Source: Guptibacillus hwajinpoensis (GTDB taxonomy: Bacteria; Bacillota; Bacilli; Bacillales; Guptibacillaceae). From it: a stretch of 64,000 nt of DNA. The stretch is from NCBI RefSeq assembly GCF_001039475.1, contig NZ_LELK01000006.1:1945-65944 (forward strand), written 5' to 3'. Below, piece by piece: positions 1-64,000 of the stretch (the stretch's first letter is position 1; the number at the start of each line of letters is the position of its first letter). Both the position numbers and the translations under genes were made by a program. The notes beneath the pieces were generated by a model, which searched no databases, was not told where the DNA came from, and worked only from the letters and a program-made list of their open reading frames with translations.

Positions 1-5
1 AAAAA

Positions 6-96
6 TGGCGGAGAAGGAGGGATTTGAACCCTCGCGCCGCTTGCGCGACCTACACCCTTAGCAGGGGCGCCCCTTCAGCCACTTGGGTACTTCTCC
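6..96 (-). tRNA. tRNA-Ser (anticodon GCU)
   Basis: Read on the minus strand the gene begins GGAGAAGTACCCAAGTGGC and ends with an encoded CCA. The anticodon loop CTGCTAAGG gives anticodon GCU, so it decodes AGC/AGU serine codons. A long variable arm between the anticodon and T arms (GGTCGCGCAAGCGGCG region) marks it as a class II tRNA, as expected for serine. The acceptor stem GGAGAAG pairs with CTTCTCC. It lies 3 bases from a tRNA-Asn gene on the same strand, so the two are probably co-transcribed. Confidence 0.97.
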
Positions 97-99
97 GTT

Positions 100-174
100 T
101 GGCTCCACAGGTAGGATTCGAACCTACGACCGATCGGTTAACAGCCGATAGCTCTACCACTGAGCTACTGTGGA
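100..174 (-). tRNA. tRNA-Asn (anticodon GUU)
   Basis: On the minus strand the gene begins TCCACAGTAGCTCAGTGG and ends with an encoded CCA. The anticodon loop CTGTTAACC gives GUU, which decodes AAU and AAC. The acceptor stem TCCACAG/CTGTGGA is intact and the T arm contains GTTCGAATC. It lies directly upstream of the tRNA-Ser gene on the same strand. Confidence 0.97.
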
Positions 175-351
175 ATAATATGTGATTTGTTGTCTCCGTT
201 ATCGGCGACATTTAATATAATATCGCATCCAGCAATTAAAGTCAACAGCTTTTTAATATTTTCTTAAACTGTTTTAAAAGCGATTTGGACGTGCTCTCCG
301 AAGAGACTTTATTAATTTACCACATACCTAAAGGAGCGTCAATGACAAGTT

Positions 352-804
352 TCAAGAAATTTTGCGTAACCTACCTCTACACCTGCCACATACGTATTTC
401 GCTGTATCCATTTTTCTCTTTCTTTTAAACTTCGTCATACAGTCTCTGCATTCATATAGATGTTTGTATTCCTCTATTCGCCTTTGACCAGGGACTACCT
501 GACAGTAACGCGACCCACCAACTTGATTCAGGAGTTTCTTAAAATCCTGATCTTGATGCTTATACCCTTTACGCTTAAGATGCAGATGATAATGGCAAAG
601 CTCATGCTTTATGATCCCAATAAGTTCTTCCATCCCAAATTGATCAAAGTGTTTTTTATTAAACTCAAGATTATGAGAACGCAGTAAGTAACGCCCACCC
701 GTTGTTCTTAACCTTGAATTAAAAGTTGCAGCGTGATTAAAAGACAACTCGAACCACTCTTCTGAAATAGATTCAACTAGTTTCTGCAATTCCTCATCCT
801 TCAT
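352..804 (-). CDS. sprT: SprT-like zinc metalloprotease-fold protein
   Basis: This is a 150-residue member of the SprT/YdcK family. The metal-binding signature HELCH is at about residues 67-71. The C-terminal part (about 117-146) is a zinc ribbon with two CxxC pairs, YECRDC and YVCGRC. SprT-family proteins resemble the protease domain of eukaryotic Spartan, but the bacterial substrate is not established. The start follows a GAGGTGAGAAT ribosome binding site. It sits next to cmpA and tex as in B. subtilis, which supports the assignment. No terminator is obvious downstream, before the tRNA genes. Confidence 0.9.
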   Translation of the reverse strand: MKDEELQKLVESISEEWFELSFNHAATFNSRLRTTGGRYLLRSHNLEFNKKHFDQFGMEELIGIIKHELCHYHLHLKRKGYKHQDQDFKKLLNQVGGSRYCQVVPGQRRIEEYKHLYECRDCMTKFKRKRKMDTAKYVCGRCRGRLRKIS

Positions 805-904
805 ATTCTCACCTCATTACTTATTGAACACATACAAGCAGCACCTCATAAACTAATTTACATCACCATCGCGAAAGTGTCATCTTATAAAGGAGGAGAT
901 TCTG

Positions 905-1018
905 ATGCCTGTCTGGTTTAAAAGACAGCTTAAGCAAGCTTACCTTGATAAAGACCGACGTCAAATCAAACTACTAAACCAATGCTGGTTTTTTTATAAA
1001 AGAAAACACCGCCCCTGA
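905..1018 (+). CDS. cmpA: Cortex morphogenetic protein CmpA, 37 aa
   Basis: This is a very short gene. It follows an AAAGGAGGAGA ribosome binding site and encodes MPVWFKRQLKQAY... ending in LLNQCWFFYKRKHRP. The central QIKLLNQCW-F-Y motif is diagnostic of CmpA, the 37-residue Bacillus protein that acts with SpoIVA/ClpXP quality control during spore coat and cortex assembly. The length is exactly that of the family. It lies between sprT and tex, as in B. subtilis, and converges with tex. Its last codons form half of the hairpin that probably terminates tex on the other strand. Expression in the mother cell is expected from the family; I did not find a convincing sigma-E promoter. Confidence 0.93.
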   Translation: MPVWFKRQLKQAYLDKDRRQIKLLNQCWFFYKRKHRP

Positions 1019-1026
1019 GGGGCAGT
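1008..1026 (-). terminator. Terminator of tex, overlapping the cmpA 3' end
   Basis: GCCCC-TGA-GGGGC forms a short GC-rich hairpin, extended by CAC/GTG beyond one mismatch. On the minus strand it is followed by TGTTTTCTTTT. It lies 3 to 20 bases after the tex stop codon, and its loop is the cmpA stop codon. Confidence 0.6.
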
Positions 1027-1028
1027 GC

Positions 1029-3209
1029 TTATGAAGGATTAAGCATTGTAAGAGCGATTCGCTCCCTCTTTAAATCAACACTATCTACCCAAACTGTTAC
1101 AACTTGTCCTACATGGACGACTTCCATTGGGTTTTTCACAAATTTATTCGTTAACTTTGATATGTGAACAAGCCCATCTTGTTTTACACCTATATCTACA
1201 AATGCGCCAAAGTCCACTACATTACGTACTGTACCTTCTAACTCCATTCCTTGCTCAAGGTCTTCCATTTTAAGAACATCCGTTTTCAAGATAGGTTGCG
1301 ACAGTTCATTCCGTGGATCTCTTCCTGGTTTGCGAAGAGAGGCAACAATATCTTCAAGCGTCAATTCCCCAATTTCAAGCTGTTCAGCAGTGTCTTTAAT
1401 GGAGATGGAGGCAAGTGCCTGAACTAGCTTTTCCGAACCAATATCTTTAGGGCTACAGTTCAGTTGTGTCAGAAGAGCCTTTGTTACTTCATAACTTTCA
1501 GGATGGATTTCTGTTTGATCAAGAGGTTGCTTACCTCCCAAAATTCTAAGGAACCCTATACATTGCTCATATGTTTTAGCGCCAAGTCTCGGAACCTTCT
1601 TCAACTGAACACGACTTGTAAACTTTCCTTCCTCATCGCGTTTCTTAACGATATTCGTTGCAACTGCTCGAGAAAGACCTGCTACATATTGAAGAAGTGA
1701 TATAGATGCTGTGTTTACATTAACCCCCACTTGGTTAACTGATGTCTCCACTACAAATGTAAGCTGGTCATTTAACTTCTTCTGAGATACATCATGTTGA
1801 TATTGCCCAACTCCGACTGATTTTGGATCAATTTTCACAAGTTCAGCAAGCGGATCCTGAATTCTTCTTGCAATAGAAACGGCAGAACGCTCTTCAACCT
1901 GTAGAGATGGAAATTCTTCTCGTGCAAGGTCAGATGCAGAATAGACGCTTGCTCCAGCTTCATTTACGATTAAATAGGCTAATTCCGCGTCCACTTCTTT
2001 AATAACGTTAGCAATAAATTGCTCTGTTTCACGAGAAGCCGTTCCATTTCCAATTGCAATCATCTCTATATCATAGTCCTCAATCATCTTCTTTACAATT
2101 GCCTTTCCTTTGTCGACCTCTGATCTAGGAGGAGTAGGATAGATGACTGAAACGTTCAACATTTTACCAGTATCATCTACAATCGCTAACTTACATCCAG
2201 TTCGATAGGCAGGGTCAACACCAAGTACCCGCTTCCCTTTTAGAGGAGGTTGAAGTAAAAGATGCTTAAGATTCTCTGAAAAAATATGAATAGCTTGATC
2301 TTCAGCTTTTTCTGTTAACTCTTTACGTATCTCTCTTTCAACAGATGGCTGAATTAGACGCTTATAACTGTCTACCATTGCTTCTTCTAAAAGAGTAACG
2401 CATGCATTCTGATGAATGTTAATTGTTTTTCTTTTTAAATAATCATGAATTGAATCGATAGGTGGCGTAATAGATACGCGTAAAACTCCTTCTTTTTCAC
2501 CCCTATTGATTGCTAGAATACGGTGAGGAACAATTTTGGAAATCCCTTCTTCATACTCATAATACATTTCAAAGATCTGCTTTGGATCATCTTCCGCGGA
2601 TTTCACCGCCGTTTGAAGAAGCCCATGTTTAAACGTCTTTAAACGAATCCATTTTCTTGCTTCAGCATCATCTGAAATCCATTCTGCAATTATATCTTTC
2701 GCTCCCTGAATGGCATCTTCAACAGAAGTAACGTCATTCTCCCCGGAAAGAAAGTTCACAGCTTCTTCAGAAGGTTCACGGTCTCCTACAGTCGTAATCC
2801 ATTTGGCAAGAGGCTCTAACCCCTTTTCCTTCGCAATAGTCGCTTTTGTCCGCTTCTTTTGCTTATAAGGACGATAAAGATCTTCTACCTCCTGAAGCTT
2901 TGTTGCTTTAAGAAGCTGAGACTTCAATTCATCTGTTAGTTTGTCTTGCTCTTGTATAAGGCGTATCACTTCTTCTTTACGGTTCTCAAGGTTTTGTAAA
3001 TAAGTCCATGCTTCCTGAATATCTCTAAGCTGCACCTCATCTAGACCACCAGTAAGTTCCTTACGATACCTCGCTATAAAGGGAACCGTATTCCCACCGT
3101 CTAGAAGGGTAATCACTTCTCGTACACTGCGCTCAGCAATATTTAAGTTTTGCGCCACTTTATGAAAATGTTCTGCCTGTTGTTTATCTGCCGTAATTCC
3201 CAAAACCAT
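1029..3209 (-). CDS. tex: Tex-family S1 RNA-binding transcription accessory protein
   Basis: This 726-residue cytoplasmic protein corresponds to YdcI of B. subtilis. The N-terminal region carries the Tex motif GNTVPFIARYRKE (about residues 39-51). The middle holds a YqgF/RNase H-like domain beginning RVLGVDPAYRTGCK, then helix-hairpin-helix motifs (VGVNVNTASISLLQYVAGLS, then VPRLGAKTYEQC). The C-terminal S1 domain is at about 645-720 (VVDFGAFVDIGVKQDGLVHIS). Tex binds nucleic acid and interacts with the transcription and translation machinery. The annotated ATG has its AAGGAGG only one base upstream. The in-frame TTG at 3203 has better spacing (7) and may be the true start. Confidence 0.95.
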   Translation of the reverse strand: MVLGITADKQQAEHFHKVAQNLNIAERSVREVITLLDGGNTVPFIARYRKELTGGLDEVQLRDIQEAWTYLQNLENRKEEVIRLIQEQDKLTDELKSQLLKATKLQEVEDLYRPYKQKKRTKATIAKEKGLEPLAKWITTVGDREPSEEAVNFLSGENDVTSVEDAIQGAKDIIAEWISDDAEARKWIRLKTFKHGLLQTAVKSAEDDPKQIFEMYYEYEEGISKIVPHRILAINRGEKEGVLRVSITPPIDSIHDYLKRKTINIHQNACVTLLEEAMVDSYKRLIQPSVEREIRKELTEKAEDQAIHIFSENLKHLLLQPPLKGKRVLGVDPAYRTGCKLAIVDDTGKMLNVSVIYPTPPRSEVDKGKAIVKKMIEDYDIEMIAIGNGTASRETEQFIANVIKEVDAELAYLIVNEAGASVYSASDLAREEFPSLQVEERSAVSIARRIQDPLAELVKIDPKSVGVGQYQHDVSQKKLNDQLTFVVETSVNQVGVNVNTASISLLQYVAGLSRAVATNIVKKRDEEGKFTSRVQLKKVPRLGAKTYEQCIGFLRILGGKQPLDQTEIHPESYEVTKALLTQLNCSPKDIGSEKLVQALASISIKDTAEQLEIGELTLEDIVASLRKPGRDPRNELSQPILKTDVLKMEDLEQGMELEGTVRNVVDFGAFVDIGVKQDGLVHISKLTNKFVKNPMEVVHVGQVVTVWVDSVDLKRERIALTMLNPS

Positions 3210-3354
3210 TCCTCCTTAGGACCATTTGAATAATAGTATAAGTTTACCGAATAAAAGGTCTCGTTAAAAGTCTCCCGTTGAGAAAAGAGCCACGAAATAG
3301 AAACATCTTCCATTCCTAGCTCACCCAAACATACTGATACCATGGACAAAATAA

Positions 3355-3388
3355 AAAAGCTCTTCCTTCTAGATGCGGAAGAGCTTTT
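3355..3388 (-). terminator. Terminator after rsbX
   Basis: The inverted repeat AAAAGCTCTTCC/GGAAGAGCTTTT is separated by a 10-base loop and followed by TTTTTTATTTTG on the minus strand. It begins at the rsbX stop codon and so ends the sigma-B operon. Confidence 0.85.
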
Positions 3389-3990
3389 TAAACAGTTTTC
3401 CCTACAAGCAGGGTAATGTCATCATTTGTTGACGGAAGAGAATTCGTTAAATGCTGAAAAGATTCTTGTACTGAATCAAAACGAGCAATCATTGCATAAT
3501 TTTTGGAGCTAATTTGAACTCCATCTGAATATGTGACAAATGAAGATCCTGATGGATAATCAATTGTTTGTACTTTTACTTTCTGAGCCTTTCCAGATAA
3601 ATACCCAGAGAATGAGATTGGACGATTAATGCTTCCATCGGGTTGATAGATAATTAAGTTTATATTGCCTATGCCGCTAAATTCCATCTGCCTTGTCTTC
3701 AAATCAAGCTTAAATATAGAAAGAACACAGCCTCGTTTCCCTCTCATCTCTTCATTCGCACGCTTCATCAAGGATTCAACATCTTCATCTTGATACTCTT
3801 TCACTACATTAATAGCGGCAAGAGAGGAATCTTTAGCCATATCTCCACTTCCAAGACCATCAGCTACTGCACAAATAAAATATTCTGGTGTTTCGGCTAC
3901 ATAATAGCTGTCACCACACATCTGATTGCCAGCTTTCGGTTTCTGATAGGCTGCTACAGTGAGCTTTTTGAAATCATGATGGTGAATCAT
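3388..3990 (-). CDS. rsbX: RsbX phosphoserine phosphatase, feedback regulator of the stressosome
   Basis: This 200-residue PP2C-type phosphatase has the metal-binding motif VADGLGSGDMA (about 39-49) and the closing NDDITLLV near the C-terminus. RsbX dephosphorylates RsbS and RsbR in the stressosome and so resets the sigma-B pathway. It is the last gene of the operon, starting 2 bases after the sigB stop, with a GGAGGCC ribosome binding site inside the end of sigB. A strong terminator follows. Order and length agree with the B. subtilis gene. Confidence 0.95.
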   Translation of the reverse strand: MIHHHDFKKLTVAAYQKPKAGNQMCGDSYYVAETPEYFICAVADGLGSGDMAKDSSLAAINVVKEYQDEDVESLMKRANEEMRGKRGCVLSIFKLDLKTRQMEFSGIGNINLIIYQPDGSINRPISFSGYLSGKAQKVKVQTIDYPSGSSFVTYSDGVQISSKNYAMIARFDSVQESFQHLTNSLPSTNDDITLLVGKTV

Positions 3991-3992
3991 AA

Positions 3993-4784
3993 TTAAAAGG
4001 CCTCCGTCGGTTCAATTCGAATGGCTTGCCTTAATTTTTCAAGCGCTCTACGCTGTAGACGTGATACGTGCATCTGAGATATGCCTAGTTTCTCTCCCGT
4101 TTCTTTCTGACTCATGTTCTCGAAATAAGTGCAATTAAGAATTTCTTGTTCTCGCTCTGTTAATACTGCGAAAGCTTTTTTAAGAAGCATTTGCTGATCA
4201 ACTAAGTCGAATCCTTGTTCTTGATCGCCTACAAGATCCAAAAGGGTCACCGTACTACCTTCTTGATCTGCTTCAATCGAACTATCTACCGAAAGTGCCT
4301 GGTAGCTCTTGCCCATTTCCATCGTCTCAAGAACTTCTTCTTCAGAAACATTCAAGTATTCAGCAAGTTCATCAACCTTAGGAGAACGTTGTAATTCATT
4401 TGTTAGTTCTTCAACAGCCTTCTTAATACGTGGACCTAGTTCTTTAATTCTTCTAGGAACATGAACACTCCACGTTTTATCACGAATGAAACGTTTGATT
4501 TCTCCTACAATCGTTGGAACAGCAAACGATTCAAAACTTCTGCCGAACTCAGGGTCATACCGACGTAGCGCGGCTAGCAATCCGATCATCCCAACTTGTG
4601 CTAGATCATCATGTATGCTTTTGCCTTTAGAAAACTTACGAGCAAGAGATTGAACTAAATCCTGATACCTTTCAACCAATTTTAGTTGAACGACTTCATC
4701 AGTAGGATCATTTTGATATTGTTCAATCCACTCATACACTTCGTTGTTGTTATTATTGCGGGGATGAGGAGATTGTGTCGGCAT
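3993..4784 (-). CDS. sigB: RNA polymerase sigma factor SigB
   Basis: This 263-residue group 3 sigma factor controls the general stress response. Region 2 contains DDLAQVGMIGLLAALRRYDP and FESFAVPTIVGEIKRFIRD. Region 3 contains VHVPRRIKELGPRI. Region 4 has the helix-turn-helix QKETGEKLGISQMHVSRLQR near the C-terminus. It overlaps the 3' end of rsbW by 32 bases, so the anti-sigma factor and sigma factor are translationally coupled. Asparagine codons are stacked near the start (NNNNN at 10-14). Confidence 0.98.
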   Translation of the reverse strand: MPTQSPHPRNNNNNEVYEWIEQYQNDPTDEVVQLKLVERYQDLVQSLARKFSKGKSIHDDLAQVGMIGLLAALRRYDPEFGRSFESFAVPTIVGEIKRFIRDKTWSVHVPRRIKELGPRIKKAVEELTNELQRSPKVDELAEYLNVSEEEVLETMEMGKSYQALSVDSSIEADQEGSTVTLLDLVGDQEQGFDLVDQQMLLKKAFAVLTEREQEILNCTYFENMSQKETGEKLGISQMHVSRLQRRALEKLRQAIRIEPTEAF

Positions 4785-5235
4785 CTACTTCCACCCCATC
4801 TCTATGGAGGAACTTCGTCATCATAACTACTACTCCGTCCTCTCCACTGATTTCCACTTTGTCCATCAGCGATTCAATAAGAAAGAGACCTAGTCCTCCC
4901 TCACTGAGTTGTTCCACAGATTTATCACTATCAACTGGGCCTAGCTTCTCAGATACCTTGGTGTAATCGAAGCTTTGACCACGGTCAAGCACCATCATTT
5001 CAAGGCGGTCTTCATATATGCCAAATCCAATTGTAATTTGACCTTTTTCATCTTCCTTATATGCATGGTTCACTGCATTAGTACATGCTTCTGATAAAGC
5101 AATTTTGATGTCTTCAATTTCATCATAAGAGTAACCCATACGATTTGCGATACCAGAAACCGTTAATCTTGTAACACCAACAAACTCTGCCTGAGCAGGG
5201 ATTTTCATTTCAACGAAATCTGAAATGTTTATCAC
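4753..5235 (-). CDS. rsbW: RsbW anti-sigma-B factor, serine-protein kinase
   Basis: This 160-residue GHKL-fold kinase binds SigB and, in unstressed cells, phosphorylates RsbV. The N box is ALSEACTNAVNHAY (about 47-60) and the G1/G2 boxes are VLDRGQSFD and LSEGGLGLFLIESLMD. It overlaps rsbV by 4 bases at the start and sigB by 32 bases at the end. It is the partner-switching core of the sigma-B module, together with RsbV and SigB. Confidence 0.97.
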   Translation of the reverse strand: MINISDFVEMKIPAQAEFVGVTRLTVSGIANRMGYSYDEIEDIKIALSEACTNAVNHAYKEDEKGQITIGFGIYEDRLEMMVLDRGQSFDYTKVSEKLGPVDSDKSVEQLSEGGLGLFLIESLMDKVEISGEDGVVVMMTKFLHRDGVEVDADTISSSPQ

Positions 5236-5561
5236 TTGGATCCCCCCTTTACGTCTTCAATATCGATCACTTCATCGAGGCCAGTGATTTCAAAAAGACG
5301 CTGAACGCGTGAAGTCATACCAGTCAATTTAATCGAGCTACCGTGCTCTTTAGACGATTTAAGTGCCCCAACAAACACACCTAAGCCTGTGCTGTCCATA
5401 TAGTTAACATCACCAAGGTGAACTAATGTTTCATGACCTTCTTTTCCGGTTAGCGGAAGCAAAGCTTCACGAAGCTGAGGTGCTGTATAAGCATCTATTT
5501 CACCAGCTATATGTAAATGATGTGTATTCTCATGATCTTCTTGTTTGATCTGTAAATTCAT
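5232..5561 (-). CDS. rsbV: RsbV anti-anti-sigma factor
   Basis: This is a STAS-domain protein of 109 residues, the same length as B. subtilis RsbV when the start MNLQIKQED is chosen. That ATG has an AGGGGG ribosome binding site 8 bases upstream; the longer in-frame reading from 5588 does not. The phosphorylation site is the Ser in NYMDSTGLGVF (Ser57). Unphosphorylated RsbV binds RsbW and frees SigB. A sigma-B-like promoter lies between this gene and rsbU, so rsbV-rsbW-sigB-rsbX may be autoregulated as in B. subtilis. Confidence 0.96.
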   Translation of the reverse strand: MNLQIKQEDHENTHHLHIAGEIDAYTAPQLREALLPLTGKEGHETLVHLGDVNYMDSTGLGVFVGALKSSKEHGSSIKLTGMTSRVQRLFEITGLDEVIDIEDVKGGSK

Positions 5562-5613
5562 AACATTACCCCCTGTAGGTTGCATCAAATAATAAATAAT
5601 ATCATTATTTCCT

Positions 5614-5640
5614 TATTCCACGACTTAAGAGAAGTTAAAC
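5614..5640 (-). promoter_or_regulatory. Candidate sigma-B promoter upstream of rsbV
   Basis: On the minus strand GTTTAA (5640-5635) is followed 15 bases later by GGAATA (5619-5614). The -35 matches the sigma-B consensus GTTTAA. The -10 is a weak match to GGGTAT. B. subtilis has its autoregulatory sigma-B promoter at this exact place, overlapping the rsbU stop codon. Confidence 0.5.
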
Positions 5641-6645
5641 CTCTCTTCTTAAAATTACCAATGTAAAATCATCACGAAGTTCAAATTCTTGCAACCGCTC
5701 AAGTTCTCTATATACTTCGTCAACGATTTCCTGAGCAGAAAGGTGAATATACTTACGTATCATTGCCACAATTTCATCTCGCTCAATAAATCCACTACTC
5801 GAACGACACTCCGTTACACCATCAGATAGCATAATAACCATATCATTCCCATATAAGACACGCTGATATTCCTGATATGATGTTTTCTTAGAAACACCTA
5901 GAACAAGCCCTTTTGTATAGAGCTCCTCAAACTCATCTTTCTCTGCATCGTAAAAAAAGCCCGGCTCATGACCGGCGCCAGCATAATAAAATGAATGGAC
6001 CCTTGGGTCATATAATCCGTAAAACATTGTAATAAACATATTAGGATCTACATTCTGTTCAACCACTCGGTTCAAATTCTCAAGCACGGCTCCTGGTTGC
6101 ATTCGCTGTTCAGGCGCACTATCCATTGTGTACTTAATCATACTCATACATAACGCAGCAGGGATGCCTTTTCCGATTACATCGGCAATTGCTACACTCA
6201 TGCAATTATTCTCATCCTGAACAAAATGATAGTAATCTCCACTCATCTTTTGAGCAGGTTTACTAATAGCACCAATATCGAGACCTTTCACATCAGGCTT
6301 ATCACCCGCCAACAACGTTTGCTGCATATTAGCAGCAATTTCAATTTCTGACTCTAGCTGTTGTTGACGGCTTCTAAGACTTTGGTGCTCCCTGTAGGCA
6401 AACCCATAACCAATCATCATCTCTAACAAGAAATCATAAGAGTTTTTAAGACGTTGTGGAATATCAGGAAATAGTTCTTCAAGTACACTTACATGAAGGC
6501 TAACAGCTTCTTCAGGGGAAATTTTTTGCTCAATCATTTTCCTGCTAAACTGCTGTCCTTTGTATAGTGTTTGCTCCGACTGCTCTTGTAAATAATTCTC
6601 TAATATAGATTTGTATTTTTGATATTGAAGATCTCGGTCATCCAT
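5635..6645 (-). CDS. rsbU: RsbU PP2C phosphatase, environmental branch activator
   Basis: This 336-residue protein (B. subtilis: 335) has an N-terminal four-helix domain that binds RsbT. It is followed by a SpoIIE/PP2C domain from about residue 115 (DIGAISKPAQKMSGDYY, VADVIGKGIPAALCMSMIK, LSDGVTECRS, RDDFTLVIL). When RsbT leaves the stressosome it activates RsbU, which dephosphorylates RsbV. It is preceded by rsbT with a 15-base gap and an AGGAGG ribosome binding site. Confidence 0.96.
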   Translation of the reverse strand: MDDRDLQYQKYKSILENYLQEQSEQTLYKGQQFSRKMIEQKISPEEAVSLHVSVLEELFPDIPQRLKNSYDFLLEMMIGYGFAYREHQSLRSRQQQLESEIEIAANMQQTLLAGDKPDVKGLDIGAISKPAQKMSGDYYHFVQDENNCMSVAIADVIGKGIPAALCMSMIKYTMDSAPEQRMQPGAVLENLNRVVEQNVDPNMFITMFYGLYDPRVHSFYYAGAGHEPGFFYDAEKDEFEELYTKGLVLGVSKKTSYQEYQRVLYGNDMVIMLSDGVTECRSSSGFIERDEIVAMIRKYIHLSAQEIVDEVYRELERLQEFELRDDFTLVILRREV

Positions 6646-6660
6646 AGTGGCCTATCCTCC

Positions 6661-7062
6661 TTAACGGAGCCATTTAATAGAAGTAATAATTGTTCCTTCA
6701 TTTTCTTTCGAATCAATCGTAAACTCATCCATTAAGCGTTTAACTCCCGGAAGACCTGCTCCAAGACCACCAGAGGTGGTAAAACCATCTTCCATTACTT
6801 TTCGTATATCCTTAATTCCAGGACCCGAGTCAGACGCTTCAATTTTAAGACCTAATTTACCACCGTTTTCCACACGTTCAATGGCAACTTCGCCACTTCC
6901 AGCATAAAGGTATATGTTACGAGCGAGTTCAGAGATTGCCGTTGTAATTCGAGCCTGATCAACTGTGCCAAACCCAAGTTCTTTAGCAATGTTTCTACCC
7001 GACTGTCTCGCCTTAACAATATCCCATTCATTTCGAACTTCCACACAGGATTGGATATTCAT
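6661..7062 (-). CDS. rsbT: RsbT switch serine/threonine kinase
   Basis: This 133-residue GHKL kinase has the N box TTAISELARNIYLYAG and G boxes EASDSGPGIKDI and TSGGLGAGLPGVKRLMDEF. In the family it phosphorylates RsbS and RsbR in the stressosome, then dissociates and activates RsbU. It starts 3 bases after rsbS, with the ribosome binding site within the rsbS 3' end, consistent with coupled translation. Confidence 0.97.
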   Translation of the reverse strand: MNIQSCVEVRNEWDIVKARQSGRNIAKELGFGTVDQARITTAISELARNIYLYAGSGEVAIERVENGGKLGLKIEASDSGPGIKDIRKVMEDGFTTSGGLGAGLPGVKRLMDEFTIDSKENEGTIITSIKWLR

Positions 7063-7065
7063 AGC

Positions 7066-7422
7066 TTATCCCCCCAATTCCTGTTGTAATTTCTCTAACC
7101 CCTGTTCTAAATCTAATGCAGTTGGGACATTTTTCATCATGATGCCGAGATCGATCAACGTGATAGCAACAGCAGGTTGAATTCCTGTTAGCACCACTTT
7201 TGCCCCCATTAAATTCGACATGCGTACAACATCACCTAGTACTTTGGCGATAAATGAATCAATCATATCGACAGATGTCAGATCAATTACAACGCCCTTT
7301 GCTCCGGTTTCGTGAATCTTTTCGAGCAAATCCTCCTGAAATTGAAGTGCCGTTTTGTCATCAAGGTCTACCTGAATTGTAATTAACAGATATTGATTTA
7401 GTTTCAATATAGGAATTCGCAT
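7066..7422 (-). CDS. rsbS: RsbS stressosome scaffold antagonist
   Basis: This is a single STAS domain of 118 residues. The conserved phosphoserine lies in [10 protein letters not shown] (Ser56 here; Ser59 in the slightly longer B. subtilis protein). RsbS forms the stressosome core with RsbR paralogues and sequesters RsbT. It follows rsbR by 12 bases, with a GGGGGAAG ribosome binding site. The sequence is nearly identical in pattern to B. subtilis RsbS through the whole STAS fold. Confidence 0.97.
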
Positions 7423-7434
7423 GGTCTTCCCCCC

Positions 7435-8256
7435 TTACTCAAGCTCAATCATTTGTCGTTTAGTCAATTCTAACGCTGATTTCATACCTTTAAATAGTGT
7501 ACTCTTAGTCGGGAATTGTCCCAAATCAATTCCAAGGTTAACAATTGTTTGCGCAATCTCAGGTCTAATACCAACTAGAATACATTGTGCTCCAACAAGG
7601 CGGACTGCTTCAGCTGCCTGAATAATATGGTGAGCAACCATTGTATCCACAACAGGAACACCAGTAATATCAATAAGAACTACTTGAGATCTATGTTTAA
7701 TAACACCCGTCAACAAGTTCTCCATGATAAGTTTAGCGCGTTCTGTATCAATGGTTCCGATGAGTGGCATTACACTGATATTCTCAAAAACTGGAATAAG
7801 AGGTGCAGATAATTCTTGAAGAGCAACTTTCTGGATGGATACAGTATTCTCCCAATTCTTAGCACTCTCATTAATTAGCTGATTAACAATAGGATCAATC
7901 CAACGATCAATTTCATCGTACATAGCGAATACTTTTTCATTAGACTGATTTGCATCCAGAATGATTGCTAAGATAATACGGCGGAAATTCTGCAAACCTT
8001 GCGTAATATAGCTAAGTCTCCACCCTATTTTCATTAAGTGCTCGGCAAACTCTGTCATACGATCTGTTGGCTTATGAACATTTTGTTCAATATGCGTGTA
8101 GATAATCTCAAACAATTCTTGATTTGTTTCCTCGTAAGCTCTATCTGTTATTGATTGTAGCCGATGTTCATCACGTACTCTTTCCATCTCGTCCATCCAT
8201 CTAGTATAAATACGTTCACGGCTTTCATTCAATAATTGTATTACTAACTTGTCCAT
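7435..8256 (-). CDS. rsbR: RsbR stressosome co-antagonist
   Basis: The protein has a non-haem globin-like N-terminal sensory domain (about 1-135), a linker helix and a C-terminal STAS domain. I place the start at MDKLVIQLLNESRERI because GGGAGGAG lies 7 bases upstream. With this start the phosphorylated threonines of B. subtilis RsbRA fall exactly at Thr171 (GTIDTERAK) and Thr205 (PVVDTMVA). The reading frame is open upstream to 8319, but that part has no ribosome binding site. It is the first gene of the sigma-B module. Confidence 0.96.
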   Translation of the reverse strand: MDKLVIQLLNESRERIYTRWMDEMERVRDEHRLQSITDRAYEETNQELFEIIYTHIEQNVHKPTDRMTEFAEHLMKIGWRLSYITQGLQNFRRIILAIILDANQSNEKVFAMYDEIDRWIDPIVNQLINESAKNWENTVSIQKVALQELSAPLIPVFENISVMPLIGTIDTERAKLIMENLLTGVIKHRSQVVLIDITGVPVVDTMVAHHIIQAAEAVRLVGAQCILVGIRPEIAQTIVNLGIDLGQFPTKSTLFKGMKSALELTKRQMIELE

Positions 8257-8446
8257 CTTGCTCCTCCCTACGATCTTACTGCGTTCATTTATCTTCTCAT
8301 TGCGAGGAACTCCCCGCAATCATTATGCTTTCCTAATTCTAGCGCATCACATCATTTTAATCTTAACACACTTTTCGACAGAACTAGAATATTACCTGCC
8401 ATACCCCACACGAAAAGCATCAAATAATTCCTTTAAGATACAAAAA

Positions 8447-8466
8447 AACTGCTCATAAGAGCAGCT
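8447..8466 (-). terminator. Terminator after ndoA
   Basis: CTGCTC-ATAA-GAGCAG is followed by TTTTTTTG on the minus strand. It separates the ndoAI-ndoA transcript from the sigma-B operon that starts at rsbR. Confidence 0.85.
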
Positions 8467-8492
8467 TCGCTTGGGTATTATTCTATGCGTTT

Positions 8493-8843
8493 TCAAAAAT
8501 CAATAAGTCCAAGGCTGATCTGCAGGGCTTCTTGTACCCGTTGCATCATACCCTCATCAAGGTGAGTGATCTTATCAGTTAGACGCTGTTTATCAATGGT
8601 ACGTATTTGTTCGAGCAATATAACAGAATCCCGTTCAAATCCATAACGCTTGGCATCAATTTCCACATGGGTGGGAAGCTTCGCTTTTTGAATTTGGGCA
8701 GTAATTGCTGCAACAATGACAGTAGGACTAAAACGATTCCCAATGTCGTTCTGGATAATCAAGACAGGCCTTACGCCACCCTGTTCAGAACCTACAACAG
8801 GAGAAAGGTCAGCAAAATACACATCACCTCGTTTGACAATCAA
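8493..8843 (-). CDS. ndoA: NdoA (MazF/EndoA) mRNA interferase toxin
   Basis: This 116-residue MazF/PemK-family ribonuclease starts [23 protein letters not shown], the hallmark of the Bacillus EndoA toxin. In B. subtilis it cleaves RNA at UACAU. The loop with [11 protein letters not shown] and the conserved arginines are intact, so it looks active. It lies 4 bases after its antitoxin gene and just upstream of the rsb operon, as in B. subtilis. Confidence 0.97.
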
Positions 8844-8847
8844 GCCA

Positions 8848-9126
8848 TTACACCCCGCTTACTAAGCGGTCCACGGTGTGCTCTGCTTCCTCCTCAACAA
8901 GAAAGGCTTCTGCTGCAAGGTTCAAGTTAATCTTAGCCATCTCCATGTACCCCTGGCGCATGGCATCACGAATTTGTCGCTTCTTGCGTTCGCGAATATA
9001 CATTGTCGTGGCCTGTGATATGAACTCGTTACGATCGAGCTGTTCCTGTTGAATGATACCATCCACCTCATTTAAAATATGTTGTGGGAGAGTTACAACA
9101 ATCGATTTTTTGTTTGCCTCTGACAC
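8848..9126 (-). CDS. ndoAI: NdoAI (MazE-like) antitoxin of NdoA
   Basis: This ribbon-helix-helix antitoxin of about 92 residues has the N-terminal DNA-binding strand [16 protein letters not shown]. Its C-terminal toxin-binding part is [15 protein letters not shown]...VDRLVSGV. I choose the GTG at 9126, giving MSEANKKS, because GGAGGT lies 8 bases upstream and the family begins MSES. The nearby ATG at 9132 has only 2 bases of spacing. In the family it represses its own operon and neutralises NdoA. Confidence 0.93.
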
Positions 9127-9260
9127 AAACATACACCTCCGAAGCACTGCTACTCATATTGTATTCCACCATTAATCTTACCATTGCTGACGACGCATTG
9201 CAAAACAACTTTCCACAAGACTATTTCATCATATTCTTGCAAAATCCTTCTTTTATTTTA

Positions 9261-10427
9261 CTATTTTTTTAAAATTGTATTCATTACGCCCTTTTTTTCT
9301 CCGTCATCCCGAAAAATTCTCGGAACACGTGGTCCAATCATACAAGGAATTTCATAGTTTATCGTCTCAAGTCGCTCAGCAATGTCATCTATTGTAATTT
9401 CTTCTGAACCCTGTTGACCTATTAGCGTGACATGCGTCCCAATAGTAGTTGGGTGAGGTAGTCGAACCATAAACTGATCCATACAAATACGACCTACAAT
9501 TGGTGCTTGTTCACCATTCACTAGTACATACCCATCTCGTAACTTTCGGATCCAACCATCCGCATAGCCAATAGGAACTGTCCCAATCCATTCCCCTTCC
9601 GTTGTATGATAAGTCGATCCATAACTAATCGGTTCCCCTTCTTTCATTTGCTTCACGTGAACAAGTTGACTATGAAGACTGAAAGCGGGATAAAGATTAA
9701 AAGGTTGAACTGATTTCATTTCTTGTGAAGGACTAAGACCATACATCGAGATCCCAACACGTATCATATTCCCAATGCGTTCAGGTATTCTGATAGCGCC
9801 GGCGCTGTTTCCGAGATGAATCCATGTAGGCTCAATGCCTTCCGATTCTAAATAAGAGGCCATTTCCTCAAATCTGTTACGTTGCACTTCAATAAATGAA
9901 TTATCGGGTTCATCCGCTGTAGCAAAGTGTGTATAGAGACCCTCGACATTAACTAGAGGCTTATTTCTTAACCACTCTACTATCAGTTTAGCTTCCTTTT
10001 CTTCCTTTATACCTAGTCGTCCCATTCCAGTGTCTAATTTCAAATGAATCGCAAGAGATAGACCGCTTAATATAGCTTCAGCTTGCTCCAACCATTCCAA
10101 TTGAAAGACTGTCAAAGTGATGTCCTGTTCCGCTGCCAATTTGGCATGAATTGGCGGAACCCACCCTAGTACTAGAATTGGTGCAGTAATTCCTTCTTCA
10201 CGAAGTGCAAGCGCCTCATCGAGAATCGCTACCGCTAGGTAAGATGCCCCTGCCTGAATAGCCGTCTCAGCTGTTGCTACTGCACCATGTCCATATCCGT
10301 TCGCTTTCACGACTGCCATTATCGAAACACCAGATGGAACATGGTTTTTATATGCGTTGATATTCTGTTTAATGGCATCGAGATTAATCTCTGCCCACGT
10401 CTCTCGATAGAAAGGTTGATTCTGCAT
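9261..10427 (-). CDS. alr: Alanine racemase
   Basis: This 388-residue fold-type III PLP enzyme interconverts L- and D-alanine for peptidoglycan. The PLP lysine is in MAVVKANGYGHGA (Lys41), near the N-terminus as in the family. The C-terminal domain contributes the conserved PISYGSTYHT and GRICMDQFMVRLP. The start follows AGGAAATGAAGT, a moderate ribosome binding site. Its place between ndoAI and the ydcC lipoprotein gene matches B. subtilis. Confidence 0.97.
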   Translation of the reverse strand: MQNQPFYRETWAEINLDAIKQNINAYKNHVPSGVSIMAVVKANGYGHGAVATAETAIQAGASYLAVAILDEALALREEGITAPILVLGWVPPIHAKLAAEQDITLTVFQLEWLEQAEAILSGLSLAIHLKLDTGMGRLGIKEEKEAKLIVEWLRNKPLVNVEGLYTHFATADEPDNSFIEVQRNRFEEMASYLESEGIEPTWIHLGNSAGAIRIPERIGNMIRVGISMYGLSPSQEMKSVQPFNLYPAFSLHSQLVHVKQMKEGEPISYGSTYHTTEGEWIGTVPIGYADGWIRKLRDGYVLVNGEQAPIVGRICMDQFMVRLPHPTTIGTHVTLIGQQGSEEITIDDIAERLETINYEIPCMIGPRVPRIFRDDGEKKGVMNTILKK

Positions 10428-10550
10428 ACTTCATTTCCTCCTGAAACAAATCACTCTGCTTTCTATTTTAGGAGTTTTTAAGAAAATCGCAAGCAGGACT
10501 ATCTGAAATGAGTGAACTTGCTTCCTCTTAATCAGGTACATAATTTCTAA

Positions 10551-10581
10551 AGAAGGTTCAGCTGTGTCAGCTGAACCTTCT
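10551..10581 (-). terminator. Terminator after the ydcC-like gene
   Basis: AGAAGGTTCAGCTG/CAGCTGAACCTTCT is a perfect 14-base stem with a 3-base loop. It is followed on the minus strand by a short T-rich run, directly downstream of the 10589 stop. Confidence 0.75.
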
Positions 10582-10588
10582 TGGAGTA

Positions 10589-11602
10589 TTATTTAATTTC
10601 TGTTGTTCCATACACAGATCTTGCAACAGAGACCATCTCGTCTATTGATAAATCGTCTGAAGCAAGGAAGAAGTCAACCCCATTATGGTTCCAACTAACT
10701 GTTGACTCTGTCATAACGCCCATTGTGAAACCAAGATCTACCGGCTCTCCTTCACCAACTGATACAGGTGCACTTGTCTCAAGTGCAGCCTTACTCTTTT
10801 CCTCAATCAATGTGAATGATTTTTCACCAGTAAAGGTTAATATCACCTTATCCGTTGCCACTTCTTTCTCGTCTGTAAGCCCCGTACCTTGAGGCTCATA
10901 CATCGGGTAGACGACTTCAAAAGGTTCATTGGTAGCTGCAATGACCGGCACTTCAAGCTGAGCTGCTGTCATATTTCGCTCCATATCAAAAGCACCTTTG
11001 TCGAATGAAGCATTGAATTTCATATTGGAGAATTCAATGTTCACTAACGGCTTCAAATCTTGGTTCATTATTGTCACTTTCTCAGGAGCAAGATCTTTCT
11101 TGTTTAGCTTAATTGATTGCTTAGATAAGTTTTTGTTCTGATAGTTTGTTTTGGTCGTGAAGACATAGTCATTATCTTTTGCTTCAAAGCCAGCACTCGA
11201 GTCATTTAGAATATCAGACACCAGCGTGTTGTATAGATATGCCTGACTTCCGTTTTCAGGCCAATTACTTTGAAATCTGAAACTTTTATTAAGCGCTGGG
11301 GTAAGGACGAACACACCCTCATCATTTCTTAAAATAATTTGGCTTTGCTCTTTCGTTGCGTTCTTTAGTTCTACTCGATAATAAGATGGCTTCTGATACC
11401 AGATTTCTACATCATACCGTTGCGGTTCTTCTCCTGTTTCAAGTGTCATCTTAGCATTTACTTTATAGCTGTCCATTTCATTTAACTTTTTATCTAAAGC
11501 GTCTACTACATCCTGCTGACTTTTTTGTCCGCATCCAGCAAGGGCAACAAGCATCAGTATCCCGATAAGTAAAACAGAACCGAACCTTTTCACTATATCC
11601 AA
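10589..11602 (-). CDS. ydcC: YdcC-like sporulation lipoprotein (LolA-fold)
   Basis: This is a 337-residue exported lipoprotein. The signal peptide ends in the lipobox ALAGC with the lipidated cysteine at residue 24. The mature part has the LolA/YdcC-like fold (KLNEMDSYKVNAKMTLETGEE...) and probably binds lipid or anchors at the membrane. YdcC is expressed during sporulation in B. subtilis, but its molecular role is not known. It is followed by a strong hairpin, and its order nnr-ydcC-alr is that of B. subtilis. Confidence 0.88.
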   Translation of the reverse strand: MDIVKRFGSVLLIGILMLVALAGCGQKSQQDVVDALDKKLNEMDSYKVNAKMTLETGEEPQRYDVEIWYQKPSYYRVELKNATKEQSQIILRNDEGVFVLTPALNKSFRFQSNWPENGSQAYLYNTLVSDILNDSSAGFEAKDNDYVFTTKTNYQNKNLSKQSIKLNKKDLAPEKVTIMNQDLKPLVNIEFSNMKFNASFDKGAFDMERNMTAAQLEVPVIAATNEPFEVVYPMYEPQGTGLTDEKEVATDKVILTFTGEKSFTLIEEKSKAALETSAPVSVGEGEPVDLGFTMGVMTESTVSWNHNGVDFFLASDDLSIDEMVSVARSVYGTTEIK

Positions 11603-11653
11603 CTCCTTTGCCTCATTTAAAACGACAAAGGAGGTTCCTGTGCGGTGAAAAAC

Positions 11654-13186
11654 CTATCCGTGGTTTTGCTCAAGAAATGAATGCAGAACAGCTGGTATAG
11701 TTGCGATAACGTCGGTTGCCAATACGTCCAGGGTTGAATGAGCTGTTTGAACCAGAGTATCAGCGGATTTACCGTGAACAAAAACAGCATTGCTTATCCC
11801 TTCTTGAATGGACTGACTATGCATGACAAAAGCGAGTACCATCCCAGTCAACACATCACCGGATCCACCTTTTGCTAAAGATGGGTTTCCTGTCGTGTTG
11901 ACGAATTGATCTCCTTCAGGTGTGGTCACAATTGTATAAGGTCCTTTTAACACAAGGTATACACCATACTCACGTGCAAACGACCGAGAGATTTCGAATC
12001 GTCTACTTTGAATGTCTTGAATAGAACATCCAGTAAGCCTCGCCATTTCTCCTGGATGTGGAGTCAAGATCGTCGGTGACTTTCGTGCTTTCACTTCATC
12101 CTTCAGTTCCTTCAAATGATATAGCGCATCGGCATCCAGAACGAGAGGCACTTCAGTTGCAAGCACTACCTGAACGATCATGCTGCATCCGACTTCCCTT
12201 CCAAGACCAGGACCAATTGCAATACCATCGAATTCAGAAAGATCACCAGACACTGCTCCAGAGAAAGTACCATTATGTGAAGACCACCCTTGAAACAACG
12301 CCTCTAACATAGTACTTGTTACTAATGAAAGGATATCATCTGGGACAGCGACCTGTAGTAATCCTGCGCCACTTCGATAGGCAGCTTTCGTTGTCATTAC
12401 AGGTGCTCCAGCCATTCCCCTTGATCCGCCAATCACCAGACCTTTTCCATGGCTTCCTTTATGAGAGGATGACGTTCGATCGGTCAGTGTACGCTGAACA
12501 TCCGAATTATGCCAGAGCTTTCTGTGTAAAGCTTCTCTAAAAGCATGTTGTGGCAGCCCAATATTAATTACTTCTAATTCTCCATAATAATCAGCATCAG
12601 GGTAAAGGAAGGCTCCTAACTTCGGGCATTGAAGTGTATAAGTTCTGTCAGCATGAATAGGCTGAACATCTCCTTCGAACCCACCATTAGCTTGTAAGCC
12701 ACTCGGCAAGTCGACAGATATAATGAAAGCAGACGACTCGTTTACTTTCTGTACAACTTCATCATATGGCGAACGAATCACCCCTGATATGCCAAGCCCT
12801 AACAGACAGTCGATTATGACGTCATACCTTGCAAGTTTTTGTTGAAATGCTTCTCCACCCTTATAGGCATTCCACTCATAAGACAAGCTGGTATAAATGC
12901 CAAAATGAGTAGCAGCATCCCCCTTTAATTTTGATTGGGGAGGAATGACCCATACATCAACATTGTAACCATTATCTTTTAAATACCTTGCAAGAACGAA
13001 GCCGTCTCCTCCGTTATTCCCTGATCCAATTAACACAGCAATCCGTTCATTTTTGTGAATTCTGCCCTTCATTGCTTCAAAAAGTGCTTTACCTGCGTTT
13101 TCCATAAGCACTACGCCACTTAAACCAATCTCCTCCATGGTAAACCGGTCCGCTTCATACATTTCTTCTCCGGATACGATTCTCAC
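11654..13186 (-). CDS. nnr: Bifunctional NAD(P)H-hydrate epimerase / ADP-dependent dehydratase
   Basis: This is a fusion of about 510 residues. The N-terminal YjeF/NnrE epimerase domain contains IGSGNNGGDGFVLARYL and is followed by a ribokinase-like NnrD dehydratase domain (KGSHGKGLVIGGSRGMAGAP, LTPHPGEMARL, NTTGNPSLAKGGSGDVLTG). Together they repair hydrated NADH and NADPH. I choose the GTG at 13186, which gives MRIVSGEEMYEADRF, because AGGAGGG lies 7 bases upstream. An upstream ATG at 13225 adds residues not typical of the family. It lies between acpS and ydcC. Confidence 0.95.
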   Translation of the reverse strand: MRIVSGEEMYEADRFTMEEIGLSGVVLMENAGKALFEAMKGRIHKNERIAVLIGSGNNGGDGFVLARYLKDNGYNVDVWVIPPQSKLKGDAATHFGIYTSLSYEWNAYKGGEAFQQKLARYDVIIDCLLGLGISGVIRSPYDEVVQKVNESSAFIISVDLPSGLQANGGFEGDVQPIHADRTYTLQCPKLGAFLYPDADYYGELEVINIGLPQHAFREALHRKLWHNSDVQRTLTDRTSSSHKGSHGKGLVIGGSRGMAGAPVMTTKAAYRSGAGLLQVAVPDDILSLVTSTMLEALFQGWSSHNGTFSGAVSGDLSEFDGIAIGPGLGREVGCSMIVQVVLATEVPLVLDADALYHLKELKDEVKARKSPTILTPHPGEMARLTGCSIQDIQSRRFEISRSFAREYGVYLVLKGPYTIVTTPEGDQFVNTTGNPSLAKGGSGDVLTGMVLAFVMHSQSIQEGISNAVFVHGKSADTLVQTAHSTLDVLATDVIATIPAVLHSFLEQNHG

Positions 13187-13243
13187 AACAGGTCCCTCCT
13201 GACCGTGGTAAAATATATGAGGCAAGTCGCAAAGTTATGCAGA

Positions 13244-13603
13244 CTAGCTTGACGAGCTCTCAATAATGATTTGCGCCACCGCATGTTGCCTCGTGTGTGA
13301 AATGGTAATATGTATGCGTTCATCCTCACCTCTTGCCTCAATATAAGGTGCGCCTTCAGAGGATTTTTTGATTGAAATATCCTGAAAGCTTAGTTTACCA
13401 ATTCCTGTTCCTCTCGCTTTCGCATAAGCTTCTTTAGCTGCAAACCGACCAGCAAGAAATTCCACACTTCTATGTCCACTGAGTTTGCTATACATCTCAT
13501 GCTCACCACTCGTCAGAATGCGTTCTGAAAAAGATGGGTTCCTTTCAACAGCTTTCTGAATACGCTCAAGTTCAATTAAGTCGACGCCAATTCCGATAAT
13601 CAT
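13244..13603 (-). CDS. acpS: Holo-[acyl-carrier-protein] synthase
   Basis: This enzyme of about 119 residues transfers 4'-phosphopantetheine to ACP. The conserved motifs are [10 protein letters not shown] near the start and [18 protein letters not shown] in the middle, plus [11 protein letters not shown]. The start [10 protein letters not shown] has GGAGGT 7 bases upstream; the reading frame is open 20 codons further upstream but without a ribosome binding site. Gene order acpS-nnr-ydcC-alr is conserved in Bacillus. Confidence 0.96.
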
Positions 13604-13737
13604 GAAAAACCTCCATAGTACTATCTTCTTAAAATAAAGCATAAAGTTATAAATAGTGCTCAAGTTGAAAGCTATGCTAAACTAGTAAGAAATAAAAAGA
13701 TAGTTCATTGTATTTAAATGTCGCTTACTTTATAAAA

Positions 13738-13848
13738 GTCTCTTTCCTAAATGATTGTTGCTGTTAAAACAATTATTGAATAAAAAACATCGCTGATTGG
13801 AGCGGAAATTCAACCACTCTTACAGCAACAATGTATACGAAAAGAGCC
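13738..13848. repeat. MITE-like interspersed repeat, copy A (short form)
   Basis: This copy runs from GTCTCTTTCCTAAATGATTG to CAATGTATACGAAAAGAGCC. The ends are imperfect inverted copies of the family terminus GGCTCTTTTC...CATTGTTGCT. It carries the AACAATTATTGAATAAA and CGCTGATTGGAGCGGAAATT internal blocks but lacks the GC-rich centre. It fills most of the gap between acpS and the rhomboid gene. Confidence 0.8.
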
Positions 13849-13886
13849 AAACAAAAAATTTAATCTGTAGAAAAGGTGGTTAATAT

Positions 13887-14651
13887 ATGTTTTTGCGAAA
13901 TGAAGATTTTCGCTCATTTATCCGCTATTATCCTATCATCTCCATACTTATTGGTATACATATCCTCCTCTTTATTATGGTAAACCTTTTCGGGACGTAC
14001 TCCATTTTCAATTTAGGAGTAGGCTCAAATCGAGCGATTGAGGCCGGGCAGTACTGGAGACTTATCACACCAATCTTTCTACACGCCGGCTTTGCTCACG
14101 TGTTGTTCAACTCTTTCTCGCTTTACCTTTTTGGCCCTGCTTTAGAGCAGATGTTAGGTAAAGTGAAATTCTTAATTGGTTACTTTGGTGCTGGTATCAT
14201 TGCAAACATCGCTACTTTTTATTTACAGGACAGTACATTTAGTCATGTAGGTGCGTCCGGTGCGATCTTCGGCCTATTCGGAATCTATTTCTATATGGCC
14301 TTCTATCGAAAAGAGCTCATTGATCAGGCAAACTCCCAGCTGATTTTGATGATTCTTGGAATTGGTCTAGTTATGACGTTCATTAGTCCCAACATTAACG
14401 TTCTCGGTCATTTATTCGGCTTTCTCGCTGGTGCAGCATTAGCACCTATACTTCTTATTGGTGCCAAACCCTATATTAACCGAGGTATGATTCGTGTTAG
14501 GCGGGCAGCTGATACTAGTGGGGATATTCGCTTTAAACCTAACAGATGGCAAAAGCGTAGAATTCGTTCTGGTTCTGGAGCAGGAAGCAAGATCATCTGG
14601 GGAATCTTCATTGTTCTCGTAGCACTTGGCTTCATCGTACGGTATTTCTAA
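13887..14651 (+). CDS. Rhomboid-family intramembrane serine protease
   Basis: This 254-residue membrane protein has six or more hydrophobic segments. The catalytic serine is in GASGAIFG (about residue 129) and the catalytic histidine in NVLGHLFGF (about 175). The conserved loop AGFAHVLFNSFSLYLFGPALE is also present. A basic tail (RWQKRRIRSG) faces the cytoplasm before a final hydrophobic segment. It corresponds in position to B. subtilis ydcA. It is the only plus-strand gene between the cmpA and 19931 genes and is flanked on both sides by short repeat elements. Confidence 0.92.
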   Translation: MFLRNEDFRSFIRYYPIISILIGIHILLFIMVNLFGTYSIFNLGVGSNRAIEAGQYWRLITPIFLHAGFAHVLFNSFSLYLFGPALEQMLGKVKFLIGYFGAGIIANIATFYLQDSTFSHVGASGAIFGLFGIYFYMAFYRKELIDQANSQLILMILGIGLVMTFISPNINVLGHLFGFLAGAALAPILLIGAKPYINRGMIRVRRAADTSGDIRFKPNRWQKRRIRSGSGAGSKIIWGIFIVLVALGFIVRYF

Positions 14652-14672
14652 TGAATGAGTATATAAATAGAA

Positions 14673-14762
14673 GGCTCTTTCTAAAGATTGTTGCTTTTGA
14701 AACAATTATTGAATAAAAACCCCACTTATACTCTTGTAGCAACAATCACTAAGAAAATAGCC
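14673..14762. repeat. MITE-like interspersed repeat, copy B (short form)
   Basis: It begins GGCTCTTTCTAAAGATTGTT and ends with CAACAATCACTAAGAAAATAGCC, with the internal block AACAATTATTGAATAAA. It is the shortest copy (90 bases) and contains only the two termini and a small AT-rich centre. Confidence 0.75.
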
Positions 14763-14770
14763 AAATAGAA

Positions 14771-14806
14771 AGAAACCGGTGATTAGATAGACAATCACCG
14801 GTTTCT
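14771..14806. terminator. Bidirectional terminator between the rhomboid and STAS genes
   Basis: AGAAACCGGTGATT/AATCACCGGTTTCT forms a 14-base perfect stem with an 8-base loop and T- or A-rich flanks. It ends one base before the stop of the STAS gene on the minus strand. Confidence 0.85.
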
Positions 14807-15577
14807 TTATTTCAATGGAGATTCCATATAGTACTGAATAGCGTCCTTTAATTTGCCAGTTAGTTCAAAGTTCTGATCTAATTCGAAATCAAGATTTAAT
14901 AGGTGAAAGACATGCGAAGGCTTTAATCCACATAACACGGGTATCACTCCGATCACATTCACCATTTTGCAAAAGGAGTGTAAGGCATGAGCACCGCTCT
15001 CTTCTATTTCTCCAACACCACTAAAATCAATAATAACGCGCTCATAGTCTTCATTGCGAAGTGAGTAAAGCAGTTCATTCTCATTCACTTCAAACAACTC
15101 CTGTTCGAGCGTTCCGAATAAAGGGATAACTCCAATAGTTGAAGAGATTGGCAGGAAAGGGCTAGATAACTTTTTAATTCTTTTTAAAGCCGTTTCTAGC
15201 TCTTCCTTTTTATCTAGCAAATCAAAGTTGGTTTCAGATAATCTCTCTCTTTGTTTTTGGATTGACTCTCCAAGCTTTGCAATTCTTTGGTCCTGCTTAA
15301 CACATACAAGTTGAGCTGTTCCCTCTTTTGTCCAATTTGAATACACGTTATAAAGCGAATAAGATTCATGTTCCGTGTTCAGTACCAACTCGATCTCTAC
15401 TTGCTCCTCATGAGGCGTGAGATACTTTTTCGCCTTTGTCCTGCTATACTTGTCCACAAGATCTAGAAAAGAAGAGGGGGAAGTAAAGGACTCACTGGCT
15501 AGTTGTGACTCATCAATAATTTCTAGCTTTTCGTTAACGATAAACGCAGGGAGTGGATGATTCTTAATATTAAACAT
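14807..15577 (-). CDS. RsbR-like STAS protein with PAS-like N-terminus
   Basis: This is a protein of about 256 residues. Residues 1-95 look like a PAS fold (NHPLPAFIVNEKLEIIDESQ), 96-138 form a coiled coil rich in E, K and R, and 139-256 form a STAS domain. The STAS entry LSSPFLPISSTIGVIPLFGTLE resembles RsbR LSAPLIPVFENISVMPLIGTID. Aligned to the window's own RsbR, the two phosphothreonine positions are Gln and Glu, so RsbT control by phosphorylation there is unlikely. The start ATG (15577, GGTGGAG upstream) overlaps the upstream B12-binding gene by 8 bases. The two proteins probably act together as a sensor and effector feeding the sigma-B or a related pathway; this is inference. Confidence 0.8.
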   Translation of the reverse strand: MFNIKNHPLPAFIVNEKLEIIDESQLASESFTSPSSFLDLVDKYSRTKAKKYLTPHEEQVEIELVLNTEHESYSLYNVYSNWTKEGTAQLVCVKQDQRIAKLGESIQKQRERLSETNFDLLDKKEELETALKRIKKLSSPFLPISSTIGVIPLFGTLEQELFEVNENELLYSLRNEDYERVIIDFSGVGEIEESGAHALHSFCKMVNVIGVIPVLCGLKPSHVFHLLNLDFELDQNFELTGKLKDAIQYYMESPLK

Positions 15578-16220
15578 GACCATCTCCACCCTTTCGATTT
15601 TCTAACCATAAACGAACCTGATCGAGATTTGGAACTACTATCGTTTCCTTAGAGCAATACTTTGATAAGTCATACTGTGCAGCTAGTCTACCGCCAACTA
15701 TCACTTCAGGAGTCTTTTCTAACCCTTCAAGCTCTGTCACATAGTGATTAAGTCGCTCAACGTGAGACATAATGGAGACCGAAATTCCTACAACGGACGC
15801 ATCCCACTCCTCTACCGTATCAATAACGTGCTCTAGTGGTAAATTCGCTCCAAATAATTTAGTTTGCCAACCGTACTCTTGAAAAAGCAGCGAAATCATT
15901 TTTAACCCTAAATAATGTTGCTCTTGTTCAATACATAGAAATAGTGCACGTGGACCGTTCGTATTCTTACTCGTTAATTTTCTAGTATAGGCATACCGAG
16001 AAAGCACATAATCGCAAGTGGTTGTAGCAAGATGCTCATCTGCTACAGAAATTTCATTTTCTTCCCATAGCTTTCCTACTCGTTGCATGGCTTTCGTTAA
16101 TGCTTCATACGTTAAATGGCTATCTTCCATCAAAATCTTATGCTCTGCAATTCTATCCCACGCTCGATCCTGATCGCCTTCAAGAAAGTCGTTTGTTAGT
16201 TGTTGTATATCAATTGTCAT
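15570..16220 (-). CDS. B12-binding sensor protein (CarH-like modules)
   Basis: This 216-residue protein has a helical B12-binding-2 domain (about 1-85) followed by a Rossmann B12-binding domain (about 90-205). It has W52-x9-E62-H63, the Wx9EH signature of CarH/CarA-type photoreceptor bundles. It also has a base-off cobalamin motif: E100-x-H102-xx-G105 (Asp replaced by Glu), S147-x-S149 and G176-G177, at the usual spacings. There is no DNA-binding domain, unlike CarH, so output must go through a partner. The partner is probably the STAS protein encoded next in the operon. Alternatives are a corrinoid methyltransferase subunit, but no methyltransferase genes are nearby. The light-sensing role is inference. 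Confidence 0.85.
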   Translation of the reverse strand: MTIDIQQLTNDFLEGDQDRAWDRIAEHKILMEDSHLTYEALTKAMQRVGKLWEENEISVADEHLATTTCDYVLSRYAYTRKLTSKNTNGPRALFLCIEQEQHYLGLKMISLLFQEYGWQTKLFGANLPLEHVIDTVEEWDASVVGISVSIMSHVERLNHYVTELEGLEKTPEVIVGGRLAAQYDLSKYCSKETIVVPNLDQVRLWLENRKGGDGHV

Positions 16221-16276
16221 ACTTTCACCTCTCCTTCTTCTAAGACCTCTATCGTAATATTCTTATTCCAACCAAT

Positions 16277-17719
16277 TTATTCACCATGTTTTAATTCAAT
16301 AGAACGCTCACTTGCTTCATATGAATACCAATCCAGAAGTGACTGTCCCTCAAACTGATCAATATCTCTCACTCGAAATTGTTTACCTGCAAAGCTCGAG
16401 AGAATCGACAGCTGGAATGTTGTTAATAATCTTCGTTTCTGAAAATAAGTCGTTTGCATCTCCATAGCTTGAATTCTTCTTCGCGCTACGTAGACACGCG
16501 TTCTCCCAATCTGCCTGAACTGTAAGAGGGCAATCCCTTTCTTTACACTCCAACCTGCATCACGATAATGCAAATAACCAATTAGGCAGGCGAGTGGAAT
16601 CAATAGAATGGATATATACCCATATGGAATGAAATAACTAAGAACACCAATTGGTATAAGGGTTGGAAGAGTAAATCGAATCATATAACGTCGTCTTGCA
16701 CGAGTAGGCAAAGACTCGACATCGTTATGAATGGGAATTTCCGGTAATGCCTCTTTAAGAAAAGACTTAATATGTTTACGCTTCATTAGAGGGTACAAAA
16801 CCGTTGAGAATTGTTCATCTTTCCCTCCGCCTCCGCCGCTTTCTACGTAAATTGCAGCATAACCAAAAGGCTGGCGTAAAAGACCTTCTACCACCCTGAT
16901 TGCTTGAATTCTGTGTACAGGTATTGTTAATTGTCTCTTTTCAAGAACACCTCGATGGATAAGTAGATCATTTTCCTGACGAGACAAAACAAACCCTCCG
17001 TATTTTAAAACCGTTCCTGCAACCGAGAAAATCCATGACAAAATCAGAATAAAAGCGACTGTAATCAGAATAAGTGGAATTGTTGCATCCAAAATCGTTT
17101 CTGTTGCTCTCGTATAGAATTCACCAGGAATAAGATCATCCAATTGGGAACCAATCGCCGCCACAAAAGAGAGAACAACGCCTATTCCACCTGAAGTTGA
17201 TGCAGCTATGAGAAGCTGACGCCACGTTAATTTATACTCTAAAACAGGTGCGACTTCTTCATCCACTTCTTCTATTGTACTTTTCTTGTCATACAATTCT
17301 TCTTTTAAACGCTCCGCATCAAGACGCCTTAATGCTGGCATAACGACCTCTGGTTCACCGCCTCCACCAGCCGTCTCAATTTGCACTTTTACTAGTCCAA
17401 AAAGACGTTGAATAACACCTTGTGAGAAATCAATAGATTGAATTCTCTCTCTTGGAATAAAACGTTTTTTGCGAAAAATAAAGCCCTGATGAATGCGCAA
17501 TTCATTGTTTTGTATTTGATATGTATAGAAGAGCCAGCCCATAACGCCATTTACCAGCGTGAAAACAAGTAGTCCTCCAATTGCTACGAAATGCCACCAT
17601 GAATAGCCACCTCGTCCAACAAAAACGAAAAAGATGAGGGGAAGTGCCGCCTCTCTAATAGAACTAATAAACGATAGAAGCATTGCTACAGGATGAAGAC
17701 GCTTGCGATCAAACATCAT
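16277..17719 (-). CDS. ydbT: PH domain-containing membrane protein YdbT
   Basis: This membrane protein of about 480 residues has three bacterial PH (bPH2/YdbS-like) domains, each beginning after a transmembrane pair. The motifs are RERIQSIDFSQGVIQRLFGL, VHRIQAIRVVEGLLRQPFGY and RRRIQAMEMQTTYFQKRRLL. It is co-encoded with ydbS, and its start overlaps the ydbS stop. ATGs at 17737, 17719 and 17716 are in frame; a GAGG sits 10 bases before 17719. In B. subtilis YdbS-YdbT affect resistance to certain bacteriocins, but the biochemical role is unknown. Confidence 0.88.
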   Translation of the reverse strand: MMFDRKRLHPVAMLLSFISSIREAALPLIFFVFVGRGGYSWWHFVAIGGLLVFTLVNGVMGWLFYTYQIQNNELRIHQGFIFRKKRFIPRERIQSIDFSQGVIQRLFGLVKVQIETAGGGGEPEVVMPALRRLDAERLKEELYDKKSTIEEVDEEVAPVLEYKLTWRQLLIAASTSGGIGVVLSFVAAIGSQLDDLIPGEFYTRATETILDATIPLILITVAFILILSWIFSVAGTVLKYGGFVLSRQENDLLIHRGVLEKRQLTIPVHRIQAIRVVEGLLRQPFGYAAIYVESGGGGGKDEQFSTVLYPLMKRKHIKSFLKEALPEIPIHNDVESLPTRARRRYMIRFTLPTLIPIGVLSYFIPYGYISILLIPLACLIGYLHYRDAGWSVKKGIALLQFRQIGRTRVYVARRRIQAMEMQTTYFQKRRLLTTFQLSILSSFAGKQFRVRDIDQFEGQSLLDWYSYEASERSIELKHGE

Positions 17720-18230
17720 CTTCTGCCATCCTCGCAAGAACTGAAATTCGATCCCTTAGTTCATCTGCGATTTCATTAGAAAGAGCTGGTATTTCATGTG
17801 TTGTTGCTGCGGTTGAAATAGTAACAGATGATAGCTGATTCGCTCGTAGCAATGGTCCTTGTCTCGTGTCAACATGCTGAACTCGAACCATTGGAATCAA
17901 TGTCCGTGTCACCGTAATAACACCGTGCTTTAACTCTACTTCATGCTCGCTAACTTCATATCGCCATTTTCTCCACTTAAGCTTAGGGAGGACCCAAACT
18001 TGTAGAATAGTAAATAGAATGACGAGAAGGATGCTTACTACTAAAACCCAATAAGGTATGGTGTAGACGAGAAAGTGGATCATAAATAAACCCACAAGAA
18101 TAACGATGCTTACAAACGATACAATCGCGCCTGTTATTTGCCATACTTTTAACCCTTTTGGATCAATTTTTTTCGAAGGTTCTGGTCGCATTCTTTTCCT
18201 CACTTTCACATTTATAGCTTCATCACTCAT
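17709..18230 (-). CDS. ydbS: PH domain-containing membrane protein YdbS
   Basis: This 173-residue protein has two transmembrane segments (about 35-75) and a bPH2 domain (WRKWRYEVSEHEVELKHGVI, VRVQHVDTRQGPLLRANQLS). It is the upstream partner of ydbT and overlaps it, so the pair is translationally coupled. The conserved context acpS-rhomboid-ydbT-ydbS supports the names, although the B12-STAS pair is inserted between them here. Confidence 0.9.
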   Translation of the reverse strand: MSDEAINVKVRKRMRPEPSKKIDPKGLKVWQITGAIVSFVSIVILVGLFMIHFLVYTIPYWVLVVSILLVILFTILQVWVLPKLKWRKWRYEVSEHEVELKHGVITVTRTLIPMVRVQHVDTRQGPLLRANQLSSVTISTAATTHEIPALSNEIADELRDRISVLARMAEDDV

Positions 18231-18391
18231 GGTCTTTCACATATTATAGCATTGTTGCAGTTCACCTTCTATCTTCACACTTTATTAAAAAACCGTATAC
18301 TTAAACGTCTCTACTCCACAATCTTTCAGAACTACTCACAACAAAAAAACCTGAGCATATTCTGCTCAAGTTCATTGTTCTCTTTTATTAA

Positions 18392-18622
18392 GGCTCTTTT
18401 CGTAAACATTGTTGCTATAAGAGTGAGGGGGATTTCCGCTTCAGGATGCTCGCTTTCCGCGGGGCGGGCGGTGAGCCTCCTCGGCGCACAAAAACATTGC
18501 GCCTGTGGGGTCTCACCTGTCCCGCTAGTCCCGCAGGAGTCGAGCACCTTCCGCTCCAATCAGCCAAGTTTGGTTCTTTATACAAAATTCTTTCAAAAGC
18601 AACAACCTTTGAGAAAAGAGCC
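18392..18622. repeat. MITE-like interspersed repeat, copy C (long form)
   Basis: This is a 231-base element with terminal inverted repeats (GGCTCTTTTCGTAAACATTG ... AAAGCAACAACCTTTGAGAAAAGAGCC in outline) and a GC-rich palindromic centre containing GGTCTCACCTGTCCCGCTAG. It occupies most of the 410-base gap between ydbS and the next gene. Open reading frames crossing it on either strand have no ribosome binding site and are not real genes. Confidence 0.88.
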
Positions 18623-18640
18623 TTTAGAAAAAAGCCTTTA

Positions 18641-19543
18641 TTAAAAATGATTCGAAGCATAAGGCCGTTCTGCTTCTCTCATACTGATGATTTCTTTTTC
18701 TTCATGATCCCAAATTGCTAAGATTTTTGATTCTGCATTATAGAAAGTTAAGTGTTGATCCGTGCACGTTAAAAGCTCGCTACTTGGGATAGGAAACTTT
18801 TCCTGCTGACCGGTTTTGGGACAGATATAGACAAGCTGATCACTTTTCCCAGTTCTACCGTTTATGCCATGGACAATTAATAACCCACTCCATGAGTATA
18901 TCGTACGAGGAGAGAAATCAAGCTTAAACGAATTCTTCACTTGAAAATGCTCATCAAGAAGAAGGACCTGATCTTGTCGAGCGGAAGAGATTGATAGAGC
19001 AGCTACATACAAACCTTCATCAGCAATCATCATGTTAACCGGTGAATAACCTTCTTCAAGTGGAGTCACCTTTTTACCAGTATCTCCAAATGTGGTTAAG
19101 AGAGCCTCATCCCCTTCAACATGGTAGGACGAAACAATCAGCTGGTTTCCCTTTCGCTTAAGGTCACAGAAAATCCCTTTTACATGCCACTGATGTATCA
19201 TGCGCGGATCGTCCTTTGCGAACTCATAAATCCATCCATTCCACTCTTCACCTTCACATGCAATGCAGACTGAATTAGGAAACTCATAGAAGCTTGGTTT
19301 TCCGTTTACCTGAAAGGTTCTCAGTTGAGCAAGACTATGAACAAAAACATAAACTTCAACATGATTCGATGACAGCTGTTTAGTAAACCAATAATTCTGA
19401 TTGGAATCTCTAATTACGTTAGAAAAACCTTCATCACTAGCAATGGGTAGTTTGGGCACATTGTCCTGCTTCGTAGTATATGCTGTGATAGACGAATCAT
19501 GTTCATCAGACTTTAGTGCTTTGTTCCCTTGCTCAAGCGGCAT
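18641..19543 (-). CDS. Uncharacterised soluble protein, possibly a beta-propeller
   Basis: I do not recognise this 300-residue protein. I use the ATG at 19543 (MPLEQGNKALK) because GGGGAG lies 7 bases upstream. It has no signal peptide or membrane segment. The sequence is rich in short beta-strand blocks alternating with turns (LIVSSYHVEGDEALLTTFGD, LYVAALSISSARQDQVLLLD, LLIVHGINGRTGKSDQLVYI), each about 40-50 residues apart, which suggests a propeller-like fold. The neighbours give no functional clue. Downstream is a MITE-like element and not a clear terminator. Confidence 0.55.
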   Translation of the reverse strand: MPLEQGNKALKSDEHDSSITAYTTKQDNVPKLPIASDEGFSNVIRDSNQNYWFTKQLSSNHVEVYVFVHSLAQLRTFQVNGKPSFYEFPNSVCIACEGEEWNGWIYEFAKDDPRMIHQWHVKGIFCDLKRKGNQLIVSSYHVEGDEALLTTFGDTGKKVTPLEEGYSPVNMMIADEGLYVAALSISSARQDQVLLLDEHFQVKNSFKLDFSPRTIYSWSGLLIVHGINGRTGKSDQLVYICPKTGQQEKFPIPSSELLTCTDQHLTFYNAESKILAIWDHEEKEIISMREAERPYASNHF

Positions 19544-19930
19544 TTTGAACTCCCCTTTCATATTCAGCTGCCTTCTTCCGTTCAAGCAAGTAGGAAAAAG
19601 GATGGACTTTAATAACCGATCCTGGCTGTTACTACTAGTTTAACAAACAATTGACAAAGCGGGTATTGGGAAATAACAATATCTTTCGTAGGATTAATGA
19701 CGTTTTTTGTTTCCTACTTTCCCAAGTCTATCTAACTGAACAAGGACTATAGTCACGAAGCGGCGCTATCACTTAGGGTTAATTTACATTTTTGTGTTAG
19801 TGTTGGTAATTAAGTGATCGCCTTATTTACTTATCCTACCTTATTTTAACACTGCTTAAGTCTTGACAGTACATATTCGCTGGATAACAATGAAAACGAA
19901 TCGACATTTAAAAGGAAGGGTGAGATCTGC
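19544..19930. other. Gene-poor spacer with an inverted repeat
   Basis: The 387-base gap between two divergent genes contains a 12-14 base inverted repeat: GGCGCTATCACTTA at 19762-19775 against TAAGTGATCGCC at 19811-19822. No T run follows on either side, so it is not a classical terminator. I see no supported gene or known riboswitch here. An open frame on the plus strand from 19863 lacks a ribosome binding site and overlaps the methyltransferase gene. Confidence 0.4.
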
Positions 19931-20569
19931 TTGGCTCTTAATCACGATGTGTATATTCACAATCTTTTTGGTAATGAAGACACAGCATTACAAACCGTTA
20001 AAGAAAGCATTCAAAAAAAAGGAATGCCTTCCATTTCAGTTCAGCCAGAAGTTGGACGCTTCCTTTCCATTCTTGTAAGTATTAAAAAACCAAGAAATGT
20101 TATGGAAATAGGGGCTTTAGGTGGCTATAGTGGAATTATGCTTGCTGGTGCACTGGAGAATGAAGGATCTTTAACATCGCTCGAATTAGAAGATTCCTAC
20201 GCTGCTGTAGCCAAAGATAACTTAACCAAAGCAGGTCTTGGAGATAAGGTGAAGTACGTTATTGGACCAGCGCTACAAAACATGGAATCTCTACTTAGTG
20301 CAGGTCAGCAATATGATTTTTTCTTTATTGATGCAGATAAAGTCAACTACCCGAATTATCTAGAGATGGCTTTAAAGCTTGCCGTACCAGGTGCTGTGAT
20401 CGTAGCCGATAATACCCTCCAAGGCGATCGCGTTTTCGATGAAAACGTTAAAGAGGATAATGTAGAAGCAATCCGAACGTTTAACAATATGATGGCAAAC
20501 GATGATCGAATTGAATCAATTATGCTTCCACTTTGTGATGGTCTAACGGTCGGAAGAGTAAAACCTTAA
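19931..20569 (+). CDS. SAM-dependent O-methyltransferase, caffeoyl-CoA OMT family
   Basis: This 212-residue class I methyltransferase has the SAM motif VMEIGALGGYSGIMLAGAL (about 57-75), the acidic ribose-binding LTSLELEDSYA and the metal site FFIDADK-NYP, followed by VADN. It belongs to the cation-dependent OMT group (YrrM-like); the substrate is unknown. It starts at TTG (19931) with GGAAGGGTGAG upstream. An AT-rich low-complexity hairpin follows at about 20610. Confidence 0.88.
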   Translation: MALNHDVYIHNLFGNEDTALQTVKESIQKKGMPSISVQPEVGRFLSILVSIKKPRNVMEIGALGGYSGIMLAGALENEGSLTSLELEDSYAAVAKDNLTKAGLGDKVKYVIGPALQNMESLLSAGQQYDFFFIDADKVNYPNYLEMALKLAVPGAVIVADNTLQGDRVFDENVKEDNVEAIRTFNNMMANDDRIESIMLPLCDGLTVGRVKP

Positions 20570-20609
20570 ATAAGAGCCTACGATTGAATGTAATAAGAAA
20601 ACAAAAAAA

Positions 20610-20630
20610 GAGAGAGAATCTCTCTCTCTT
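20610..20630. terminator. Bidirectional terminator between the OMT and oxidoreductase genes
   Basis: GAGAGAGA/TCTCTCTC with a tight loop lies after an A run (plus) and before a pyrimidine-rich stretch. It sits between two convergent stops at 20569 and 20642. The pure AG/CT repeat gives a weaker hairpin than most in this window. Confidence 0.5.
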
Positions 20631-20641
20631 CTCCCTTACTT

Positions 20642-21631
20642 CTAGTATTTCACGATCGTTCTACCACGAATGTTTCCACTTAATATCGAGCTTAATACTT
20701 CAGGAAGTTCTTCAATCGTTACTTCATTGTGAATGGCCTCAAGATGTTCTGTAGGCTTGTAGTCTTTCGCAGCTTTTTTCCAGATTTCCTTCCTTTTTTC
20801 CATTGGGCAATAAACAGAGTCAATCCCGAGAAGATTCACGCCTCTTAGAATAAATGGAAATACAGTAGTCGGAACTTTAGGACCACCGGTCAACCCGCTT
20901 ACAGCGACAGCTCCTCCGTACATCGTGTTACTTAATATAGCAGCAAGAGTTGTGCCACCAACAGGATCTACAGCACCTGCCCATTTTTGCTTTCCAATTG
21001 GTTTAAATCCTTCAGGAGCAACCTCATCTCGACTGAGAATACTCGTTGCACCTAGCTCCTTCAAATACCCATGTTCAGATTCTTTGCCTGTACTTGCTGC
21101 AACTTCATATCCTTTCTTGGCAAGCATCGCAATCGCCATACTTCCTACTCCACCTGTAGCACCTGTCACAAGGACCGGACCTTTATCGGGTGAAAGACCC
21201 GCTTGTTCAAGTTGATGGATCGAAAGGGCAGCTGTAAATCCTGCTGTTCCATAGATCATGGCTTCTTTTAAAGATAGACCTTTCGGAAGCGGAACGATCC
21301 ACTCTGATTTCACTCTTGCGTATTCGCTAAACCCGCCAAAATGAGAAACGCCTAGTTCATAGCTTGTGACTATAACCTGATCTCCCTCTTTCCAATCAGG
21401 GTGATCTGATTCTTCCACAACGCCAGCTAAGTCAATCCCCGGAACGTGTGGGTATTCCTTTACAATATTACCTTTAGGATGTGTGGCTAATCCATCTTTA
21501 TAATTGACGCTAGAATAATGAACTTTAATGAGAACATCACCTGCAGGGAGCTCCTCTTTTGTTAATCCTTTTATTGAGGTTTTTGTATCTTCTTCAACTT
21601 TATCCACTACTAATGCTTTAAATGGTTCCAT
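20642..21631 (-). CDS. Acrylyl-CoA reductase / YhdH-YhfP family NADPH:quinone oxidoreductase
   Basis: This is a zinc-less medium-chain dehydrogenase of about 329 residues. The motifs are SSVNYKDGLA (about 40-49), GIDLAGVVEES and the Rossmann turn VTGATGGVGSMAIAMLAKKG (about 150-170). The family reduces acryloyl-CoA or quinones with NADPH. The start MEPFKALVVDK follows AAAGGAGG by 8 bases. It is divergent from a TetR-family gene with a palindromic operator between them, so it is probably the regulator's target. Confidence 0.9.
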   Translation of the reverse strand: MEPFKALVVDKVEEDTKTSIKGLTKEELPAGDVLIKVHYSSVNYKDGLATHPKGNIVKEYPHVPGIDLAGVVEESDHPDWKEGDQVIVTSYELGVSHFGGFSEYARVKSEWIVPLPKGLSLKEAMIYGTAGFTAALSIHQLEQAGLSPDKGPVLVTGATGGVGSMAIAMLAKKGYEVAASTGKESEHGYLKELGATSILSRDEVAPEGFKPIGKQKWAGAVDPVGGTTLAAILSNTMYGGAVAVSGLTGGPKVPTTVFPFILRGVNLLGIDSVYCPMEKRKEIWKKAAKDYKPTEHLEAIHNEVTIEELPEVLSSILSGNIRGRTIVKY

Positions 21632-21683
21632 TTCAAAATCCTCCTTTAACGTAAGTTCGCTACTACCATAACAAAAATTATTC

Positions 21684-21693
21684 TGACCGGTCA
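21684..21693. promoter_or_regulatory. Candidate TetR-family operator
   Basis: TGACCGGTCA is a perfect 10-base palindrome, set in AT-rich sequence (ATTATTC before, ATTAAT after). It lies 53 bases upstream of the oxidoreductase start and 67 bases upstream of the divergent TetR gene. Operators of TetR autorepressors typically lie in this position. Confidence 0.55.
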
Positions 21694-21759
21694 ATTAATC
21701 TGAATTCTTTCCTCCTGTTTATAGGATGTGTATAATAAATCTGTAAGGAGTTGTGATCG

Positions 21760-22347
21760 ATGAGTCGAAAGACAGAGTTACGACGAAAACAAATTATTAA
21801 AGCAGCCTATCAAGCAGTTTCAGATAAAGGATACGAAACAGTCACCCTACAGGATATTGCTAATTACGCTGATGTTAGTAAAGGGGTCCCGAATTATTAT
21901 TTTCAAAACAAAGAAGATGTCCTAGCACACCTTCTTGAAGAAATAACGGAGCGAATTTATCAAAAAGAAAAAGCAGCCGTTGAGAACGAAACATCATTTC
22001 AAGAAATGCTTCAAGCTTATATAAATGCTGTTTTTGTTAATCCTGAGGACAATGAGAAATTCTACAAAGTGTATCTCGATTTCCTTGCTCAAGCTACAAG
22101 GAACGAACGATATCGTAAAATTAATGCTCGCTTCTACCAAAACTGTTTTTCCATTAGCCAATTAATTATAATGCGTGGTGAAAGCGAAGGTCTACTCCAT
22201 AGTATGAACTACGATGATGATGGAAAAGCGATGAGATCACTAATTGATGGCTATATGATTCAATGGTTGATGACAGGGGATCATCAGAAACATAGGACGT
22301 ATAAAGAAAGCTGTTTAAAAGCTATCCAAACTTACTTAACAAGCTAA
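21760..22347 (+). CDS. TetR/AcrR-family transcriptional regulator
   Basis: This 195-residue repressor has an N-terminal helix-turn-helix (VTLQDIANYADVSKGVPNYY, about 23-42) followed by FQNKEDVLAHLLEEI. The C-terminal ligand-binding half (about 60-195) resembles BetI-like TetR_C6 domains. It starts after AAGGAG. Divergent transcription from the oxidoreductase at 21631 and the palindrome between them suggest it represses both. The ligand is unknown. Confidence 0.9.
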   Translation: MSRKTELRRKQIIKAAYQAVSDKGYETVTLQDIANYADVSKGVPNYYFQNKEDVLAHLLEEITERIYQKEKAAVENETSFQEMLQAYINAVFVNPEDNEKFYKVYLDFLAQATRNERYRKINARFYQNCFSISQLIIMRGESEGLLHSMNYDDDGKAMRSLIDGYMIQWLMTGDHQKHRTYKESCLKAIQTYLTS

Positions 22348-22440
22348 TTATACGTATTATCCAAATTGCCAAACCTGCCTTTCGCTTCGAATAAAGAGAA
22401 GGTATTCGGGCACGCTAACATCATGTAAGGAGGGATCTTT

Positions 22441-22551
22441 TTGGCGAAAGAGAAGAAACGGGGTATGAAGAAAGAACTTGCTCAAGCCGTGGAGCAAGCC
22501 AACCAAACAAACCCTACAACCAAACAAAGAAGCAAAAGAATTACAGAATAA
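22441..22551 (+). CDS. Small basic peptide, 36 aa, possibly a spore protein
   Basis: This short gene starts at TTG with a strong TAAGGAGGG ribosome binding site 6 bases upstream. A perfect terminator follows within 2 bases. The product begins MAKEKKRGMKKELAQAVEQA and ends RSKRITE; it is rich in K, R, Q and T and has no membrane segment. The composition resembles small Bacillus sporulation proteins, but I cannot assign it to a family. The start, ribosome binding site and terminator together make it a credible gene. Confidence 0.65.
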   Translation: MAKEKKRGMKKELAQAVEQANQTNPTTKQRSKRITE

Positions 22552-22552
22552 A

Positions 22553-22578
22553 ACCGGGCCACCGTGCCCGGTTTTTTA
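22553..22578 (+). terminator. Terminator after the 36-aa peptide gene
   Basis: ACCGGGC-CACC-GTGCCCGGT in outline forms a GC-rich stem followed by TTTTTT on the plus strand, directly after the stop codon at 22551. Confidence 0.85.
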
Positions 22579-22582
22579 AATT

Positions 22583-22747
22583 GGCTCTTTTCGTATACAT
22601 TGTTGGTATATGAGTGGGTTAATTTTCGCTCCAATCCTAAGTCATGTTTTTGAAACAATTATTGAATAAAACTCAACACTTCGCTGATTGGAGCGAAAGG
22701 ATGCTCACCGCACGCCAGTAAAAGCAACATTGTCTATGAAAAGAGCC
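22583..22747. repeat. MITE-like interspersed repeat, copy D
   Basis: The element starts GGCTCTTTTCGTATACATTG and ends with CATTGTCTATGAAAAGAGCC, which are imperfect inverted repeats. It holds the AACAATTATTGAATAAA and TCGCTGATTGGAGCGAAAGG blocks and a rearranged remnant of the centre. It ends one base before the uvsE stop codon. Confidence 0.85.
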
Positions 22748-22748
22748 T

Positions 22749-23714
22749 TTAAATTAATCTGAATGAAGAGCCATCGATGATTTCAACGTCATCCCTTTTC
22801 TTAACCTCTTCCATTAATCGAAATAGCGCAGCATCTTTTTGCTTTGCTTCAATCATGCAGTCGATTTGAGGGGTGCTGTCTCTCACTTTGTTTAGAAATT
22901 GAAAAAATAGATCAACATCTATGTAATCCGCATGACTACGAAATTCCTTGTCGTTTTTGGGTGATGAGATATGCATCTTCACAGGTAATGGAGATCCACT
23001 CCACGTATCTACTACTCTTGCCCACTGAGTTTCCCACTCCTCCGTTTCATGACAGGCAAGGTGGTGATGATAATCGAAGACCATCGGCACGTTCAGCTTC
23101 TCACACAAATAGAGCGTATCAAGTAGTGTAAAAGTGGTATCATCGTTTTCAAGAATAATGGTTTGCTGTATTTTTTGAGGGGTATACATCCAATTATGAA
23201 TAAAACGCTCAAGCGACTTCTCTTTATCGTTATAACCTCCACCCACATGTAATACACAACGATGTGTGATGTCCAGTCCCATCGCTTCAAGAAGTCTCAC
23301 ATGTAACGCAAGGGTTGCTGTGGAAGTTTGTAGAATTTCTTTCTTTGGAGAATTTAATAGGACAAAATGATCGGGATGAAAGTCAACACGCATCTCTTCT
23401 TGTTTCGCGAAGTCACCTAACTCTTGTAACTCGCTTTTTAGCGGCTGCAGGTAATTCCAATCACTTAACGCCTCGTGATTTGCAAGTGGGATTAACCTGG
23501 AACTGAGACGAAAGAAATGAATGTCGTTGCCTTTATTATGCTTGAGAAGCCGTAGACAATTTTGCAAATTTGATTTAGCAATTCTCTCGAGCTTACGAAT
23601 AGCAGCTTCTCTATTTTCTAGCTTTTGAAATTGGGCAAATGTCATCGTTTGAGAAGGTGAACTGTTTACAAGCTCCATGCTCATTGCAACATACCCAAGT
23701 CGAATAATTGTCAT
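22749..23714 (-). CDS. uvsE: UV DNA damage endonuclease UvsE
   Basis: This 321-residue TIM-barrel endonuclease nicks DNA 5' of UV photoproducts. The family N-terminus IRLGYVAMSM and the motifs RLSSRLIPLANHE, LVFHPDHF-like (VDFHPDHFVLLNS), HVGG, LENDD and VFDYHHHLACH supply the metal-binding His, Glu and Asp residues. The start follows GAGGTGAAACGTGA. No operon partner is close. Confidence 0.95.
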   Translation of the reverse strand: MTIIRLGYVAMSMELVNSSPSQTMTFAQFQKLENREAAIRKLERIAKSNLQNCLRLLKHNKGNDIHFFRLSSRLIPLANHEALSDWNYLQPLKSELQELGDFAKQEEMRVDFHPDHFVLLNSPKKEILQTSTATLALHVRLLEAMGLDITHRCVLHVGGGYNDKEKSLERFIHNWMYTPQKIQQTIILENDDTTFTLLDTLYLCEKLNVPMVFDYHHHLACHETEEWETQWARVVDTWSGSPLPVKMHISSPKNDKEFRSHADYIDVDLFFQFLNKVRDSTPQIDCMIEAKQKDAALFRLMEEVKKRDDVEIIDGSSFRLI

Positions 23715-23861
23715 TCACGTTTCACCTCACAGAAATTCTTCTATTAGAGTGTCCAATATAGGTAGATTCAATGAGTTATATCTAACATCTATTTCGTGTT
23801 GAAGCATGGTACAATAGAAATAATACCTGGATGCGGGTAATTTGAATAAAGGGGTAATTGT

Positions 23862-24719
23862 ATGGCAACTCAAATTATTACGGACAGCAGTATTGACTTC
23901 CCTGAAGAACTGCTAAATGAATTAAACGTTAAGGTGGTTCCACTAAATCTTCTCTTTGGTGACAAAGAATATAAAGCTGGGGTCGATCTTGATTCACCAA
24001 CGTTTTATAAAAAATTACAGGAATCAAAAGAACTCCCTAAGTCCTCTGCCCCATCACCACAGGACTTTCTTACAAAATATGAAGAAACTAGCCCGGAAGA
24101 CAAAATTCTTGTTATTGCCCTCTCTGAAGCGCTAAGTAGCACTTATGATAACGCTGTTCTAGCAAAGAAAATGTTTCATGAGGAACATCCTGATCGGACC
24201 GTAGAAGTAATTAATGCCAAAACAGCTTCATCAGGACTTGGCGTAATTGTTTGTCATGCTGCTGAAATGGCTCGTGACGGGGAAAGTTTTGAGTCTATTG
24301 TTGAACAAGCCCATGAGTATACAGAAGATACGCTTACCATGTTTCTACTTGATACGCTTGAAAACGTTATTAAGGGCGGAAGACTTGATCGTGTACGAGG
24401 AACAATTGCCTCAGCACTTAATATCAAGCTATTAATGAGAGCAAGCAATGAAGATGGATCCCTCGAAGTACTTGATAAAGTACGAGGAAACAAACGTGCC
24501 GTGCGTGAATTTATCAAGAAAATTGGAGAATATGGTCATAATCTTGAGGACAAAGTAATTGCTGTAGCACACAGCAACTGCGAAGATAAAGCCAAAGCGC
24601 TAGTCGCACAAATTCAAGAGCGGTACAAATTCAAAGGTGTTATTCTATCTACAATGGGGCCACTCATTGGAACATATGCAGGTGAAGGCGCTCTCCTAGT
24701 CGCATTTAAAAAGAAATAA
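23862..24719 (+). CDS. DegV-family fatty-acid-binding protein
   Basis: This 285-residue DegV/FakB-type protein begins ATQIITDSSIDFPEELL. Motifs include SSAPSPQDF, ALSSTYDNA (fatty-acid carboxylate contacts in the family), TASSGLG and LENVIKGGRLDRVRG. FakB proteins bind fatty acids for phosphorylation by FakA; the kinase is not in this window. AAGGGG precedes the start and a T-tailed hairpin follows. Confidence 0.93.
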   Translation: MATQIITDSSIDFPEELLNELNVKVVPLNLLFGDKEYKAGVDLDSPTFYKKLQESKELPKSSAPSPQDFLTKYEETSPEDKILVIALSEALSSTYDNAVLAKKMFHEEHPDRTVEVINAKTASSGLGVIVCHAAEMARDGESFESIVEQAHEYTEDTLTMFLLDTLENVIKGGRLDRVRGTIASALNIKLLMRASNEDGSLEVLDKVRGNKRAVREFIKKIGEYGHNLEDKVIAVAHSNCEDKAKALVAQIQERYKFKGVILSTMGPLIGTYAGEGALLVAFKKK

Positions 24720-24729
24720 ATAAAGTTGA

Positions 24730-24754
24730 AAAACGTGCGCAAGCACGTTTTTTT
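24730..24754 (+). terminator. Terminator after the degV-family gene
   Basis: AAACGTGC-GCA-AGCACGTTT in outline, followed by TTTTTTT on the plus strand, begins about 10 bases after the stop at 24719. Confidence 0.85.
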
Positions 24755-24834
24755 ATGGACAAATAAGAAAAAAACAGGAAATGAATGACCATTCATCGAA
24801 TTGTGTTCAAAACGAAGAAGTGTGGTGAATAGAA

Positions 24835-26784
24835 ATGGAATGGAAAAAGTTATTTGAACCAATTCAATTACGAAGGTTAACATTGCCAAACAGAATTATG
24901 ATGGGTTCTATGCACCTTGGTATGGAAGGAAGCAAAGAACAAGAAGAAGCGCTGATTTCTTTTTATACTGAACGGTCAGGAGCTTATGGTCCTGGAATTA
25001 TTGTAACTGGTGGTATATCAGTTTCACCTGAAGGAGATGGTGGACATCACTTTCTTGGGTTCTACCGTGACGAAGATTTAGATGTAATGAGACGGTTAAC
25101 TGAGCGTGTTCACATAGCGAATGGCCGTATTGCTGCTCAGCTCTTTCATGCTGGGCGCTATGCCTATTCAGAAATGAATGGCGTGCCATCAGTAGCACCT
25201 TCTCCAATAAAGTCTCCCATCCACAGAGAAACACCAGTAGAACTATCTGAGCTTGATATTCTCAATTTGCTTGAATCTTATGCTGAGGCTGGTAGAAAAG
25301 CAAAGGAAGTAGGATTTGATGCAGTAGAAATCATGGGTTCTGAGGGGTATCTGATTAACCAGTTTCTCTCGCCCTCAACGAATAAGCGGACTGATAAATG
25401 GGGCGGAGATTTTGAGAAAAGAACAAGATTCGCTATTGAAGTACTAAAGTCGGTCCGACAAGCTGTTGGTGATGATTATCCTATCATTTTTCGAATGTCA
25501 GGGCTTGATCTTGTACCAAATTCTTCAACACCTAAGGAAACCATTGAACTTGCAAAACGTTTAGAAGCAAACGAAGCAGATCTTCTAAACATCGGCATAG
25601 GCTGGCATGAATCAACTGTACCGACCATATCTATGATGGTACCTAGAGCTGGGTTCATCGAGCCTTCCTTACAAATTAAGCAGGCTGTAAACATTCCTGT
25701 CGTTGGCAGTAATCGTATTAATGACCCTGAACTCGCAGAGGAGCTGCTACACAAACTGGATATGGTTTCGATGGCACGACCTTTTCTTGCTGATCCTCAC
25801 TTACTTAAAAAAGCGAAAGAAGAGACACTTAATCAAATCAACACGTGTATTGCATGTAATCAAGCATGTCTTGACCATGCATTCGAAGGGAAAGCTGTTT
25901 CATGTCTCGTGAATCCACGAGCTGGACGAGAACATAAATGGCATATCAAACAAACAAAAAACGCGAAAAATATAGTAGTGATCGGTGGTGGTGTTGCTGG
26001 AATGGAGGCAGCACGTGCTCATGCTGAATTAGGTCATAAAGTTGTTCTTTATGAAGCGAGGCCTTCGATTGGTGGACAGTTCAATCTGGCACGCAAAATA
26101 CCGATTAAGAAAGAATTTGATGAAACGATTCGCTTCTATACAACAGAATTACAACGATTAGGTGTTCATGTTGCTCTAAACCATAAACCGAGTAGTGAAG
26201 ACATTCTTTCCCACTCACCTCACCTTGTCGTTCTAGCAACTGGCGTTACCCCTAGACAACCAGTCATTCCCGGTATTGAACATACGGTTCAGTACCCTGA
26301 CGTTCTTTCTGGCACAGCATCAATTGGTAAAAAAGTTGTAATCATTGGCGCAGGTGGAATTGGTTGTGACGTTTCACATTTCCTTATAGAAAAAGGAATA
26401 AACGACATCCTCTTACTTAGACGAAACGGAAAAATGGGTGAGGGACTTGGCAAAACAACGAAATGGGCTATGCTACAAGAATTAAAACAAAATGGCGTAC
26501 GCTTCCGCACTAACCTTGCGTATGAAGAAATTACGGAGAATGGAATTCGAATTAAGGATACGAAGACAGGAAAGCAGGAAACACTTGAAGCAGATACGGT
26601 TATTCTTGCAGCAGGGCAAGAATCTAACATCCCTCGAGAATACCAAGCTCTTGAACAAAAAGGCATCCAAATCGCGATTATTGGTGGTGCCCGCCTTGCG
26701 GGTGAACTTGATGCTAAGAGAGCCATTTATGAAGGTGCAAAAATCGCCTTTGAGCCAGAGACAATACCCGTTAACCACTTATAA
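24835..26784 (+). CDS. FMN/FAD iron-sulfur oxidoreductase, 2,4-dienoyl-CoA reductase family
   Basis: This is a 649-residue multidomain flavoenzyme. The N-terminal old-yellow-enzyme TIM barrel (about 1-330) contains QLFHAGRYA and the MGSEGYLINQFLSP region. A 4Fe-4S motif (CIACNQACLDHAF...SCLVNP) is at about 340-365. The C-terminal NAD(P)/FAD domains have VVIGGGVAGMEAARAHAELG and VVIIGAGGIGCDVSHFLIE. FadH-type enzymes reduce 2,4-dienoyl-CoA; other members act on trimethylamine or unsaturated acids, so the substrate is open. The start follows GTGGTGAATAG. Confidence 0.88.
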   Translation: MEWKKLFEPIQLRRLTLPNRIMMGSMHLGMEGSKEQEEALISFYTERSGAYGPGIIVTGGISVSPEGDGGHHFLGFYRDEDLDVMRRLTERVHIANGRIAAQLFHAGRYAYSEMNGVPSVAPSPIKSPIHRETPVELSELDILNLLESYAEAGRKAKEVGFDAVEIMGSEGYLINQFLSPSTNKRTDKWGGDFEKRTRFAIEVLKSVRQAVGDDYPIIFRMSGLDLVPNSSTPKETIELAKRLEANEADLLNIGIGWHESTVPTISMMVPRAGFIEPSLQIKQAVNIPVVGSNRINDPELAEELLHKLDMVSMARPFLADPHLLKKAKEETLNQINTCIACNQACLDHAFEGKAVSCLVNPRAGREHKWHIKQTKNAKNIVVIGGGVAGMEAARAHAELGHKVVLYEARPSIGGQFNLARKIPIKKEFDETIRFYTTELQRLGVHVALNHKPSSEDILSHSPHLVVLATGVTPRQPVIPGIEHTVQYPDVLSGTASIGKKVVIIGAGGIGCDVSHFLIEKGINDILLLRRNGKMGEGLGKTTKWAMLQELKQNGVRFRTNLAYEEITENGIRIKDTKTGKQETLEADTVILAAGQESNIPREYQALEQKGIQIAIIGGARLAGELDAKRAIYEGAKIAFEPETIPVNHL

Positions 26785-26791
26785 TAGATAC

Positions 26792-26819
26792 AAGAAGAGG
26801 TGCTCTAGCACCTCTTCTT
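26792..26819. terminator. Bidirectional terminator after the FAD oxidoreductase
   Basis: AAGAAGAGGTGCT/AGCACCTCTTCTT is a perfect palindromic stem lying between convergent stops at 26784 and 26834. Confidence 0.8.
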
Positions 26820-26833
26820 CCTTTAGATGAATG

Positions 26834-27592
26834 TTAATTACATTCGATCATTTCCTTCAAAAACCCTTGCGTATATGTCGTTTCTTCCATTTGTTCCAAG
26901 ATCCACTTTTTTTCTTCATTTAACCAGCTTCTAATCAGTTCAGCTGCTGTTTCATAATAATCAACGGTTAGATGTCGGAAAATCATTTCTACTTTATCGA
27001 TTTGTTCACCATCTAACGTTGAGTCGAGCGTTTTCAGACCGAGTTGTGCTCTATTTGGATGGTAGCGATGTAAAAGTACTCTTGCAAAGTGAACCATGAC
27101 GTTGTTTAGCATTTGAACGGACCATATTTTATTTCCTCTTCTTTTCGCTTTTTCATACTGAAACAAAAAGAAGGCTGTATCATCAACATCATTGATAAAC
27201 TCCTGATGAGATAAAGTTAAATGCTGATCATAGTTGGCCATTCGATTGTCTGGGTCATATAAAACTGAAAAATAGTCCTTTTCGATAATTGTCTCGTCCG
27301 TCACAGTAAATAGATCGAGGTGAAGCATATCATCGTACACTGCTATAATCTGCGGTGCAATGATAAAAATCTCATCATAGAATAAAAGAGTACCATAAGA
27401 TTCCACATGTGATTTTCTATCTTTCAGAAAGGCTTCCTTGTCCTCCTCTTCTACTAGACAATATAGATCGACATCTGAGTTTTCATCATGCTCATTTCGC
27501 CCCATAGATCCTTTTAGAAAAACTGCTTTGACGCATGGATCACTCATTAAACTAGCTGAAATAGCGTCAACCGCTCGCTCTTGCTTCACCAT
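26834..27592 (-). CDS. Nucleotidyltransferase-fold protein (pol beta superfamily)
   Basis: This 252-residue protein has the minimal nucleotidyltransferase motif GSMGRNEHDENSDVDLYCLV (about 26-45) with the paired Asp of DVD. The rest is helical and resembles aminoglycoside nucleotidyltransferase-like proteins of Bacillus (KNTase/ANT group). The acceptor is unknown. A second gene of the same superfamily lies 500 bases upstream at 28085-28723, separated by csaA. Confidence 0.75.
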   Translation of the reverse strand: MVKQERAVDAISASLMSDPCVKAVFLKGSMGRNEHDENSDVDLYCLVEEEDKEAFLKDRKSHVESYGTLLFYDEIFIIAPQIIAVYDDMLHLDLFTVTDETIIEKDYFSVLYDPDNRMANYDQHLTLSHQEFINDVDDTAFFLFQYEKAKRRGNKIWSVQMLNNVMVHFARVLLHRYHPNRAQLGLKTLDSTLDGEQIDKVEMIFRHLTVDYYETAAELIRSWLNEEKKWILEQMEETTYTQGFLKEMIECN

Positions 27593-27663
27593 CTAACACC
27601 TCTCCCACAGAATTGATATCACCTCATCATATCCCATTTTTTACATTTCCTACAACCAAAAAA

Positions 27664-27682
27664 AGGATGCACAACAGCATCC
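27664..27682 (-). terminator. Terminator after csaA
   Basis: GGATGC/GCATCC with a 6-7 base loop is followed by TTTTTTTGG on the minus strand, just after the csaA stop at 27685. Confidence 0.65.
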
Positions 27683-27684
27683 CT

Positions 27685-28014
27685 TTACCCAAGCTTATCT
27701 CCATTTCTTACTCTTTGATCCGGTTTGATTAGAACCACTCCGTTCTCACCGTATACACCTAGGACCAAAACCTCTGACATAAAATCTGCAATTTGCCGAG
27801 CAGGAAAATTAACTACAACCATCACCTGTTTTCCTATAAGCTCTTCCTCATTGTATAAGTCTTTTATCTGAGCACTGGACTTTTTGACGCCCATCTCTTC
27901 CCCAAGATCAACCTTTAATTGATAGGCCGGTTTCCGAGCTTTTCTAAAATCGTTAACTTCTATAATTTCGCCGACTCGAATGTCCAACTTCAGAAAGTCT
28001 TCAAATGTAGCCAT
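27685..28014 (-). CDS. csaA: CsaA-type tRNA-binding/chaperone protein
   Basis: This 109-residue OB-fold protein starts MATFEDFLKLDIRVGEI. The motifs are LGEEMGVKKSSAQIKDLY and VVNFPARQIADFMSEVLVLG, which are typical of CsaA and the EMAP-like tRNA-binding domain. CsaA is proposed to be an export chaperone in B. subtilis. The chosen ATG is the fourth codon of the open frame; an AAAGGTGAAG ribosome binding site favours it. Confidence 0.92.
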   Translation of the reverse strand: MATFEDFLKLDIRVGEIIEVNDFRKARKPAYQLKVDLGEEMGVKKSSAQIKDLYNEEELIGKQVMVVVNFPARQIADFMSEVLVLGVYGENGVVLIKPDQRVRNGDKLG

Positions 28015-28084
28015 ACTCTTCACCTTACCTTTAATTCGATACCTATTTCTTATTACTCATTCGCTTACTATATGTAGATTCCTT

Positions 28085-28723
28085 CTACTGCAAACGTTTA
28101 TTTAGAAATCCGTCCATCCCGTTTCGAATTTCATCTTCACTAACCGTTCTATCTCTATATAAGTAAGAGGAATAATATTCAACAAGCAAACGATCTTTTT
28201 CCTCCAATTGATTCGCATATAATTCTGATAATGTTAATGGATACTGAAATGTACTGAGATAGCGTTCAATCCGGAGGAGGTACATGACATCATTGAGGAT
28301 CTCGTAATGATTTACAGGAGGCATAGTTCGAGTTAACCTCTGTTCAATAGATACGAGTAGATGTAAGACACCTTCTTTTATTTTCTTTCGAGAAGGCAAG
28401 ACAAATGGTGTCTCTCCAAAAACGATAAGCTGCTCAAAGCATGGAGCTACGTATTCTCTTGTTCCATCAGCATCATTCTTGAAATCTTTAAGACATACTT
28501 CCCTCAAATCCAGAGTGATTCCCGCTAATTCAGGTAGAGATGACGTTTTTATTTTCTTATCATGGTAGAAACACCAGACATCTAAATCAGAAAATGGACC
28601 GCCTTCTCCTCTAGCGAAGCTTCCTGTCAAAACAATCCCGCGTAAAGTAGAAGACTTTAATCGATCGACAAGGCGTTTTGCATATTTTTCAATCATTAAT
28701 GGAGTCATGAGTGGATTTAACAT
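28085..28723 (-). CDS. Nucleotidyltransferase-fold protein (pol beta superfamily)
   Basis: This 212-residue protein has the motif VLTGSFARGEGGPFSDLDVWCF (about 31-52; GSxxRG with the LDV Asp residues). The remainder is helical. It is similar in plan to the 26834 gene but not a close copy. The substrate is unknown. It is upstream of csaA on the same strand. Confidence 0.75.
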   Translation of the reverse strand: MLNPLMTPLMIEKYAKRLVDRLKSSTLRGIVLTGSFARGEGGPFSDLDVWCFYHDKKIKTSSLPELAGITLDLREVCLKDFKNDADGTREYVAPCFEQLIVFGETPFVLPSRKKIKEGVLHLLVSIEQRLTRTMPPVNHYEILNDVMYLLRIERYLSTFQYPLTLSELYANQLEEKDRLLVEYYSSYLYRDRTVSEDEIRNGMDGFLNKRLQ

Positions 28724-28819
28724 AGGTTTTTTCTCCTTTGTGACGAGACCCTAAGAAGGAGCAAGCAAATGTGTTTCCGGCCCGCATAATAGAAACCAAA
28801 TAAATTGATATGTGAAACG

Positions 28820-29506
28820 TTAATTGGTGAGGAAATGAAAGACTTTATCTATTACATCGTTCTGATCTTCACCGTGACAGATGAGATGCTTTGATTTCTC
28901 CATTATACAAATCTGCTTCTCATTTGAATTAATGAGATGATAGATTGTGTGAGCGGTTTTATATGGGACCATTCCATCTAGCTTTCCCTGAAGAATGATT
29001 GTCGGGACAGATACTCTTTTAAAAGACGGTTTGAGTTTCTGAACAAGTTTACGAAACTCAATAGATGCAAGTACAGGCGTGGTTTTCAGCTTTTTACTAT
29101 AGCGACTAAACAATTCGTTTTGAAGAAGGGTCCCTCTCCTTAAGTCTGTTATCATGCCACCAATGTCTTTCATCATTTGGATAGGATGAATATAGTGAAT
29201 GGCAGCACTCAAAAGCACCAGCTTATCCACTTGATATTTTGTAGCTAAATAACCTGCAAGCACGCCACCCATTGAAAATCCTATAACATAGACTGTATCA
29301 CATTTCTGCATTAACTCTTTTAAGTTTGCTTCAGCAGTATCAATCCATTGATTGAAAGAAACGCCTCGCAAAGTTTCTTCTTCTCCATGTCCAGGAAGCG
29401 TTGGTACAGAAATGACCCAATTGGTATGGCTTCTAAAATACTCTGCTAATGGTTCAACTTCATAAGGCGCACCAGTAAAACCATGAATAAGCATACATCC
29501 AACCAT
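28820..29506 (-). CDS. Alpha/beta hydrolase, carboxylesterase Est30-like
   Basis: This 228-residue esterase has the oxyanion-region HGFTGAPYEV near the N-terminus and the nucleophile elbow GFSMGG (Ser about 94). The acid is in QGKLDGMVP and the histidine in KSKHLICHGE. It resembles the Geobacillus Est30 and YvaK monoacylglycerol/carboxyl esterases. It has no signal peptide and so is cytoplasmic. Confidence 0.9.
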   Translation of the reverse strand: MVGCMLIHGFTGAPYEVEPLAEYFRSHTNWVISVPTLPGHGEEETLRGVSFNQWIDTAEANLKELMQKCDTVYVIGFSMGGVLAGYLATKYQVDKLVLLSAAIHYIHPIQMMKDIGGMITDLRRGTLLQNELFSRYSKKLKTTPVLASIEFRKLVQKLKPSFKRVSVPTIILQGKLDGMVPYKTAHTIYHLINSNEKQICIMEKSKHLICHGEDQNDVIDKVFHFLTN

Positions 29507-29615
29507 ATTTCTCCTCGCCTTTCGTTCAGTGGTTTTAATTTATATAATACCACTCTACGAAAGATGTTAATCATCAGGAAAGTAAGGACGAACTGCTTTA
29601 ACAGAAGAAGTTCTT

Positions 29616-30131
29616 TTATCTTCTAATTGAGTCTCTAGATGAAGAAGGTTTATTAAAATAAAGGGCTAGCTTCGACTTTTCTTCTTCCTTTTGTAAGGAG
29701 GTTGCGCAATTAGGACAAATAACAGCACGAGACGGGATCGGCGTACAACAGTAAGGACATTCTTTACGCGTCATTGCATTAATGGGATCTTGGCCGGGCT
29801 TCCTCCACCGATTAAGTTGACGAACGACTAGAAACACAGCAAAAAATACAATGATAAAACGAATGGAGGTTGTCAGAAATACTCCGTAATTAATCGTAGC
29901 TGCTCCAGCCTCTTGAGCATCTGAGAGGGATGGATAGTAATGCCCATTCAAGCTAATGAACATATCCGAAAAGTTAATTCTTGCTAATACCAATCCTACT
30001 GGTGGAAGGATAATATCAGATACGAGTGAATTTATGAAATTACTAAACGCCGCGCCTAACACAATACCAATTCCCATATCAGCTGCGTTCCCTCTTATTG
30101 CAAAGTGACGAAATTCATTTAAAATACCGAT
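29616..30131 (-). CDS. mscL: Large-conductance mechanosensitive channel MscL with C-terminal zinc ribbon
   Basis: The family N-terminus is GILNEFRHFAIRGNAADMGIG, but the only in-frame candidate upstream of the ATG at 30077 and downstream of a stop at 30140-30138 is ATC (30131) or ATT. AAGGAG lies 9 bases before the ATC, so I read translation as starting there (171 aa). The two transmembrane helices are about 17-45 and 75-100. The C-terminal extension has CPYCCTPIPSRAVICPNC, a zinc ribbon absent from typical 130-150-residue MscL. If only ATG starts are allowed, the amphipathic N-terminal helix and part of TM1 would be lost. The channel releases osmolytes at hypo-osmotic shock. Confidence 0.85.
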   Translation of the reverse strand: MGILNEFRHFAIRGNAADMGIGIVLGAAFSNFINSLVSDIILPPVGLVLARINFSDMFISLNGHYYPSLSDAQEAGAATINYGVFLTTSIRFIIVFFAVFLVVRQLNRWRKPGQDPINAMTRKECPYCCTPIPSRAVICPNCATSLQKEEEKSKLALYFNKPSSSRDSIRR

Positions 30132-30300
30132 GGGAACTCACTCCTTTATGCTTACTCTCCACAATATGTATGCAGCAATTATACAAGCTATGATTTATAA
30201 TCATTTCAATTTTCCTACAATTCGTATTGAAAGCAAAAAATAGATAAGAGGTGATATAATTTATGTTTACGACTAGAGCTAACATCAAGGAGTGAACAAC

Positions 30301-31515
30301 ATGATATTTGCACTTTCCTGGTCAAAGGCTTCTCCATTAATAGAAGATCCTATGGCTGTATTTGTTTACCTAACGGTAGTAGTTGGACTTATCTTTATGT
30401 TGGGGGAATCAAAGAACCCTGTTCTTAAGAAACTATTCCACTATGCACCGCCGTTAATCTGGACATACTTTATCCCTATGCTTTCTACGACCTTTGCAAT
30501 CATTCCGCAAGAGTCGTCCCTATATGGATTTGTTGCCACATACATTCTTCCAGTCGGACTGCTGCTACTCTTGTTATCAGCTAACGTTCCTGCAACGTTA
30601 CGACTTGGACCTAAAGCTTTATTAATGTTCCTCGCTGGTACACTCGGGGTCATTATTGGTGGCCCCATTGCTCTTGCTATTTTCCAGCCATGGTTACCTG
30701 AGGACGCATGGAAAGGCGTAGCAGCATTAGCAGGGAGTTGGATTGGCGGTTCAGCGAACATGGCCGCTATGATTGAAGCTGTAGGAACACCTAAAGAGAT
30801 TCTGTCTCCAATTATCGTAGTAGATACTGTCGTGGGTTACAGTTGGATGGGAATCATGATTTTCCTAGCTGGGTTTCAGGATAAATTCAACAAATGGAAC
30901 AAAGCGGATGATTCGATTATTCAAAGTGTAAATAAAGAAATGAACGACATTCAACGCAAAAACGAGCGACCTATTCAGGTACCACAACTACTTGGTCTGC
31001 TTGGATTAGCTTTTGGTGTATCTTATATTGTTCTTAAAATTGCAGAGAAACTTCCTCAGTCAGCTGTTCTCTCAACGACAACTTGGACAGTTATGATTAT
31101 TTCTGCCATCGGAATTCTTTTCTCATTCACACCAGTGAAGAAACTAGAAGGCTATGGTGCTAGTAAAGTAGGTTACACTGCCATTTACCTTTTACTCGCA
31201 ACCATTGGTGCAAGAGCCGACCTTACGTACGTCATTGATTCCCCACAATATGTTCTAATGGGAATTGTCTGGCTCAGCATTCACATTCTCGTGATCTTTA
31301 TCGCAGCAAGATTACTACGAGCACCTTTATTCTTCGTTGCCGTAGGCTCTCAAGGTAATATCGGTGGAACAAGCTCTGCTCCTATCGTTGCGTCTGTATT
31401 CCAACCTTCTTTAGCTCCAGTGGGACTTTTGATGGGAATTGTAGGTAACGTTGTGGGTAGTTACGCAGCTGTGCTCTGTGCTCAACTCGCTAAAATGGTA
31501 GCAACTATGCTCTAG
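30301..31515 (+). CDS. DUF819-family integral membrane protein
   Basis: This protein of about 404 residues is highly hydrophobic, with roughly ten membrane segments. Family-typical motifs are AGSWIGGSANMAAMIEAVG and the C-terminal GSQGNIGGTSSAPIVASVF. The transported substrate is not established for DUF819 (YjcL-like) proteins. AAGGAG lies 8 bases before the ATG at 30301. A strong bidirectional terminator follows. Confidence 0.88.
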   Translation: MIFALSWSKASPLIEDPMAVFVYLTVVVGLIFMLGESKNPVLKKLFHYAPPLIWTYFIPMLSTTFAIIPQESSLYGFVATYILPVGLLLLLLSANVPATLRLGPKALLMFLAGTLGVIIGGPIALAIFQPWLPEDAWKGVAALAGSWIGGSANMAAMIEAVGTPKEILSPIIVVDTVVGYSWMGIMIFLAGFQDKFNKWNKADDSIIQSVNKEMNDIQRKNERPIQVPQLLGLLGLAFGVSYIVLKIAEKLPQSAVLSTTTWTVMIISAIGILFSFTPVKKLEGYGASKVGYTAIYLLLATIGARADLTYVIDSPQYVLMGIVWLSIHILVIFIAARLLRAPLFFVAVGSQGNIGGTSSAPIVASVFQPSLAPVGLLMGIVGNVVGSYAAVLCAQLAKMVATML

Positions 31516-31522
31516 CCAATAT

Positions 31523-31556
31523 AAAAACCGTGCTCCTAACTGGAGCACGGTTTTTA
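31523..31556. terminator. Bidirectional terminator
   Basis: AAAAACCGTGCTCC/GGAGCACGGTTTTT with a short loop lies between convergent stops at 31515 and 31563. Confidence 0.88.
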
Positions 31557-31562
31557 TGTGTA

Positions 31563-32312
31563 TTAACCTTGAGATGTTGGGCGCACTAGTACTTCATTAA
31601 TCGAAACACTATCTGGTTGACCAACTGCATAATAAATAGCATCTGCAATTGCCTCTGGATCAAGTGGGTCAAGGCCCTTAGGACCGCGATTGTTTAATTT
31701 CTCTTGCACATCTTCATCAGTGATCGTATTTGTTAATTCGGTTGCAACAGCTCCTGGAGAAATAATCGTTGCTCGAATATTCGTAGAAGGTGACATCTCT
31801 TTACGAAGTCCTTCTGTAATGGCACGTACTGCAAACTTCGTACCGCAATAGACTGCTCCTGCTGGCATTATTTCATGCCCTGCAACAGACGATACATTAA
31901 TAATATGTCCTGATTTTCTTTCTTCCATATGTGGCAGAACGCCTGCGATACCGTAAAGAACACCTTTAATATTAACATCTACCATCTTGTCCCACTCATC
32001 AATTTTAAGTTTATTTAAGAACGAGAGGGGCATTAGGCCGGCGTTATTGATAATAACATCAATTTGACCATACTCTTCAATTGTTTTATCAGCTAGAGCT
32101 TGCATTTGCTCTCTTGAAGTGACATCTGTTTTTTGAATAATTGCTTCGCCACCGTTGTTTGTAATTTCTTTTTTAAGCTCTTCTAGGCGATCTTCACGAC
32201 GTGCTGCAAGTACTACTTTCGCTCCATCACCTGCCAACTTTTTAGCTGTAGACTCGCCAATTCCACTACTTGCTCCAGTAATAATAACGACCTTACCATT
32301 AATATGACTCAT
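31563..32312 (-). CDS. Short-chain dehydrogenase/reductase
   Basis: This 249-residue classical SDR has the cofactor motif [15 protein letters not shown] (about 12-26), NNAG (about 88-91) and the catalytic Ser in NVSSVAG with YCGTK (Tyr and Lys). Arginines after the first strand (AARREDR) suggest NADP preference. The group includes YdfG-like serine/3-hydroxy acid dehydrogenases, so the substrate is not certain. It follows AAAGGTGG. Confidence 0.92.
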
Positions 32313-32397
32313 GAATATCCACCTTTCGTTTTATCTTCACCACACTAGTTCCCGGGAGTGTAATAACTAAACATTCCTGTATTCTCTTTACATCCAA

Positions 32398-32421
32398 AAA
32401 AGCACCCTAGAGGGGTGCTTT
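32398..32421 (-). terminator. Terminator after the thioredoxin-like gene
   Basis: AAAGCACCC-TAGAG-GGGTGCTTT in outline, followed by TTTTTGGATG on the minus strand, lies just after the stop at 32426. Confidence 0.75.
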
Positions 32422-32425
32422 AGCT

Positions 32426-32890
32426 TTACTTATTTGTTTCAATCCATTGTTTGAACGTATCTTCTGATTGAGTGCCAACAATACGATCCACTTCTTTTCC
32501 ATCTTTGAAACGAACAAGTGTTGGGGTCGATTCAATAGCATAATCATTCCAACCATTCTCAAATTCAAGAAGGTTAAATTTCTTTAGATCAATTCCCATT
32601 TCTTCCGCAACTGGTACGAGGACTGGTGTCGTATTTTTACAGTGAATACAAGTAGGACTATAAAAATAAACAAATGCATCTTCTTCGTTGGATAGCATTT
32701 CTTCTAGTTCATCAGGTAAAATTTGATTCTGATAAAGTGGATCTTCCAGTTGATCCACTGTCGCAGGATCGAGTGAGTCTTTTCCGTAAGGATTACCTTC
32801 AGCTTTTTCACTATTACTAATATTTGTGACAACAGCTAATGCCCCAAATATGACGATGACAATTCCAAGAAAAATAATAACTTTCTTCAT
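32426..32890 (-). CDS. Membrane-anchored thioredoxin-like thiol-disulfide oxidoreductase
   Basis: This 154-residue protein has an N-terminal membrane anchor (about 4-24) and an extracytoplasmic thioredoxin domain with active site YSPTCIHCKNTTP (CxxC at about 81-84) and the cis-proline in ESTPTLVRF. It overlaps bdbC by 4 bases, so the pair forms a disulfide-bond formation system, with this protein the donor to substrates and BdbC its quinone-linked reoxidase. It takes the BdbA/BdbD role; the exact orthologue is not certain. Confidence 0.9.
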   Translation of the reverse strand: MKKVIIFLGIVIVIFGALAVVTNISNSEKAEGNPYGKDSLDPATVDQLEDPLYQNQILPDELEEMLSNEEDAFVYFYSPTCIHCKNTTPVLVPVAEEMGIDLKKFNLLEFENGWNDYAIESTPTLVRFKDGKEVDRIVGTQSEDTFKQWIETNK

Positions 32891-33324
32891 TTGGTTTTCT
32901 CCTTTTTGGTTAGTTTATAAAGGATGATCATTAGAATGGCAATACTCGCAAAAGCTAGTAAAGCAAGAAAAGGGATTGTAATAAACCCAAGTAAATTAAT
33001 GTATTCTCCTGTACACGGTACTCTTCCACAAGCCGGTGCTGAATCAGCAAAAAACGCCGCTTTTTGTATGAGGTAGTGATAAACTGAAATACTACCTCCA
33101 ATAACTGCAAGTGGCAAAACATACACGCACTGTTTGGCGTCTTTTTTCACCATCGCAATACCTAGTATGAGAACAAGAGGGTACATGAGGATTCGCTGGT
33201 ACCAGCATAATTCACACGGTTCATATTTAAGTACTTCTGAGAAATATAAGCTTCCTGCAAGAGCAGAAACGGAAACCGCCCATGCACTAAAAAGCAGATA
33301 CTCTATTTTTTTCTCTTTATCCAT
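32887..33324 (-). CDS. bdbC: Disulfide oxidoreductase BdbC (DsbB family)
   Basis: This 145-residue membrane protein has four transmembrane helices. The redox pairs are CELC (first loop, about 37-40) and CGRVPC (second loop, about 99-104). DsbB/BdbC passes electrons from the thioredoxin-like partner to menaquinone. It is translationally coupled to the downstream thioredoxin-like gene. Confidence 0.95.
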   Translation of the reverse strand: MDKEKKIEYLLFSAWAVSVSALAGSLYFSEVLKYEPCELCWYQRILMYPLVLILGIAMVKKDAKQCVYVLPLAVIGGSISVYHYLIQKAAFFADSAPACGRVPCTGEYINLLGFITIPFLALLAFASIAILMIILYKLTKKEKTK

Positions 33325-33422
33325 TCGTGAACTTCACTTCTTTCACACTGAAATAATAACCCCATTATACACATCACAGATCGTGATATATAGACCAAAC
33401 GTGACAATTCCACTACTTTTTA

Positions 33423-33449
33423 AAGCCGGCTCTTGTGAAGAGCCGGCTT
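33423..33449. terminator. Terminator after the M24 peptidase
   Basis: AAGCCGGCTCTT/AAGAGCCGGCTT is a perfect 12-base stem with a 3-base loop. It lies after the stop at 33454 on the minus strand and upstream of bdbC. Confidence 0.8.
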
Positions 33450-33453
33450 GTTA

Positions 33454-34554
33454 TTACTTAATAATTTGTAACTCTTTCGGAAACTTTGTGAGCGTCTCGT
33501 ATCCATTTTCTGTGACAAGTACATCATCTTCAATACGAACTCCGCCAACTTCAGGAAGATAGATACCCGGTTCAATTGTATACGTCATTCCTTTTTGAAG
33601 AAGGCTATCATTTTTCTCACTCATCGAAGGATACTCATGTACTTCGATTCCAATGCCATGTCCAATTCGATGAGGGAAGTAGTCTCCATAACCAGCATCA
33701 CTAATAACATTTCGAGCAGCTAGATCAATATCACCAAGACGCGTGCCAGGCTTAGAGATAGCTAGTGATTCGTTTTGTGCTTGTAACACTGTTTCATAAA
33801 TTTCTTTTTGTTTCTCATTAATAGTTCCGAAAGCAACCGTTCTAGTGATGTCTGAACAATAACCATTCAAAACGACACCAAGATCGAATAACACTAAGTC
33901 GCCTGTTTTCAGTTTACGCTGCCCTGGATTTCCATGAGGCTGGCCAGATTTCTCTCCAAATAGAACCATCGTAGAAAAAGACATTTCTCGAATTCCTTTT
34001 TTCTTCAATTCAAATTCAATCGTCGCAAGAACTTCCATTTCAGTAACGCCTTCACGAAGAGCCGCTACTCCAGTTTGGACACCAAAATCAGCGAGCGATG
34101 CTGCTTCTCTTAGGATCTCTATTTCTTTCTCGTCTTTAATAAGGCGTAGTTCATTAAGCCCGAATTCTGCTGAATGGAACTTAAGCCCTGAGAATAGATT
34201 CTGAAGCTTTTCAACACGCTCATAAGCTAGTGTAGATTTTTCAATTGAAACTGATGAAGGACTTTGTATACCTCTTGCTTTCAATGCTTGATGTATAAAG
34301 TCAAACGGTTCTTCTGAATCACTATATCCGATAATATCGTATCTCCAACCTGCATCACGTGCTTGCGATTCTTCCATACCCGGGCAGACTAGAAAAGGCT
34401 CATGATTCGGAATGACAAAAAGACCAAGCAGCCTTTCATGTGGCTCACAATGAAAGTTTGTTAAATAGAAAACATTTGATGGTGAATGAATAAAAGCAAA
34501 ATCCTGATTCTGCTCAGTAAGCCACTCAGTAAATTTGGTTAAACGTTCGTTCAT
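33454..34554 (-). CDS. M24-family Xaa-Pro peptidase
   Basis: This 366-residue protein has a creatinase-like N-terminal domain (about 1-125) and a pita-bread catalytic domain. The metal ligands are in LVLFDLGVVLNGYCSDITRT, HRIGHGIGIEVHEYP, YTIEPGIYLP and GGVRIEDDVLVTENGYE. All five ligand motifs are present, so it should be an active di-metal aminopeptidase P or prolidase. The start follows AAAAAGGATGTGCT. Confidence 0.94.
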   Translation of the reverse strand: MNERLTKFTEWLTEQNQDFAFIHSPSNVFYLTNFHCEPHERLLGLFVIPNHEPFLVCPGMEESQARDAGWRYDIIGYSDSEEPFDFIHQALKARGIQSPSSVSIEKSTLAYERVEKLQNLFSGLKFHSAEFGLNELRLIKDEKEIEILREAASLADFGVQTGVAALREGVTEMEVLATIEFELKKKGIREMSFSTMVLFGEKSGQPHGNPGQRKLKTGDLVLFDLGVVLNGYCSDITRTVAFGTINEKQKEIYETVLQAQNESLAISKPGTRLGDIDLAARNVISDAGYGDYFPHRIGHGIGIEVHEYPSMSEKNDSLLQKGMTYTIEPGIYLPEVGGVRIEDDVLVTENGYETLTKFPKELQIIK

Positions 34555-34649
34555 AATAGCACATCCTTTTTCGATTACTTTAGCAACTAACTACCTGATA
34601 AGTAGTTTAATTTCATCACTAGCTTATCATAAATAACTCAAACCCAACG

Positions 34650-34793
34650 CTAACAAAAACCCCGCTTATATTTAGTGGAGTTGCTACTGCAAGAATTTTT
34701 GTATAGATACCTCACTTAGCTGATTGGAGCGGAAATCAGCTAAGTGTTGAGATTTATTCAATAATTGTTTCAAAAACAACAATCTTTCATAAA
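34650..34793. repeat. MITE-like repeat fragment, copy E2 (degenerate)
   Basis: The stretch contains the family blocks TTAGCTGATTGGAGCGGAAAT, TTATTCAATAATTGTTTC and AAAACAACAATCTTTCATAA in outline, but lacks a clear left terminus. It abuts the complete copy E1, so two elements lie head to tail. Confidence 0.65.
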
Positions 34794-34994
34794 GGCTCTT
34801 TTCTAAAAGATTGTTGTTTTGAAAGGATTTTCTTAAAAGAACCTGACTTCGCTAATTGGAGCGGAAGAATGCTCGACTCCTGCGGGACTAGCGGGACAGG
34901 TGAGACCCCGCAGGAGCGTTAGCGACGAGGAGCGCGGAAAGCGGGTAGGAGCGTAAATTGATCACCTATAGCAACAATGTCAACGAAAAGAGCC
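34794..34994. repeat. MITE-like interspersed repeat, copy E1 (long form)
   Basis: The element begins GGCTCTTTTCTAAAAGATTG and ends with CAACGAAAAGAGCC. Its GC-rich centre contains GCGGGACAGGTGAGACCCCG and AGCGACGAGGAGCGCGGAAA, the reverse complement of the core in copy C. Together with E2 it fills the first 450 bases of the 940-base gap between the M24 peptidase and the aldo/keto reductase. Confidence 0.88.
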
Positions 34995-35004
34995 TTCTTA
35001 AACT

Positions 35005-35131
35005 ACAAAAAGGGCTGCCTACAATAGGCAGCCACTTTATTCAAACAACTGAGAAGAGGGAACTTCGCTTCGTTTGAGTTATGCAATTTGAACGTGTCGG
35101 GGAACACCATTCATGTTTATCTTTCTGTACT
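35005..35131 (-). ncRNA. Candidate Fur-controlled small RNA (FsrA-like)
   Basis: The minus strand has TTGACT (35164-35159), 17 bases, then TATCAT (35141-35136), with a Fur box over the -10. A perfect T-tailed terminator lies at 35033-35013, giving a transcript of about 125 bases. The only ATG frame inside codes for 11 residues and lacks a good ribosome binding site. Two C-rich stretches, CCCCGACACG (35102-35093) and TTCCCTCTTCTC (about 35062-35051), could pair with AGGAGG-type ribosome binding sites. The second lies in the loop of a TCAAAC/GTTTGA stem. This design is that of FsrA, the Fur-regulated iron-sparing small RNA of Bacillus. The identity is inference. Confidence 0.6.
35013..35033 (-). 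terminator. Terminator of the candidate small RNA
   Basis: GGCTGCCT-ACAAT-AGGCAGCC has an 8-base perfect stem, followed on the minus strand by CTTTTTGTAGTTT. Confidence 0.85.
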
Positions 35132-35151
35132 GATAATGATAATCTTTATCA
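35131..35151. promoter_or_regulatory. Fur box 1, over the small RNA promoter
   Basis: TGATAATGATAATCTTTATCA matches the 21-base Fur consensus (two overlapping TGATAAT-N-ATTATCA units) at 19 of 21 positions. It covers the -10 of a promoter reading to the left (TTGACT-17-TATCAT). Confidence 0.8.
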
Positions 35152-35160
35152 ATTATAAAG

Positions 35161-35328
35161 TCAATACGATTTTCTATAAATGAATTGAGATGCTTTTTCT
35201 GGGCGACTTACTCTTTTCTTTTGCATATATCCACTTTTTATCGCTTCAGCTCTAAGGACGACCGCAAATGCACCGAATGAAAGAACCAAGATCAACAAGA
35301 ACATTGAGATTTGTATGATATCAATCAT
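35161..35328 (-). CDS. Small single-pass membrane peptide, 55 aa, Fur-controlled
   Basis: The peptide begins MIDIIQISMFLLILVLSFGA and has one transmembrane helix (about 4-26). A basic cytoplasmic tail ends in FIYRKSY. The start has AGAGGTG upstream. A promoter (TTCTCA-17-TATACT) lies in front, with a Fur box covering its -35. The stop codon lies inside the -35 of the small RNA promoter downstream. I do not recognise the family. The Fur site suggests a role in iron starvation, for example as a small membrane modulator. Confidence 0.65.
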   Translation of the reverse strand: MIDIIQISMFLLILVLSFGAFAVVLRAEAIKSGYMQKKRVSRPEKASQFIYRKSY

Positions 35329-35375
35329 TTCACACCTCTAATTCCAATAGTTTTCATTAGTATAGCACGCCTTAA

Positions 35376-35396
35376 TGATAATGAGAAGCATTATCA
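35376..35396. promoter_or_regulatory. Fur box 2, upstream of the 55-aa gene
   Basis: TGATAATGAGAAGCATTATCA has perfect 8-base arms (TGATAATG/CATTATCA) and matches the 21-base Fur consensus at 18 positions. It lies 48 bases upstream of the 55-aa gene and 102 bases upstream of the divergent aldo/keto reductase, which it might also influence. Confidence 0.8.
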
Positions 35397-35497
35397 TTAA
35401 GAGAAACTTCTTAGTATCCAAGAACGTTTTGGTTGTGCAAGCGTTTTTATTACACTAATATGTTAGATGTACATACATACTTTTAGGAGGTAATTTA

Positions 35498-36400
35498 ATG
35501 CAACGTGTTGATATAACGAATGATTTATCGTTTTCCCGCATCATTCATGGTCTCTGGCGTCTTGCTGATTGGAAGCAATCAAGCGAAGAAACACACTCTC
35601 TAATTGAACATAACCTTGAACGCGGTATAACCACGTTTGATCATGCTGACTTATATGGAAGTTACGAATGTGAAGAGCTTTTTGGCAAAGCGCTTGCGCT
35701 TAAGCCTTCTCTTCGCGATGAAATGGAAATTGTGACGAAATGCGGTATCGTAATTGAATCTCCAAATCGTCCAGCACATCAATCTCACCATTACAACACG
35801 AGCAAAGAGCATATTATCGCATCTACTGAACAATCACTGAAATCTCTAGGCATTGATCATATTGATGTTCTTTTGATTCATCGTCCGGATCCATTTATGG
35901 ACCCTGAACAAGTTGCTGAAGCTTTTTCCTCTCTCAAACAAGAAGGTAAAGTTCGTCATTTCGGGGTTTCTAACTTTAAGGATCACCAATTTAATATGTT
36001 GCAATCTTATGTTGACCAGCCTTTAGTTACGAATCAAATTGAGCTATCTGCTTATAACCTGGAAAACTTTGAAGATGGTACCCTTAACCTATGTCAGGAA
36101 AAGCGAATGAAACCAATGGCATGGTCTCCTCTTGCAGGTGGACAAGTTTTCACTGCTAATGATGAGAAAGCCGTTCGTCTTCGTCAGACAGTTGAGAAAG
36201 TAGCATCTGAAATTGGTGCAGAAGGCATGGATCAAGTTCTTTACGCATGGCTATTAAATCATCCAGCAAACATAATGCCAATTGTAGGCTCAGGAAAACC
36301 TGAACGAATAGACAGCGCAATTGATGCATTAAATTACTCGTTAACACGCGACCAGTGGTTTGAAATTCTTACAAGCTCAATGGGATATGACATTCCATAA
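35498..36400 (+). CDS. Aldo/keto reductase
   Basis: This 300-residue NADPH-dependent reductase of the YdhF-like group begins with a TIM-barrel pattern SRIIHGLWRLADW. The catalytic Asp and Tyr are in TTFDHADLYGSYECEELFGKAL, with Lys in EIVTKCG and His in LLIHRPDP. Cofactor binding is by PIVGSGKPERI. The start follows TTAGGAGG. A Fur box lies 100 bases upstream but is probably tied to the divergent small gene. Confidence 0.93.
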   Translation: MQRVDITNDLSFSRIIHGLWRLADWKQSSEETHSLIEHNLERGITTFDHADLYGSYECEELFGKALALKPSLRDEMEIVTKCGIVIESPNRPAHQSHHYNTSKEHIIASTEQSLKSLGIDHIDVLLIHRPDPFMDPEQVAEAFSSLKQEGKVRHFGVSNFKDHQFNMLQSYVDQPLVTNQIELSAYNLENFEDGTLNLCQEKRMKPMAWSPLAGGQVFTANDEKAVRLRQTVEKVASEIGAEGMDQVLYAWLLNHPANIMPIVGSGKPERIDSAIDALNYSLTRDQWFEILTSSMGYDIP

Positions 36401-36417
36401 ACTAACCACCTGTATTC

Positions 36418-36446
36418 AAAAGCATCTTCTCTAGAGAAGATGCTTT
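36418..36446 (+). terminator. Terminator after the aldo/keto reductase
   Basis: AAAGCATCTTCT-CTAG-AGAAGATGCTTT in outline, followed by ATTTCTATT, lies 18 bases after the stop. Confidence 0.8.
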
Positions 36447-36518
36447 ATTTCTATTGATATGCTAAGACCTACTCCATTAATCAAACGTTTGTTTAACTTT
36501 CGTTTTCCCCTAAAAAAA

Positions 36519-36541
36519 ATCAGCACATTAACTGTGCTGAT
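36519..36541 (-). terminator. Terminator overlapping the DoxX gene 3' end
   Basis: ATCAGCACA-TTAAC-TGTGCTGAT, followed by TTTTTTTTAGG on the minus strand, straddles the DoxX stop codon at 36528. Confidence 0.75.
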
Positions 36542-36941
36542 CTATTTCTTTATTCTTATTTAGTAGCACCTCAGAGATGGCAAACTTCTTACTGCCTGTA
36601 AACGCCAGAATGAAAGATAAGCCAAGTAGAGAAAGTGGGAATTCGTACCCACCAATTAACCCCATTTGAAACTTTACAAGTACAATAGCTCCGATCATCG
36701 TTAATCCAAGTAAAATGGCAGATGGCACGACGAAAATCCCTAGAATAAGAAAGGCTCCTCCGGCAGCTTCAATAATGGCTGTAGCGTAAGCAAGCCAAGC
36801 TGGCTGACCAATTTTTTCGAACATTGCAACCGTGCTCTCGATTCCGCCAAGCTTCTGTATGCCATGAGCCAACATAATGATACCAAGAGTCAATCTTCCT
36901 CCTAGTAATCCCCATTCAATTTTTGATCCCACTACGAACAC
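36528..36941 (-). CDS. DoxX-family membrane protein
   Basis: This 137-residue protein has four hydrophobic segments. The DoxX pattern is RLTLGIIMLAHGIQKLGG near the start, then WLAYATAIIEAAGGAFLILG. Family members are small quinone-linked or thiosulfate-related membrane proteins; some belong to redox-stress complexes, but this one cannot be specified. The start is uncertain: GTGs at 36941 and 36932 are in frame, and the second has GGGGTG 6 bases upstream. Confidence 0.88.
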   Translation of the reverse strand: MFVVGSKIEWGLLGGRLTLGIIMLAHGIQKLGGIESTVAMFEKIGQPAWLAYATAIIEAAGGAFLILGIFVVPSAILLGLTMIGAIVLVKFQMGLIGGYEFPLSLLGLSFILAFTGSKKFAISEVLLNKNKEIDQHS

Positions 36942-36991
36942 CCCATTTTGTTGTTTCTTAGCTAACGTTTGGGAAGCTTATATGGATCACT

Positions 36992-37561
36992 TTATGCTTT
37001 AACTGGTTGTTGACTACTATGTAATAACCTTGCTTGAACGAGTCGTCTACGCACCGTTACTCCTAACCAACTCGCAAGAAGTGCCTTAATGATACCGACG
37101 ACCACAAAAGGATAAAACCCAAAAGCAAATGCGTCATTCCAAGTTAACTCTGCAACAAATTTTAACTGAATCGTTCCAATACATAAGATCAACATCATAG
37201 CAAAGAGATTTGCAATAATAGCGTTTACAAATGAAAAAGATGTCTTCTCAAGAATTAATCCTGTTACATAAGCTGCCGCAATAAAAGCAAAAATATATCC
37301 TCCTGTAGGTCCAAAAAGAACGCCTAGTCCCCCTTTTGCTTGAGCAAATACTGGTAAACCAATTGCTCCAAGTGCCGCATAACAAATCATACTTATTGCA
37401 CCATAGCGGCTACCGAGAATAGTAGCCGTTAAACCTACTGCTAATGTCTGACCGCTTATCGGAACAAGTGGTAGTGGAATTTCTACTTGAGCGAGAATTG
37501 CAGTTACTGCTGCAAAAATTCCACATACGATCGTCATTCGAAGCTTATTTGCTTGCCTCAT
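36992..37561 (-). CDS. bioY: Biotin transporter S component BioY
   Basis: This is a protein of about 189 residues with six membrane segments. BioY motifs are EIPLPLVPISGQTLAVGLTA and GPTGGYIFAFIAAAYVTG. BioY binds biotin and works alone or with the EcfAA'T energising module, which is not in this window. The chosen ATG (37561) has GGGGGGGAG just upstream. A BirA operator lies directly upstream, so biotin should repress it. Confidence 0.95.
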   Translation of the reverse strand: MRQANKLRMTIVCGIFAAVTAILAQVEIPLPLVPISGQTLAVGLTATILGSRYGAISMICYAALGAIGLPVFAQAKGGLGVLFGPTGGYIFAFIAAAYVTGLILEKTSFSFVNAIIANLFAMMLILCIGTIQLKFVAELTWNDAFAFGFYPFVVVGIIKALLASWLGVTVRRRLVQARLLHSSQQPVKA

Positions 37562-37578
37562 TTCTCTCCCCCCCAAAA

Positions 37579-37610
37579 ATGTTAACTACTTCATTTAATA
37601 AGTTAACATT
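37579..37610. promoter_or_regulatory. BirA (biotin repressor) operator
   Basis: The arms AATGTTAACT (37579-37588) and AGTTAACATT (37601-37610) are perfect inverted repeats separated by 12 bases, matching the TGTTAAC-N-GTTAACA form of Gram-positive BirA sites. It lies 18 bases upstream of the bioY start and 24 bases past the end of the upstream deacetylase gene. Confidence 0.85.
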
Positions 37611-37633
37611 AAAACAAAGGAAGAGAAAGGTTC

Positions 37634-38407
37634 TTATGGCATACTTTCATCAATCATCTCAAATCCTGGAATCATCTCAGATAATCTAACAATCACTGCC
37701 TCATCCTTAAAGATAGGGATGTATTCGTTTAGCACCGCTACCATCTTCTCCCCTGCAATCCCTACGTGTCCAATGGCTATATGTGCTTCATGATCTTTCA
37801 GTCGTTCAGCTAGCTCTTGCGCTTTTCGACTCATATGTCGAAGCGTATAGACGTCATCAAAAAACAGTTCATTTTCAAGATACGGAACGCCAATTTGTTC
37901 TGCTAACGTTGGAATGACACTCTTGTCCGTTGTTTTACTATCAAGGTAGTAAAGACCTCTTTCTCTGCAGACCTCAAGAACAATTCTCATTACCCTCTCG
38001 TCGGCAGTTGCTTTGGAACCCATATGATGGTTCATCCCAACCGCATGTGGCACCGCATCCACAGCATCATTAATTCGCTTCCTAATCTCACCATTCGATA
38101 AGTTTGTTGTAATAGCACCTGGCCCAAGCCAGCTTTTCTTGCCTCTAAGTGGTTCCATTGGAACATGAACAATCACTTCATGCCCAAAGCTGTGAGCAAG
38201 TTTAGCATCACGCTCGGTTGTTTCGAGAAATGGCATAATCGCAACCGTTAATGTAACAGGAAGCTTTAGCATTTCTTCCGTTCCCCCCATGTTATTCCCA
38301 AAATCATCAATCACGATCGCAAGTTCCCTATCTTCTTTCATACGTTCAGCGGACACTTCATTTGGCAGGAATGTAATGAGCAATAGAATACAAAAGAACA
38401 TTTTCAT
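37634..38407 (-). CDS. Divergent polysaccharide deacetylase family protein
   Basis: This 257-residue exported protein has a signal peptide (cleavage about residue 20, after VSA). The catalytic fold follows ELAIVIDDFGNNMGGTEEML, with VTLTVAIMPFLETTERDAKL, EVIVHVPMEP and GMNHHMGSKATADERVM as typical motifs of the YibQ/DUF610 branch. The substrate of this branch is not defined; peptidoglycan-associated polysaccharide is likely. It lies upstream of bioY on the same strand and shares no obvious promoter with it. Confidence 0.85.
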   Translation of the reverse strand: MKMFFCILLLITFLPNEVSAERMKEDRELAIVIDDFGNNMGGTEEMLKLPVTLTVAIMPFLETTERDAKLAHSFGHEVIVHVPMEPLRGKKSWLGPGAITTNLSNGEIRKRINDAVDAVPHAVGMNHHMGSKATADERVMRIVLEVCRERGLYYLDSKTTDKSVIPTLAEQIGVPYLENELFFDDVYTLRHMSRKAQELAERLKDHEAHIAIGHVGIAGEKMVAVLNEYIPIFKDEAVIVRLSEMIPGFEMIDESMP

Positions 38408-38615
38408 CTATTTACGCTCCTTTCACTCCTTACCTTCCCCTACCTATAGTAGCTTAATGAATTTTCTATTGATATGGAAGAAATCCCCTACAAACGATGT
38501 GTTTTAACTAATTTCTTTTACTTCCTCTTCTAGAGAGAGGTTTTTCAGGAAGTAATCAAGGGCATAGTAAAGATAGACTACAAGAAAAGCATATTGATTT
38601 AAAGGAGAGACAACC

Positions 38616-39128
38616 ATGGAGAACAAATACATTCGTGAATCACGTGTCGTCAAAACAAGCCACGTATTCCCTGAAGCAACTAATAACCACAAAACTCTAT
38701 TCGGCGGTCAGCTGATGCGCGACATTGATGACATCGCATCAATTGCAGCCATGCGTCATTGTCGAAGTGAAGTCGTAACAGCGTCAACGGACTCAGTAGA
38801 TTTCCTTTATCCAATTACACCTGACGACTCTGTTTGTCTTGAAGCATATGTTACCTTTACCGGTAAATCTTCAATGGAAGTGTTCGTAAAAGTAATCGCC
38901 GAGCACCTCTTATCTGGCGAACGAAAAATTGGAGCAACAGCTTTCCTTACATTCGTTTCCCTTGATGAAAACAAAAAACCGCTGAGTGTTCCAAAAGTAA
39001 TACCAGAAACCGAAGAAGAAAAAAACCTCCACCAAACAGCACCAGCCCGTGCAGAAAAACGCCGTGAACACCGTCAAGCAAGTAAAGAACTAGCCGGCCT
39101 CCTAACTACCCAAAAACCCTGGGAATAA
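38616..39128 (+). CDS. Acyl-CoA thioesterase, hotdog fold (YkhA-like)
   Basis: This 170-residue hotdog-fold hydrolase has HVFPEATNNHKTLFGGQLMRDIDDIASIAA (catalytic Asn/Asp pattern) and VDFLYPITPDDSV. The family hydrolyses acyl-CoA of medium to long chain. AAAGGAGAG lies before the ATG. Immediately after its stop starts a tandem repeat array, so the transcript may extend into it. Confidence 0.93.
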   Translation: MENKYIRESRVVKTSHVFPEATNNHKTLFGGQLMRDIDDIASIAAMRHCRSEVVTASTDSVDFLYPITPDDSVCLEAYVTFTGKSSMEVFVKVIAEHLLSGERKIGATAFLTFVSLDENKKPLSVPKVIPETEEEKNLHQTAPARAEKRREHRQASKELAGLLTTQKPWE

Positions 39129-39614
39129 CAAAAGCGGAAGTGCCCGTTTAGCCTCGACAAGCGTTGGAACCTTTTAAAAAGAACACGGTCTTTGTGTTCA
39201 TTTTAAAAGGTGAAACGATCGAGAGGCTGGGCACTGCAGCTGGATGATACAAAAGCAGAAGTGCCCCGGTAGGCCCGAAAAGCGCTGGAGCCTTATGTAA
39301 AGAACACGTTCTTTGTGTTCATTTCATAAGGTGAAGCGATCGAGGGACTGGGGCACTGCAGCTGGATGATACAAAAGCGGAAGTGCCCCGGTAGGCCCGA
39401 AAAGCGCTGGAGCCTTATGAAAAGAACACGGTCTTTGTGTTCATTTCATAAGGTGAAGCGATCGAGGGACTGGGGCACTGCAGCTAGAAGATACAAAAGC
39501 GAAAGTGCCCGTTTAGCCTCGACAAGCGTTGAAGCCTTTTAAAAAGAACACGTTCTTTGTGTTCATTTCATAAGGTGAAGCGATCGAGGGACTGGGGCAC
39601 TGCAGCTGGATGGA
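39128..39614. repeat. Four tandem structured repeats of about 122 bp
   Basis: Units start at 39128, 39249, 39371 and 39493 with ACAAAAGCGGAAGTGCCC or a close variant. Each holds an inner hairpin with loop GGTCTTT or GTTCTTT and an outer stem GTGCCC...GGGCAC. Unit 1 uses CCTTTTAAAA/TTTTAAAAGG for the inner arm. Units 2 and 3 use CCTTATG/CATAAGG, so the arms change together. Unit 4 joins the left half of type 1 to the right half of type 2. No coding capacity is evident. The array lies between the thioesterase stop and the YisL terminator. Confidence 0.9.
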
Positions 39615-39616
39615 AC

Positions 39617-39648
39617 AAAAGCGACGGCCGAAGACGGCCGTCGCTTTT
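39617..39648. terminator. Bidirectional terminator after the YisL-like gene
   Basis: AAAAGCGACGGCCG/CGGCCGTCGCTTTT is a 14-base perfect stem with a 4-base loop. It lies between the tandem repeats and the stop of the YisL-like gene. Confidence 0.88.
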
Positions 39649-39658
39649 GTTCGTGTTA

Positions 39659-39997
39659 TTAATTAAATGAAATGAGATTATAACCAATTGCAAGAATAAC
39701 AAGAAGTAAAACAATGGCCCCAATCCAGAATTTCTTCGTGGATTCAGAGCGTTTTCTACGCCCTACAATTACTTCCATAAATCCGATTAGCATAATAGCA
39801 AGGATACCTTTGAAAACATATAAAAGTGGGAATCCGAGCATTACTAGCATACCAACCCCAGAAATAATCATAATTAGGTAGAATAAACGCTGAATCATCG
39901 GCGTGATTTTTTGTTTAGGGGCGAAGTAACTGACAACTAATAGTAGAACAAGGATCGCCCATGACCCCGCATGAGATTGTAGTAGAATATTGTACAT
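39659..39997 (-). CDS. YisL-family (DUF1516) membrane protein
   Basis: This 112-residue protein has four transmembrane segments and begins YNILLQSHAGSWAILVLLLV, which is characteristic of the YisL/DUF1516 family of Bacillus. The function is unknown. The conserved HAGSW near the start and the basic loop VGRRKRSESTKKFW are visible. A strong terminator follows. Confidence 0.85.
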   Translation of the reverse strand: MYNILLQSHAGSWAILVLLLVVSYFAPKQKITPMIQRLFYLIMIISGVGMLVMLGFPLLYVFKGILAIMLIGFMEVIVGRRKRSESTKKFWIGAIVLLLVILAIGYNLISFN

Positions 39998-40149
39998 TAA
40001 TGTTCCCCTTCCAATTCTTTATGGTTATGACAATTGCCATACCTTAATAGTAGATAGGAAGTAGAACGGACACAAGTCCTAATATGAAATAGTCTCAAAA
40101 AATTTATGCTAATGTGAACCTATAATGACTAATATAGTGAAAATAAAAG

Positions 40150-40315
40150 GCTCTTTTCTTAGACATTGTTGCTATTACTGTATAGCATTTGATTTCCGCT
40201 GCGGGATGCTCGCTTTCCGCGTGGCGGGCGGTGAGCCTCCTTCCGCTCCAATCAGCGAAGTGTGTTTTTTTATTCAATAATTATTTCAAAAGCAACGATC
40301 TTTTAGAAAAGAGCC
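40150..40315. repeat. MITE-like interspersed repeat, copy F
   Basis: It begins GGCTCTTTTCTTAGACATTG and ends with CGATCTTTTAGAAAAGAGCC in outline. It keeps the left part of the GC-rich centre (GCTCGCTTTCCGCGTGGCGG, GGTGAGCCTCC) and lacks the right part. It fills most of the 365-base gap between the YisL gene and mtlD. Confidence 0.88.
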
Positions 40316-40325
40316 AAATAAAAAA

Positions 40326-40347
40326 AGAAGCTCCAGCATGAGCTTCT
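40326..40347 (-). terminator. Terminator of the mannitol operon
   Basis: AGAAGCTC/GAGCTTCT with a 6-base loop is followed by TTTTTTATTT on the minus strand, 16 bases past the mtlD stop. Confidence 0.75.
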
Positions 40348-40362
40348 CTTTCAGCAGATCAA

Positions 40363-41508
40363 CTACTTCATTTCCTCAAAATGTTTCATAATGATTTGGA
40401 ATAGCTGATCTCCCTCTTGAATTTCTGTAAACGAAGTAATGGCATTTGTAATTCCATCTTCTTTAATCTTATTTTGGATTGTTGCAGCTTCTTCATCATT
40501 TTGTGGATCAAATAGCAATGCTGCTGCAATTCCTTTTGCGAGATATGTTGGTTCTTTGTTTAACTCAACAAGCTGTCTAGCTGGCCCTACTAGTCGATCG
40601 TTAGGCCCGAGTTTACGAATTGGAGCACGCCCTACACGAGTAACTTCATCTACAAGATGTGGATTCAGAAAGCGGCTAAGGATCTTTGTAATATAAGCAT
40701 CGTGCTTACTAGACTCAAAACCGTGCTTTTGTTGTAATAACTCTCCAGTTTCTTCTAAGGCTTTTTTCACATCAGAGTAAATACCTTTATCCTCAAGTGC
40801 TTCCTTTATCGTGTTAGTTCCCGCTTGATAACCAAGGTAAGCTGTTATGGCATGCCCTGTATTGACAGTAAAAAGCTTTCTCTCAATATAAGGAGCAAGA
40901 TCATTCACATACGTCAGTCCAGCAATATCAGGAACGTGACCTATCATCATCGTTTGGTCAACTACCCATTCGTAGAAAGGTTCGACCGCTACCTTTAATG
41001 GGTCTTCATGTGATTGATTCGGTACTATTCGATCTACCGCTGCATCTGGGAAGCCGGCATACTCATTAAGAGATTCTCGCTCAGCTTCATTCATCTTCTC
41101 TGCAACTGCATCCTTAAGTAACGAGCTTCCACCAATCATATTTTCACATGCAATAAAGTTAACTGGATCTTTTCCTGCTACCATTCGTTTCGCAATACCC
41201 TCTTTAATAACTGAGGAGATAAGCTTAAGAACGGTTGGACCAACTGCAGTTGTAATTAAATCAGCTTCAGCAATAGCATCTACAACAGCTTCAGGATTCT
41301 TCTGACTATTGATCCCTCTTACACCATCCACTGTGATTTGTTCACTTTCCTCACCAAGAATCTCGACAGTATAACGATTACGCTTATTCAGTTCATCAAT
41401 GACTGTTTCATTGATATCTACGAAGCATACTTCATATCCTGCTTGAGAAAGAAGCTTTCCAATAAAGCCCCTTCCTATATTTCCAGCTCCAAAATGAACA
41501 GCTAGCAT
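40363..41508 (-). CDS. mtlD: Mannitol-1-phosphate 5-dehydrogenase
   Basis: This enzyme of about 381 residues converts mannitol 1-phosphate to fructose 6-phosphate with NAD. The N-terminal NAD motif is AVHFGAGNIGRGFIG. The C-terminal domain has VDRIVPNQ and KLFTVNTGHAITAYLG with the catalytic Lys/His. The second of two ATG codons is favoured, with GAGGTG 8 bases upstream. It is the last gene of the mannitol operon and abuts the mtlF stop. Confidence 0.97.
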   Translation of the reverse strand: MLAVHFGAGNIGRGFIGKLLSQAGYEVCFVDINETVIDELNKRNRYTVEILGEESEQITVDGVRGINSQKNPEAVVDAIAEADLITTAVGPTVLKLISSVIKEGIAKRMVAGKDPVNFIACENMIGGSSLLKDAVAEKMNEAERESLNEYAGFPDAAVDRIVPNQSHEDPLKVAVEPFYEWVVDQTMMIGHVPDIAGLTYVNDLAPYIERKLFTVNTGHAITAYLGYQAGTNTIKEALEDKGIYSDVKKALEETGELLQQKHGFESSKHDAYITKILSRFLNPHLVDEVTRVGRAPIRKLGPNDRLVGPARQLVELNKEPTYLAKGIAAALLFDPQNDEEAATIQNKIKEDGITNAITSFTEIQEGDQLFQIIMKHFEEMK

Positions 41509-41510
41509 CA

Positions 41511-41948
41511 TTAATTCACCTCATCAAACATAGAAATTAACGTTTCTTTCGAATCAGCCTGAATCAATTGCTCAACATTCTCTTCTTCTGAACAAACAAT
41601 AGCAATTTGAGAAAGGATTTCTAAATGCTCGTTATCTTTTCCTGCGATTCCCACGATGATTTTCGCGATATTTCCATCCCCAAAGTCTACTCCTTCACGA
41701 AGCTGGACGATCGAAAGCCCTGAACTCTTTACTGCTTTCTTCGCATCTTCTGTGCCATGTGGAATAGCTACTGAATTCCCCATATAGGTTGTTGTTAATT
41801 TCTCACGTTCAAGCATTTGATCAACGTAACTTGCTTCTACGTACCCATTGTCTACAAGGATTTGCCCCGCCATTCGAATCGCTTCTTCTTTTGAACTAGC
41901 CTTTTCGTTTAATACCACATTTTCAGTTGCTAGAATTTCTTTATTCAT
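41511..41948 (-). CDS. mtlF: PTS mannitol EIIA component
   Basis: This 145-residue EIIA domain has the phosphorylatable His in the motif SVAIPHGTEDAKK (about residue 64). It passes phosphate from HPr to the IIB domain of MtlA. It lies one base from mtlR and is followed directly by mtlD. Confidence 0.96.
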   Translation of the reverse strand: MNKEILATENVVLNEKASSKEEAIRMAGQILVDNGYVEASYVDQMLEREKLTTTYMGNSVAIPHGTEDAKKAVKSSGLSIVQLREGVDFGDGNIAKIIVGIAGKDNEHLEILSQIAIVCSEEENVEQLIQADSKETLISMFDEVN

Positions 41949-41949
41949 C

Positions 41950-44079
41950 TTAATCGTCTCCTTTGATTTGTAATTGTTTTTCTACATAATTCTTAATCTT
42001 ATTTGCGAGATAAACTTCAATTGTCTCCTGATCGCTCTCAGAAAAAAGCGCTATACTTTGTTTAGATTCAATAATTAATGAACTGATGAAGCTCATTACC
42101 TCAATGTCTTCACTTGATGACTCTTCGGCAGCAAGTTGAAGAAGGATTGTATCCATTTCTATGAAAGAATCATCCATCGCCTTCCTCTTAATGGGTTCTA
42201 TCAATCGAACAATTGTAAACACAGGAGTGGTTATTCCACTTGCTCTTGTATGGAAAAGAGCAAGGGAAGTACCCGGTATCCCAATAGCACTTCTTTCTTC
42301 TCGCTCTAGGAGTGCCGTTACTATATGGGATGAATGAGACAGAATACCATCTGTCTCCAATCGTTTACACTCTTGTTCAAGTAGTGTTTCAACATTTGAG
42401 TTAGATGTTTCAACAACGCGAAAACCCTTCAAGATTGAGGAAGCTGCCTTGCTGTATAATTCTGCTTTTGTGAACCAACTCATAGCTTGATTCTTTGTAG
42501 AATAGGAAGATGTTACTTCTTGTTTTTCAACTAGAACTTTTCTTTTTTTGGTTAAAGAATTTGTCTGAATGGCTCCACGAATTCGCAAAGCTTCTTCTTT
42601 CGTTAAGAAAGGATCGACTCTTATATACTGTCCTTCATAGTCTGGCAAAGGAATAGTAGAAACAATCAAGTCATAGTTTTCTTTATCTTCATCTTCTAAA
42701 TCAAACAAGGACGCACTCTTGATCAAATTTATCTCTGGAAGCTCTTGTTGAAGGCGTGACGCAAGCATTTTCGACGTTCCAATTCCACTAGAACAGACCG
42801 CTAGTATCGAGACATCTCTTTTCTCATAACGTCCCTCAAGAGCAGATCCGAAGTGCAGAACAAGAAAACCAACCTCTTCCTCTGGTATTGGGACATTTGG
42901 GAAAATCTCTTTAATTGCGTCATCTAACAAATCAAAGAGATCTGCATAGTCCTCTTTGATTTTATAGAGTAATGGATTATGAATATTCATGTTTTGTCTT
43001 ATCCGATGAGTTGCTGGACCTAGATGCGTAACAAGTCCTTCTAGAAGAGACTCATTTGATTCTAGTCCAGCATGCATTCGATCATCTACGTAACGAATTA
43101 ACTCTCTCGCCTTAACAACAATTGGATAATTTGTTTCTTCAAGAAAATAATCGCTCGTGTTTCTTAGCTTAGCCCCACGTATATGCATGGTGATATAGCC
43201 GATTTCCGCTTCAGGAATGATTATTCTGAAGCTTGATTCAAGTTTTGTAGCAATCAATCTTCCAAAATGAAATTCCTTCGTACTCTTTAACGTACTTAAA
43301 TGGTCATCATCAATTTCTATTTTCTCACCCTTTTGAATTCGCTCAACGGCAAGAGTTAAGTGAACGATTAAACCTATATACGCACTATCTGCAATCATAT
43401 AGGGTAGTTCACCGTTTACCTCATCGACTATTTTCTCTACCTTTAGTAGCTTATCTCTGTCTACAAGACCAAGTAATCGTTCAGACGCAGATTCCAAAAG
43501 AGTGCCTTGAGATTTCTTCTGAATGGATTGCTTTATCAACGTGAAGAAATCTGAATCATTAAACTCAGTAGCAAGTAAAGTACTCATGGCGTGCCTTTTC
43601 AAGGCTTCTGTTCCCTCAACTTGCACACCATACCCTCGCCTTCGTATTAACGAAAGCTGCAAATTGTGAAGCCACTCTTCAACTTTGTTTAAATCATTAC
43701 TAACCGTAGCAACCGTAACTCTTAAATCATTAGCTAGGCCTACTAACTTAATAGGGTCTGCTGATTCTAGAAGTTTACATAGAATCAGCGTCTCCCGCTC
43801 CTGTTGTGTGTACTCAGTAATCTGAAGGTCAAAAATGGTTGTGATTAGTTCACTACGCTTTGACTCTTCACCATCGATCTGTACACCAACTCCAGCTTTT
43901 TTAATTAACTTAAGTTCGTATTCAGCCAAAATATCCTCTACACCGGCTAAATCACGATGTACGGTACGCTCACTCACTTCTAGTTCTTCAGCGATTCCTT
44001 TTACGGTAAAGAATTCACTACTATCCAGAAGCAACTGTAGAATTCTTCTCTCCCTTGCTGAAATAAACACATGGTTCAC
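41950..44079 (-). CDS. mtlR: Mannitol operon transcriptional activator MtlR (PRD regulator)
   Basis: This 709-residue regulator has an N-terminal HTH (VKGIAEELEVSERTVHRDLAG), a second HTH and two PRD domains with conserved His residues (about 200-400; VHLTLAVERI, GYITMHIRG, HLGPATHRI, LVLHFGSALE). A IIB-like domain follows (ILAVCSSGIGTSKMLASRLQ, Cys about 422), then a C-terminal IIA-like domain ending at residue 709. MtlR is controlled by phosphorylation through HPr, EIIA and EIICB. It lies inside the operon between mtlA and mtlF, as in Geobacillus rather than B. subtilis. Confidence 0.96.
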   Translation of the reverse strand: MNHVFISARERRILQLLLDSSEFFTVKGIAEELEVSERTVHRDLAGVEDILAEYELKLIKKAGVGVQIDGEESKRSELITTIFDLQITEYTQQERETLILCKLLESADPIKLVGLANDLRVTVATVSNDLNKVEEWLHNLQLSLIRRRGYGVQVEGTEALKRHAMSTLLATEFNDSDFFTLIKQSIQKKSQGTLLESASERLLGLVDRDKLLKVEKIVDEVNGELPYMIADSAYIGLIVHLTLAVERIQKGEKIEIDDDHLSTLKSTKEFHFGRLIATKLESSFRIIIPEAEIGYITMHIRGAKLRNTSDYFLEETNYPIVVKARELIRYVDDRMHAGLESNESLLEGLVTHLGPATHRIRQNMNIHNPLLYKIKEDYADLFDLLDDAIKEIFPNVPIPEEEVGFLVLHFGSALEGRYEKRDVSILAVCSSGIGTSKMLASRLQQELPEINLIKSASLFDLEDEDKENYDLIVSTIPLPDYEGQYIRVDPFLTKEEALRIRGAIQTNSLTKKRKVLVEKQEVTSSYSTKNQAMSWFTKAELYSKAASSILKGFRVVETSNSNVETLLEQECKRLETDGILSHSSHIVTALLEREERSAIGIPGTSLALFHTRASGITTPVFTIVRLIEPIKRKAMDDSFIEMDTILLQLAAEESSSEDIEVMSFISSLIIESKQSIALFSESDQETIEVYLANKIKNYVEKQLQIKGDD

Positions 44080-44097
44080 CTCAAATTCTGGCTATAC

Positions 44098-45867
44098 CTA
44101 CTTTTTAAGCCTTTCAACAAGCTCTTCGTATTTCGGACTATTCATGAAGTTCGCAACAGAGATGTGCTCAGCATCAGGACGTTTTGCTTTTGCTCGATCT
44201 GTTAAGTCCTGGTGCGTTACGATTAAGTCAGCATCATCCGGTAAGTTACTAATAGCCGTATTTGTCACATCAATGTCTTGAAGTCCAGCTTTCTTGAACT
44301 TATTGCGAAGAACAGATGCTCCCATTGCACTTGATCCCATTCCAGCATCACATGCAAACACTACTTTATTAATTTCTTTCTTCTCTGCTGGTTCTTGTTC
44401 TACTTCTTCCTTCACTGTCGCTTCACCTGCAGAAGATAATTCAGCAACAAGTTCATCGTACTTCGGACTGTTCATGAAGTTTTTAACCGAAATATGATTT
44501 GCTTTAGGTTGTTTCGCTTTCGCTCGATCTGTAAGATCCTGGTGTGTGATAATAAGATCTGCATCATCTGGGAGATTGCTAATTGACGTATTAATTACTT
44601 CAATTTCCGTTAAGCCTGCTTTCTTAAACTTATTACGAAGGACAGAAGCTCCCATTGCACTTGATCCCATTCCAGCATCACAAGCAAAGACTACCTTGAG
44701 AACCTTACCATATGAAGTTTTTTCTTCTTTAACTTCTTCATTATTTGACGTTAGGTTTGAAGAAACGCTGCTTTTCTTGCCTTTCATTGCTTCCATTTTC
44801 TCAGTAGCTTCGGTAATATCCTCTCCACTTTCTTTAGATCGTTTCAGGATAAAGGATGCGACAAGGAAAGAAACAGCTGTGGCTACAAGAACACCTGCTA
44901 GAACTCCAAGATAACCGCCGCGTGGTGTCATAATCATGAGAGCAAAGATACTACCAGGTGAAGGTGGCGCAATAAGACCAGCACCGAAAATAGTTAATGT
45001 AAACACACCACTCATTCCACCAAGAATAGCAGCAAGTAGAAGAGCTGGTTTCATCAAGATGTATGGGAAGTAAATCTCATGGATCCCACCAAAGAAATGA
45101 ATGATTGCTGCACCAGGTGCCGTTTGTTTCGCTGTTCCTCTTCCAACAAACCAGTAAGCAAGAAGAATACCAAGACCCGGCCCAGGATTTGACTCAAGTA
45201 AGAAAAGAATAGATTTCCCAGTATTAGCTGCCTGCTCAATCCCAAGCGGGCTTAAAATACCGTGGTTAATCGCGTTATTTAGAAATAGAACTTTAGCTGG
45301 TTCAATTAGAATACTTGCGAGTGGTAGAAGACCCGCATCAACGATAACCTGAACTCCTGCTGCAAGTGCTTTATTTAGACCAAGCACCACAGGCCCAATT
45401 GCGATTGATGCTAGTATCGTTAATAAACCACCAATAATTCCTGCAGAAAAGTTATTAACAAGCATTTCAAAGCCAGATTTGACTTTACCGTGGATAGCCT
45501 GGTCAAACTTCTTGATAGCATAACCACCAAGAGGACCCATGACCATTGCCCCTAGAAACATTGGAATATCTGCTCCAACAATGACACCCATTGTGGCTGT
45601 AGCACCAACTACTCCGCCTCGGCCACCATGTATAATCTTACCCCCGGTGTAACCAATCAATAGTGGAAGTAAATAAGTAATCATTGGACCTACTAACTCA
45701 GCTAGGTTTTCATTCGGTGTCCATCCTGTCGGTATAAACAGTGCAGTAATGATACCCCAAGCAATAAACGCCCCAATGTTTGGCATAATCATACTGCTTA
45801 AGTAACTACCAAAACGCTGAACTTTGACTTTCAATCCAGATTTCTCATTTGAATTCTGTTCACTCAT
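44098..45867 (-). CDS. mtlA: PTS mannitol EIICB component with two tandem IIB domains
   Basis: This is a 589-residue permease, about 110 residues longer than usual for an EIICB protein. The IIC membrane part is about 1-345, with GGRGGVVGATATMGV and IHFFGGIHEIYFPY. Two nearly identical IIB domains follow, with active-site cysteines Cys396 and Cys506 in VVFACDAGMGSSAMGAS. They are joined by an acidic EEVEQEPAEKKEINK linker. The 110-residue spacing and high identity show a recent in-frame duplication. Both cysteines are intact. Upstream lies a cre-like site. Confidence 0.96.
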   Translation of the reverse strand: MSEQNSNEKSGLKVKVQRFGSYLSSMIMPNIGAFIAWGIITALFIPTGWTPNENLAELVGPMITYLLPLLIGYTGGKIIHGGRGGVVGATATMGVIVGADIPMFLGAMVMGPLGGYAIKKFDQAIHGKVKSGFEMLVNNFSAGIIGGLLTILASIAIGPVVLGLNKALAAGVQVIVDAGLLPLASILIEPAKVLFLNNAINHGILSPLGIEQAANTGKSILFLLESNPGPGLGILLAYWFVGRGTAKQTAPGAAIIHFFGGIHEIYFPYILMKPALLLAAILGGMSGVFTLTIFGAGLIAPPSPGSIFALMIMTPRGGYLGVLAGVLVATAVSFLVASFILKRSKESGEDITEATEKMEAMKGKKSSVSSNLTSNNEEVKEEKTSYGKVLKVVFACDAGMGSSAMGASVLRNKFKKAGLTEIEVINTSISNLPDDADLIITHQDLTDRAKAKQPKANHISVKNFMNSPKYDELVAELSSAGEATVKEEVEQEPAEKKEINKVVFACDAGMGSSAMGASVLRNKFKKAGLQDIDVTNTAISNLPDDADLIVTHQDLTDRAKAKRPDAEHISVANFMNSPKYEELVERLKK

Positions 45868-45895
45868 TATAAATCCTCCCTTTCTTACGTATCGT

Positions 45896-45909
45896 AAAAA
45901 GCGTTTTCA
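45896..45909. promoter_or_regulatory. cre-like site (CcpA) upstream of mtlA
   Basis: AAAAAGCGTTTTCA matches the cre consensus TGWAANCGNTNWCA at 12 of 14 positions. It lies 29 bases before the mtlA start, between promoter and ribosome binding site, where CcpA-P-HPr would block transcription. An adjacent TTGCAA...TGTCAA dyad (about 45930-45950) could be the MtlR site, with less certainty. Confidence 0.55.
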
Positions 45910-46105
45910 TTTTGTCCGGCGACTTGTTGACATTTCTTATATTGCAAGTGCTTCACTAAAACTTGATACGTGTTTGTTTCTCTTATTAATTACAATCTTA
46001 AGGGCAGTAGGAGGTTATTACAATCTAATCCAAATGCGAATTCGGCAGTTAACTTGTTGACATGATTAAAGAACAGCGCTAAATGAAGAGTTTCATACCA
46101 AAAGA

Positions 46106-46134
46106 AAAACCTCTAGGCTCTCCCAGAGGTTTTT
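46106..46134 (-). terminator. Terminator after the Zn/Cd-type P-ATPase gene
   Basis: AAAACCTCT/AGAGGTTTT with a 10-base loop is followed by TCTTTTGG on the minus strand. It overlaps the last codons of the gene ending at 46133. Confidence 0.7.
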
Positions 46135-48253
46135 ACGAATGCTGTGGTTCAGTTTGTGATTGAACGCTTGGCTTTGGGTCTTTCTTTTTATCCCATAGAA
46201 TCGTGAGACTGATTAGCGTAACGAGTATCGTCGCTCCCATGTCTGAAAGGATAGCGATCCATAGTGTTAACAATCCTGGAATTGTAAGCAGAAGGGCAAT
46301 GAGTTTTAATCCGAGAGCAAGTGCAATATTTAAACGAATTGTTCGATTCACACGCTTTGCGATCGTTATGGCTTCCGGTAGCTTTCCAAGATGATCCTGC
46401 ATGAGTACTATGTCTGCGGTTTCTATTGCACTATCCGTACCCTTTCCCATTGCAATGCCAAGGTCAGCAGAAGCAAGTGCTGGAGCATCGTTAATACCGT
46501 CACCAATCATTGCAACTTTACCTTCTCGTGTAAGTTGCTTCACTCTCTCGACCTTTTCTTCTGGCAAAAGACCAGCATAGTAAGAACGTACACCAACACG
46601 ACTGGCTACTTTCTCAGCTGTTTGTTCATGATCACCTGTTAGCATCACTGTATTTTTAATTCCTAACGCATGAAGATTCCTAATGACAGAGGTACTCTCT
46701 TCTCTCACTTCATCTGAGATTCCGAAAACACCAAGTATACTTGTAACATCTGCTACAATAACAAGCGTTAAGCCGTCCTGTTTCATCGCTTCGATTGTGG
46801 ATTGGATGGTAGAAGTCATCGTAACATGATCAACACTCTTCTCATTACCAACCCAATACTTTTCACCATCAATTTCAGCTATGACTCCCTCACCCGAAAC
46901 AGTTTCTACATGACTCGCTTCTTTTTCAGTAAATGAAAAGTCGTTTACTTTATCCATGATTGCTTTTGCAAGTGGGTGCGAAGAATGTTTTTCAACAGCC
47001 GCTGATATAGGTAGAAATCTTTCTCGATCAAACATTTCATATCTCTCAACGTATGGAGTACCTTTTGTTAGCGTTCCTGTCTTATCAAAAGCAAGCGTAT
47101 CAATTTTGCCAAGCTGTTCAAGATAGACGGATCCTTTCACTAGAATACCGTTTCTTGCATTCCGGGTGATGCCTGAAATATTTGCAATAGGTGAAGAAAG
47201 AATTAACGCGCAAGGGCATCCTACGATTAAAACAGCAAGCCCTTGATAAAACGATTCTCCCCAGGCACCATTAAAAAATAATGGCGGAACAAGCATGACA
47301 AGTGCTGAAATCAGCATGATGATAGGCGTATAGTAACGTGAGAATCGGTTAATAAATAATTCAGTTGGCGTTTTGGTTTCTTGCGCTTCTTCTACGAGAT
47401 GCAGTATTTTCGAAAGGGAAGAATCCTCATATGCTTTTGTAATTCTGACGCGAAGAATGCCTTCGTTATTAATACTGCCACCAAAAACAGCTTCACCTGT
47501 TCTTTTTTCTACAGGCATCGCTTCACCTGTGATAGCTGATTCATTCACTGAACTATAGCCTGCTTCTACTTCACCATCGGATGGAATTTTGGCACCCGAT
47601 TTCACAAGAACAAGATCATCTACCTTTAATTCATGAATGGATACCGTTTTTTCTATTCCATCCTGCAGTAATAGGGCTTCTTTAGGCGCTATTTTAAGAA
47701 GAGACTCCATCGACTTTCTAGCTTTCTCCATTCCAAGCCCTTCAAGGTATTCATTCAGGCCGAATAGAATCGCGACGAGTGTTCCTTCCTTCCACTCACC
47801 AATTGATACAGCACCGATTAATGCGATGGTCATTAATGTTTCAATATTGAACGTAAGTTTCGTTAGATTTCTGAGTCCTTTAATGAACGTTTGATACCCG
47901 CTCAAGATAATAGCAGCTAAGTAGAATGGGACAGCTGGAATTGAACCCATCCCGTCTAATAGTAGTGCTAGGATGAAAACACCTGTAGAAATGCCAAGGT
48001 ATATTTTCATTTTGGAATGTCCATGGTTATGCTCATGAGAATGACCAGGCTCGTCTTCTTCTTTTATAAGAGAGGCATGATCGGATGCAAGAATTTTTTC
48101 AACCTGATCAAGGTTCACTCTCTCATCTAATTTCAGTTTTCCTAAGTTATATTGGATGCGAGCAGATTCCCCATATTCTAATTTCTGAATTTGTTGTTCC
48201 ATTCCAGCAGCACAATTTGGACACGACAGGCCCTTTAGGCGATATTCTTCCAT
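46133..48253 (-). CDS. Heavy-metal P1B-type ATPase, Zn/Cd/Co class
   Basis: This exporter of about 706 residues starts MEEYRLKGLSCPNCAAGMEQ; GGGAGG lies 9 bases upstream. The N-terminal HMA domain has CPNC. A histidine-rich linker (HSHEHNHGHS, about 75-85) precedes the membrane core. The ion-path motif is CPCALILSSP. The catalytic motifs are DKTGTLTKG, SSHPLA and [23 protein letters not shown] with this transmembrane layout fits the CadA/ZntA class rather than CopA. It lies beside a ZIP importer gene, suggesting zinc or cadmium homeostasis. Confidence 0.9.
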   Translation of the reverse strand: MEEYRLKGLSCPNCAAGMEQQIQKLEYGESARIQYNLGKLKLDERVNLDQVEKILASDHASLIKEEDEPGHSHEHNHGHSKMKIYLGISTGVFILALLLDGMGSIPAVPFYLAAIILSGYQTFIKGLRNLTKLTFNIETLMTIALIGAVSIGEWKEGTLVAILFGLNEYLEGLGMEKARKSMESLLKIAPKEALLLQDGIEKTVSIHELKVDDLVLVKSGAKIPSDGEVEAGYSSVNESAITGEAMPVEKRTGEAVFGGSINNEGILRVRITKAYEDSSLSKILHLVEEAQETKTPTELFINRFSRYYTPIIMLISALVMLVPPLFFNGAWGESFYQGLAVLIVGCPCALILSSPIANISGITRNARNGILVKGSVYLEQLGKIDTLAFDKTGTLTKGTPYVERYEMFDRERFLPISAAVEKHSSHPLAKAIMDKVNDFSFTEKEASHVETVSGEGVIAEIDGEKYWVGNEKSVDHVTMTSTIQSTIEAMKQDGLTLVIVADVTSILGVFGISDEVREESTSVIRNLHALGIKNTVMLTGDHEQTAEKVASRVGVRSYYAGLLPEEKVERVKQLTREGKVAMIGDGINDAPALASADLGIAMGKGTDSAIETADIVLMQDHLGKLPEAITIAKRVNRTIRLNIALALGLKLIALLLTIPGLLTLWIAILSDMGATILVTLISLTILWDKKKDPKPSVQSQTEPQHS

Positions 48254-48357
48254 AGATGTAAGCCTCCCTTCCTGAAAGGTTTCAATTATTATATTCAATA
48301 TATGAGCATGTGTTCATATTGACTTAAGTTCAATTCTACTGAATCCTTTTTGTAATG

Positions 48358-49077
48358 TCAAAGAAATTCATGAGATAGCTGAAGATAAAGATACAGTACA
48401 AGTATTCCCAGAGTAACAAAGAAAAACAGCTCTCTCTTTACTATTCTTCCCAGCACTTTACCAATCATTTCATGAAAAGCCACATAACATAGGGAGCCAA
48501 TTGCAATACCCATGAAAATACCATTCCAATCCTTTGTTGGAGCAGTATACATGCCTATTCCAGCTGAGAATGATAGGACTAGTGAAACAATACAAGCTGC
48601 TAGCACAACAACCATCTCGTTTAATGTGCTTATTCGAGTGAGAATATATAACGCGATTCCCTCTGGTAAATGATGAATAAAAAGAGCCAGTAATAGCGCC
48701 ATCCCAAACGCTTCATTGCTTCCGCTCATTCCAAGTGCAATACCAACGGGAACGTTATGAGCAAGAATAGCGAAAACGAATGCGATGAGAGAGAGGTAAC
48801 TTTTATGCTTAAACATTGAATGAAAAGCACTTTCCATATAGTTAAATAGAATGAAAGAAAGGGAAAAGCCAGCGAGAAGTGACCAGAAATTAAATAATTG
48901 AATACTTTCCGGTACTAGCTCAAACCCAATAACACCGATTAGCATGCCTCCACAAAACAAGTAGAGTGCTTCTAAATGATGTTGATAATAGGTATAAGCC
49001 CACTTTCCTAACACGGCTCCTAGCAATAACCCACCAAAACCAATAATAAAAATCTTGATTAAGATAGAAAGTAACAT
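48358..49077 (-). CDS. ZIP-family metal transporter
   Basis: This membrane protein of about 239 residues has eight predicted segments. ZIP motifs are HNVPVGIALGMSG (TM4) and HHLPEGIALYILT (TM5), with paired His, Asn/Pro and Glu metal ligands. It probably moves zinc or a related divalent metal. The start ATG (49077) has GAGGGGGG 6 bases upstream. It is on the same strand as the P-ATPase downstream, possibly co-transcribed over a 104-base gap. Confidence 0.9.
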   Translation of the reverse strand: MLLSILIKIFIIGFGGLLLGAVLGKWAYTYYQHHLEALYLFCGGMLIGVIGFELVPESIQLFNFWSLLAGFSLSFILFNYMESAFHSMFKHKSYLSLIAFVFAILAHNVPVGIALGMSGSNEAFGMALLLALFIHHLPEGIALYILTRISTLNEMVVVLAACIVSLVLSFSAGIGMYTAPTKDWNGIFMGIAIGSLCYVAFHEMIGKVLGRIVKRELFFFVTLGILVLYLYLQLSHEFL

Positions 49078-49141
49078 GTGGTACCCCCCTCGTCCCATCA
49101 GCGCATTATATTAAGAAAAGTGGGATATTATGAATCTAAAA

Positions 49142-49175
49142 AAGCGAGAGACAGGGAACCTCCTGCCTCTCGCTT
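49142..49175 (-). terminator. Terminator of the csoR-copA-copZ operon
   Basis: AAGCGAGAGACAGG/CCTGCCTCTCGCTT pairs along 13 of 14 positions, with a 5-base loop. It is followed on the minus strand by TTTTTTAGATTC. It separates copZ from the ZIP gene. Confidence 0.85.
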
Positions 49176-49186
49176 ATCTTTTATTT

Positions 49187-49330
49187 AGGCTATGCTAATG
49201 AACAGTGTTGATTTTTGGCTCATTTACGCCCTGTGGTGACCTTTCAGCAGAGCTGAAAGGCGAGTGAAACTGAGGTTTCACTCGAATGAGCCAAAAATCG
49301 AGAAATCAACAATTTGAGCTAACATAGCCT
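49187..49330. repeat. Palindromic 144-bp element beside copZ
   Basis: The ends AGGCTATGCTA and its inverted copy TAACATAGCCT bracket a region with nested hairpins: ATTTTTGGCTCATT/AATGAGCCAAAAAT (49211-49224 and 49285-49298), CTTTCAGCAGAGCTGAAAG (49241-49259) and CGAGTGAAACTGAGGTTTCACTCG in two halves (49261-49284). It starts one base after the copZ stop codon. It looks like a MITE or another structured mobile repeat and is not related to copies A-G. Confidence 0.7.
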
Positions 49331-49537
49331 TTATTTAATATCGTAACCTTGTTCTTCTACAGCTTCATTCATAGCCGATACGGATACACTTGAATCGTCG
49401 TAGGAAACAGTTGCAGTTCCTTCTTCTAGATTCACTTCAACGCCTGAAACACCTTCAAGCTCTTTCAATGCTGTTGTCACTGCAGATTTACAGTGGCCAC
49501 AAGTCATACCATCAATTTTCAAAGTTGTTTGTTCCAT
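49331..49537 (-). CDS. copZ: Copper chaperone CopZ
   Basis: This is a single HMA domain of 68 residues with the copper-binding motif GMTCGHCKSAV (Cys13 and Cys16). It delivers Cu(I) to CopA. It lies 20 bases after the copA stop. The order csoR-copA-copZ on one strand is unusual in that copZ comes last, which is more common in some Bacillaceae than in B. subtilis (copZ-copA). Confidence 0.97.
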   Translation of the reverse strand: MEQTTLKIDGMTCGHCKSAVTTALKELEGVSGVEVNLEEGTATVSYDDSSVSVSAMNEAVEEQGYDIK

Positions 49538-49556
49538 AGTAATCCCCTTTCAAAAG

Positions 49557-51974
49557 TTAGTAAAGTTTTATCCTTTTTAGCCTAAGTGAATTTGTCACAA
49601 CAGAAACAGAGCTAAACGCCATAGCCGCACCAGCTACCCACGGAGCTAGTAGACCGATTGCTGCGATTGGAATCCCAATTGAATTATAGAACAATGCCCA
49701 GAATAAATTCTGACGAATATTCCGCATCGTTTTGCGGCTTAACTGGATTGCTTTTGGAATGTGTTCAAGATCTCCTCCTACAAGCGTAACGTCTGCTGTC
49801 TCAATCGCTACATCTGTACCAGTACCGATCGCCATTCCAATATCCGCTGTAGCCAGTGCCGGTGCGTCATTAATACCATCTCCGACCATGGCGACCCGCT
49901 TTCCTTGTTTCTGTAATTCTTTCACTTTATTTGCTTTTTCCTCTGGAAGAACTTCAGCAAACACACCACTAAGCTCAACCTCGCTTGCAATGGCTTCAGC
50001 CGTTCTTTTGTTATCGCCTGTAATCATATATACATCTATCCCAAGCGACTTTAATTCGTTAATAGCGTTTTTAGACGTCTCTTTAACCGTATCTGCTACA
50101 GCAATGATCCCTTGCACTTCACCATCGAAGGCAATAAACATTGCTGTCTTACCATTTGTTTCGTATTGAACCATTTGATCCTCATGCATTGAAAAGCCAA
50201 GCTGTTCCCGCTCCATTAGCTTTCTTGTACCAACAAAGATCTGCTTTCCGTTAACATTAGCTACAATACCATGTCCTGGTATTGCTTCAAATTGTTCAGC
50301 TTCTTTCACCTCTACTTCTCGTTCGACTCCGTATTGAACGATGGAACGAGCAAGAGGATGTTCAGAAGCTTTTTCTGCTGCTATCAAGTTCTCTAATACA
50401 TCTTTTTCGTCAAGCTGAAACGCATGAAAATCCGTAACCTCAGGCTTACCCTTTGTAATCGTTCCCGTTTTGTCTAGGAGAATGGCATCAATTTGATGAG
50501 TACTTTCTAAGAACTCCCCACCTTTAAAAAGAATACCATGTTCAGCACCTTTCCCTGTACCAACCATGATCGACGTAGGTGTTGCAAGACCAAGTGCACA
50601 TGGGCAAGCAATAACTAAGACGGCGATAGCTGCCTCTAGCGCCTGAGGAAGGTAATAAGGATCAACGACGAAATACCAGACTAGAAACGTTACGCCCGCT
50701 ATACCAACTACAATCGGTACAAAAATACCTGAAATAACATCTGCCATCCTTTGAATAGGCGCTTTTGATCCTTGCGCCTCCTCAACGATTTTAATGATTC
50801 CAGCAAGCGCTGTGTCTTTTCCAACTTTCTCTGCTTTCATTGTTAAAGTTCCGTTCTCATTCAGCGTAGAACCTATAACTACTGCGCCTACGCTTTTTTC
50901 GATCGGAATGGATTCCCCTGTAATCATTGACTCATCGACTGATGAAGCTCCTCTTTCAACAATGCCATCGACAGGAATCCTCTCGCCTGGTCGCACAACA
51001 ATTACATCGCCAACTTGAACCTGATCAATCGGAACTTTTACCTCTTTACCACCTCTAATAACACTCGCTTCTTTTGCCTGTAAACTTAGAAGCTTAGTGA
51101 TCGCCTGTGTCGTTCTGCCTTTCGCAAGGTCTTCAAACAACTTTCCTACTAGAATAAGCGTGATGAGAATCGCACTTGTTTCGAAATATAGAGATGGATT
51201 ATAAGTAGGAGAAAGATATCCTCTAATTCCTTCTACCACACTATAGAAATAAGCTGCTGATGTACCGAGTGCGACTAGAACATCCATATTCGCACTTTTA
51301 TTCGCCAGTGCTCGATACGCGCCCGAGTAAAATGAAGCTCCAATATAAAATTGAACTGGTGTAGCTAAGAGAAATTGGAACCATGGTGTCATGAGTAATC
51401 CTGGCACAGGAAGAGCTGTTTCAAAAGGAAGATGCGCAAGCATCGTGTAGAGCAATGGCAATGAAAGAATGGCTGACATAAGTAAGCGCAGCTTCTTCTT
51501 TTTAATTTCTTCTTCCTTATGCGACTTTTGCTCCTCTCGATCCTTTTTAACTTCAGCTTCATATCCTAACTTCTTAACTTTTTGCAAAATCTCATCTAGC
51601 GTAATGGCACCAGACATGTATTCCACTACACCTGACTCAGTTGTTAGATTAATAAAAGCTGTGTCGACACCTTTCGTCCGGTTTAAGACTTTCTCAATTC
51701 TCGTTGAACAAGCGGCACAAGTCATTCCGTAAATATCAAGTTCTACTTTCTCTTTAGGAACACCATACCCCAGCTTTTCAATTTTGCCTACAATGTCTTC
51801 TGCCTTAACCTTCTCTTCATCGAACGTAATGCTCGCCTTTTCCATTGTAAGGTTGACGTTAGCCTCTACTCCATCCATTTTGTTTAACACTTTCTCAATT
51901 CTTGATGAACACGATGCACATGTCATACCTGTCACATCAAGAGATAATTGCTTCTTTGCCTCCAAAGATCTCAC
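49557..51974 (-). CDS. copA: Copper-exporting P1B-type ATPase CopA
   Basis: This 805-residue protein has two N-terminal HMA domains, with [15 protein letters not shown] and [15 protein letters not shown] (each CxxC). The membrane core carries the ion-path motif [12 protein letters not shown]. Catalytic motifs are [18 protein letters not shown] and [20 protein letters not shown], with the C-terminal copper signature residues in [12 protein letters not shown]. It exports Cu(I). Start codons at 51974 (GTG) and the nearby TTG are both possible. It is followed by copZ and preceded by csoR. Confidence 0.97.
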
Positions 51975-51978
51975 CTTC

Positions 51979-52299
51979 TTATTTAGAGAATTGTTGGATG
52001 ACCTTCATAAGTTCCTCTATATGATGGTCTCCATCACCATCTTTAATTGAACTTGAAACACATGTCTTCGTATGTCTTTCTAGGAGTGTATAACCCACCT
52101 TTTTTAAGGCCGCTTGAATAGCAGAAAGTTGAATAAGAATATCAACACAATAACGATCATCGCTGACCATCTTTTGAATCCCTCGTATTTGACCTTCAAT
52201 TCGTTTTAAACGGTTTTGAAGTTGCTGTTTCTCTTCTTCTGTTCTCGGCTCAGAGGGACGTTTTTCTGGTTGTAATGACATGTTCAATTCATCTTTCAT
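51979..52299 (-). CDS. csoR: Copper-sensing repressor CsoR
   Basis: This four-helix DUF156 protein of about 106 residues has the copper ligands in [11 protein letters not shown] (Cys), HTKTC (His, Cys). It has the conserved [16 protein letters not shown] dimer helix. It represses the operon until Cu(I) binds. I take the ATG at 52299, with AAGGAG 9 bases upstream; the ATG at 52308 overlaps the ribosome binding site. Its own operator overlaps the promoter. Confidence 0.97.
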
Positions 52300-52331
52300 A
52301 CCAATCATCTCCTTCTCATTGAGTCACCTTT

Positions 52332-52360
52332 AATATACCCCCATAAGGTATATGAGTCAA
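52332..52360 (-). promoter_or_regulatory. csoR-copA-copZ promoter with CsoR operator
   Basis: The promoter is TTGACT (52360-52355), 17 bases, TATATT (52337-52332). Between them lies the dyad ATATACC-CCCATAA-GGTATAT (52333-52353), with the GC-rich TACCCC...GGTA character of CsoR sites. Binding here would occlude RNA polymerase. Confidence 0.8.
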
Positions 52361-52382
52361 CAAAAGGACTCCGACAAAACAA

Positions 52383-52422
52383 AAACAGTCCGAATATCCC
52401 ATAAGGATTGACCGGACTGTTT
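52383..52422 (-). terminator. Terminator after the DDAH-like gene
   Basis: AAACAGTCCG/CGGACTGTTT with an imperfect inner region is followed by TTTTGTTTTGTC on the minus strand. It lies after the stop at 52449. Confidence 0.75.
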
Positions 52423-52448
52423 CTAGTGAACATTAAGGTTATATTCTC

Positions 52449-53393
52449 CTACTGTATTCGCTCCAGTGGTAGTGTCATACACCGAATTCCACCACCCCCG
52501 TTTTCTAATTCATCCACATCTACTTCCACCAACTTTTTATGCTTTAACTTCGGATGTTCTTTAAAAATACTTTTATTTGCTTTCGTACTAATGAGCAGTG
52601 TTTCTGGATCAATATTCAAGAAATTAATATCGGCAACGGTGTGCGTAATGTGAGATGTCCACTCCACATCGAAACCGTGTCGCTTTAAGAAGTCACCGGC
52701 CATTTGATAATGAAATGTTTTTTCTGTTCGCACTTGTACAGGAAGATAACTTATATAGCTTTTCCCAAGAAACAAGTCCTTTCCTACCACATTACAATTC
52801 ATATCAAGGTGCATCGTATCTGGACGACGAGGCAAATCGATAATGCCAATTTCAGAGAAACCCGCTTTAAATAGGTCACCCTGTAACGCTTCAATACTTT
52901 CGATGCTTGTCCGAATACCTGCATTGATGAATATCGCGTTTTTATTCAATACCATCACATCACCATACTCTAACGCTTTTAACTTATTATTAGCACGAAT
53001 ATGGAAGGTTTCTTCATTAAACCACTGTTGAAATAATCGATGAGATTGAAAATATTCTGGTCGTCTCATGGATGTACCAGCCGCACCTGGTAGCATCGTC
53101 TCACCAAACACACAGGCGAGGTCACGAACGAAAATCCGATTAATTAATTGCTCATTAAATTTCAAATCCTCTTGAGACAAATGGACAGAGTAATCAATGA
53201 CTGTAACTCCCGCTTCCTCCATTGCTCTAACCATATCTTCATGATTACGACGAGCCTTCTTTTGTTTTACCGCTTTTTCCCACTGCAAGTCTGTCGCCGT
53301 TTGTTGGTCAGGAACGTCAAGCAAAGACGGGGAACAAACCACAACCGTTTTTAATTCATCAGATTCGTTCCAACAGCTCGGATGGATATTCAT
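52449..53393 (-). CDS. Dimethylarginine dimethylaminohydrolase / amidinotransferase-family hydrolase
   Basis: This enzyme of about 314 residues belongs to the pentein (arginine deiminase) superfamily. The visible motifs are VRDLACVFGETML (Arg/Asp substrate contacts), TMHLDMNCNVVG (catalytic His region) and GGGGIRCMTLPLER (nucleophilic Cys near the C-terminus). DDAH members hydrolyse methylated arginines to citrulline. It is divergent from an amino-acid permease gene, which might import the substrate. Confidence 0.88.
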   Translation of the reverse strand: MNIHPSCWNESDELKTVVVCSPSLLDVPDQQTATDLQWEKAVKQKKARRNHEDMVRAMEEAGVTVIDYSVHLSQEDLKFNEQLINRIFVRDLACVFGETMLPGAAGTSMRRPEYFQSHRLFQQWFNEETFHIRANNKLKALEYGDVMVLNKNAIFINAGIRTSIESIEALQGDLFKAGFSEIGIIDLPRRPDTMHLDMNCNVVGKDLFLGKSYISYLPVQVRTEKTFHYQMAGDFLKRHGFDVEWTSHITHTVADINFLNIDPETLLISTKANKSIFKEHPKLKHKKLVEVDVDELENGGGGIRCMTLPLERIQ

Positions 53394-53520
53394 CACTCAT
53401 AACTCCTTTACAATGTGATCTCTCCTTACTGTTTCCTTTGTAGCCTAAAATGATTCTTCGCTATTAAAGCACATAAACAATGTATGAACTTCTCAAACTA
53501 AACAAAAGGGAGAGATCGCT

Positions 53521-54828
53521 ATGACTTGTAAACCTCCAAAAGACAATAAATTATCCTGGTGGCAAATGTCATTCATTGGTGTTGGATGCATTATTGGAAC
53601 TGGGTACTTTCTTGGTTCGAGTATCGCTATTCAAAAAGCTGGTTTCGCTGTACTGATTGCCTATTTAGCTGCAGCAACTGGCACATGGTTTGTATATGAA
53701 GCTCTAGCTAACTTAACCGCTCATCACCCCGAAAAAGGATCTTTCCGAACATACGCTAAACAAGCTTTCGGAAATTGGGCAGGTTTTAGCAATGGTTGGA
53801 TCTACTGGTCCTCTGAGATGCTAATCATGGGTAGTCAGTTAACAGCACTAGCTATATTTGTACAGTTCTGGTTTCCAAAGCTCCCGATATGGATTTCAGC
53901 AGCCTTTTTTGCTGCACTTGGGCTATTAATTATTCTAATCGGCGTAAAACTCGTTGAGCGAATGGAAAACTTGTTTGGAATGATGAAAGTAGCAGCTATT
54001 ATTATGTTCATACTCATAGCGGGAGCTGCGTTATTTGGTTGGATTGATCCAACCAAGGCCCCATCCTCCACATCATCGTCTCTAACGTTCTTTCCTAATG
54101 GCGGGATCGGGCTTTGGGTTGCGCTTCTTTATGCGTTCTATGCTTTTGGTGGCGTGGAAGTAATGGGGCTGATGGCACAGGAATTAAAAGATCCAAAGGA
54201 CGCACCGAAGTCTGGGAAAATCATGCTAGTAATCCTAACTGTGCTTTATCTTTTATCGTTCTTTCTCGTTCTAAAGCTTGTAAAAGCTACAAAAATTGAT
54301 CCAAACGAAAGTCCTTTTTTAACGGCTTTAACTCAATACGATATTCCATGGATTCCCCATGTATTCAATTCCATCTTAATAATCGCTGGGTTTTCCACAA
54401 TGGTTGCCTCTCTTTATGCCGTTACAACGATGTTAGTAACACTAGCAGATGAAGGAGATGCGCCACACGTTTTCGCACAAAAAAGCAGAAAGGTTCCCCT
54501 ACCTGCTTTTATCATGACTTCTTCTGTTGTTGTACTCTCTATCGGGATTGCACTATTGCTTCCTGAGAAGATATTTGAGTATACTACAACAGCAGCTGGA
54601 CTCATGCTGTTATACAATTGGATTTTCATCCTTTTGTCATATCGTAAATTAATGGCAAGTTCTTCACTAGATCACATGAAAATTATAACAGCATTCATCC
54701 TCATTTTATTCGCTATCAGCGGAACCCTATTTGATAAAGTTAGTCGGCCTGGTTTTTTTGTCAGTATTGGGCTTATTACTTTAATTGCTTGTGCAACGTA
54801 TATCAAGCTTAAAAGAAAGTCAGCTTAA
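53521..54828 (+). CDS. APC-superfamily amino acid permease
   Basis: This 435-residue protein has twelve membrane segments. The first is preceded by LSWWQMSFIGVGCIIGTGYFLG, the APC motif. TM6-8 includes YAFYAFGGVEVMGLMAQELKDP. It probably carries a basic or other amino acid and is divergent from the DDAH-like enzyme gene, 127 bases apart. Its 3' end overlaps the convergent YqcI-family gene by 4 bases. AAGGGAGAG precedes the start. Confidence 0.9.
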   Translation: MTCKPPKDNKLSWWQMSFIGVGCIIGTGYFLGSSIAIQKAGFAVLIAYLAAATGTWFVYEALANLTAHHPEKGSFRTYAKQAFGNWAGFSNGWIYWSSEMLIMGSQLTALAIFVQFWFPKLPIWISAAFFAALGLLIILIGVKLVERMENLFGMMKVAAIIMFILIAGAALFGWIDPTKAPSSTSSSLTFFPNGGIGLWVALLYAFYAFGGVEVMGLMAQELKDPKDAPKSGKIMLVILTVLYLLSFFLVLKLVKATKIDPNESPFLTALTQYDIPWIPHVFNSILIIAGFSTMVASLYAVTTMLVTLADEGDAPHVFAQKSRKVPLPAFIMTSSVVVLSIGIALLLPEKIFEYTTTAAGLMLLYNWIFILLSYRKLMASSSLDHMKIITAFILILFAISGTLFDKVSRPGFFVSIGLITLIACATYIKLKRKSA

Positions 54829-55583
54829 GGTTGGAGCTTTTTAAACTTATTCATCATAGCTGTAAAAGGACATTTGGAAAGTGAGGAGTCATTATCATGC
54901 AAAAAGTACTGCTCCCATTCATAATTGTCTTGTTGACCGTACCACTTAAGTGCCGGGTGTGGGTCAACACCGTCGTATGCGACGAGACGTTTTCTGATGG
55001 CACGCTTCAACTTTTGGCCAAATGTTGTTGACGCATTAATCTCATCGAAAACCCATCTCGGTTGAAAAGCGATAAGGAATGTTGGAAACTGTCTGCTTTT
55101 ACGAATAACATGAGCAGGAGTCGCACAAAAAGCAAAATAAGGTTCCCCATCAAAGCAGAACTCCCACTCATGGTGATGTGGTTCTTTCGGTATATGCTCA
55201 GGCCACTCTTGTTCATCCAATTTGTGAACTTGATTTAAAATCGTCCAGAACTGATTCTGGTACTCATCGATCGTCGCTTCTTCTTTAACCATCTCCCTGG
55301 AATCGAAAAAAACAACCAGCGAAGCATACTTCCCTGTATCACGTGATACTTTCCCATATTGTTTAAGCAGCTTCGCTAATTGTTTATGTGAACCTTGATC
55401 AGTTGGACTACCCGCGTATCCAAAGCGTAAAGTGTCACTTATAAACCCCTGCATCCCTGGTATACAAGGATATGGATTCTCCTCATCACCCATCATGTTT
55501 ACAAAATCCTTATACGTAGATCTTTGCCAATCCTCAAGACAATCTCCATGTTGTTCAAACCAGCTTTTTGTAAATAAATCCAT
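54825..55583 (-). CDS. YqcI/YcgG-family protein
   Basis: This 252-residue soluble protein has the family hallmarks GDEENPYPCIPGMQGF, YASLVVFFDS and HEWEFCFDGEPYFAFCATP. The function of YqcI/YcgG proteins is not known; they resemble haem-pocket or FPC/CPF-motif proteins such as cytochrome-P450-associated GntA/DcsA-like enzymes. The cysteine in PCIPG is conserved in that group. It overlaps the permease end by 4 bases on the opposite strand. Confidence 0.85.
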   Translation of the reverse strand: MDLFTKSWFEQHGDCLEDWQRSTYKDFVNMMGDEENPYPCIPGMQGFISDTLRFGYAGSPTDQGSHKQLAKLLKQYGKVSRDTGKYASLVVFFDSREMVKEEATIDEYQNQFWTILNQVHKLDEQEWPEHIPKEPHHHEWEFCFDGEPYFAFCATPAHVIRKSRQFPTFLIAFQPRWVFDEINASTTFGQKLKRAIRKRLVAYDGVDPHPALKWYGQQDNYEWEQYFLHDNDSSLSKCPFTAMMNKFKKLQP

Positions 55584-55646
55584 ACATGGTCCCTCCTTAA
55601 AGCTACACGCGTTATCCTATTAGGAGGGACAACAATAGGTGTCTGT

Positions 55647-56276
55647 CTATCCAATTAACAAACGAATTGCTTCACGACCAAAGTACACCCCAAACCCAAT
55701 TAAGATCACACCAGAAAGAATCGAAATCCTACTGAGAACTTTAGGGCTCATCCACTTTCTAGCACCTGTTGCTACTCCAGCCATCGTAAGATCCCAAACA
55801 GTAATTCCAATAAAGATGCCTAAACTATATACAAATAGCTGAGAGGTCCCATAAGAAGTCGACGTTTTAGCTAGAATCGAACCATAAATCCCAAGCCAAA
55901 AAAGAATATTGAGTGGGTTTGAAATAGCCATTAAAAAGCCGGTCCGAAATGATTTACGATTTGTTTCTTTCCGTTCCCCCTTCCGTACTTCTACCAATGA
56001 TGCAGCATTTTTAATACTTTCAATACCGGTATACGTAAGAACAAAACACCCAAACAACCATAAAAAACTCCTCATAAATGCTGTATCGATAACGTGTGAA
56101 ATTCCAAAGTAAATCATCAACATAAATATGCCATCAGCTACCATAGCTCCAAATCCGACCAACCAGGCATTCATAAATCCAAATCGAATTCCTCGGTCTA
56201 GCTGCGCAGCGTTAATCGGTCCCATCGGTGCTGACAAAGACAAACCCAATAATATGTAACTAAAAAAGATGCTCAT
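55647..56276 (-). CDS. LysE-family amino acid exporter
   Basis: This membrane protein of about 209 residues has six hydrophobic segments. The family start is LLGLSLSAPMGPINAAQLDRGI, with ISNPLNILFWLGIYG in TM4. I choose the ATG at 56276 with AAAGGTGG 6 bases upstream; the open frame continues 25 codons further without a ribosome binding site. The exported substrate is unspecified. Confidence 0.9.
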   Translation of the reverse strand: MSIFFSYILLGLSLSAPMGPINAAQLDRGIRFGFMNAWLVGFGAMVADGIFMLMIYFGISHVIDTAFMRSFLWLFGCFVLTYTGIESIKNAASLVEVRKGERKETNRKSFRTGFLMAISNPLNILFWLGIYGSILAKTSTSYGTSQLFVYSLGIFIGITVWDLTMAGVATGARKWMSPKVLSRISILSGVILIGFGVYFGREAIRLLIG

Positions 56277-56358
56277 ATCCGTCCACCTTTCTGGTTCATT
56301 CGTAACATTGTATTCGGACATGCATCGAAGTATTAATATCGTTACCGTCAATTATAAA

Positions 56359-56384
56359 AAGCTGAACGTTAGAAACGTTCAGCT
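56359..56384 (-). terminator. Terminator after the coat protein gene
   Basis: AAGCTGAACGTT/AACGTTCAGCTT (sharing a 2-4 base loop) is followed by TTTTTATAATTG on the minus strand. It lies 9 bases past the stop at 56393. Confidence 0.88.
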
Positions 56385-56392
56385 TGATTCGT

Positions 56393-57019
56393 TTATTGAA
56401 GTGTTCCCTGTTGTTGAACAGGGATATAGCTTTGAAGCATCGCGTTCATATCCTGTGCACTTAGTTGAGGGACTTGATAATAGCCATGTTTGTTCTGGTA
56501 AAGAAAGATTTCATAACTTTGTTCGATGAAATTTGGTACACTATCTGCTACAACTCGACGTAGAACTGGATTGGTCATCTCAAGAGCTGTCATCGTTAAA
56601 AGAGAGGCCAATGATTTGGTTTGACTCAACATATAGGCCGATAACCCTTTATCAGAAAGCTCACTCACAGATTGATTCGGTTTCTTAGGCATACCGGGTT
56701 TTATCCCATACACAACCTCATTGCTTTGGGTCATTTCATATTTTTGAGTTGGTATCATAGGATCCTGACCAGTTTGAAAACTTTGTACAATCGTATTATA
56801 CATGGTCGTAACAAATGAAGATTGCCTTTGTAGCATTTCTTTTAGTTCATCATCCTTCACATGCTGCTCATATAGCTGATAATGGTCAAGCATACTAATG
56901 ATACCTGCAATAACCTCATGAGCATCAAATAGTTCGTGTCCACCATGGTTATGACCTTGAAGTCCATTTGACATCTGATTATTTTGCTGCATTTCATTTA
57001 CTTGATTGGGTTGCTGCAT
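56393..57019 (-). CDS. CotF-like spore coat protein
   Basis: This 208-residue protein has a glutamine/asparagine-rich N-terminus (about 1-28, QQPNQVNEMQQNNQMSNG). It has two ferritin-like helical repeats (HEVIAGIISMLDHYQLYEQH, SAYMLSQTKSLASLLTMTAL), the pattern of the CotF/YhcQ spore coat family. It ends with a tyrosine-rich stretch (KHGYYQVPQL). It is likely deposited on the spore in the mother cell. AAGGAGG precedes the start. It is the last chromosomal gene before the transposon. Confidence 0.88.
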   Translation of the reverse strand: MQQPNQVNEMQQNNQMSNGLQGHNHGGHELFDAHEVIAGIISMLDHYQLYEQHVKDDELKEMLQRQSSFVTTMYNTIVQSFQTGQDPMIPTQKYEMTQSNEVVYGIKPGMPKKPNQSVSELSDKGLSAYMLSQTKSLASLLTMTALEMTNPVLRRVVADSVPNFIEQSYEIFLYQNKHGYYQVPQLSAQDMNAMLQSYIPVQQQGTLQ

Positions 57020-57101
57020 CTTGAATCCTCCTTAGTTAAAAATGCATTCAGTTTGTAGCATCTCCAGTCATTTACCCTAGAATGTATTGAAAGCACATCA
57101 A

Positions 57102-57131
57102 AAACGGCCAGTTCGTTAGTGAACTGACCGT
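57102..57131. terminator. Hairpin without an obvious gene
   Basis: AACGGCCAGTTC-GTTAGT-GAACTGACCGTT forms a 12-base stem with one mismatch and a T-rich plus-strand flank (ATTATTATTGG). It lies upstream of the coat gene start and may end a transcript reading from the left, or have been left by a gene displaced by the transposon. Confidence 0.45.
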
Positions 57132-57141
57132 TATTATTATT

Positions 57142-57351
57142 GGCTATTTTCGTAGCCATGTTTTTGGAAGAATTTTAAAGATCCATACATAGCTAATTGA
57201 AGCGGAAGGTGCTCGACTCCTGCGGGACTAGCCGGACAGGTGAGACCCCACAGGCGCAATGTTTTTGTGCGCCGAGGAGGCTCACCGCCCGCCCCGAGCA
57301 CCTGGAGCGGAAATTGACCACTAATTTAATAGCAACACTCTTTAAGAAAAG
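57142..57351. repeat. MITE-like interspersed repeat, copy G, cut by the transposon end
   Basis: The copy begins GGCTATTTTCGTAGCCATG and carries the full GC-rich centre in the orientation opposite to copy C. It stops at AAGAAAAG where other copies continue AGCC. The next bases are TGT of the Tn7-like left end. So at least the last four bases of the repeat were separated from it. Confidence 0.82.
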
Positions 57352-57365
57352 TGTAAAGTAAAAAA

Positions 57366-57379
57366 AAAGTCGGGTACTG
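57366..57379 (+). promoter_or_regulatory. TnsB-binding-like site 1 of the left end
   Basis: AAAGTCGGGTACTG lies 14 bases in from the TGT terminus. Its core AAAGTCGGGTAC recurs at 57467 and, with two changes, at 57432. Confidence 0.75.
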
Positions 57380-57431
57380 TAAAATACAGCAACCCGCTAT
57401 TTTGCGTTTCAATATAACTTTTTCAATAATT

Positions 57432-57444
57432 AAAGTTGGGAACC
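57432..57444 (+). promoter_or_regulatory. TnsB-binding-like site 2 of the left end
   Basis: AAAGTTGGGAACC resembles the Tn7 TnsB-site core GTTGGGAACTGG very closely, and the preceding bases are AT-rich as in Tn7. Confidence 0.75.
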
Positions 57445-57466
57445 AGAAGTTCTTTTACAGTTAAAT

Positions 57467-57484
57467 AAAGTCGGGTACTACAGG
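57467..57484 (+). promoter_or_regulatory. TnsB-binding-like site 3 of the left end
   Basis: AAAGTCGGGTACTACAGG repeats site 1 at 101 bases distance. It lies just after the stop codon of the PIN gene on the other strand, so the left end spans about 135 bases. Confidence 0.75.
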
Positions 57485-57498
57485 CGTAAAAATAAATA

Positions 57499-58224
57499 TC
57501 AAGCAATTCTTAAGATACGAGTCATATCAAGTCCTTCATATAAATCATGAATAAAGTCTCCATCTAAGGTTGCGAAAAAGTCAAAACTATTCTGCTTAGT
57601 TATTGCTAAGTGTAGTGCATCAGTAATTTCTAGTTGGAAATCTTTCATATATTGATGGGCAAAGAAATAAGACTCTTTATCTGAGGACAAATGAGATACA
57701 TCAATCCCAAAATCATTATGCAATGAATTAAGGAATATTTCGAAAGTGTTTTGGGCTGAACTATAATAATGGCTCAACTTTTGGCGGTCGATAAAGGATC
57801 GCTTATAGTTTTTTATAACTTCGCCAATATTAATATTAGTTCTTCTTCCATTATATAAACGCTCTAACTCCTGATGCTCAACTAAACTCATCAAATTACG
57901 GGCAGTTTGTAAATCACCTATAAAATCATCTTCCTCTTTTTTTAATACTTCATTCTTCCTTAATTTACGATAGGTAAGATTAATAACTTTGTAAATATCG
58001 TTCACAAAGAGTTTATGTACTACTTCGCTTATGACATGGTTACTAATTCCTAAAGTGCCAATACCATCTTCGCCCCACTTTTCTAGAGCCTCAGCAACTT
58101 TATCACCATTGACGTCTCTTCCATCTAAAAAAGCTAAAAGAATGCAAGCATCAACATAGATAGACTTCTGATGAAAATTATCGTTTTTAATATCACTAAA
58201 AAAGTCGACGAAATTCTTCATCAT
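57499..58224 (-). CDS. PIN-domain ribonuclease, probable toxin (transposon cargo)
   Basis: This 241-residue protein has a PIN-fold pattern of acidic residues. Asp is in SIYVDACILLAFLDGRD (about 22-38) and Glu in SNHVISEVVHKLF. The C-terminal Asp residues are in LEITDALHLAITKQNSFDFF and ATLDGDF. It is longer than a typical VapC (130 aa) because of a helical insertion (about 80-180). The start ATG overlaps the stop of the small upstream gene (ATGA), which fits a toxin/antitoxin pair. It may equally be a defence effector acting with the ATPase cargo gene. Confidence 0.75.
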   Translation of the reverse strand: MMKNFVDFFSDIKNDNFHQKSIYVDACILLAFLDGRDVNGDKVAEALEKWGEDGIGTLGISNHVISEVVHKLFVNDIYKVINLTYRKLRKNEVLKKEEDDFIGDLQTARNLMSLVEHQELERLYNGRRTNINIGEVIKNYKRSFIDRQKLSHYYSSAQNTFEIFLNSLHNDFGIDVSHLSSDKESYFFAHQYMKDFQLEITDALHLAITKQNSFDFFATLDGDFIHDLYEGLDMTRILRIA

Positions 58225-58442
58225 TTCCCCTTCTTATATAGATCGATAAGAGAATGGTTAGGTAAGGTATCCACTGCGAGTCTTTTTCTTAATTCCATAA
58301 TGCTTTTAGGTTTCTCTTTTAGTTTGTGATTGCCACTTGCATTATTAGGTTGTACTTCCGTAAAAGGAGCTGCCGCCATTCGAATCACTCCTATTTCCTT
58401 TTTATTACTTTTATTATAAAGTGCTAAAGACCACTTGTCCAT
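58221..58442 (-). CDS. Small protein upstream of the PIN gene, probable antitoxin
   Basis: This product of up to 73 residues has a basic C-terminus (SIMELRKRLAVDTLPNHSLI, DLYKKGK). Two starts are plausible: ATG 58442 with AAGGAGG 10 bases upstream, and ATG 58379 (MAAAPFTEVQPNN, 52 aa) with AGGAG 8 bases upstream. The 4-base overlap with the PIN gene and the small size suggest an antitoxin that blocks the nuclease. I recognise no DNA-binding motif. Confidence 0.6.
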   Translation of the reverse strand: MDKWSLALYNKSNKKEIGVIRMAAAPFTEVQPNNASGNHKLKEKPKSIMELRKRLAVDTLPNHSLIDLYKKGK

Positions 58443-58679
58443 GCCAAGATAGCCTCCTTATAGATTTATTATTAATTTTTATTACTGTAACTTTGATAAC
58501 AGAACAACTTTCTAATATTAGCATCTTCTCCTTTCACCTAAAGGTCTATACCCCTTTCCTCATCCAGCTATCCACTGATTCACATATTATAATGGTCATT
58601 CCAAAAAGGTAATACCTCCCAAAATCCTCTTGTTGCTCAGGCTTTTTTGGGCTAAAGTTGACTTAAAGGAGGGAATATT
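58443..58679. other. Divergent intergenic region of the cargo
   Basis: This 237-base AT-rich gap separates the leftward PIN/antitoxin pair from the rightward ATPase gene. It should hold both promoters. I see no clear operator palindrome. The ATPase side ends in AAAGGAGG. Confidence 0.5.
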
Positions 58680-61250
58680 TTGAATCTACATAATGAAATT
58701 TGGTCTTGGAGTTCTACTCTGCCGGAATGGCAAAATGACTTAGTTAGAAGGCTTTATGAGAAGAAAACATTGAGCTCAGAGGAATTAGAATTGGTTGCAG
58801 ATAATATTCTTTTTGAATTTGGAGTAATTACTAATAATACCGAACGAAGTAAGCTAGAGAAAAAACATATACCAGATAAACAAAATTCCGAAGCGGTAAA
58901 AATAGATAAACTCAATAACTTCGAAAATATAGCAGCAATTGATTCGGATAATGAATTAAAGTTTTCTCTCGATGGACTGACTGTAATTTACGGAGACAAC
59001 TCTGCTGGAAAATCAAGTTATGCAAAAGTGTTAAAACAAGCTTGCAGAGCAGTTGATAACAACGTCAAAATTCACCCTAATATCTACACAGAGGAGGAAT
59101 ACCCTGGAAGAGCACAAATTCATATTCAGAACCCAGATAAAGCCTACCAAGTAATCAACCGTGTTCCAAATACCCCCCCTGAACCTGTTCTTTCTACTAT
59201 AAGCACCTTTGATACAGACTGTGCTAAAGTTTATGCTGAATCAGAAAACAAAGTTGTATTTATTCCTACAGAACTAAATATTTTCGACAGTCTTGCTAAC
59301 CATCAAAGTAAACTCAAAGACTCCTTAGAAGGAAGAAAAGAACCATTCTTAAAGAAGCTACCGGACCTTACTCACTTAGTAAAAGATCACAATCTCAAGA
59401 AGTTTTTTGAATCAATTTCATATAAAACCAAAGAAAAAGAAATTGAGGATTATTGCACCTTTACCAGAGAAGACTCGGTGCGCCTTGACCAAGTTAATGA
59501 AGACTTGCAATTAGTTTTAAGTAATGATCCCCAGAAAGCAATTAGAGAATTAGAAAGAAAAATTAGAGAGGTTGAATTATTAAAGAAAGATATTCATTCA
59601 ATTAGAGAGGTTTTATCAGAAGAAACACTTCAAAGCAATCAATCCATTTATCAAGAATACCTGGATGTACAAGAAAGTTTAGCCATCCTCTCACAAGAAG
59701 CTTTTGTTCAACAACCATTATCTGGTGTTGGTTCTTCTCCTTGGAAGAATTTATGGAATGCAGCACTTGAGTTTAACAAAATTGCGTATCCGGAAAGTGA
59801 CTTTCCTAACGTTGATGATGAAGCAAGGTGTTTACTATGCCAACAAGAACTCGATAAGGATGCTAAAGCAAGATTTGCGACATTCCATGAATTCATATCT
59901 AATAACTTAAGTAAAAGAGCAAAAGTATTAAAAAGAAAGCAGGATGGATTCTTAACTGCTATTAGATCTTTACCTATTGATAAAGTTGAGAATTCAACGA
60001 TAAGAAGTTATCTATATGATGAAAATCCCAACATTGAAATTCAAATCGAAAAATATATACGTGCTGCCAATAGTATATGTTCAACTTTTCTTGAACCTGA
60101 AACTGACCGAATGGAGCAGCTACCTACATTAGAAGAAATAGCTCCTACACTTGAACAACTAGATCAATGGGTAATCACAAAGAAGTCTGAGCTAAACAGA
60201 AAGCAAGAATTAACTAAAAAAAACAACAAAGAAGACCTCATGGCAGAAAAAAACCATTTATATGATAAAAAAACAGCTCATGAAAACATTAATTTAATTA
60301 AAGAAATTTTACCTATCAAAAAAAACCTCTACTTAATTGAAGAAGCTATAAAGACTTTAGACACGACAAAGCTAACCAGGAAATATAACGAGTTAGCGAA
60401 TGAATTCCTCACAGATCAATTCAAGGAAACCATTGATGAAGAGCTTAGAGCTCTTCGTTGTGACAATGTTTTATTCAATATTAAAAGCAGAGGAACGAAA
60501 GGGAAAACATCAATAAGATTAACCCTTGATACTGACACTAAGGTCAACTTAAGTGATGTTCTTAGTGAAGGTGAACGAAAGGCATTATCTTTAGCTTTTT
60601 TCCTTGCAGAGATATCGGCACTGCCAACTAATGGAGGTATCATTTTAGACGACCCAGTATCTTCTTTAGACCAAGGAAGGAGGGAATATGTAGCACATAG
60701 ACTAATTAAAGAGTCTAATAAACGACAAGTAATCATTTTCACCCACGATATCGTCTTCTTGCACACTCTTCAAAAATATGCAAAGCTTTATGGAATAGAT
60801 AATTCCTGTTGTACAGTTAGACGGATTGGAAATCGAGCAGGCATAGCAAAAACTGAATTCCCTTGGGTAGCCCAACCAATTAAAAGCAGAATTAAATACT
60901 TGAAGAATGAATTACCAAAATTGAAGAAAATGGAACAGGATTTGGATCCAGATATTTACTATAAAGAAGTAAAGACCTTCTACATGCTTTTACGCGAAGG
61001 ATGGGAGCGAGCGGTCGAAGAATTAATGATTGGCGGTGTTGTAGAAAGATTTGATGCCAGTGTTAAAACACAACGACTTCGTGAAGCAAAAATTTCAGAA
61101 GAGCTTATTGAAAAAGTAAATGCAGGAATGACTAAATCCTCGATGATGGTTCATGATGAGTCGTCGGCAATAGGGAGAATTACGCCAAGTATAGAAGAAA
61201 TACAGGAAGACTTAGACCATTTGGAGGTTTTTTACAAAGAATTCAGATGA
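58680..61250 (+). CDS. RloC/PrrC-like ABC ATPase with zinc-hook motif (transposon cargo)
   Basis: This 856-residue AAA_13-type protein starts at TTG after AAAGGAGG. The N-terminus (SWSSTLPEWQNDLVRRLYEK) precedes Walker A GDNSAGKS (105-112). Long helices with a Cys384-x-x-Cys387 pair form a probable zinc hook. The signature LSEGE (628-632), Walker B GGIILDD (652-658), D-loop SSLD and H-loop His689 follow. The C-terminus has R777-xxx-E781 and His825, which recall the Arg-x3-Glu...His triad of PrrC/RloC anticodon nucleases. In those, ATP-driven changes release a tRNase on phage infection. The nuclease assignment is inference. Confidence 0.82.
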   Translation: MNLHNEIWSWSSTLPEWQNDLVRRLYEKKTLSSEELELVADNILFEFGVITNNTERSKLEKKHIPDKQNSEAVKIDKLNNFENIAAIDSDNELKFSLDGLTVIYGDNSAGKSSYAKVLKQACRAVDNNVKIHPNIYTEEEYPGRAQIHIQNPDKAYQVINRVPNTPPEPVLSTISTFDTDCAKVYAESENKVVFIPTELNIFDSLANHQSKLKDSLEGRKEPFLKKLPDLTHLVKDHNLKKFFESISYKTKEKEIEDYCTFTREDSVRLDQVNEDLQLVLSNDPQKAIRELERKIREVELLKKDIHSIREVLSEETLQSNQSIYQEYLDVQESLAILSQEAFVQQPLSGVGSSPWKNLWNAALEFNKIAYPESDFPNVDDEARCLLCQQELDKDAKARFATFHEFISNNLSKRAKVLKRKQDGFLTAIRSLPIDKVENSTIRSYLYDENPNIEIQIEKYIRAANSICSTFLEPETDRMEQLPTLEEIAPTLEQLDQWVITKKSELNRKQELTKKNNKEDLMAEKNHLYDKKTAHENINLIKEILPIKKNLYLIEEAIKTLDTTKLTRKYNELANEFLTDQFKETIDEELRALRCDNVLFNIKSRGTKGKTSIRLTLDTDTKVNLSDVLSEGERKALSLAFFLAEISALPTNGGIILDDPVSSLDQGRREYVAHRLIKESNKRQVIIFTHDIVFLHTLQKYAKLYGIDNSCCTVRRIGNRAGIAKTEFPWVAQPIKSRIKYLKNELPKLKKMEQDLDPDIYYKEVKTFYMLLREGWERAVEELMIGGVVERFDASVKTQRLREAKISEELIEKVNAGMTKSSMMVHDESSAIGRITPSIEEIQEDLDHLEVFYKEFR

Positions 61251-61257
61251 TTATAAT

Positions 61258-61284
61258 TAAAGGAGCATCTAAAGATGCTCCTTT
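61258..61284. terminator. Bidirectional hairpin between the ATPase and tnsD
   Basis: AAAGGAGCATCT/AGATGCTCCTTT in outline, with T-rich flank TTTTCATC, starts 8 bases after the ATPase stop and overlaps the last codons of tnsD on the other strand. Confidence 0.8.
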
Positions 61285-63194
61285 TCATCAAGTTCGTAGA
61301 TATAGACAGCTTCCGAAATGGCATTTTGCACACGTTTCGCAACGCTTTTTCTAAGTCCTGCCTTTCTATAAACTTTCCATTCACGAACTTCTTCGTTATT
61401 TTTCTTTAATTCTTTTATAACCCACTGCACTCTTTTTATTTGAAAATCCTCAAGGGTTTCAACCTCCTTATGAAGATATGACATTGTTAATGGAAGTTTA
61501 TCTTCATAAGTTGATAACATTGTTGTTTTATTTAATAATCGAGCAATTGAAGTTATTGTTCTTCTTGTCGGTTTTTGATTGCTCTTATCCCAGTTCTTTA
61601 TTAAATATTGAGCCTGATGAAGGATTTCTTTATCTCGCAGCTCCCAGTCAACGCGCTTATTCGAAGGAGCTTTCCTTACCTTTTTAGGAGAATTGTCTTT
61701 AAGCCAATTTTCATCATTACGGTAAAGCCATATAAACGTATCGGGACGAAGAGAACGCAATTGAGTTTTACTATAATCGGCAAATTCCAATTGCAATTCT
61801 GTCCATACGGTACGATGTTTATTTTTATAACTAGAAAGATTATCTTGTTCTTCAACTGATGAAAAAGAATAACACTCTTTTTTTAACGCTTCTTCTTTCT
61901 TTTCGCCCTCCCATGAAAAATTCAAGTCTAACATTAGTGCTCTCCTTTTTACAGTCATTGGATCAACAGCCAGCTTACTTGCGATGTAACGCAATGAATT
62001 ACCTTCACCAGTAAGTTCCCTTAATTTCTGATCAAACAGAAAACCAAATTCTTTTACTCGACCAATCTTAAAAGAGTCAGAAGATTGTCTGTCAGGACCT
62101 CTCCTTGAATAAATAAAACCGCAATAATTACAACAAAACGTACCCACTGGACGCTTTGTTTCATTGCAATAAGTAATGGATTCATTCTTGATCACATTTT
62201 GGTTATACTCTGTACAAATTTTGTTTAAGCAACGCCATGGACCTTCACCAAAAGGAAGATGTTTAATTGGTCTATCGAAGAAACATTCAGCTGGCTCAGA
62301 AAAATAGAGCATAATAAGAGCGTGGCGAACTGGATGAAAAGATCTTCGATGTTTTTGCATAATCATAGTTAACCAGTCGCAGTCTTCTTTTATGTTTACT
62401 TCGGACTGAATCATCTCTAAAAATTCAGCATTAAACCTCCCTTGAAAGGAGCTATACCATTCTTTTTTTCTTATCCTGTTTGAATAAGTTGCAAGCCCCC
62501 TCTCCTTTAGTCTTTCGATGTAATGTGTTCGATAGAAGTTTAAGGATCGAGGTCGAAGATTGTTATTAAGAATCCATTGCAAAATCTTAGCTAATTCAAA
62601 AAGTGGTTTTATTAGCTCAAGGGGGAGAATTCTCTCAGCATTATTTGAACAGGTAATTTTATTAGCAATAATGAACTCATGTTGATTAGCGTGTTTAATT
62701 AAAGCCGAACTGTTCCGGATAGGGACACTGTGTATTGGACAAACCAAAACTCCCGGAACCTGGTGTATACGATGCCAGTAAGTCTCTCCATATTTATCGA
62801 AGTCATCTTCACAACAGGAAGGACAATATCTTAAATAATTAAATGGTTTTATGTTACTTGCAGATATCCCTGTTCTTGTATGAATAGAACCTCCATTGTT
62901 TTGAATCATACTTTTAATAATATCGTTTGATCGGTCAGGAGGGATGAATGGTCTATAAATCGGATAAAGCGTATGATTTTCGATGACTTCCTGTGAGCTT
63001 ATCTTTGAAGTTTTCAGTCTTTGGGTAAGTGTTCCAATATTCCCTTGAAGATCAACTACAGCTCGATTAGTGATTGTACCAAACAGCTCCTTAATTGTTT
63101 GTTTCGGACTCAAGGTTCCTGCGTTTTTGTGATAACGGGCAAATAAACTATAAAGCAATTCATCAGGGTATGGAGTAGGAAAGTGGACTAACAA
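61269..63194 (-). CDS. tnsD: TnsD/TniQ-family target-site protein
   Basis: This 641-residue protein has the TniQ zinc-finger hallmark CPSCCEDDFDKYGETYWHRI. Its ligands are Cys124, Cys127, Cys152 and His155 (VLVCPIHSVPI). A second cluster (ICTEY, ITYCNE, FCCNYCGF) lies at about 325-370. The C-terminal half carries a DNA-binding type helical region (RYIASKLAVDPMTVKRRALM, HTH-like). In Tn7, TnsD recognises a specific attachment site and recruits TnsC. The start is TTG (63194) with GAGGTG upstream. It follows tnsC by 11 bases. Confidence 0.93.
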   Translation of the reverse strand: MLVHFPTPYPDELLYSLFARYHKNAGTLSPKQTIKELFGTITNRAVVDLQGNIGTLTQRLKTSKISSQEVIENHTLYPIYRPFIPPDRSNDIIKSMIQNNGGSIHTRTGISASNIKPFNYLRYCPSCCEDDFDKYGETYWHRIHQVPGVLVCPIHSVPIRNSSALIKHANQHEFIIANKITCSNNAERILPLELIKPLFELAKILQWILNNNLRPRSLNFYRTHYIERLKERGLATYSNRIRKKEWYSSFQGRFNAEFLEMIQSEVNIKEDCDWLTMIMQKHRRSFHPVRHALIMLYFSEPAECFFDRPIKHLPFGEGPWRCLNKICTEYNQNVIKNESITYCNETKRPVGTFCCNYCGFIYSRRGPDRQSSDSFKIGRVKEFGFLFDQKLRELTGEGNSLRYIASKLAVDPMTVKRRALMLDLNFSWEGEKKEEALKKECYSFSSVEEQDNLSSYKNKHRTVWTELQLEFADYSKTQLRSLRPDTFIWLYRNDENWLKDNSPKKVRKAPSNKRVDWELRDKEILHQAQYLIKNWDKSNQKPTRRTITSIARLLNKTTMLSTYEDKLPLTMSYLHKEVETLEDFQIKRVQWVIKELKKNNEEVREWKVYRKAGLRKSVAKRVQNAISEAVYIYELDEKEHL

Positions 63195-63205
63195 GAATTT
63201 TCACC

Positions 63206-64000
63206 TCATCCAGCATCTTCATAATCGTTTTTAATAATTCCAAAGTCAAGAAAAATTTCATACGCAGAAAGCTTTTCTTTTCTACCCTTTTCTAAAAGAA
63301 AGCGGAGGTCTCTTTTATCTTTCTTGTTGGTATTTTTTTGTTTTCTCTGTTTTTGGTTGTTGTCGACCTGATTAAGATTGTTTAATACTTCATTAACAAT
63401 CAACGCAGGCTTGGTTTCTATGCCTAATGTTTTAATCGCCCTTTCTGTAAGTTCTTGTGCCTTTTCTGCTTCAACGTCCAAATTAAGTAGCATGACAACA
63501 ACCTTCTCTTTGAGGGAAGAAGTTTGTTTCTTTCTTTTTTTCGATTCTATTATCTTTTGTTGGCGAATCTGTTCTTTTAGATCTATCGTCTCTCTGTATT
63601 GTTCCACAAATTCATCGTAGTCAATAGGTCGAATGTCTTCATACTCGGCAATTTTAAGTGGATTTCCTGATTTCAACGCTTTCATCATGGGCTGTACAAG
63701 CTTGAAACTATCACTTGCTACCTGTTTTATAAGTCTGGAGGTGATTTTTTCTTTTCCTGTGTTGATTGCCCTAAGTTGTGAAATCATATAAAGCTTTTTA
63801 GCTATATCCAAGATACCCTGACTTTCTTCATAAAGAAGGTCATTTATTTCTTTGGTCAAGATAGTAGTGTTTTTTGTCCATTGAAACTCCCACATTCCTT
63901 CAATAAACAAATCCCACATCTCATCTTTGGGCATTTGATTCCATATCATATCACCCTGCCCACTGCCTCTTCGAGCTTGTCTGAATTCACTTTGAAGAAT
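63206..64000 (-). CDS. tnsC: TnsC-family AAA+ regulator, C-terminal part (runs off the edge)
   Basis: The frame is open to the window edge with no stop upstream of the ATG at 63949, so the visible 264 codons are only the C-terminal part of a protein expected to be about 500-550 residues. The visible part has LQSEFRQARRGSGQG at the edge, WEFQWTKNTTIL, SQGILDIAKKLYMISQLRAIN and a basic KSKKRKKQTSSLKEK region, which match TnsC C-terminal regions. TnsC links target selection by TnsD to TnsAB. Walker motifs lie beyond the window. Confidence 0.85.
   Translation of the reverse strand: MLQSEFRQARRGSGQGDMIWNQMPKDEMWDLFIEGMWEFQWTKNTTILTKEINDLLYEESQGILDIAKKLYMISQLRAINTGKEKITSRLIKQVASDSFKLVQPMMKALKSGNPLKIAEYEDIRPIDYDEFVEQYRETIDLKEQIRQQKIIESKKRKKQTSSLKEKVVVMLLNLDVEAEKAQELTERAIKTLGIETKPALIVNEVLNNLNQVDNNQKQRKQKNTNKKDKRDLRFLLEKGRKEKLSAYEIFLDFGIIKNDYEDAG

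Follow-up and report, generated by a model that had tools for sequence, protein, structure and literature searches.

A B12-binding protein paired with a PAS-STAS protein near the sigma-B operon of Guptibacillus hwajinpoensis: a possible light input to the stressosome

A 64,000-nucleotide stretch of Guptibacillus hwajinpoensis DNA, the whole of which we call the window, holds a gene for a small B12-binding protein that overlaps a gene for a protein ending in a STAS domain, and raises the question of what a cobalamin protein might be reporting, and to which pathway. A preliminary description placed the pair near the sigma-B operon, which it is (about 6.5 kb away), and suggested that it may be an acquired module in which a CarH-like cobalamin sensor feeds an RsbR-like STAS protein. 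We put at slightly better than even (about 0.5) the probability that an adenosylcobalamin (AdoCbl) photosensor, by docking on an adaptor resembling YtvA, modulates the stressosome and sigma-B, a reading in which we infer the cofactor, the response to light, the docking, the entry into the stressosome and the direction of the effect.

Table 1. Features of the window discussed in the text, in forward-strand window coordinates
Feature	Position	Strand	Description and basis
B12-binding sensor gene	15570..16220	minus	216 aa; ORF list, Pfam, PDB comparison, conservation in 119 homologues
PF02607 four-helix cap domain	16002..16205	minus	sensor residues 6-73; Pfam
PF02310 cobalamin-binding Rossmann domain	15681..15950	minus	sensor residues 91-180; Pfam
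PAS-helix-STAS transducer gene (candidate)	14807..15589	minus	260 aa; ORF list, Pfam STAS, AF2 model, Foldseek
Predicted PAS-like domain	15296..15568	minus	partner residues 8-98; AF2 model, PAS structures among Foldseek matches, PAS_9 in a homologue, cross-type identity
Predicted long signalling helix	15167..15289	minus	partner residues 101-141; AF2 model, conservation
RsbR/YtvA-type STAS domain	14822..15166	minus	partner residues 142-256; Gln163 and Glu197 at RsbR phospho-Thr positions
Sensor-ydbT junction	16221..16276	minus	56 bp; heme-monooxygenase and photoglobin-like genes lie here in most genus relatives
Inverted repeat	14770..14807		15 bp, perfect, 8-nt loop; separates pair from rhomboid gene; read in sequence
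Sigma-B operon rsbR-S-T-U-V-W-sigB-rsbX	3388..8319	minus	ORFs, gene names by reading translations; proposed target pathway

A gene pair conserved among relatives

The two open reading frames share 20 nt on the minus strand, by the ORF list and the sequence itself. The inverted repeat on the rhomboid side is possibly a two-way terminator, to judge from its letters, and is not among the features that the scanner listed; no Rfam match falls within window positions 9000-22500. In the genome as a whole there are two riboswitches for cobalamin and two genes for adenosyltransferases. The order of the sigma-B operon is the same in other genomes.

The preliminary description had suggested asking whether the two families are always neighbours. 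In the loci counted they are: the partner gene lies directly downstream of the sensor gene in all 80 named homologous loci that were kept and in all 30 further, non-duplicate loci (40 extra loci were collected, 10 of which duplicate earlier ones; one of the 40, L215, carries the label STAS but at 180 aa has the length of a short form). Chance adjacency is rejected on these counts, and the sensor and partner genes form a real unit. Distances among sensors correlate with those among the PAS and helix regions of their partners (116 pairs give r 0.84, a value that still contains shared ancestry, with L088 and partnerless rows dropped). Of the 130 module rows, 119 went into the B12 tree, which omits L144 and near-identical cores; broken B12 genes of less than 180 aa lie outside the 130. 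The tree gives L088 the short label, although a second frame does hold its STAS domain. By a hand count, 175 of 397 sampled genomes contain a B12 match with E below 1e-33, and neighbourhoods were examined for part of them.

What varies is the output. In 80/80 and in 40/40 loci the partner is a PAS protein: the PAS part is constant, while through the end that follows it the sensor family is joined to STAS domains, histidine kinases or short forms. Seven of the 11 short-type loci with enough flanking sequence adjoin a protein of more than 1,000 aa; five of these seven neighbours match a kinase profile, and the two that were scanned are CheB-CheR-PAS kinases. Against our preferred reading, the pairing with histidine-kinase and short partners means that sigma-B is not the sole output of the family.

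The sensor and its PAS-STAS partner

The 216-aa sensor matches B12-binding_2 (PF02607; E 2.1e-10, 41 bits, cut-off 23) and B12-binding (PF02310; E 8.3e-14, 51.9 bits, cut-off 32.1), and the residues previously read from it are present: Wx9EH in the helical cap (W52, E62, H63), then ExHxxG (E100, H102, G105), S147 and GG176-177 in the Rossmann domain, which together contain the motif of a base-off/His-on ligand. In the family alignment W52, E62, E100, H102, G105 and S147 are each found in 119/119 members, H63 and G176 in 118/119 and G177 in 107/119, while S149, which completes the SxS motif, is kept as Ser in no more than 75/119. W52 is followed by Glu in 111/119, whereas Thermus CarH has His after the matching Trp, a point against our preferred reading. 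Wx9EH is typical of photoresponsive AdoCbl proteins and marks the CarH/photocobilin group. Neither Pfam nor NCBIfam finds a helix-turn-helix (HTH) in the protein, in keeping with the earlier reading, and the MerR-type DNA-binding domain of CarH and LitR is absent.

Of the proposal that this is a CarH-like sensor, the cobalamin cap-plus-Rossmann fold stands and the closeness to CarH does not. The closest PDB chains are the photocobilins 8j2w and 8j2x (8j2w E 4e-11, profile 7e-23), as against E 0.0017 (profile 4e-10) for CarH 5c8a, and the NCBIfam CarH model scores 47.6 against a cut-off of 400; on these scores photocobilins are closer kin of the B12 domain than CarH is. It differs from a photocobilin in carrying no fused globin domain within its 216 residues. 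From these residues and relatives we infer AdoCbl as the cofactor and photolysis as its response.

A quite different suggestion makes the sensor the corrinoid carrier of a methyltransferase and treats its STAS neighbour as incidental. The MtgC, MtbC and MtaC models do match it weakly, all far under their cut-offs; the corrinoid protein 1y80, however, has neither the Trp nor the Glu-His at the aligned sites, the PAS partner is constant, and no corrinoid methyltransferase occurs among the gene families that recur in at least 5 of the 80 loci. The preliminary description had held that homologues usually found with methyltransferase genes would count against its proposal; the nearest thing here is two families that read as SAM-methyltransferase-like, in 7 and 5 of the 80 loci and far from the pair in both cases. 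We reject the carrier explanation, to which we give almost no credence.

The partner likewise bears out its first reading as an overlapping PAS-like, helical and STAS protein. Pfam finds STAS (PF01740) at E 1.8e-7, and the AF2 model (pLDDT 88, pTM 0.52) has YtvA as its best PDB match in Foldseek, over 258 columns, with the Listeria stressosome also matched. Pfam gives no PAS match in the window protein; a homologue (L022) matches PAS_9 at E 3.3e-4, under the cut-off, and it is from this match and the AF2 model that we call the N-terminal part a probable PAS-like fold followed by a long helix. In the cross-type identity comparison this domain is common to STAS-, kinase- and short-type partners, and residues 101-141 are the most conserved region among those of STAS type. 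The 260 residues contain no LOV flavin-binding Cys motif, as read in the sequence.

The resemblance of the STAS domain to RsbR is clear (E 1e-12, as compared with 1e-9 for YtvA, 0.003 for RsbS and 0.08 for SpoIIAA), and the best NCBIfam match is YtvA_fam, at 66 bits against a cut-off of 250. Alignment places Gln163 and Glu197 at the threonines of RsbR that RsbT phosphorylates, as the preliminary description had it, so a Thr is present at neither. Ser or Thr occupies the two positions in 7/101 and 9/101 partners, a redundant set that includes the same genomes from two collections. The missing threonines are a point against a stressosome role, offset in that the genome's own LOV-STAS protein, identified by reading, lacks both as well.

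A reduced operon and its association with RsbT

The idea that the pair was acquired between the rhomboid and ydbT genes did not survive comparison. Among 14 genomes sampled from the genus, 13 have the module at this site, the fourteenth (G008) has the operon reduced to fragments there, and in a genome of another family the full operon adjoins the same rhomboid-acpS-lolA-alr-rsb-sigB block; recent acquisition is therefore rejected. The peculiarity of the window is the loss of two genes. In 57 of the 80 named loci these lie directly upstream of the sensor gene; one codes for a heme monooxygenase similar to IsdG/HmoB and the other for a globin similar to phycobiliproteins. By profile the former is found in 58/80 loci and the latter in 59/80, the next recurring family reaching 12/80, so that only these two recur widely beside the pair. 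Both are missing from the short ydbT junction of the window (the monooxygenase was searched for at the locus only), and no photoglobin-like gene was found at E 1e-6 in the whole genome. The window pair is thus a reduced form: its lineage lost two genes and keeps a B12-only form.

The assignment of the globin to a photoglobin-like family has modest sequence evidence. Its profile matches phycocyanin at E 0.11 when built from four sequences and at 2.4e-4 from 37, and the photocobilin globin at E 0.009; Pfam Phycobilisome matches 14 of the 37 members, and a near-invariant Cys aligns to the Cys of the phycocyanin CXRD motif, whose role is treated in the excerpt of PMC10151467. The AF2 model resembles phycobiliproteins and smURFP in Foldseek (TM 0.6-0.7), with a best E of 0.008, none below 0.001, and nearly all of the best 50 matches phycobiliproteins or their relatives. 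In the phylum sample, two genomes encode a globin and a B12 domain fused in a single chain. The full four-gene operon has the look of a photocobilin divided among separate proteins and linked to a STAS protein.

Could the window pair instead be a decaying, functionless remnant of the four-gene operon? Two of the four genes are gone, the congener G008 retains fragments, and pN/pS is somewhat above that between the four-gene relatives L048 and L047 (0.08 and 0.11), so constraint may be weaker here. Yet both frames are intact with all cofactor residues kept, pN/pS against sister species that also lack the two genes is 0.18-0.25, which indicates purifying selection, and globin and monooxygenase are both missing in 21 of the 80 named loci, including other lineages (L082, with just 265 bases of upstream sequence, is among them). 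We regard decay as very improbable.

The absence of the globin also bears on what is sensed. The same anatomy would serve a sensor of cobalamin level, redox state or heme, in which the presence or absence of bound cofactor, not light, would alter docking on the PAS-STAS protein and so the stressosome; heme is a ligand of SCHIC domains, which share this fold (PMC9144470), and the relatives' operon contains a heme-handling gene. The essential invariance of Wx9EH, the photocobilins as nearest structures and the coupling of the B12 protein to a bilin-type globin in relatives point rather to light, and we think a non-light signal unlikely. The proposal that a cobalamin sensor feeds the RsbR-like protein is, then, well supported by the genomics (constant pairing, no recurrent methyltransferase neighbour, an RsbR/YtvA-type STAS). 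The amendment is to place the sensor with the photocobilins and to note that a separate bilin-type globin and a heme monooxygenase usually accompany its relatives.

RsbT is present in 33/33 genomes with a STAS-type module (13 of them from one genus, and G065 and G066 with a broken B12 gene) versus 48/68 others (p 1.4e-4), and with one genome per genus in 18/18 versus 32/47 (p 0.0065). These sets were compiled by hand, with partial globin matches in G008, G097 and G100 scored as absent; RsbT occurs in 81/101 genomes overall. Modules with whatever output show this association (44/45, versus 37/56 for genomes with no module), which hence is no proof of a STAS-specific link. The cobalamin adenosyltransferase PF01923, found in 100/101 relatives, is too nearly universal to be used in such a test.

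Alternatively, the STAS protein may act outside the stressosome, in a separate partner-switch or as an adaptor on another kinase, phosphatase or enzyme. The absent threonine sites would suit this, as would the kinases of related modules, the large kinase-like proteins that often adjoin short-type loci and the presence of RsbT in 11 of 12 genomes with only non-STAS output types. Nor is there a sigma-B promoter signal: upstream of the heme-monooxygenase gene or operon, 7 of 64 loci (10.9%) score at least 10 with the sigma-B consensus, versus 7.9% of shuffles and 5.8% of random windows. The far greater similarity of the STAS domain to RsbR and YtvA than to RsbS or SpoIIAA, the unbroken presence of RsbT with STAS-type modules and, for two lineages, the position of the pair or operon close to the sigma-B genes argue the other way, and we judge such a role doubtful.

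A proposed mechanism and its place among known systems

We propose that the two proteins work together as an input device. The sensor would bind AdoCbl base-off/His-on through H102, with W52, E62 and H63 forming a cap over the adenosyl side, the arrangement of CarH and the photocobilins, and light would cleave the Co-C bond and change the helical cap. The sensor would then dock on the PAS domain and/or long helix of its partner, in the way that the B12-fold domain of AppA engages the Q-linker helix, flanked by PAS domains, in PpsR; the docking of AppA and AerR on PpsR and CrtJ, treated in the excerpt of PMC9144470, is the precedent. The partner, YtvA-like and without its own chromophore, would through its RsbR-type STAS domain join other RsbR-like proteins in the stressosome and alter the release of RsbT, and with it sigma-B activity, while itself remaining unphosphorylated at the two usual threonines. 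The two extra genes of most relatives examined should add a second, bilin-based chromophore to the device, which the heme monooxygenase and photoglobin-like protein would supply.

More tentatively, at a little short of even odds, many Bacillales may possess a two-pigment stress light receptor: a dedicated IsdG-type enzyme would make a bilin, perhaps one other than biliverdin, a stand-alone phycobiliprotein-like globin would hold it, the cobalamin protein would contribute the other pigment, and the combined signal would reach the stressosome through a YtvA-like PAS-STAS adaptor that has no chromophore and can be exchanged for a PAS-histidine kinase, the window being a natural B12-only derivative. 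If this were true, a cobalamin and, in relatives, probably also a bilin photosensor would, beside YtvA, feed the best-studied bacterial stress hub across a good part of the order, which would suggest a role for stand-alone photocobilin-type B12 proteins in Gram-positives. It would also offer a natural split system with swappable sensor, pigment and output genes, in which the four-gene form and the B12-only window form are a matched pair for assigning pigment roles.

Separate bilin-binding globins, B12-binding proteins and bilin-making enzymes likewise make up the BBAG-2 clusters, which differ in having PcyA-type enzymes and belonging to Myxococcales (excerpt of PMC10151467), the enzyme here being of ABM/IsdG type. 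The words STAS, Bacillus and Firmicutes are absent from that text, and PMC11796333 mentions neither STAS, stressosome nor Bacillus. Titles and abstract openings in the literature collection searched gave no description of the module. The Schneider 2022 photoglobin paper may already include a portion of the operon.

CarH and LitR share the cap-plus-Rossmann B12 fold and have the HTH that the sensor does not; the genome has its own copy (L002, with a MerR-type start by reading). AerR/PpaA and AppA-SCHIC, with their partners CrtJ/PpsR, come closer in design, each being a small B12-fold protein without a DNA-binding domain and with a PAS-plus-helix partner (excerpt of PMC9144470). They differ in that the partner here is a STAS protein without a DNA-binding domain, and they are further off in sequence (7te2, E 0.003). 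On the output side the counterpart is YtvA, the LOV-STAS blue-light input to the stressosome and the top full-length fold match, with its PAS-type N-domain, long helix and RsbR-type STAS; here the LOV motif is absent and the chromophore would sit in the separate B12 protein, while a LOV-STAS protein (L036, by reading) is encoded elsewhere in the genome. The photocobilins (SasPcob, AbDPcob), or photoglobin-B12 proteins, remain the nearest structural relatives of the sensor through their Wx9EH-bearing B12 domain. They respond to light, and for SasPcob a link to STAS/SpoIIE has been suggested from predicted interactions (excerpt of PMC10979010). A bilin-type globin accompanies the B12 protein in many relatives of the window as it does in photocobilins, with the difference that sensor, globin and output are separate proteins of one operon, joined by an IsdG-like heme monooxygenase, and that the window copy has dispensed with the globin and has a PAS-STAS protein as its output.

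The sensor gene and its partner

The sensor and partner reading frames overlap by 20 nt, and both B12-binding Pfam domains of the sensor pass the cut-off, with no other domain above it. Every residue named for the sensor in the preliminary description is present; among 119 homologues W52 and E62 are invariant, as are E100, H102, G105 and S147, and H63 varies once. The sensor is closer to photocobilins than to the CarH named at first: in a search of PDB the photocobilins 8j2w and 8j2x (E 4e-11) came before CarH (0.0017) and AerR (0.0033). The NCBIfam CarH equivalog scored 47.6 against a cut-off of 400. With a profile of 15 sensor sequences the order was 8j2w (E 7e-23), the corrinoid protein 1y80 (3e-15), methionine synthase (6e-11) and CarH (4e-10); in the profile alignments the Trp and Glu-His of Wx9EH are retained in 8j2w and not in 1y80. 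A second B12 protein elsewhere in the genome (L002) has a MerR-like start and is, by reading, of the LitR/CarH kind. AdoCbl should be available, because the genome holds two cobalamin riboswitches and two adenosyltransferase genes. One distantly related genome in the phylum sample fuses a B12-binding domain to an HTH that by reading is of XRE type, not MerR (L178:1228-2121(+)).

Features of the window discussed in this part
Feature	Position	Strand	Length	Basis
B12-binding sensor gene	15570-16220	-	216 aa	ORF + Pfam
PAS-helix-STAS partner gene	14807-15589	-	260 aa	ORF; STAS domain by Pfam
sigma-B operon	3388-8319			

An AlphaFold2 model of the partner (41 sequences, mean pLDDT 88, pTM 0.52) shows residues 15-98 folded like a PAS domain, then a long helix at 101-141 and the STAS domain. 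Its top Foldseek match in PDB is full-length YtvA (258 columns, E 3e-11), at a TM of only 0.40 and an rmsd of 19.7, and therefore the domains are placed differently in the model; a Listeria stressosome chain comes next, with PAS domains including that of PpsR further down. By sequence, the STAS domain is RsbR/YtvA-like (RsbR E 1e-12, YtvA 1e-9) rather than RsbS- or SpoIIAA-like (0.003 and 0.08), in agreement with the resemblance to RsbR first proposed, and the Gln and Glu reported at the RsbR phosphothreonine positions align as Gln163 and Glu197. Besides RsbR, the genome encodes eleven further related STAS proteins (L033-L034, L036-L044), several without one or both threonines, whose N-terminal parts are by reading diverse (LOV in one LOV-STAS protein, PAS-like, GAF-like and others); these possibly constitute a large stressosome repertoire. 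A 15-bp perfect inverted repeat (14770-14807), absent from the terminator-scan output, lies at the end of the partner gene facing the rhomboid gene.

Homologous loci were sought in genome contigs, and 80 named loci, the best of 305 confirmed, were retained. The partner lies directly downstream on the same strand in all 80, with a STAS output in 77 (split in two frames in L088) and a short form in three. Because these best matches to the window are a biased set, 40 more loci were hand-picked, mostly from lower among the matches listed in the order-wide search; the partner was found in all 40, and the 30 that do not duplicate earlier loci comprise 21 STAS, five histidine-kinase and four short outputs, with L215 counted as short given its 180-aa length. 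A co-occurrence search of the two families, as proposed in the preliminary description, finds them adjoining in 80/80 named and 30/30 new loci. In the first sample of relatives the partner stood at 28 of 29 close B12 loci (window locus excluded), and three of 130 rows in a later table are without it (L126, and a single locus entered twice, as L018 and L144). Order-wide, 257 of 397 genomes have matches at E 1e-15, of which 175 fall below 1e-33 by hand count and the remaining 82 score within the range of LitR/CarH-like genes; in a phylum-wide sample 6/398 genomes reach 1e-35, the match being a longer fusion protein in three.

The four-gene operon and its reduced form

Clustering of the ORFs in the 80 named loci (non-overlapping, 80 aa or longer) gave only four widely recurrent families: the sensor, the partner, a ~120-aa globin-like protein (by profile in 59/80 loci) and a ~101-aa protein with an ABM domain (58/80); the next family occurs in 12 loci. 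In 57 of the 80 the ABM and globin genes stand immediately upstream of the sensor gene and on its strand, giving the order ABM-globin-sensor-partner. L118 has, on the opposite strand, a globin gene without the ABM gene, the copies of L120 belong with its kinase module, and L082, with just 265 bases upstream, offers too few to judge. The ABM protein is related to the heme-degrading monooxygenases HmoB and IsdG (E ~1e-4; nearest 1iuj, 8e-7). Searched as a profile, the globin family hits phycocyanin alpha (E 2.4e-4), with Cys-x-x-Asp aligned on its Cys-x-Arg-Asp, and the photocobilin globin domain (E 0.009). At least 90% of 37 members have this Cys, but two of the four sequences behind the first profile lack it; 14 of the 37 match Pfam Phycobilisome (best 1.6e-5), and an AlphaFold2 globin model (pLDDT 94) has phycobiliproteins and smURFP among its structural matches. 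Among 101 relatives, full-length globin occurs in 38/45 module genomes versus 2/56 others. We read the full operon as encoding a putative split photocobilin and the means to make its bilin, because of the recurrence of the ABM and globin genes, the phycobiliprotein-like globin and the single-chain globin-B12 fusions of two phylum-sample genomes (L179, L180). In L138 and L143 the B12 gene is interrupted and the neighbouring globin and PAS-STAS genes are open, which reflects loss of the B12 half or assembly error.

Full-length globin is present in 9/14 genomes of the genus, and no globin was found at E 1e-6 in the window genome, G002, G005 or G013. The window pair is a reduced, B12-only version of the operon and apparently functional. 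At the same site G008 has no sensor, and its monooxygenase, globin and STAS genes are fragments; a quick tree, weakly supported at several inner branches, suggests separate losses for the window lineage and for G005 (L012). The reduced form may be under weaker selective constraint, because pN/pS of the window pair against its sister species (0.18-0.25) exceeds that of two four-gene relatives against each other (0.08 and 0.11). Two records, titled Chryseobacterium sp. ISL-80 (L063) and Paenibacillus sp. FSL R5-0490 (L086), are possibly mislabelled, their modules grouping in the tree with those of Bacillus-like relatives.

Output types and the sigma-B neighbourhood

Kinase-type partners carry HisKA and HATPase_c domains, HisKA scoring sub-threshold in two of the four that were scanned; by reading, the phospho-acceptor His is kept in L120 and L137, and in L029, L030 and L031 it is replaced at the aligned position, with the ATPase domain present. 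Seven of 11 short-type loci with enough flank adjoin a protein of at least 1,000 aa, five of the seven matching a kinase profile; both large neighbours scanned beside such partners (PAS plus a truncated helix region) are CheB-CheR-PAS-histidine kinases (L092:6330-9914(-), L111:1153-4752(-)). Output type tracks the sensor tree (5 changes versus 20.4 in shuffles), the kinase type forming one branch with support of 97. PAS similarity across output types (0.26-0.30) is near the 0.32 within STAS-type partners, and helix similarity is 0.44 within the STAS type, 0.27 to kinase-type and 0.16 to short-type partners. Because PAS similarity holds across output types and that of the helix mainly within one, we infer that the PAS domain would be the common docking part, and the helix might be a transmission element or second contact. 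As docking precedents, PMC9144470 describes the B12-fold SCHIC domain of AppA on the Q-linker helix of PpsR, and AerR-CrtJ models. Metabacillus lacus (L120:2314-6405) has two divergent back-to-back modules, one with a STAS partner and one with a histidine kinase partner retaining its His, the globin and monooxygenase genes lying on the kinase side; it represents a natural comparison of two outputs.

With regard to sigma-B, RsbT is present in 33/33 genomes with a STAS-type module versus 48/68 others (p 1.4e-4), and, taking one genome per genus, in 18/18 versus 32/47 (p 0.0065). This co-occurrence is not specific to STAS, because 11 of 12 genomes having only kinase, short or partnerless modules also have RsbT; G076, the sole module genome without it, has a kinase-type partner. 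RsbT is moreover frequent regardless of the module (81/101 relatives), which counts against a sigma-B link. In G059, of a second lineage, the four-gene operon adjoins the same rhomboid-acpS-lolA-alr-rsb-sigB block; the shared neighbourhood may be inherited, which would weigh against a functional link. A search for sigma-B promoters upstream of the operon gave no signal, which likewise counts against the link.

Relation to known systems

Schneider (2022) reportedly predicted the coupling of photoglobin to B12 and the use of this pairing with signalling domains. Among the entries listed by literature searches there was no account of a Bacillales operon in which genes for an ABM monooxygenase and a separate globin accompany those for the B12 protein and a PAS-STAS or PAS-kinase protein. 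In published work, photocobilins are characterised and a STAS link is suggested from predicted interactions (PMC10979010), and globin/B12/heme-oxygenase gene clusters are described (PMC10151467).
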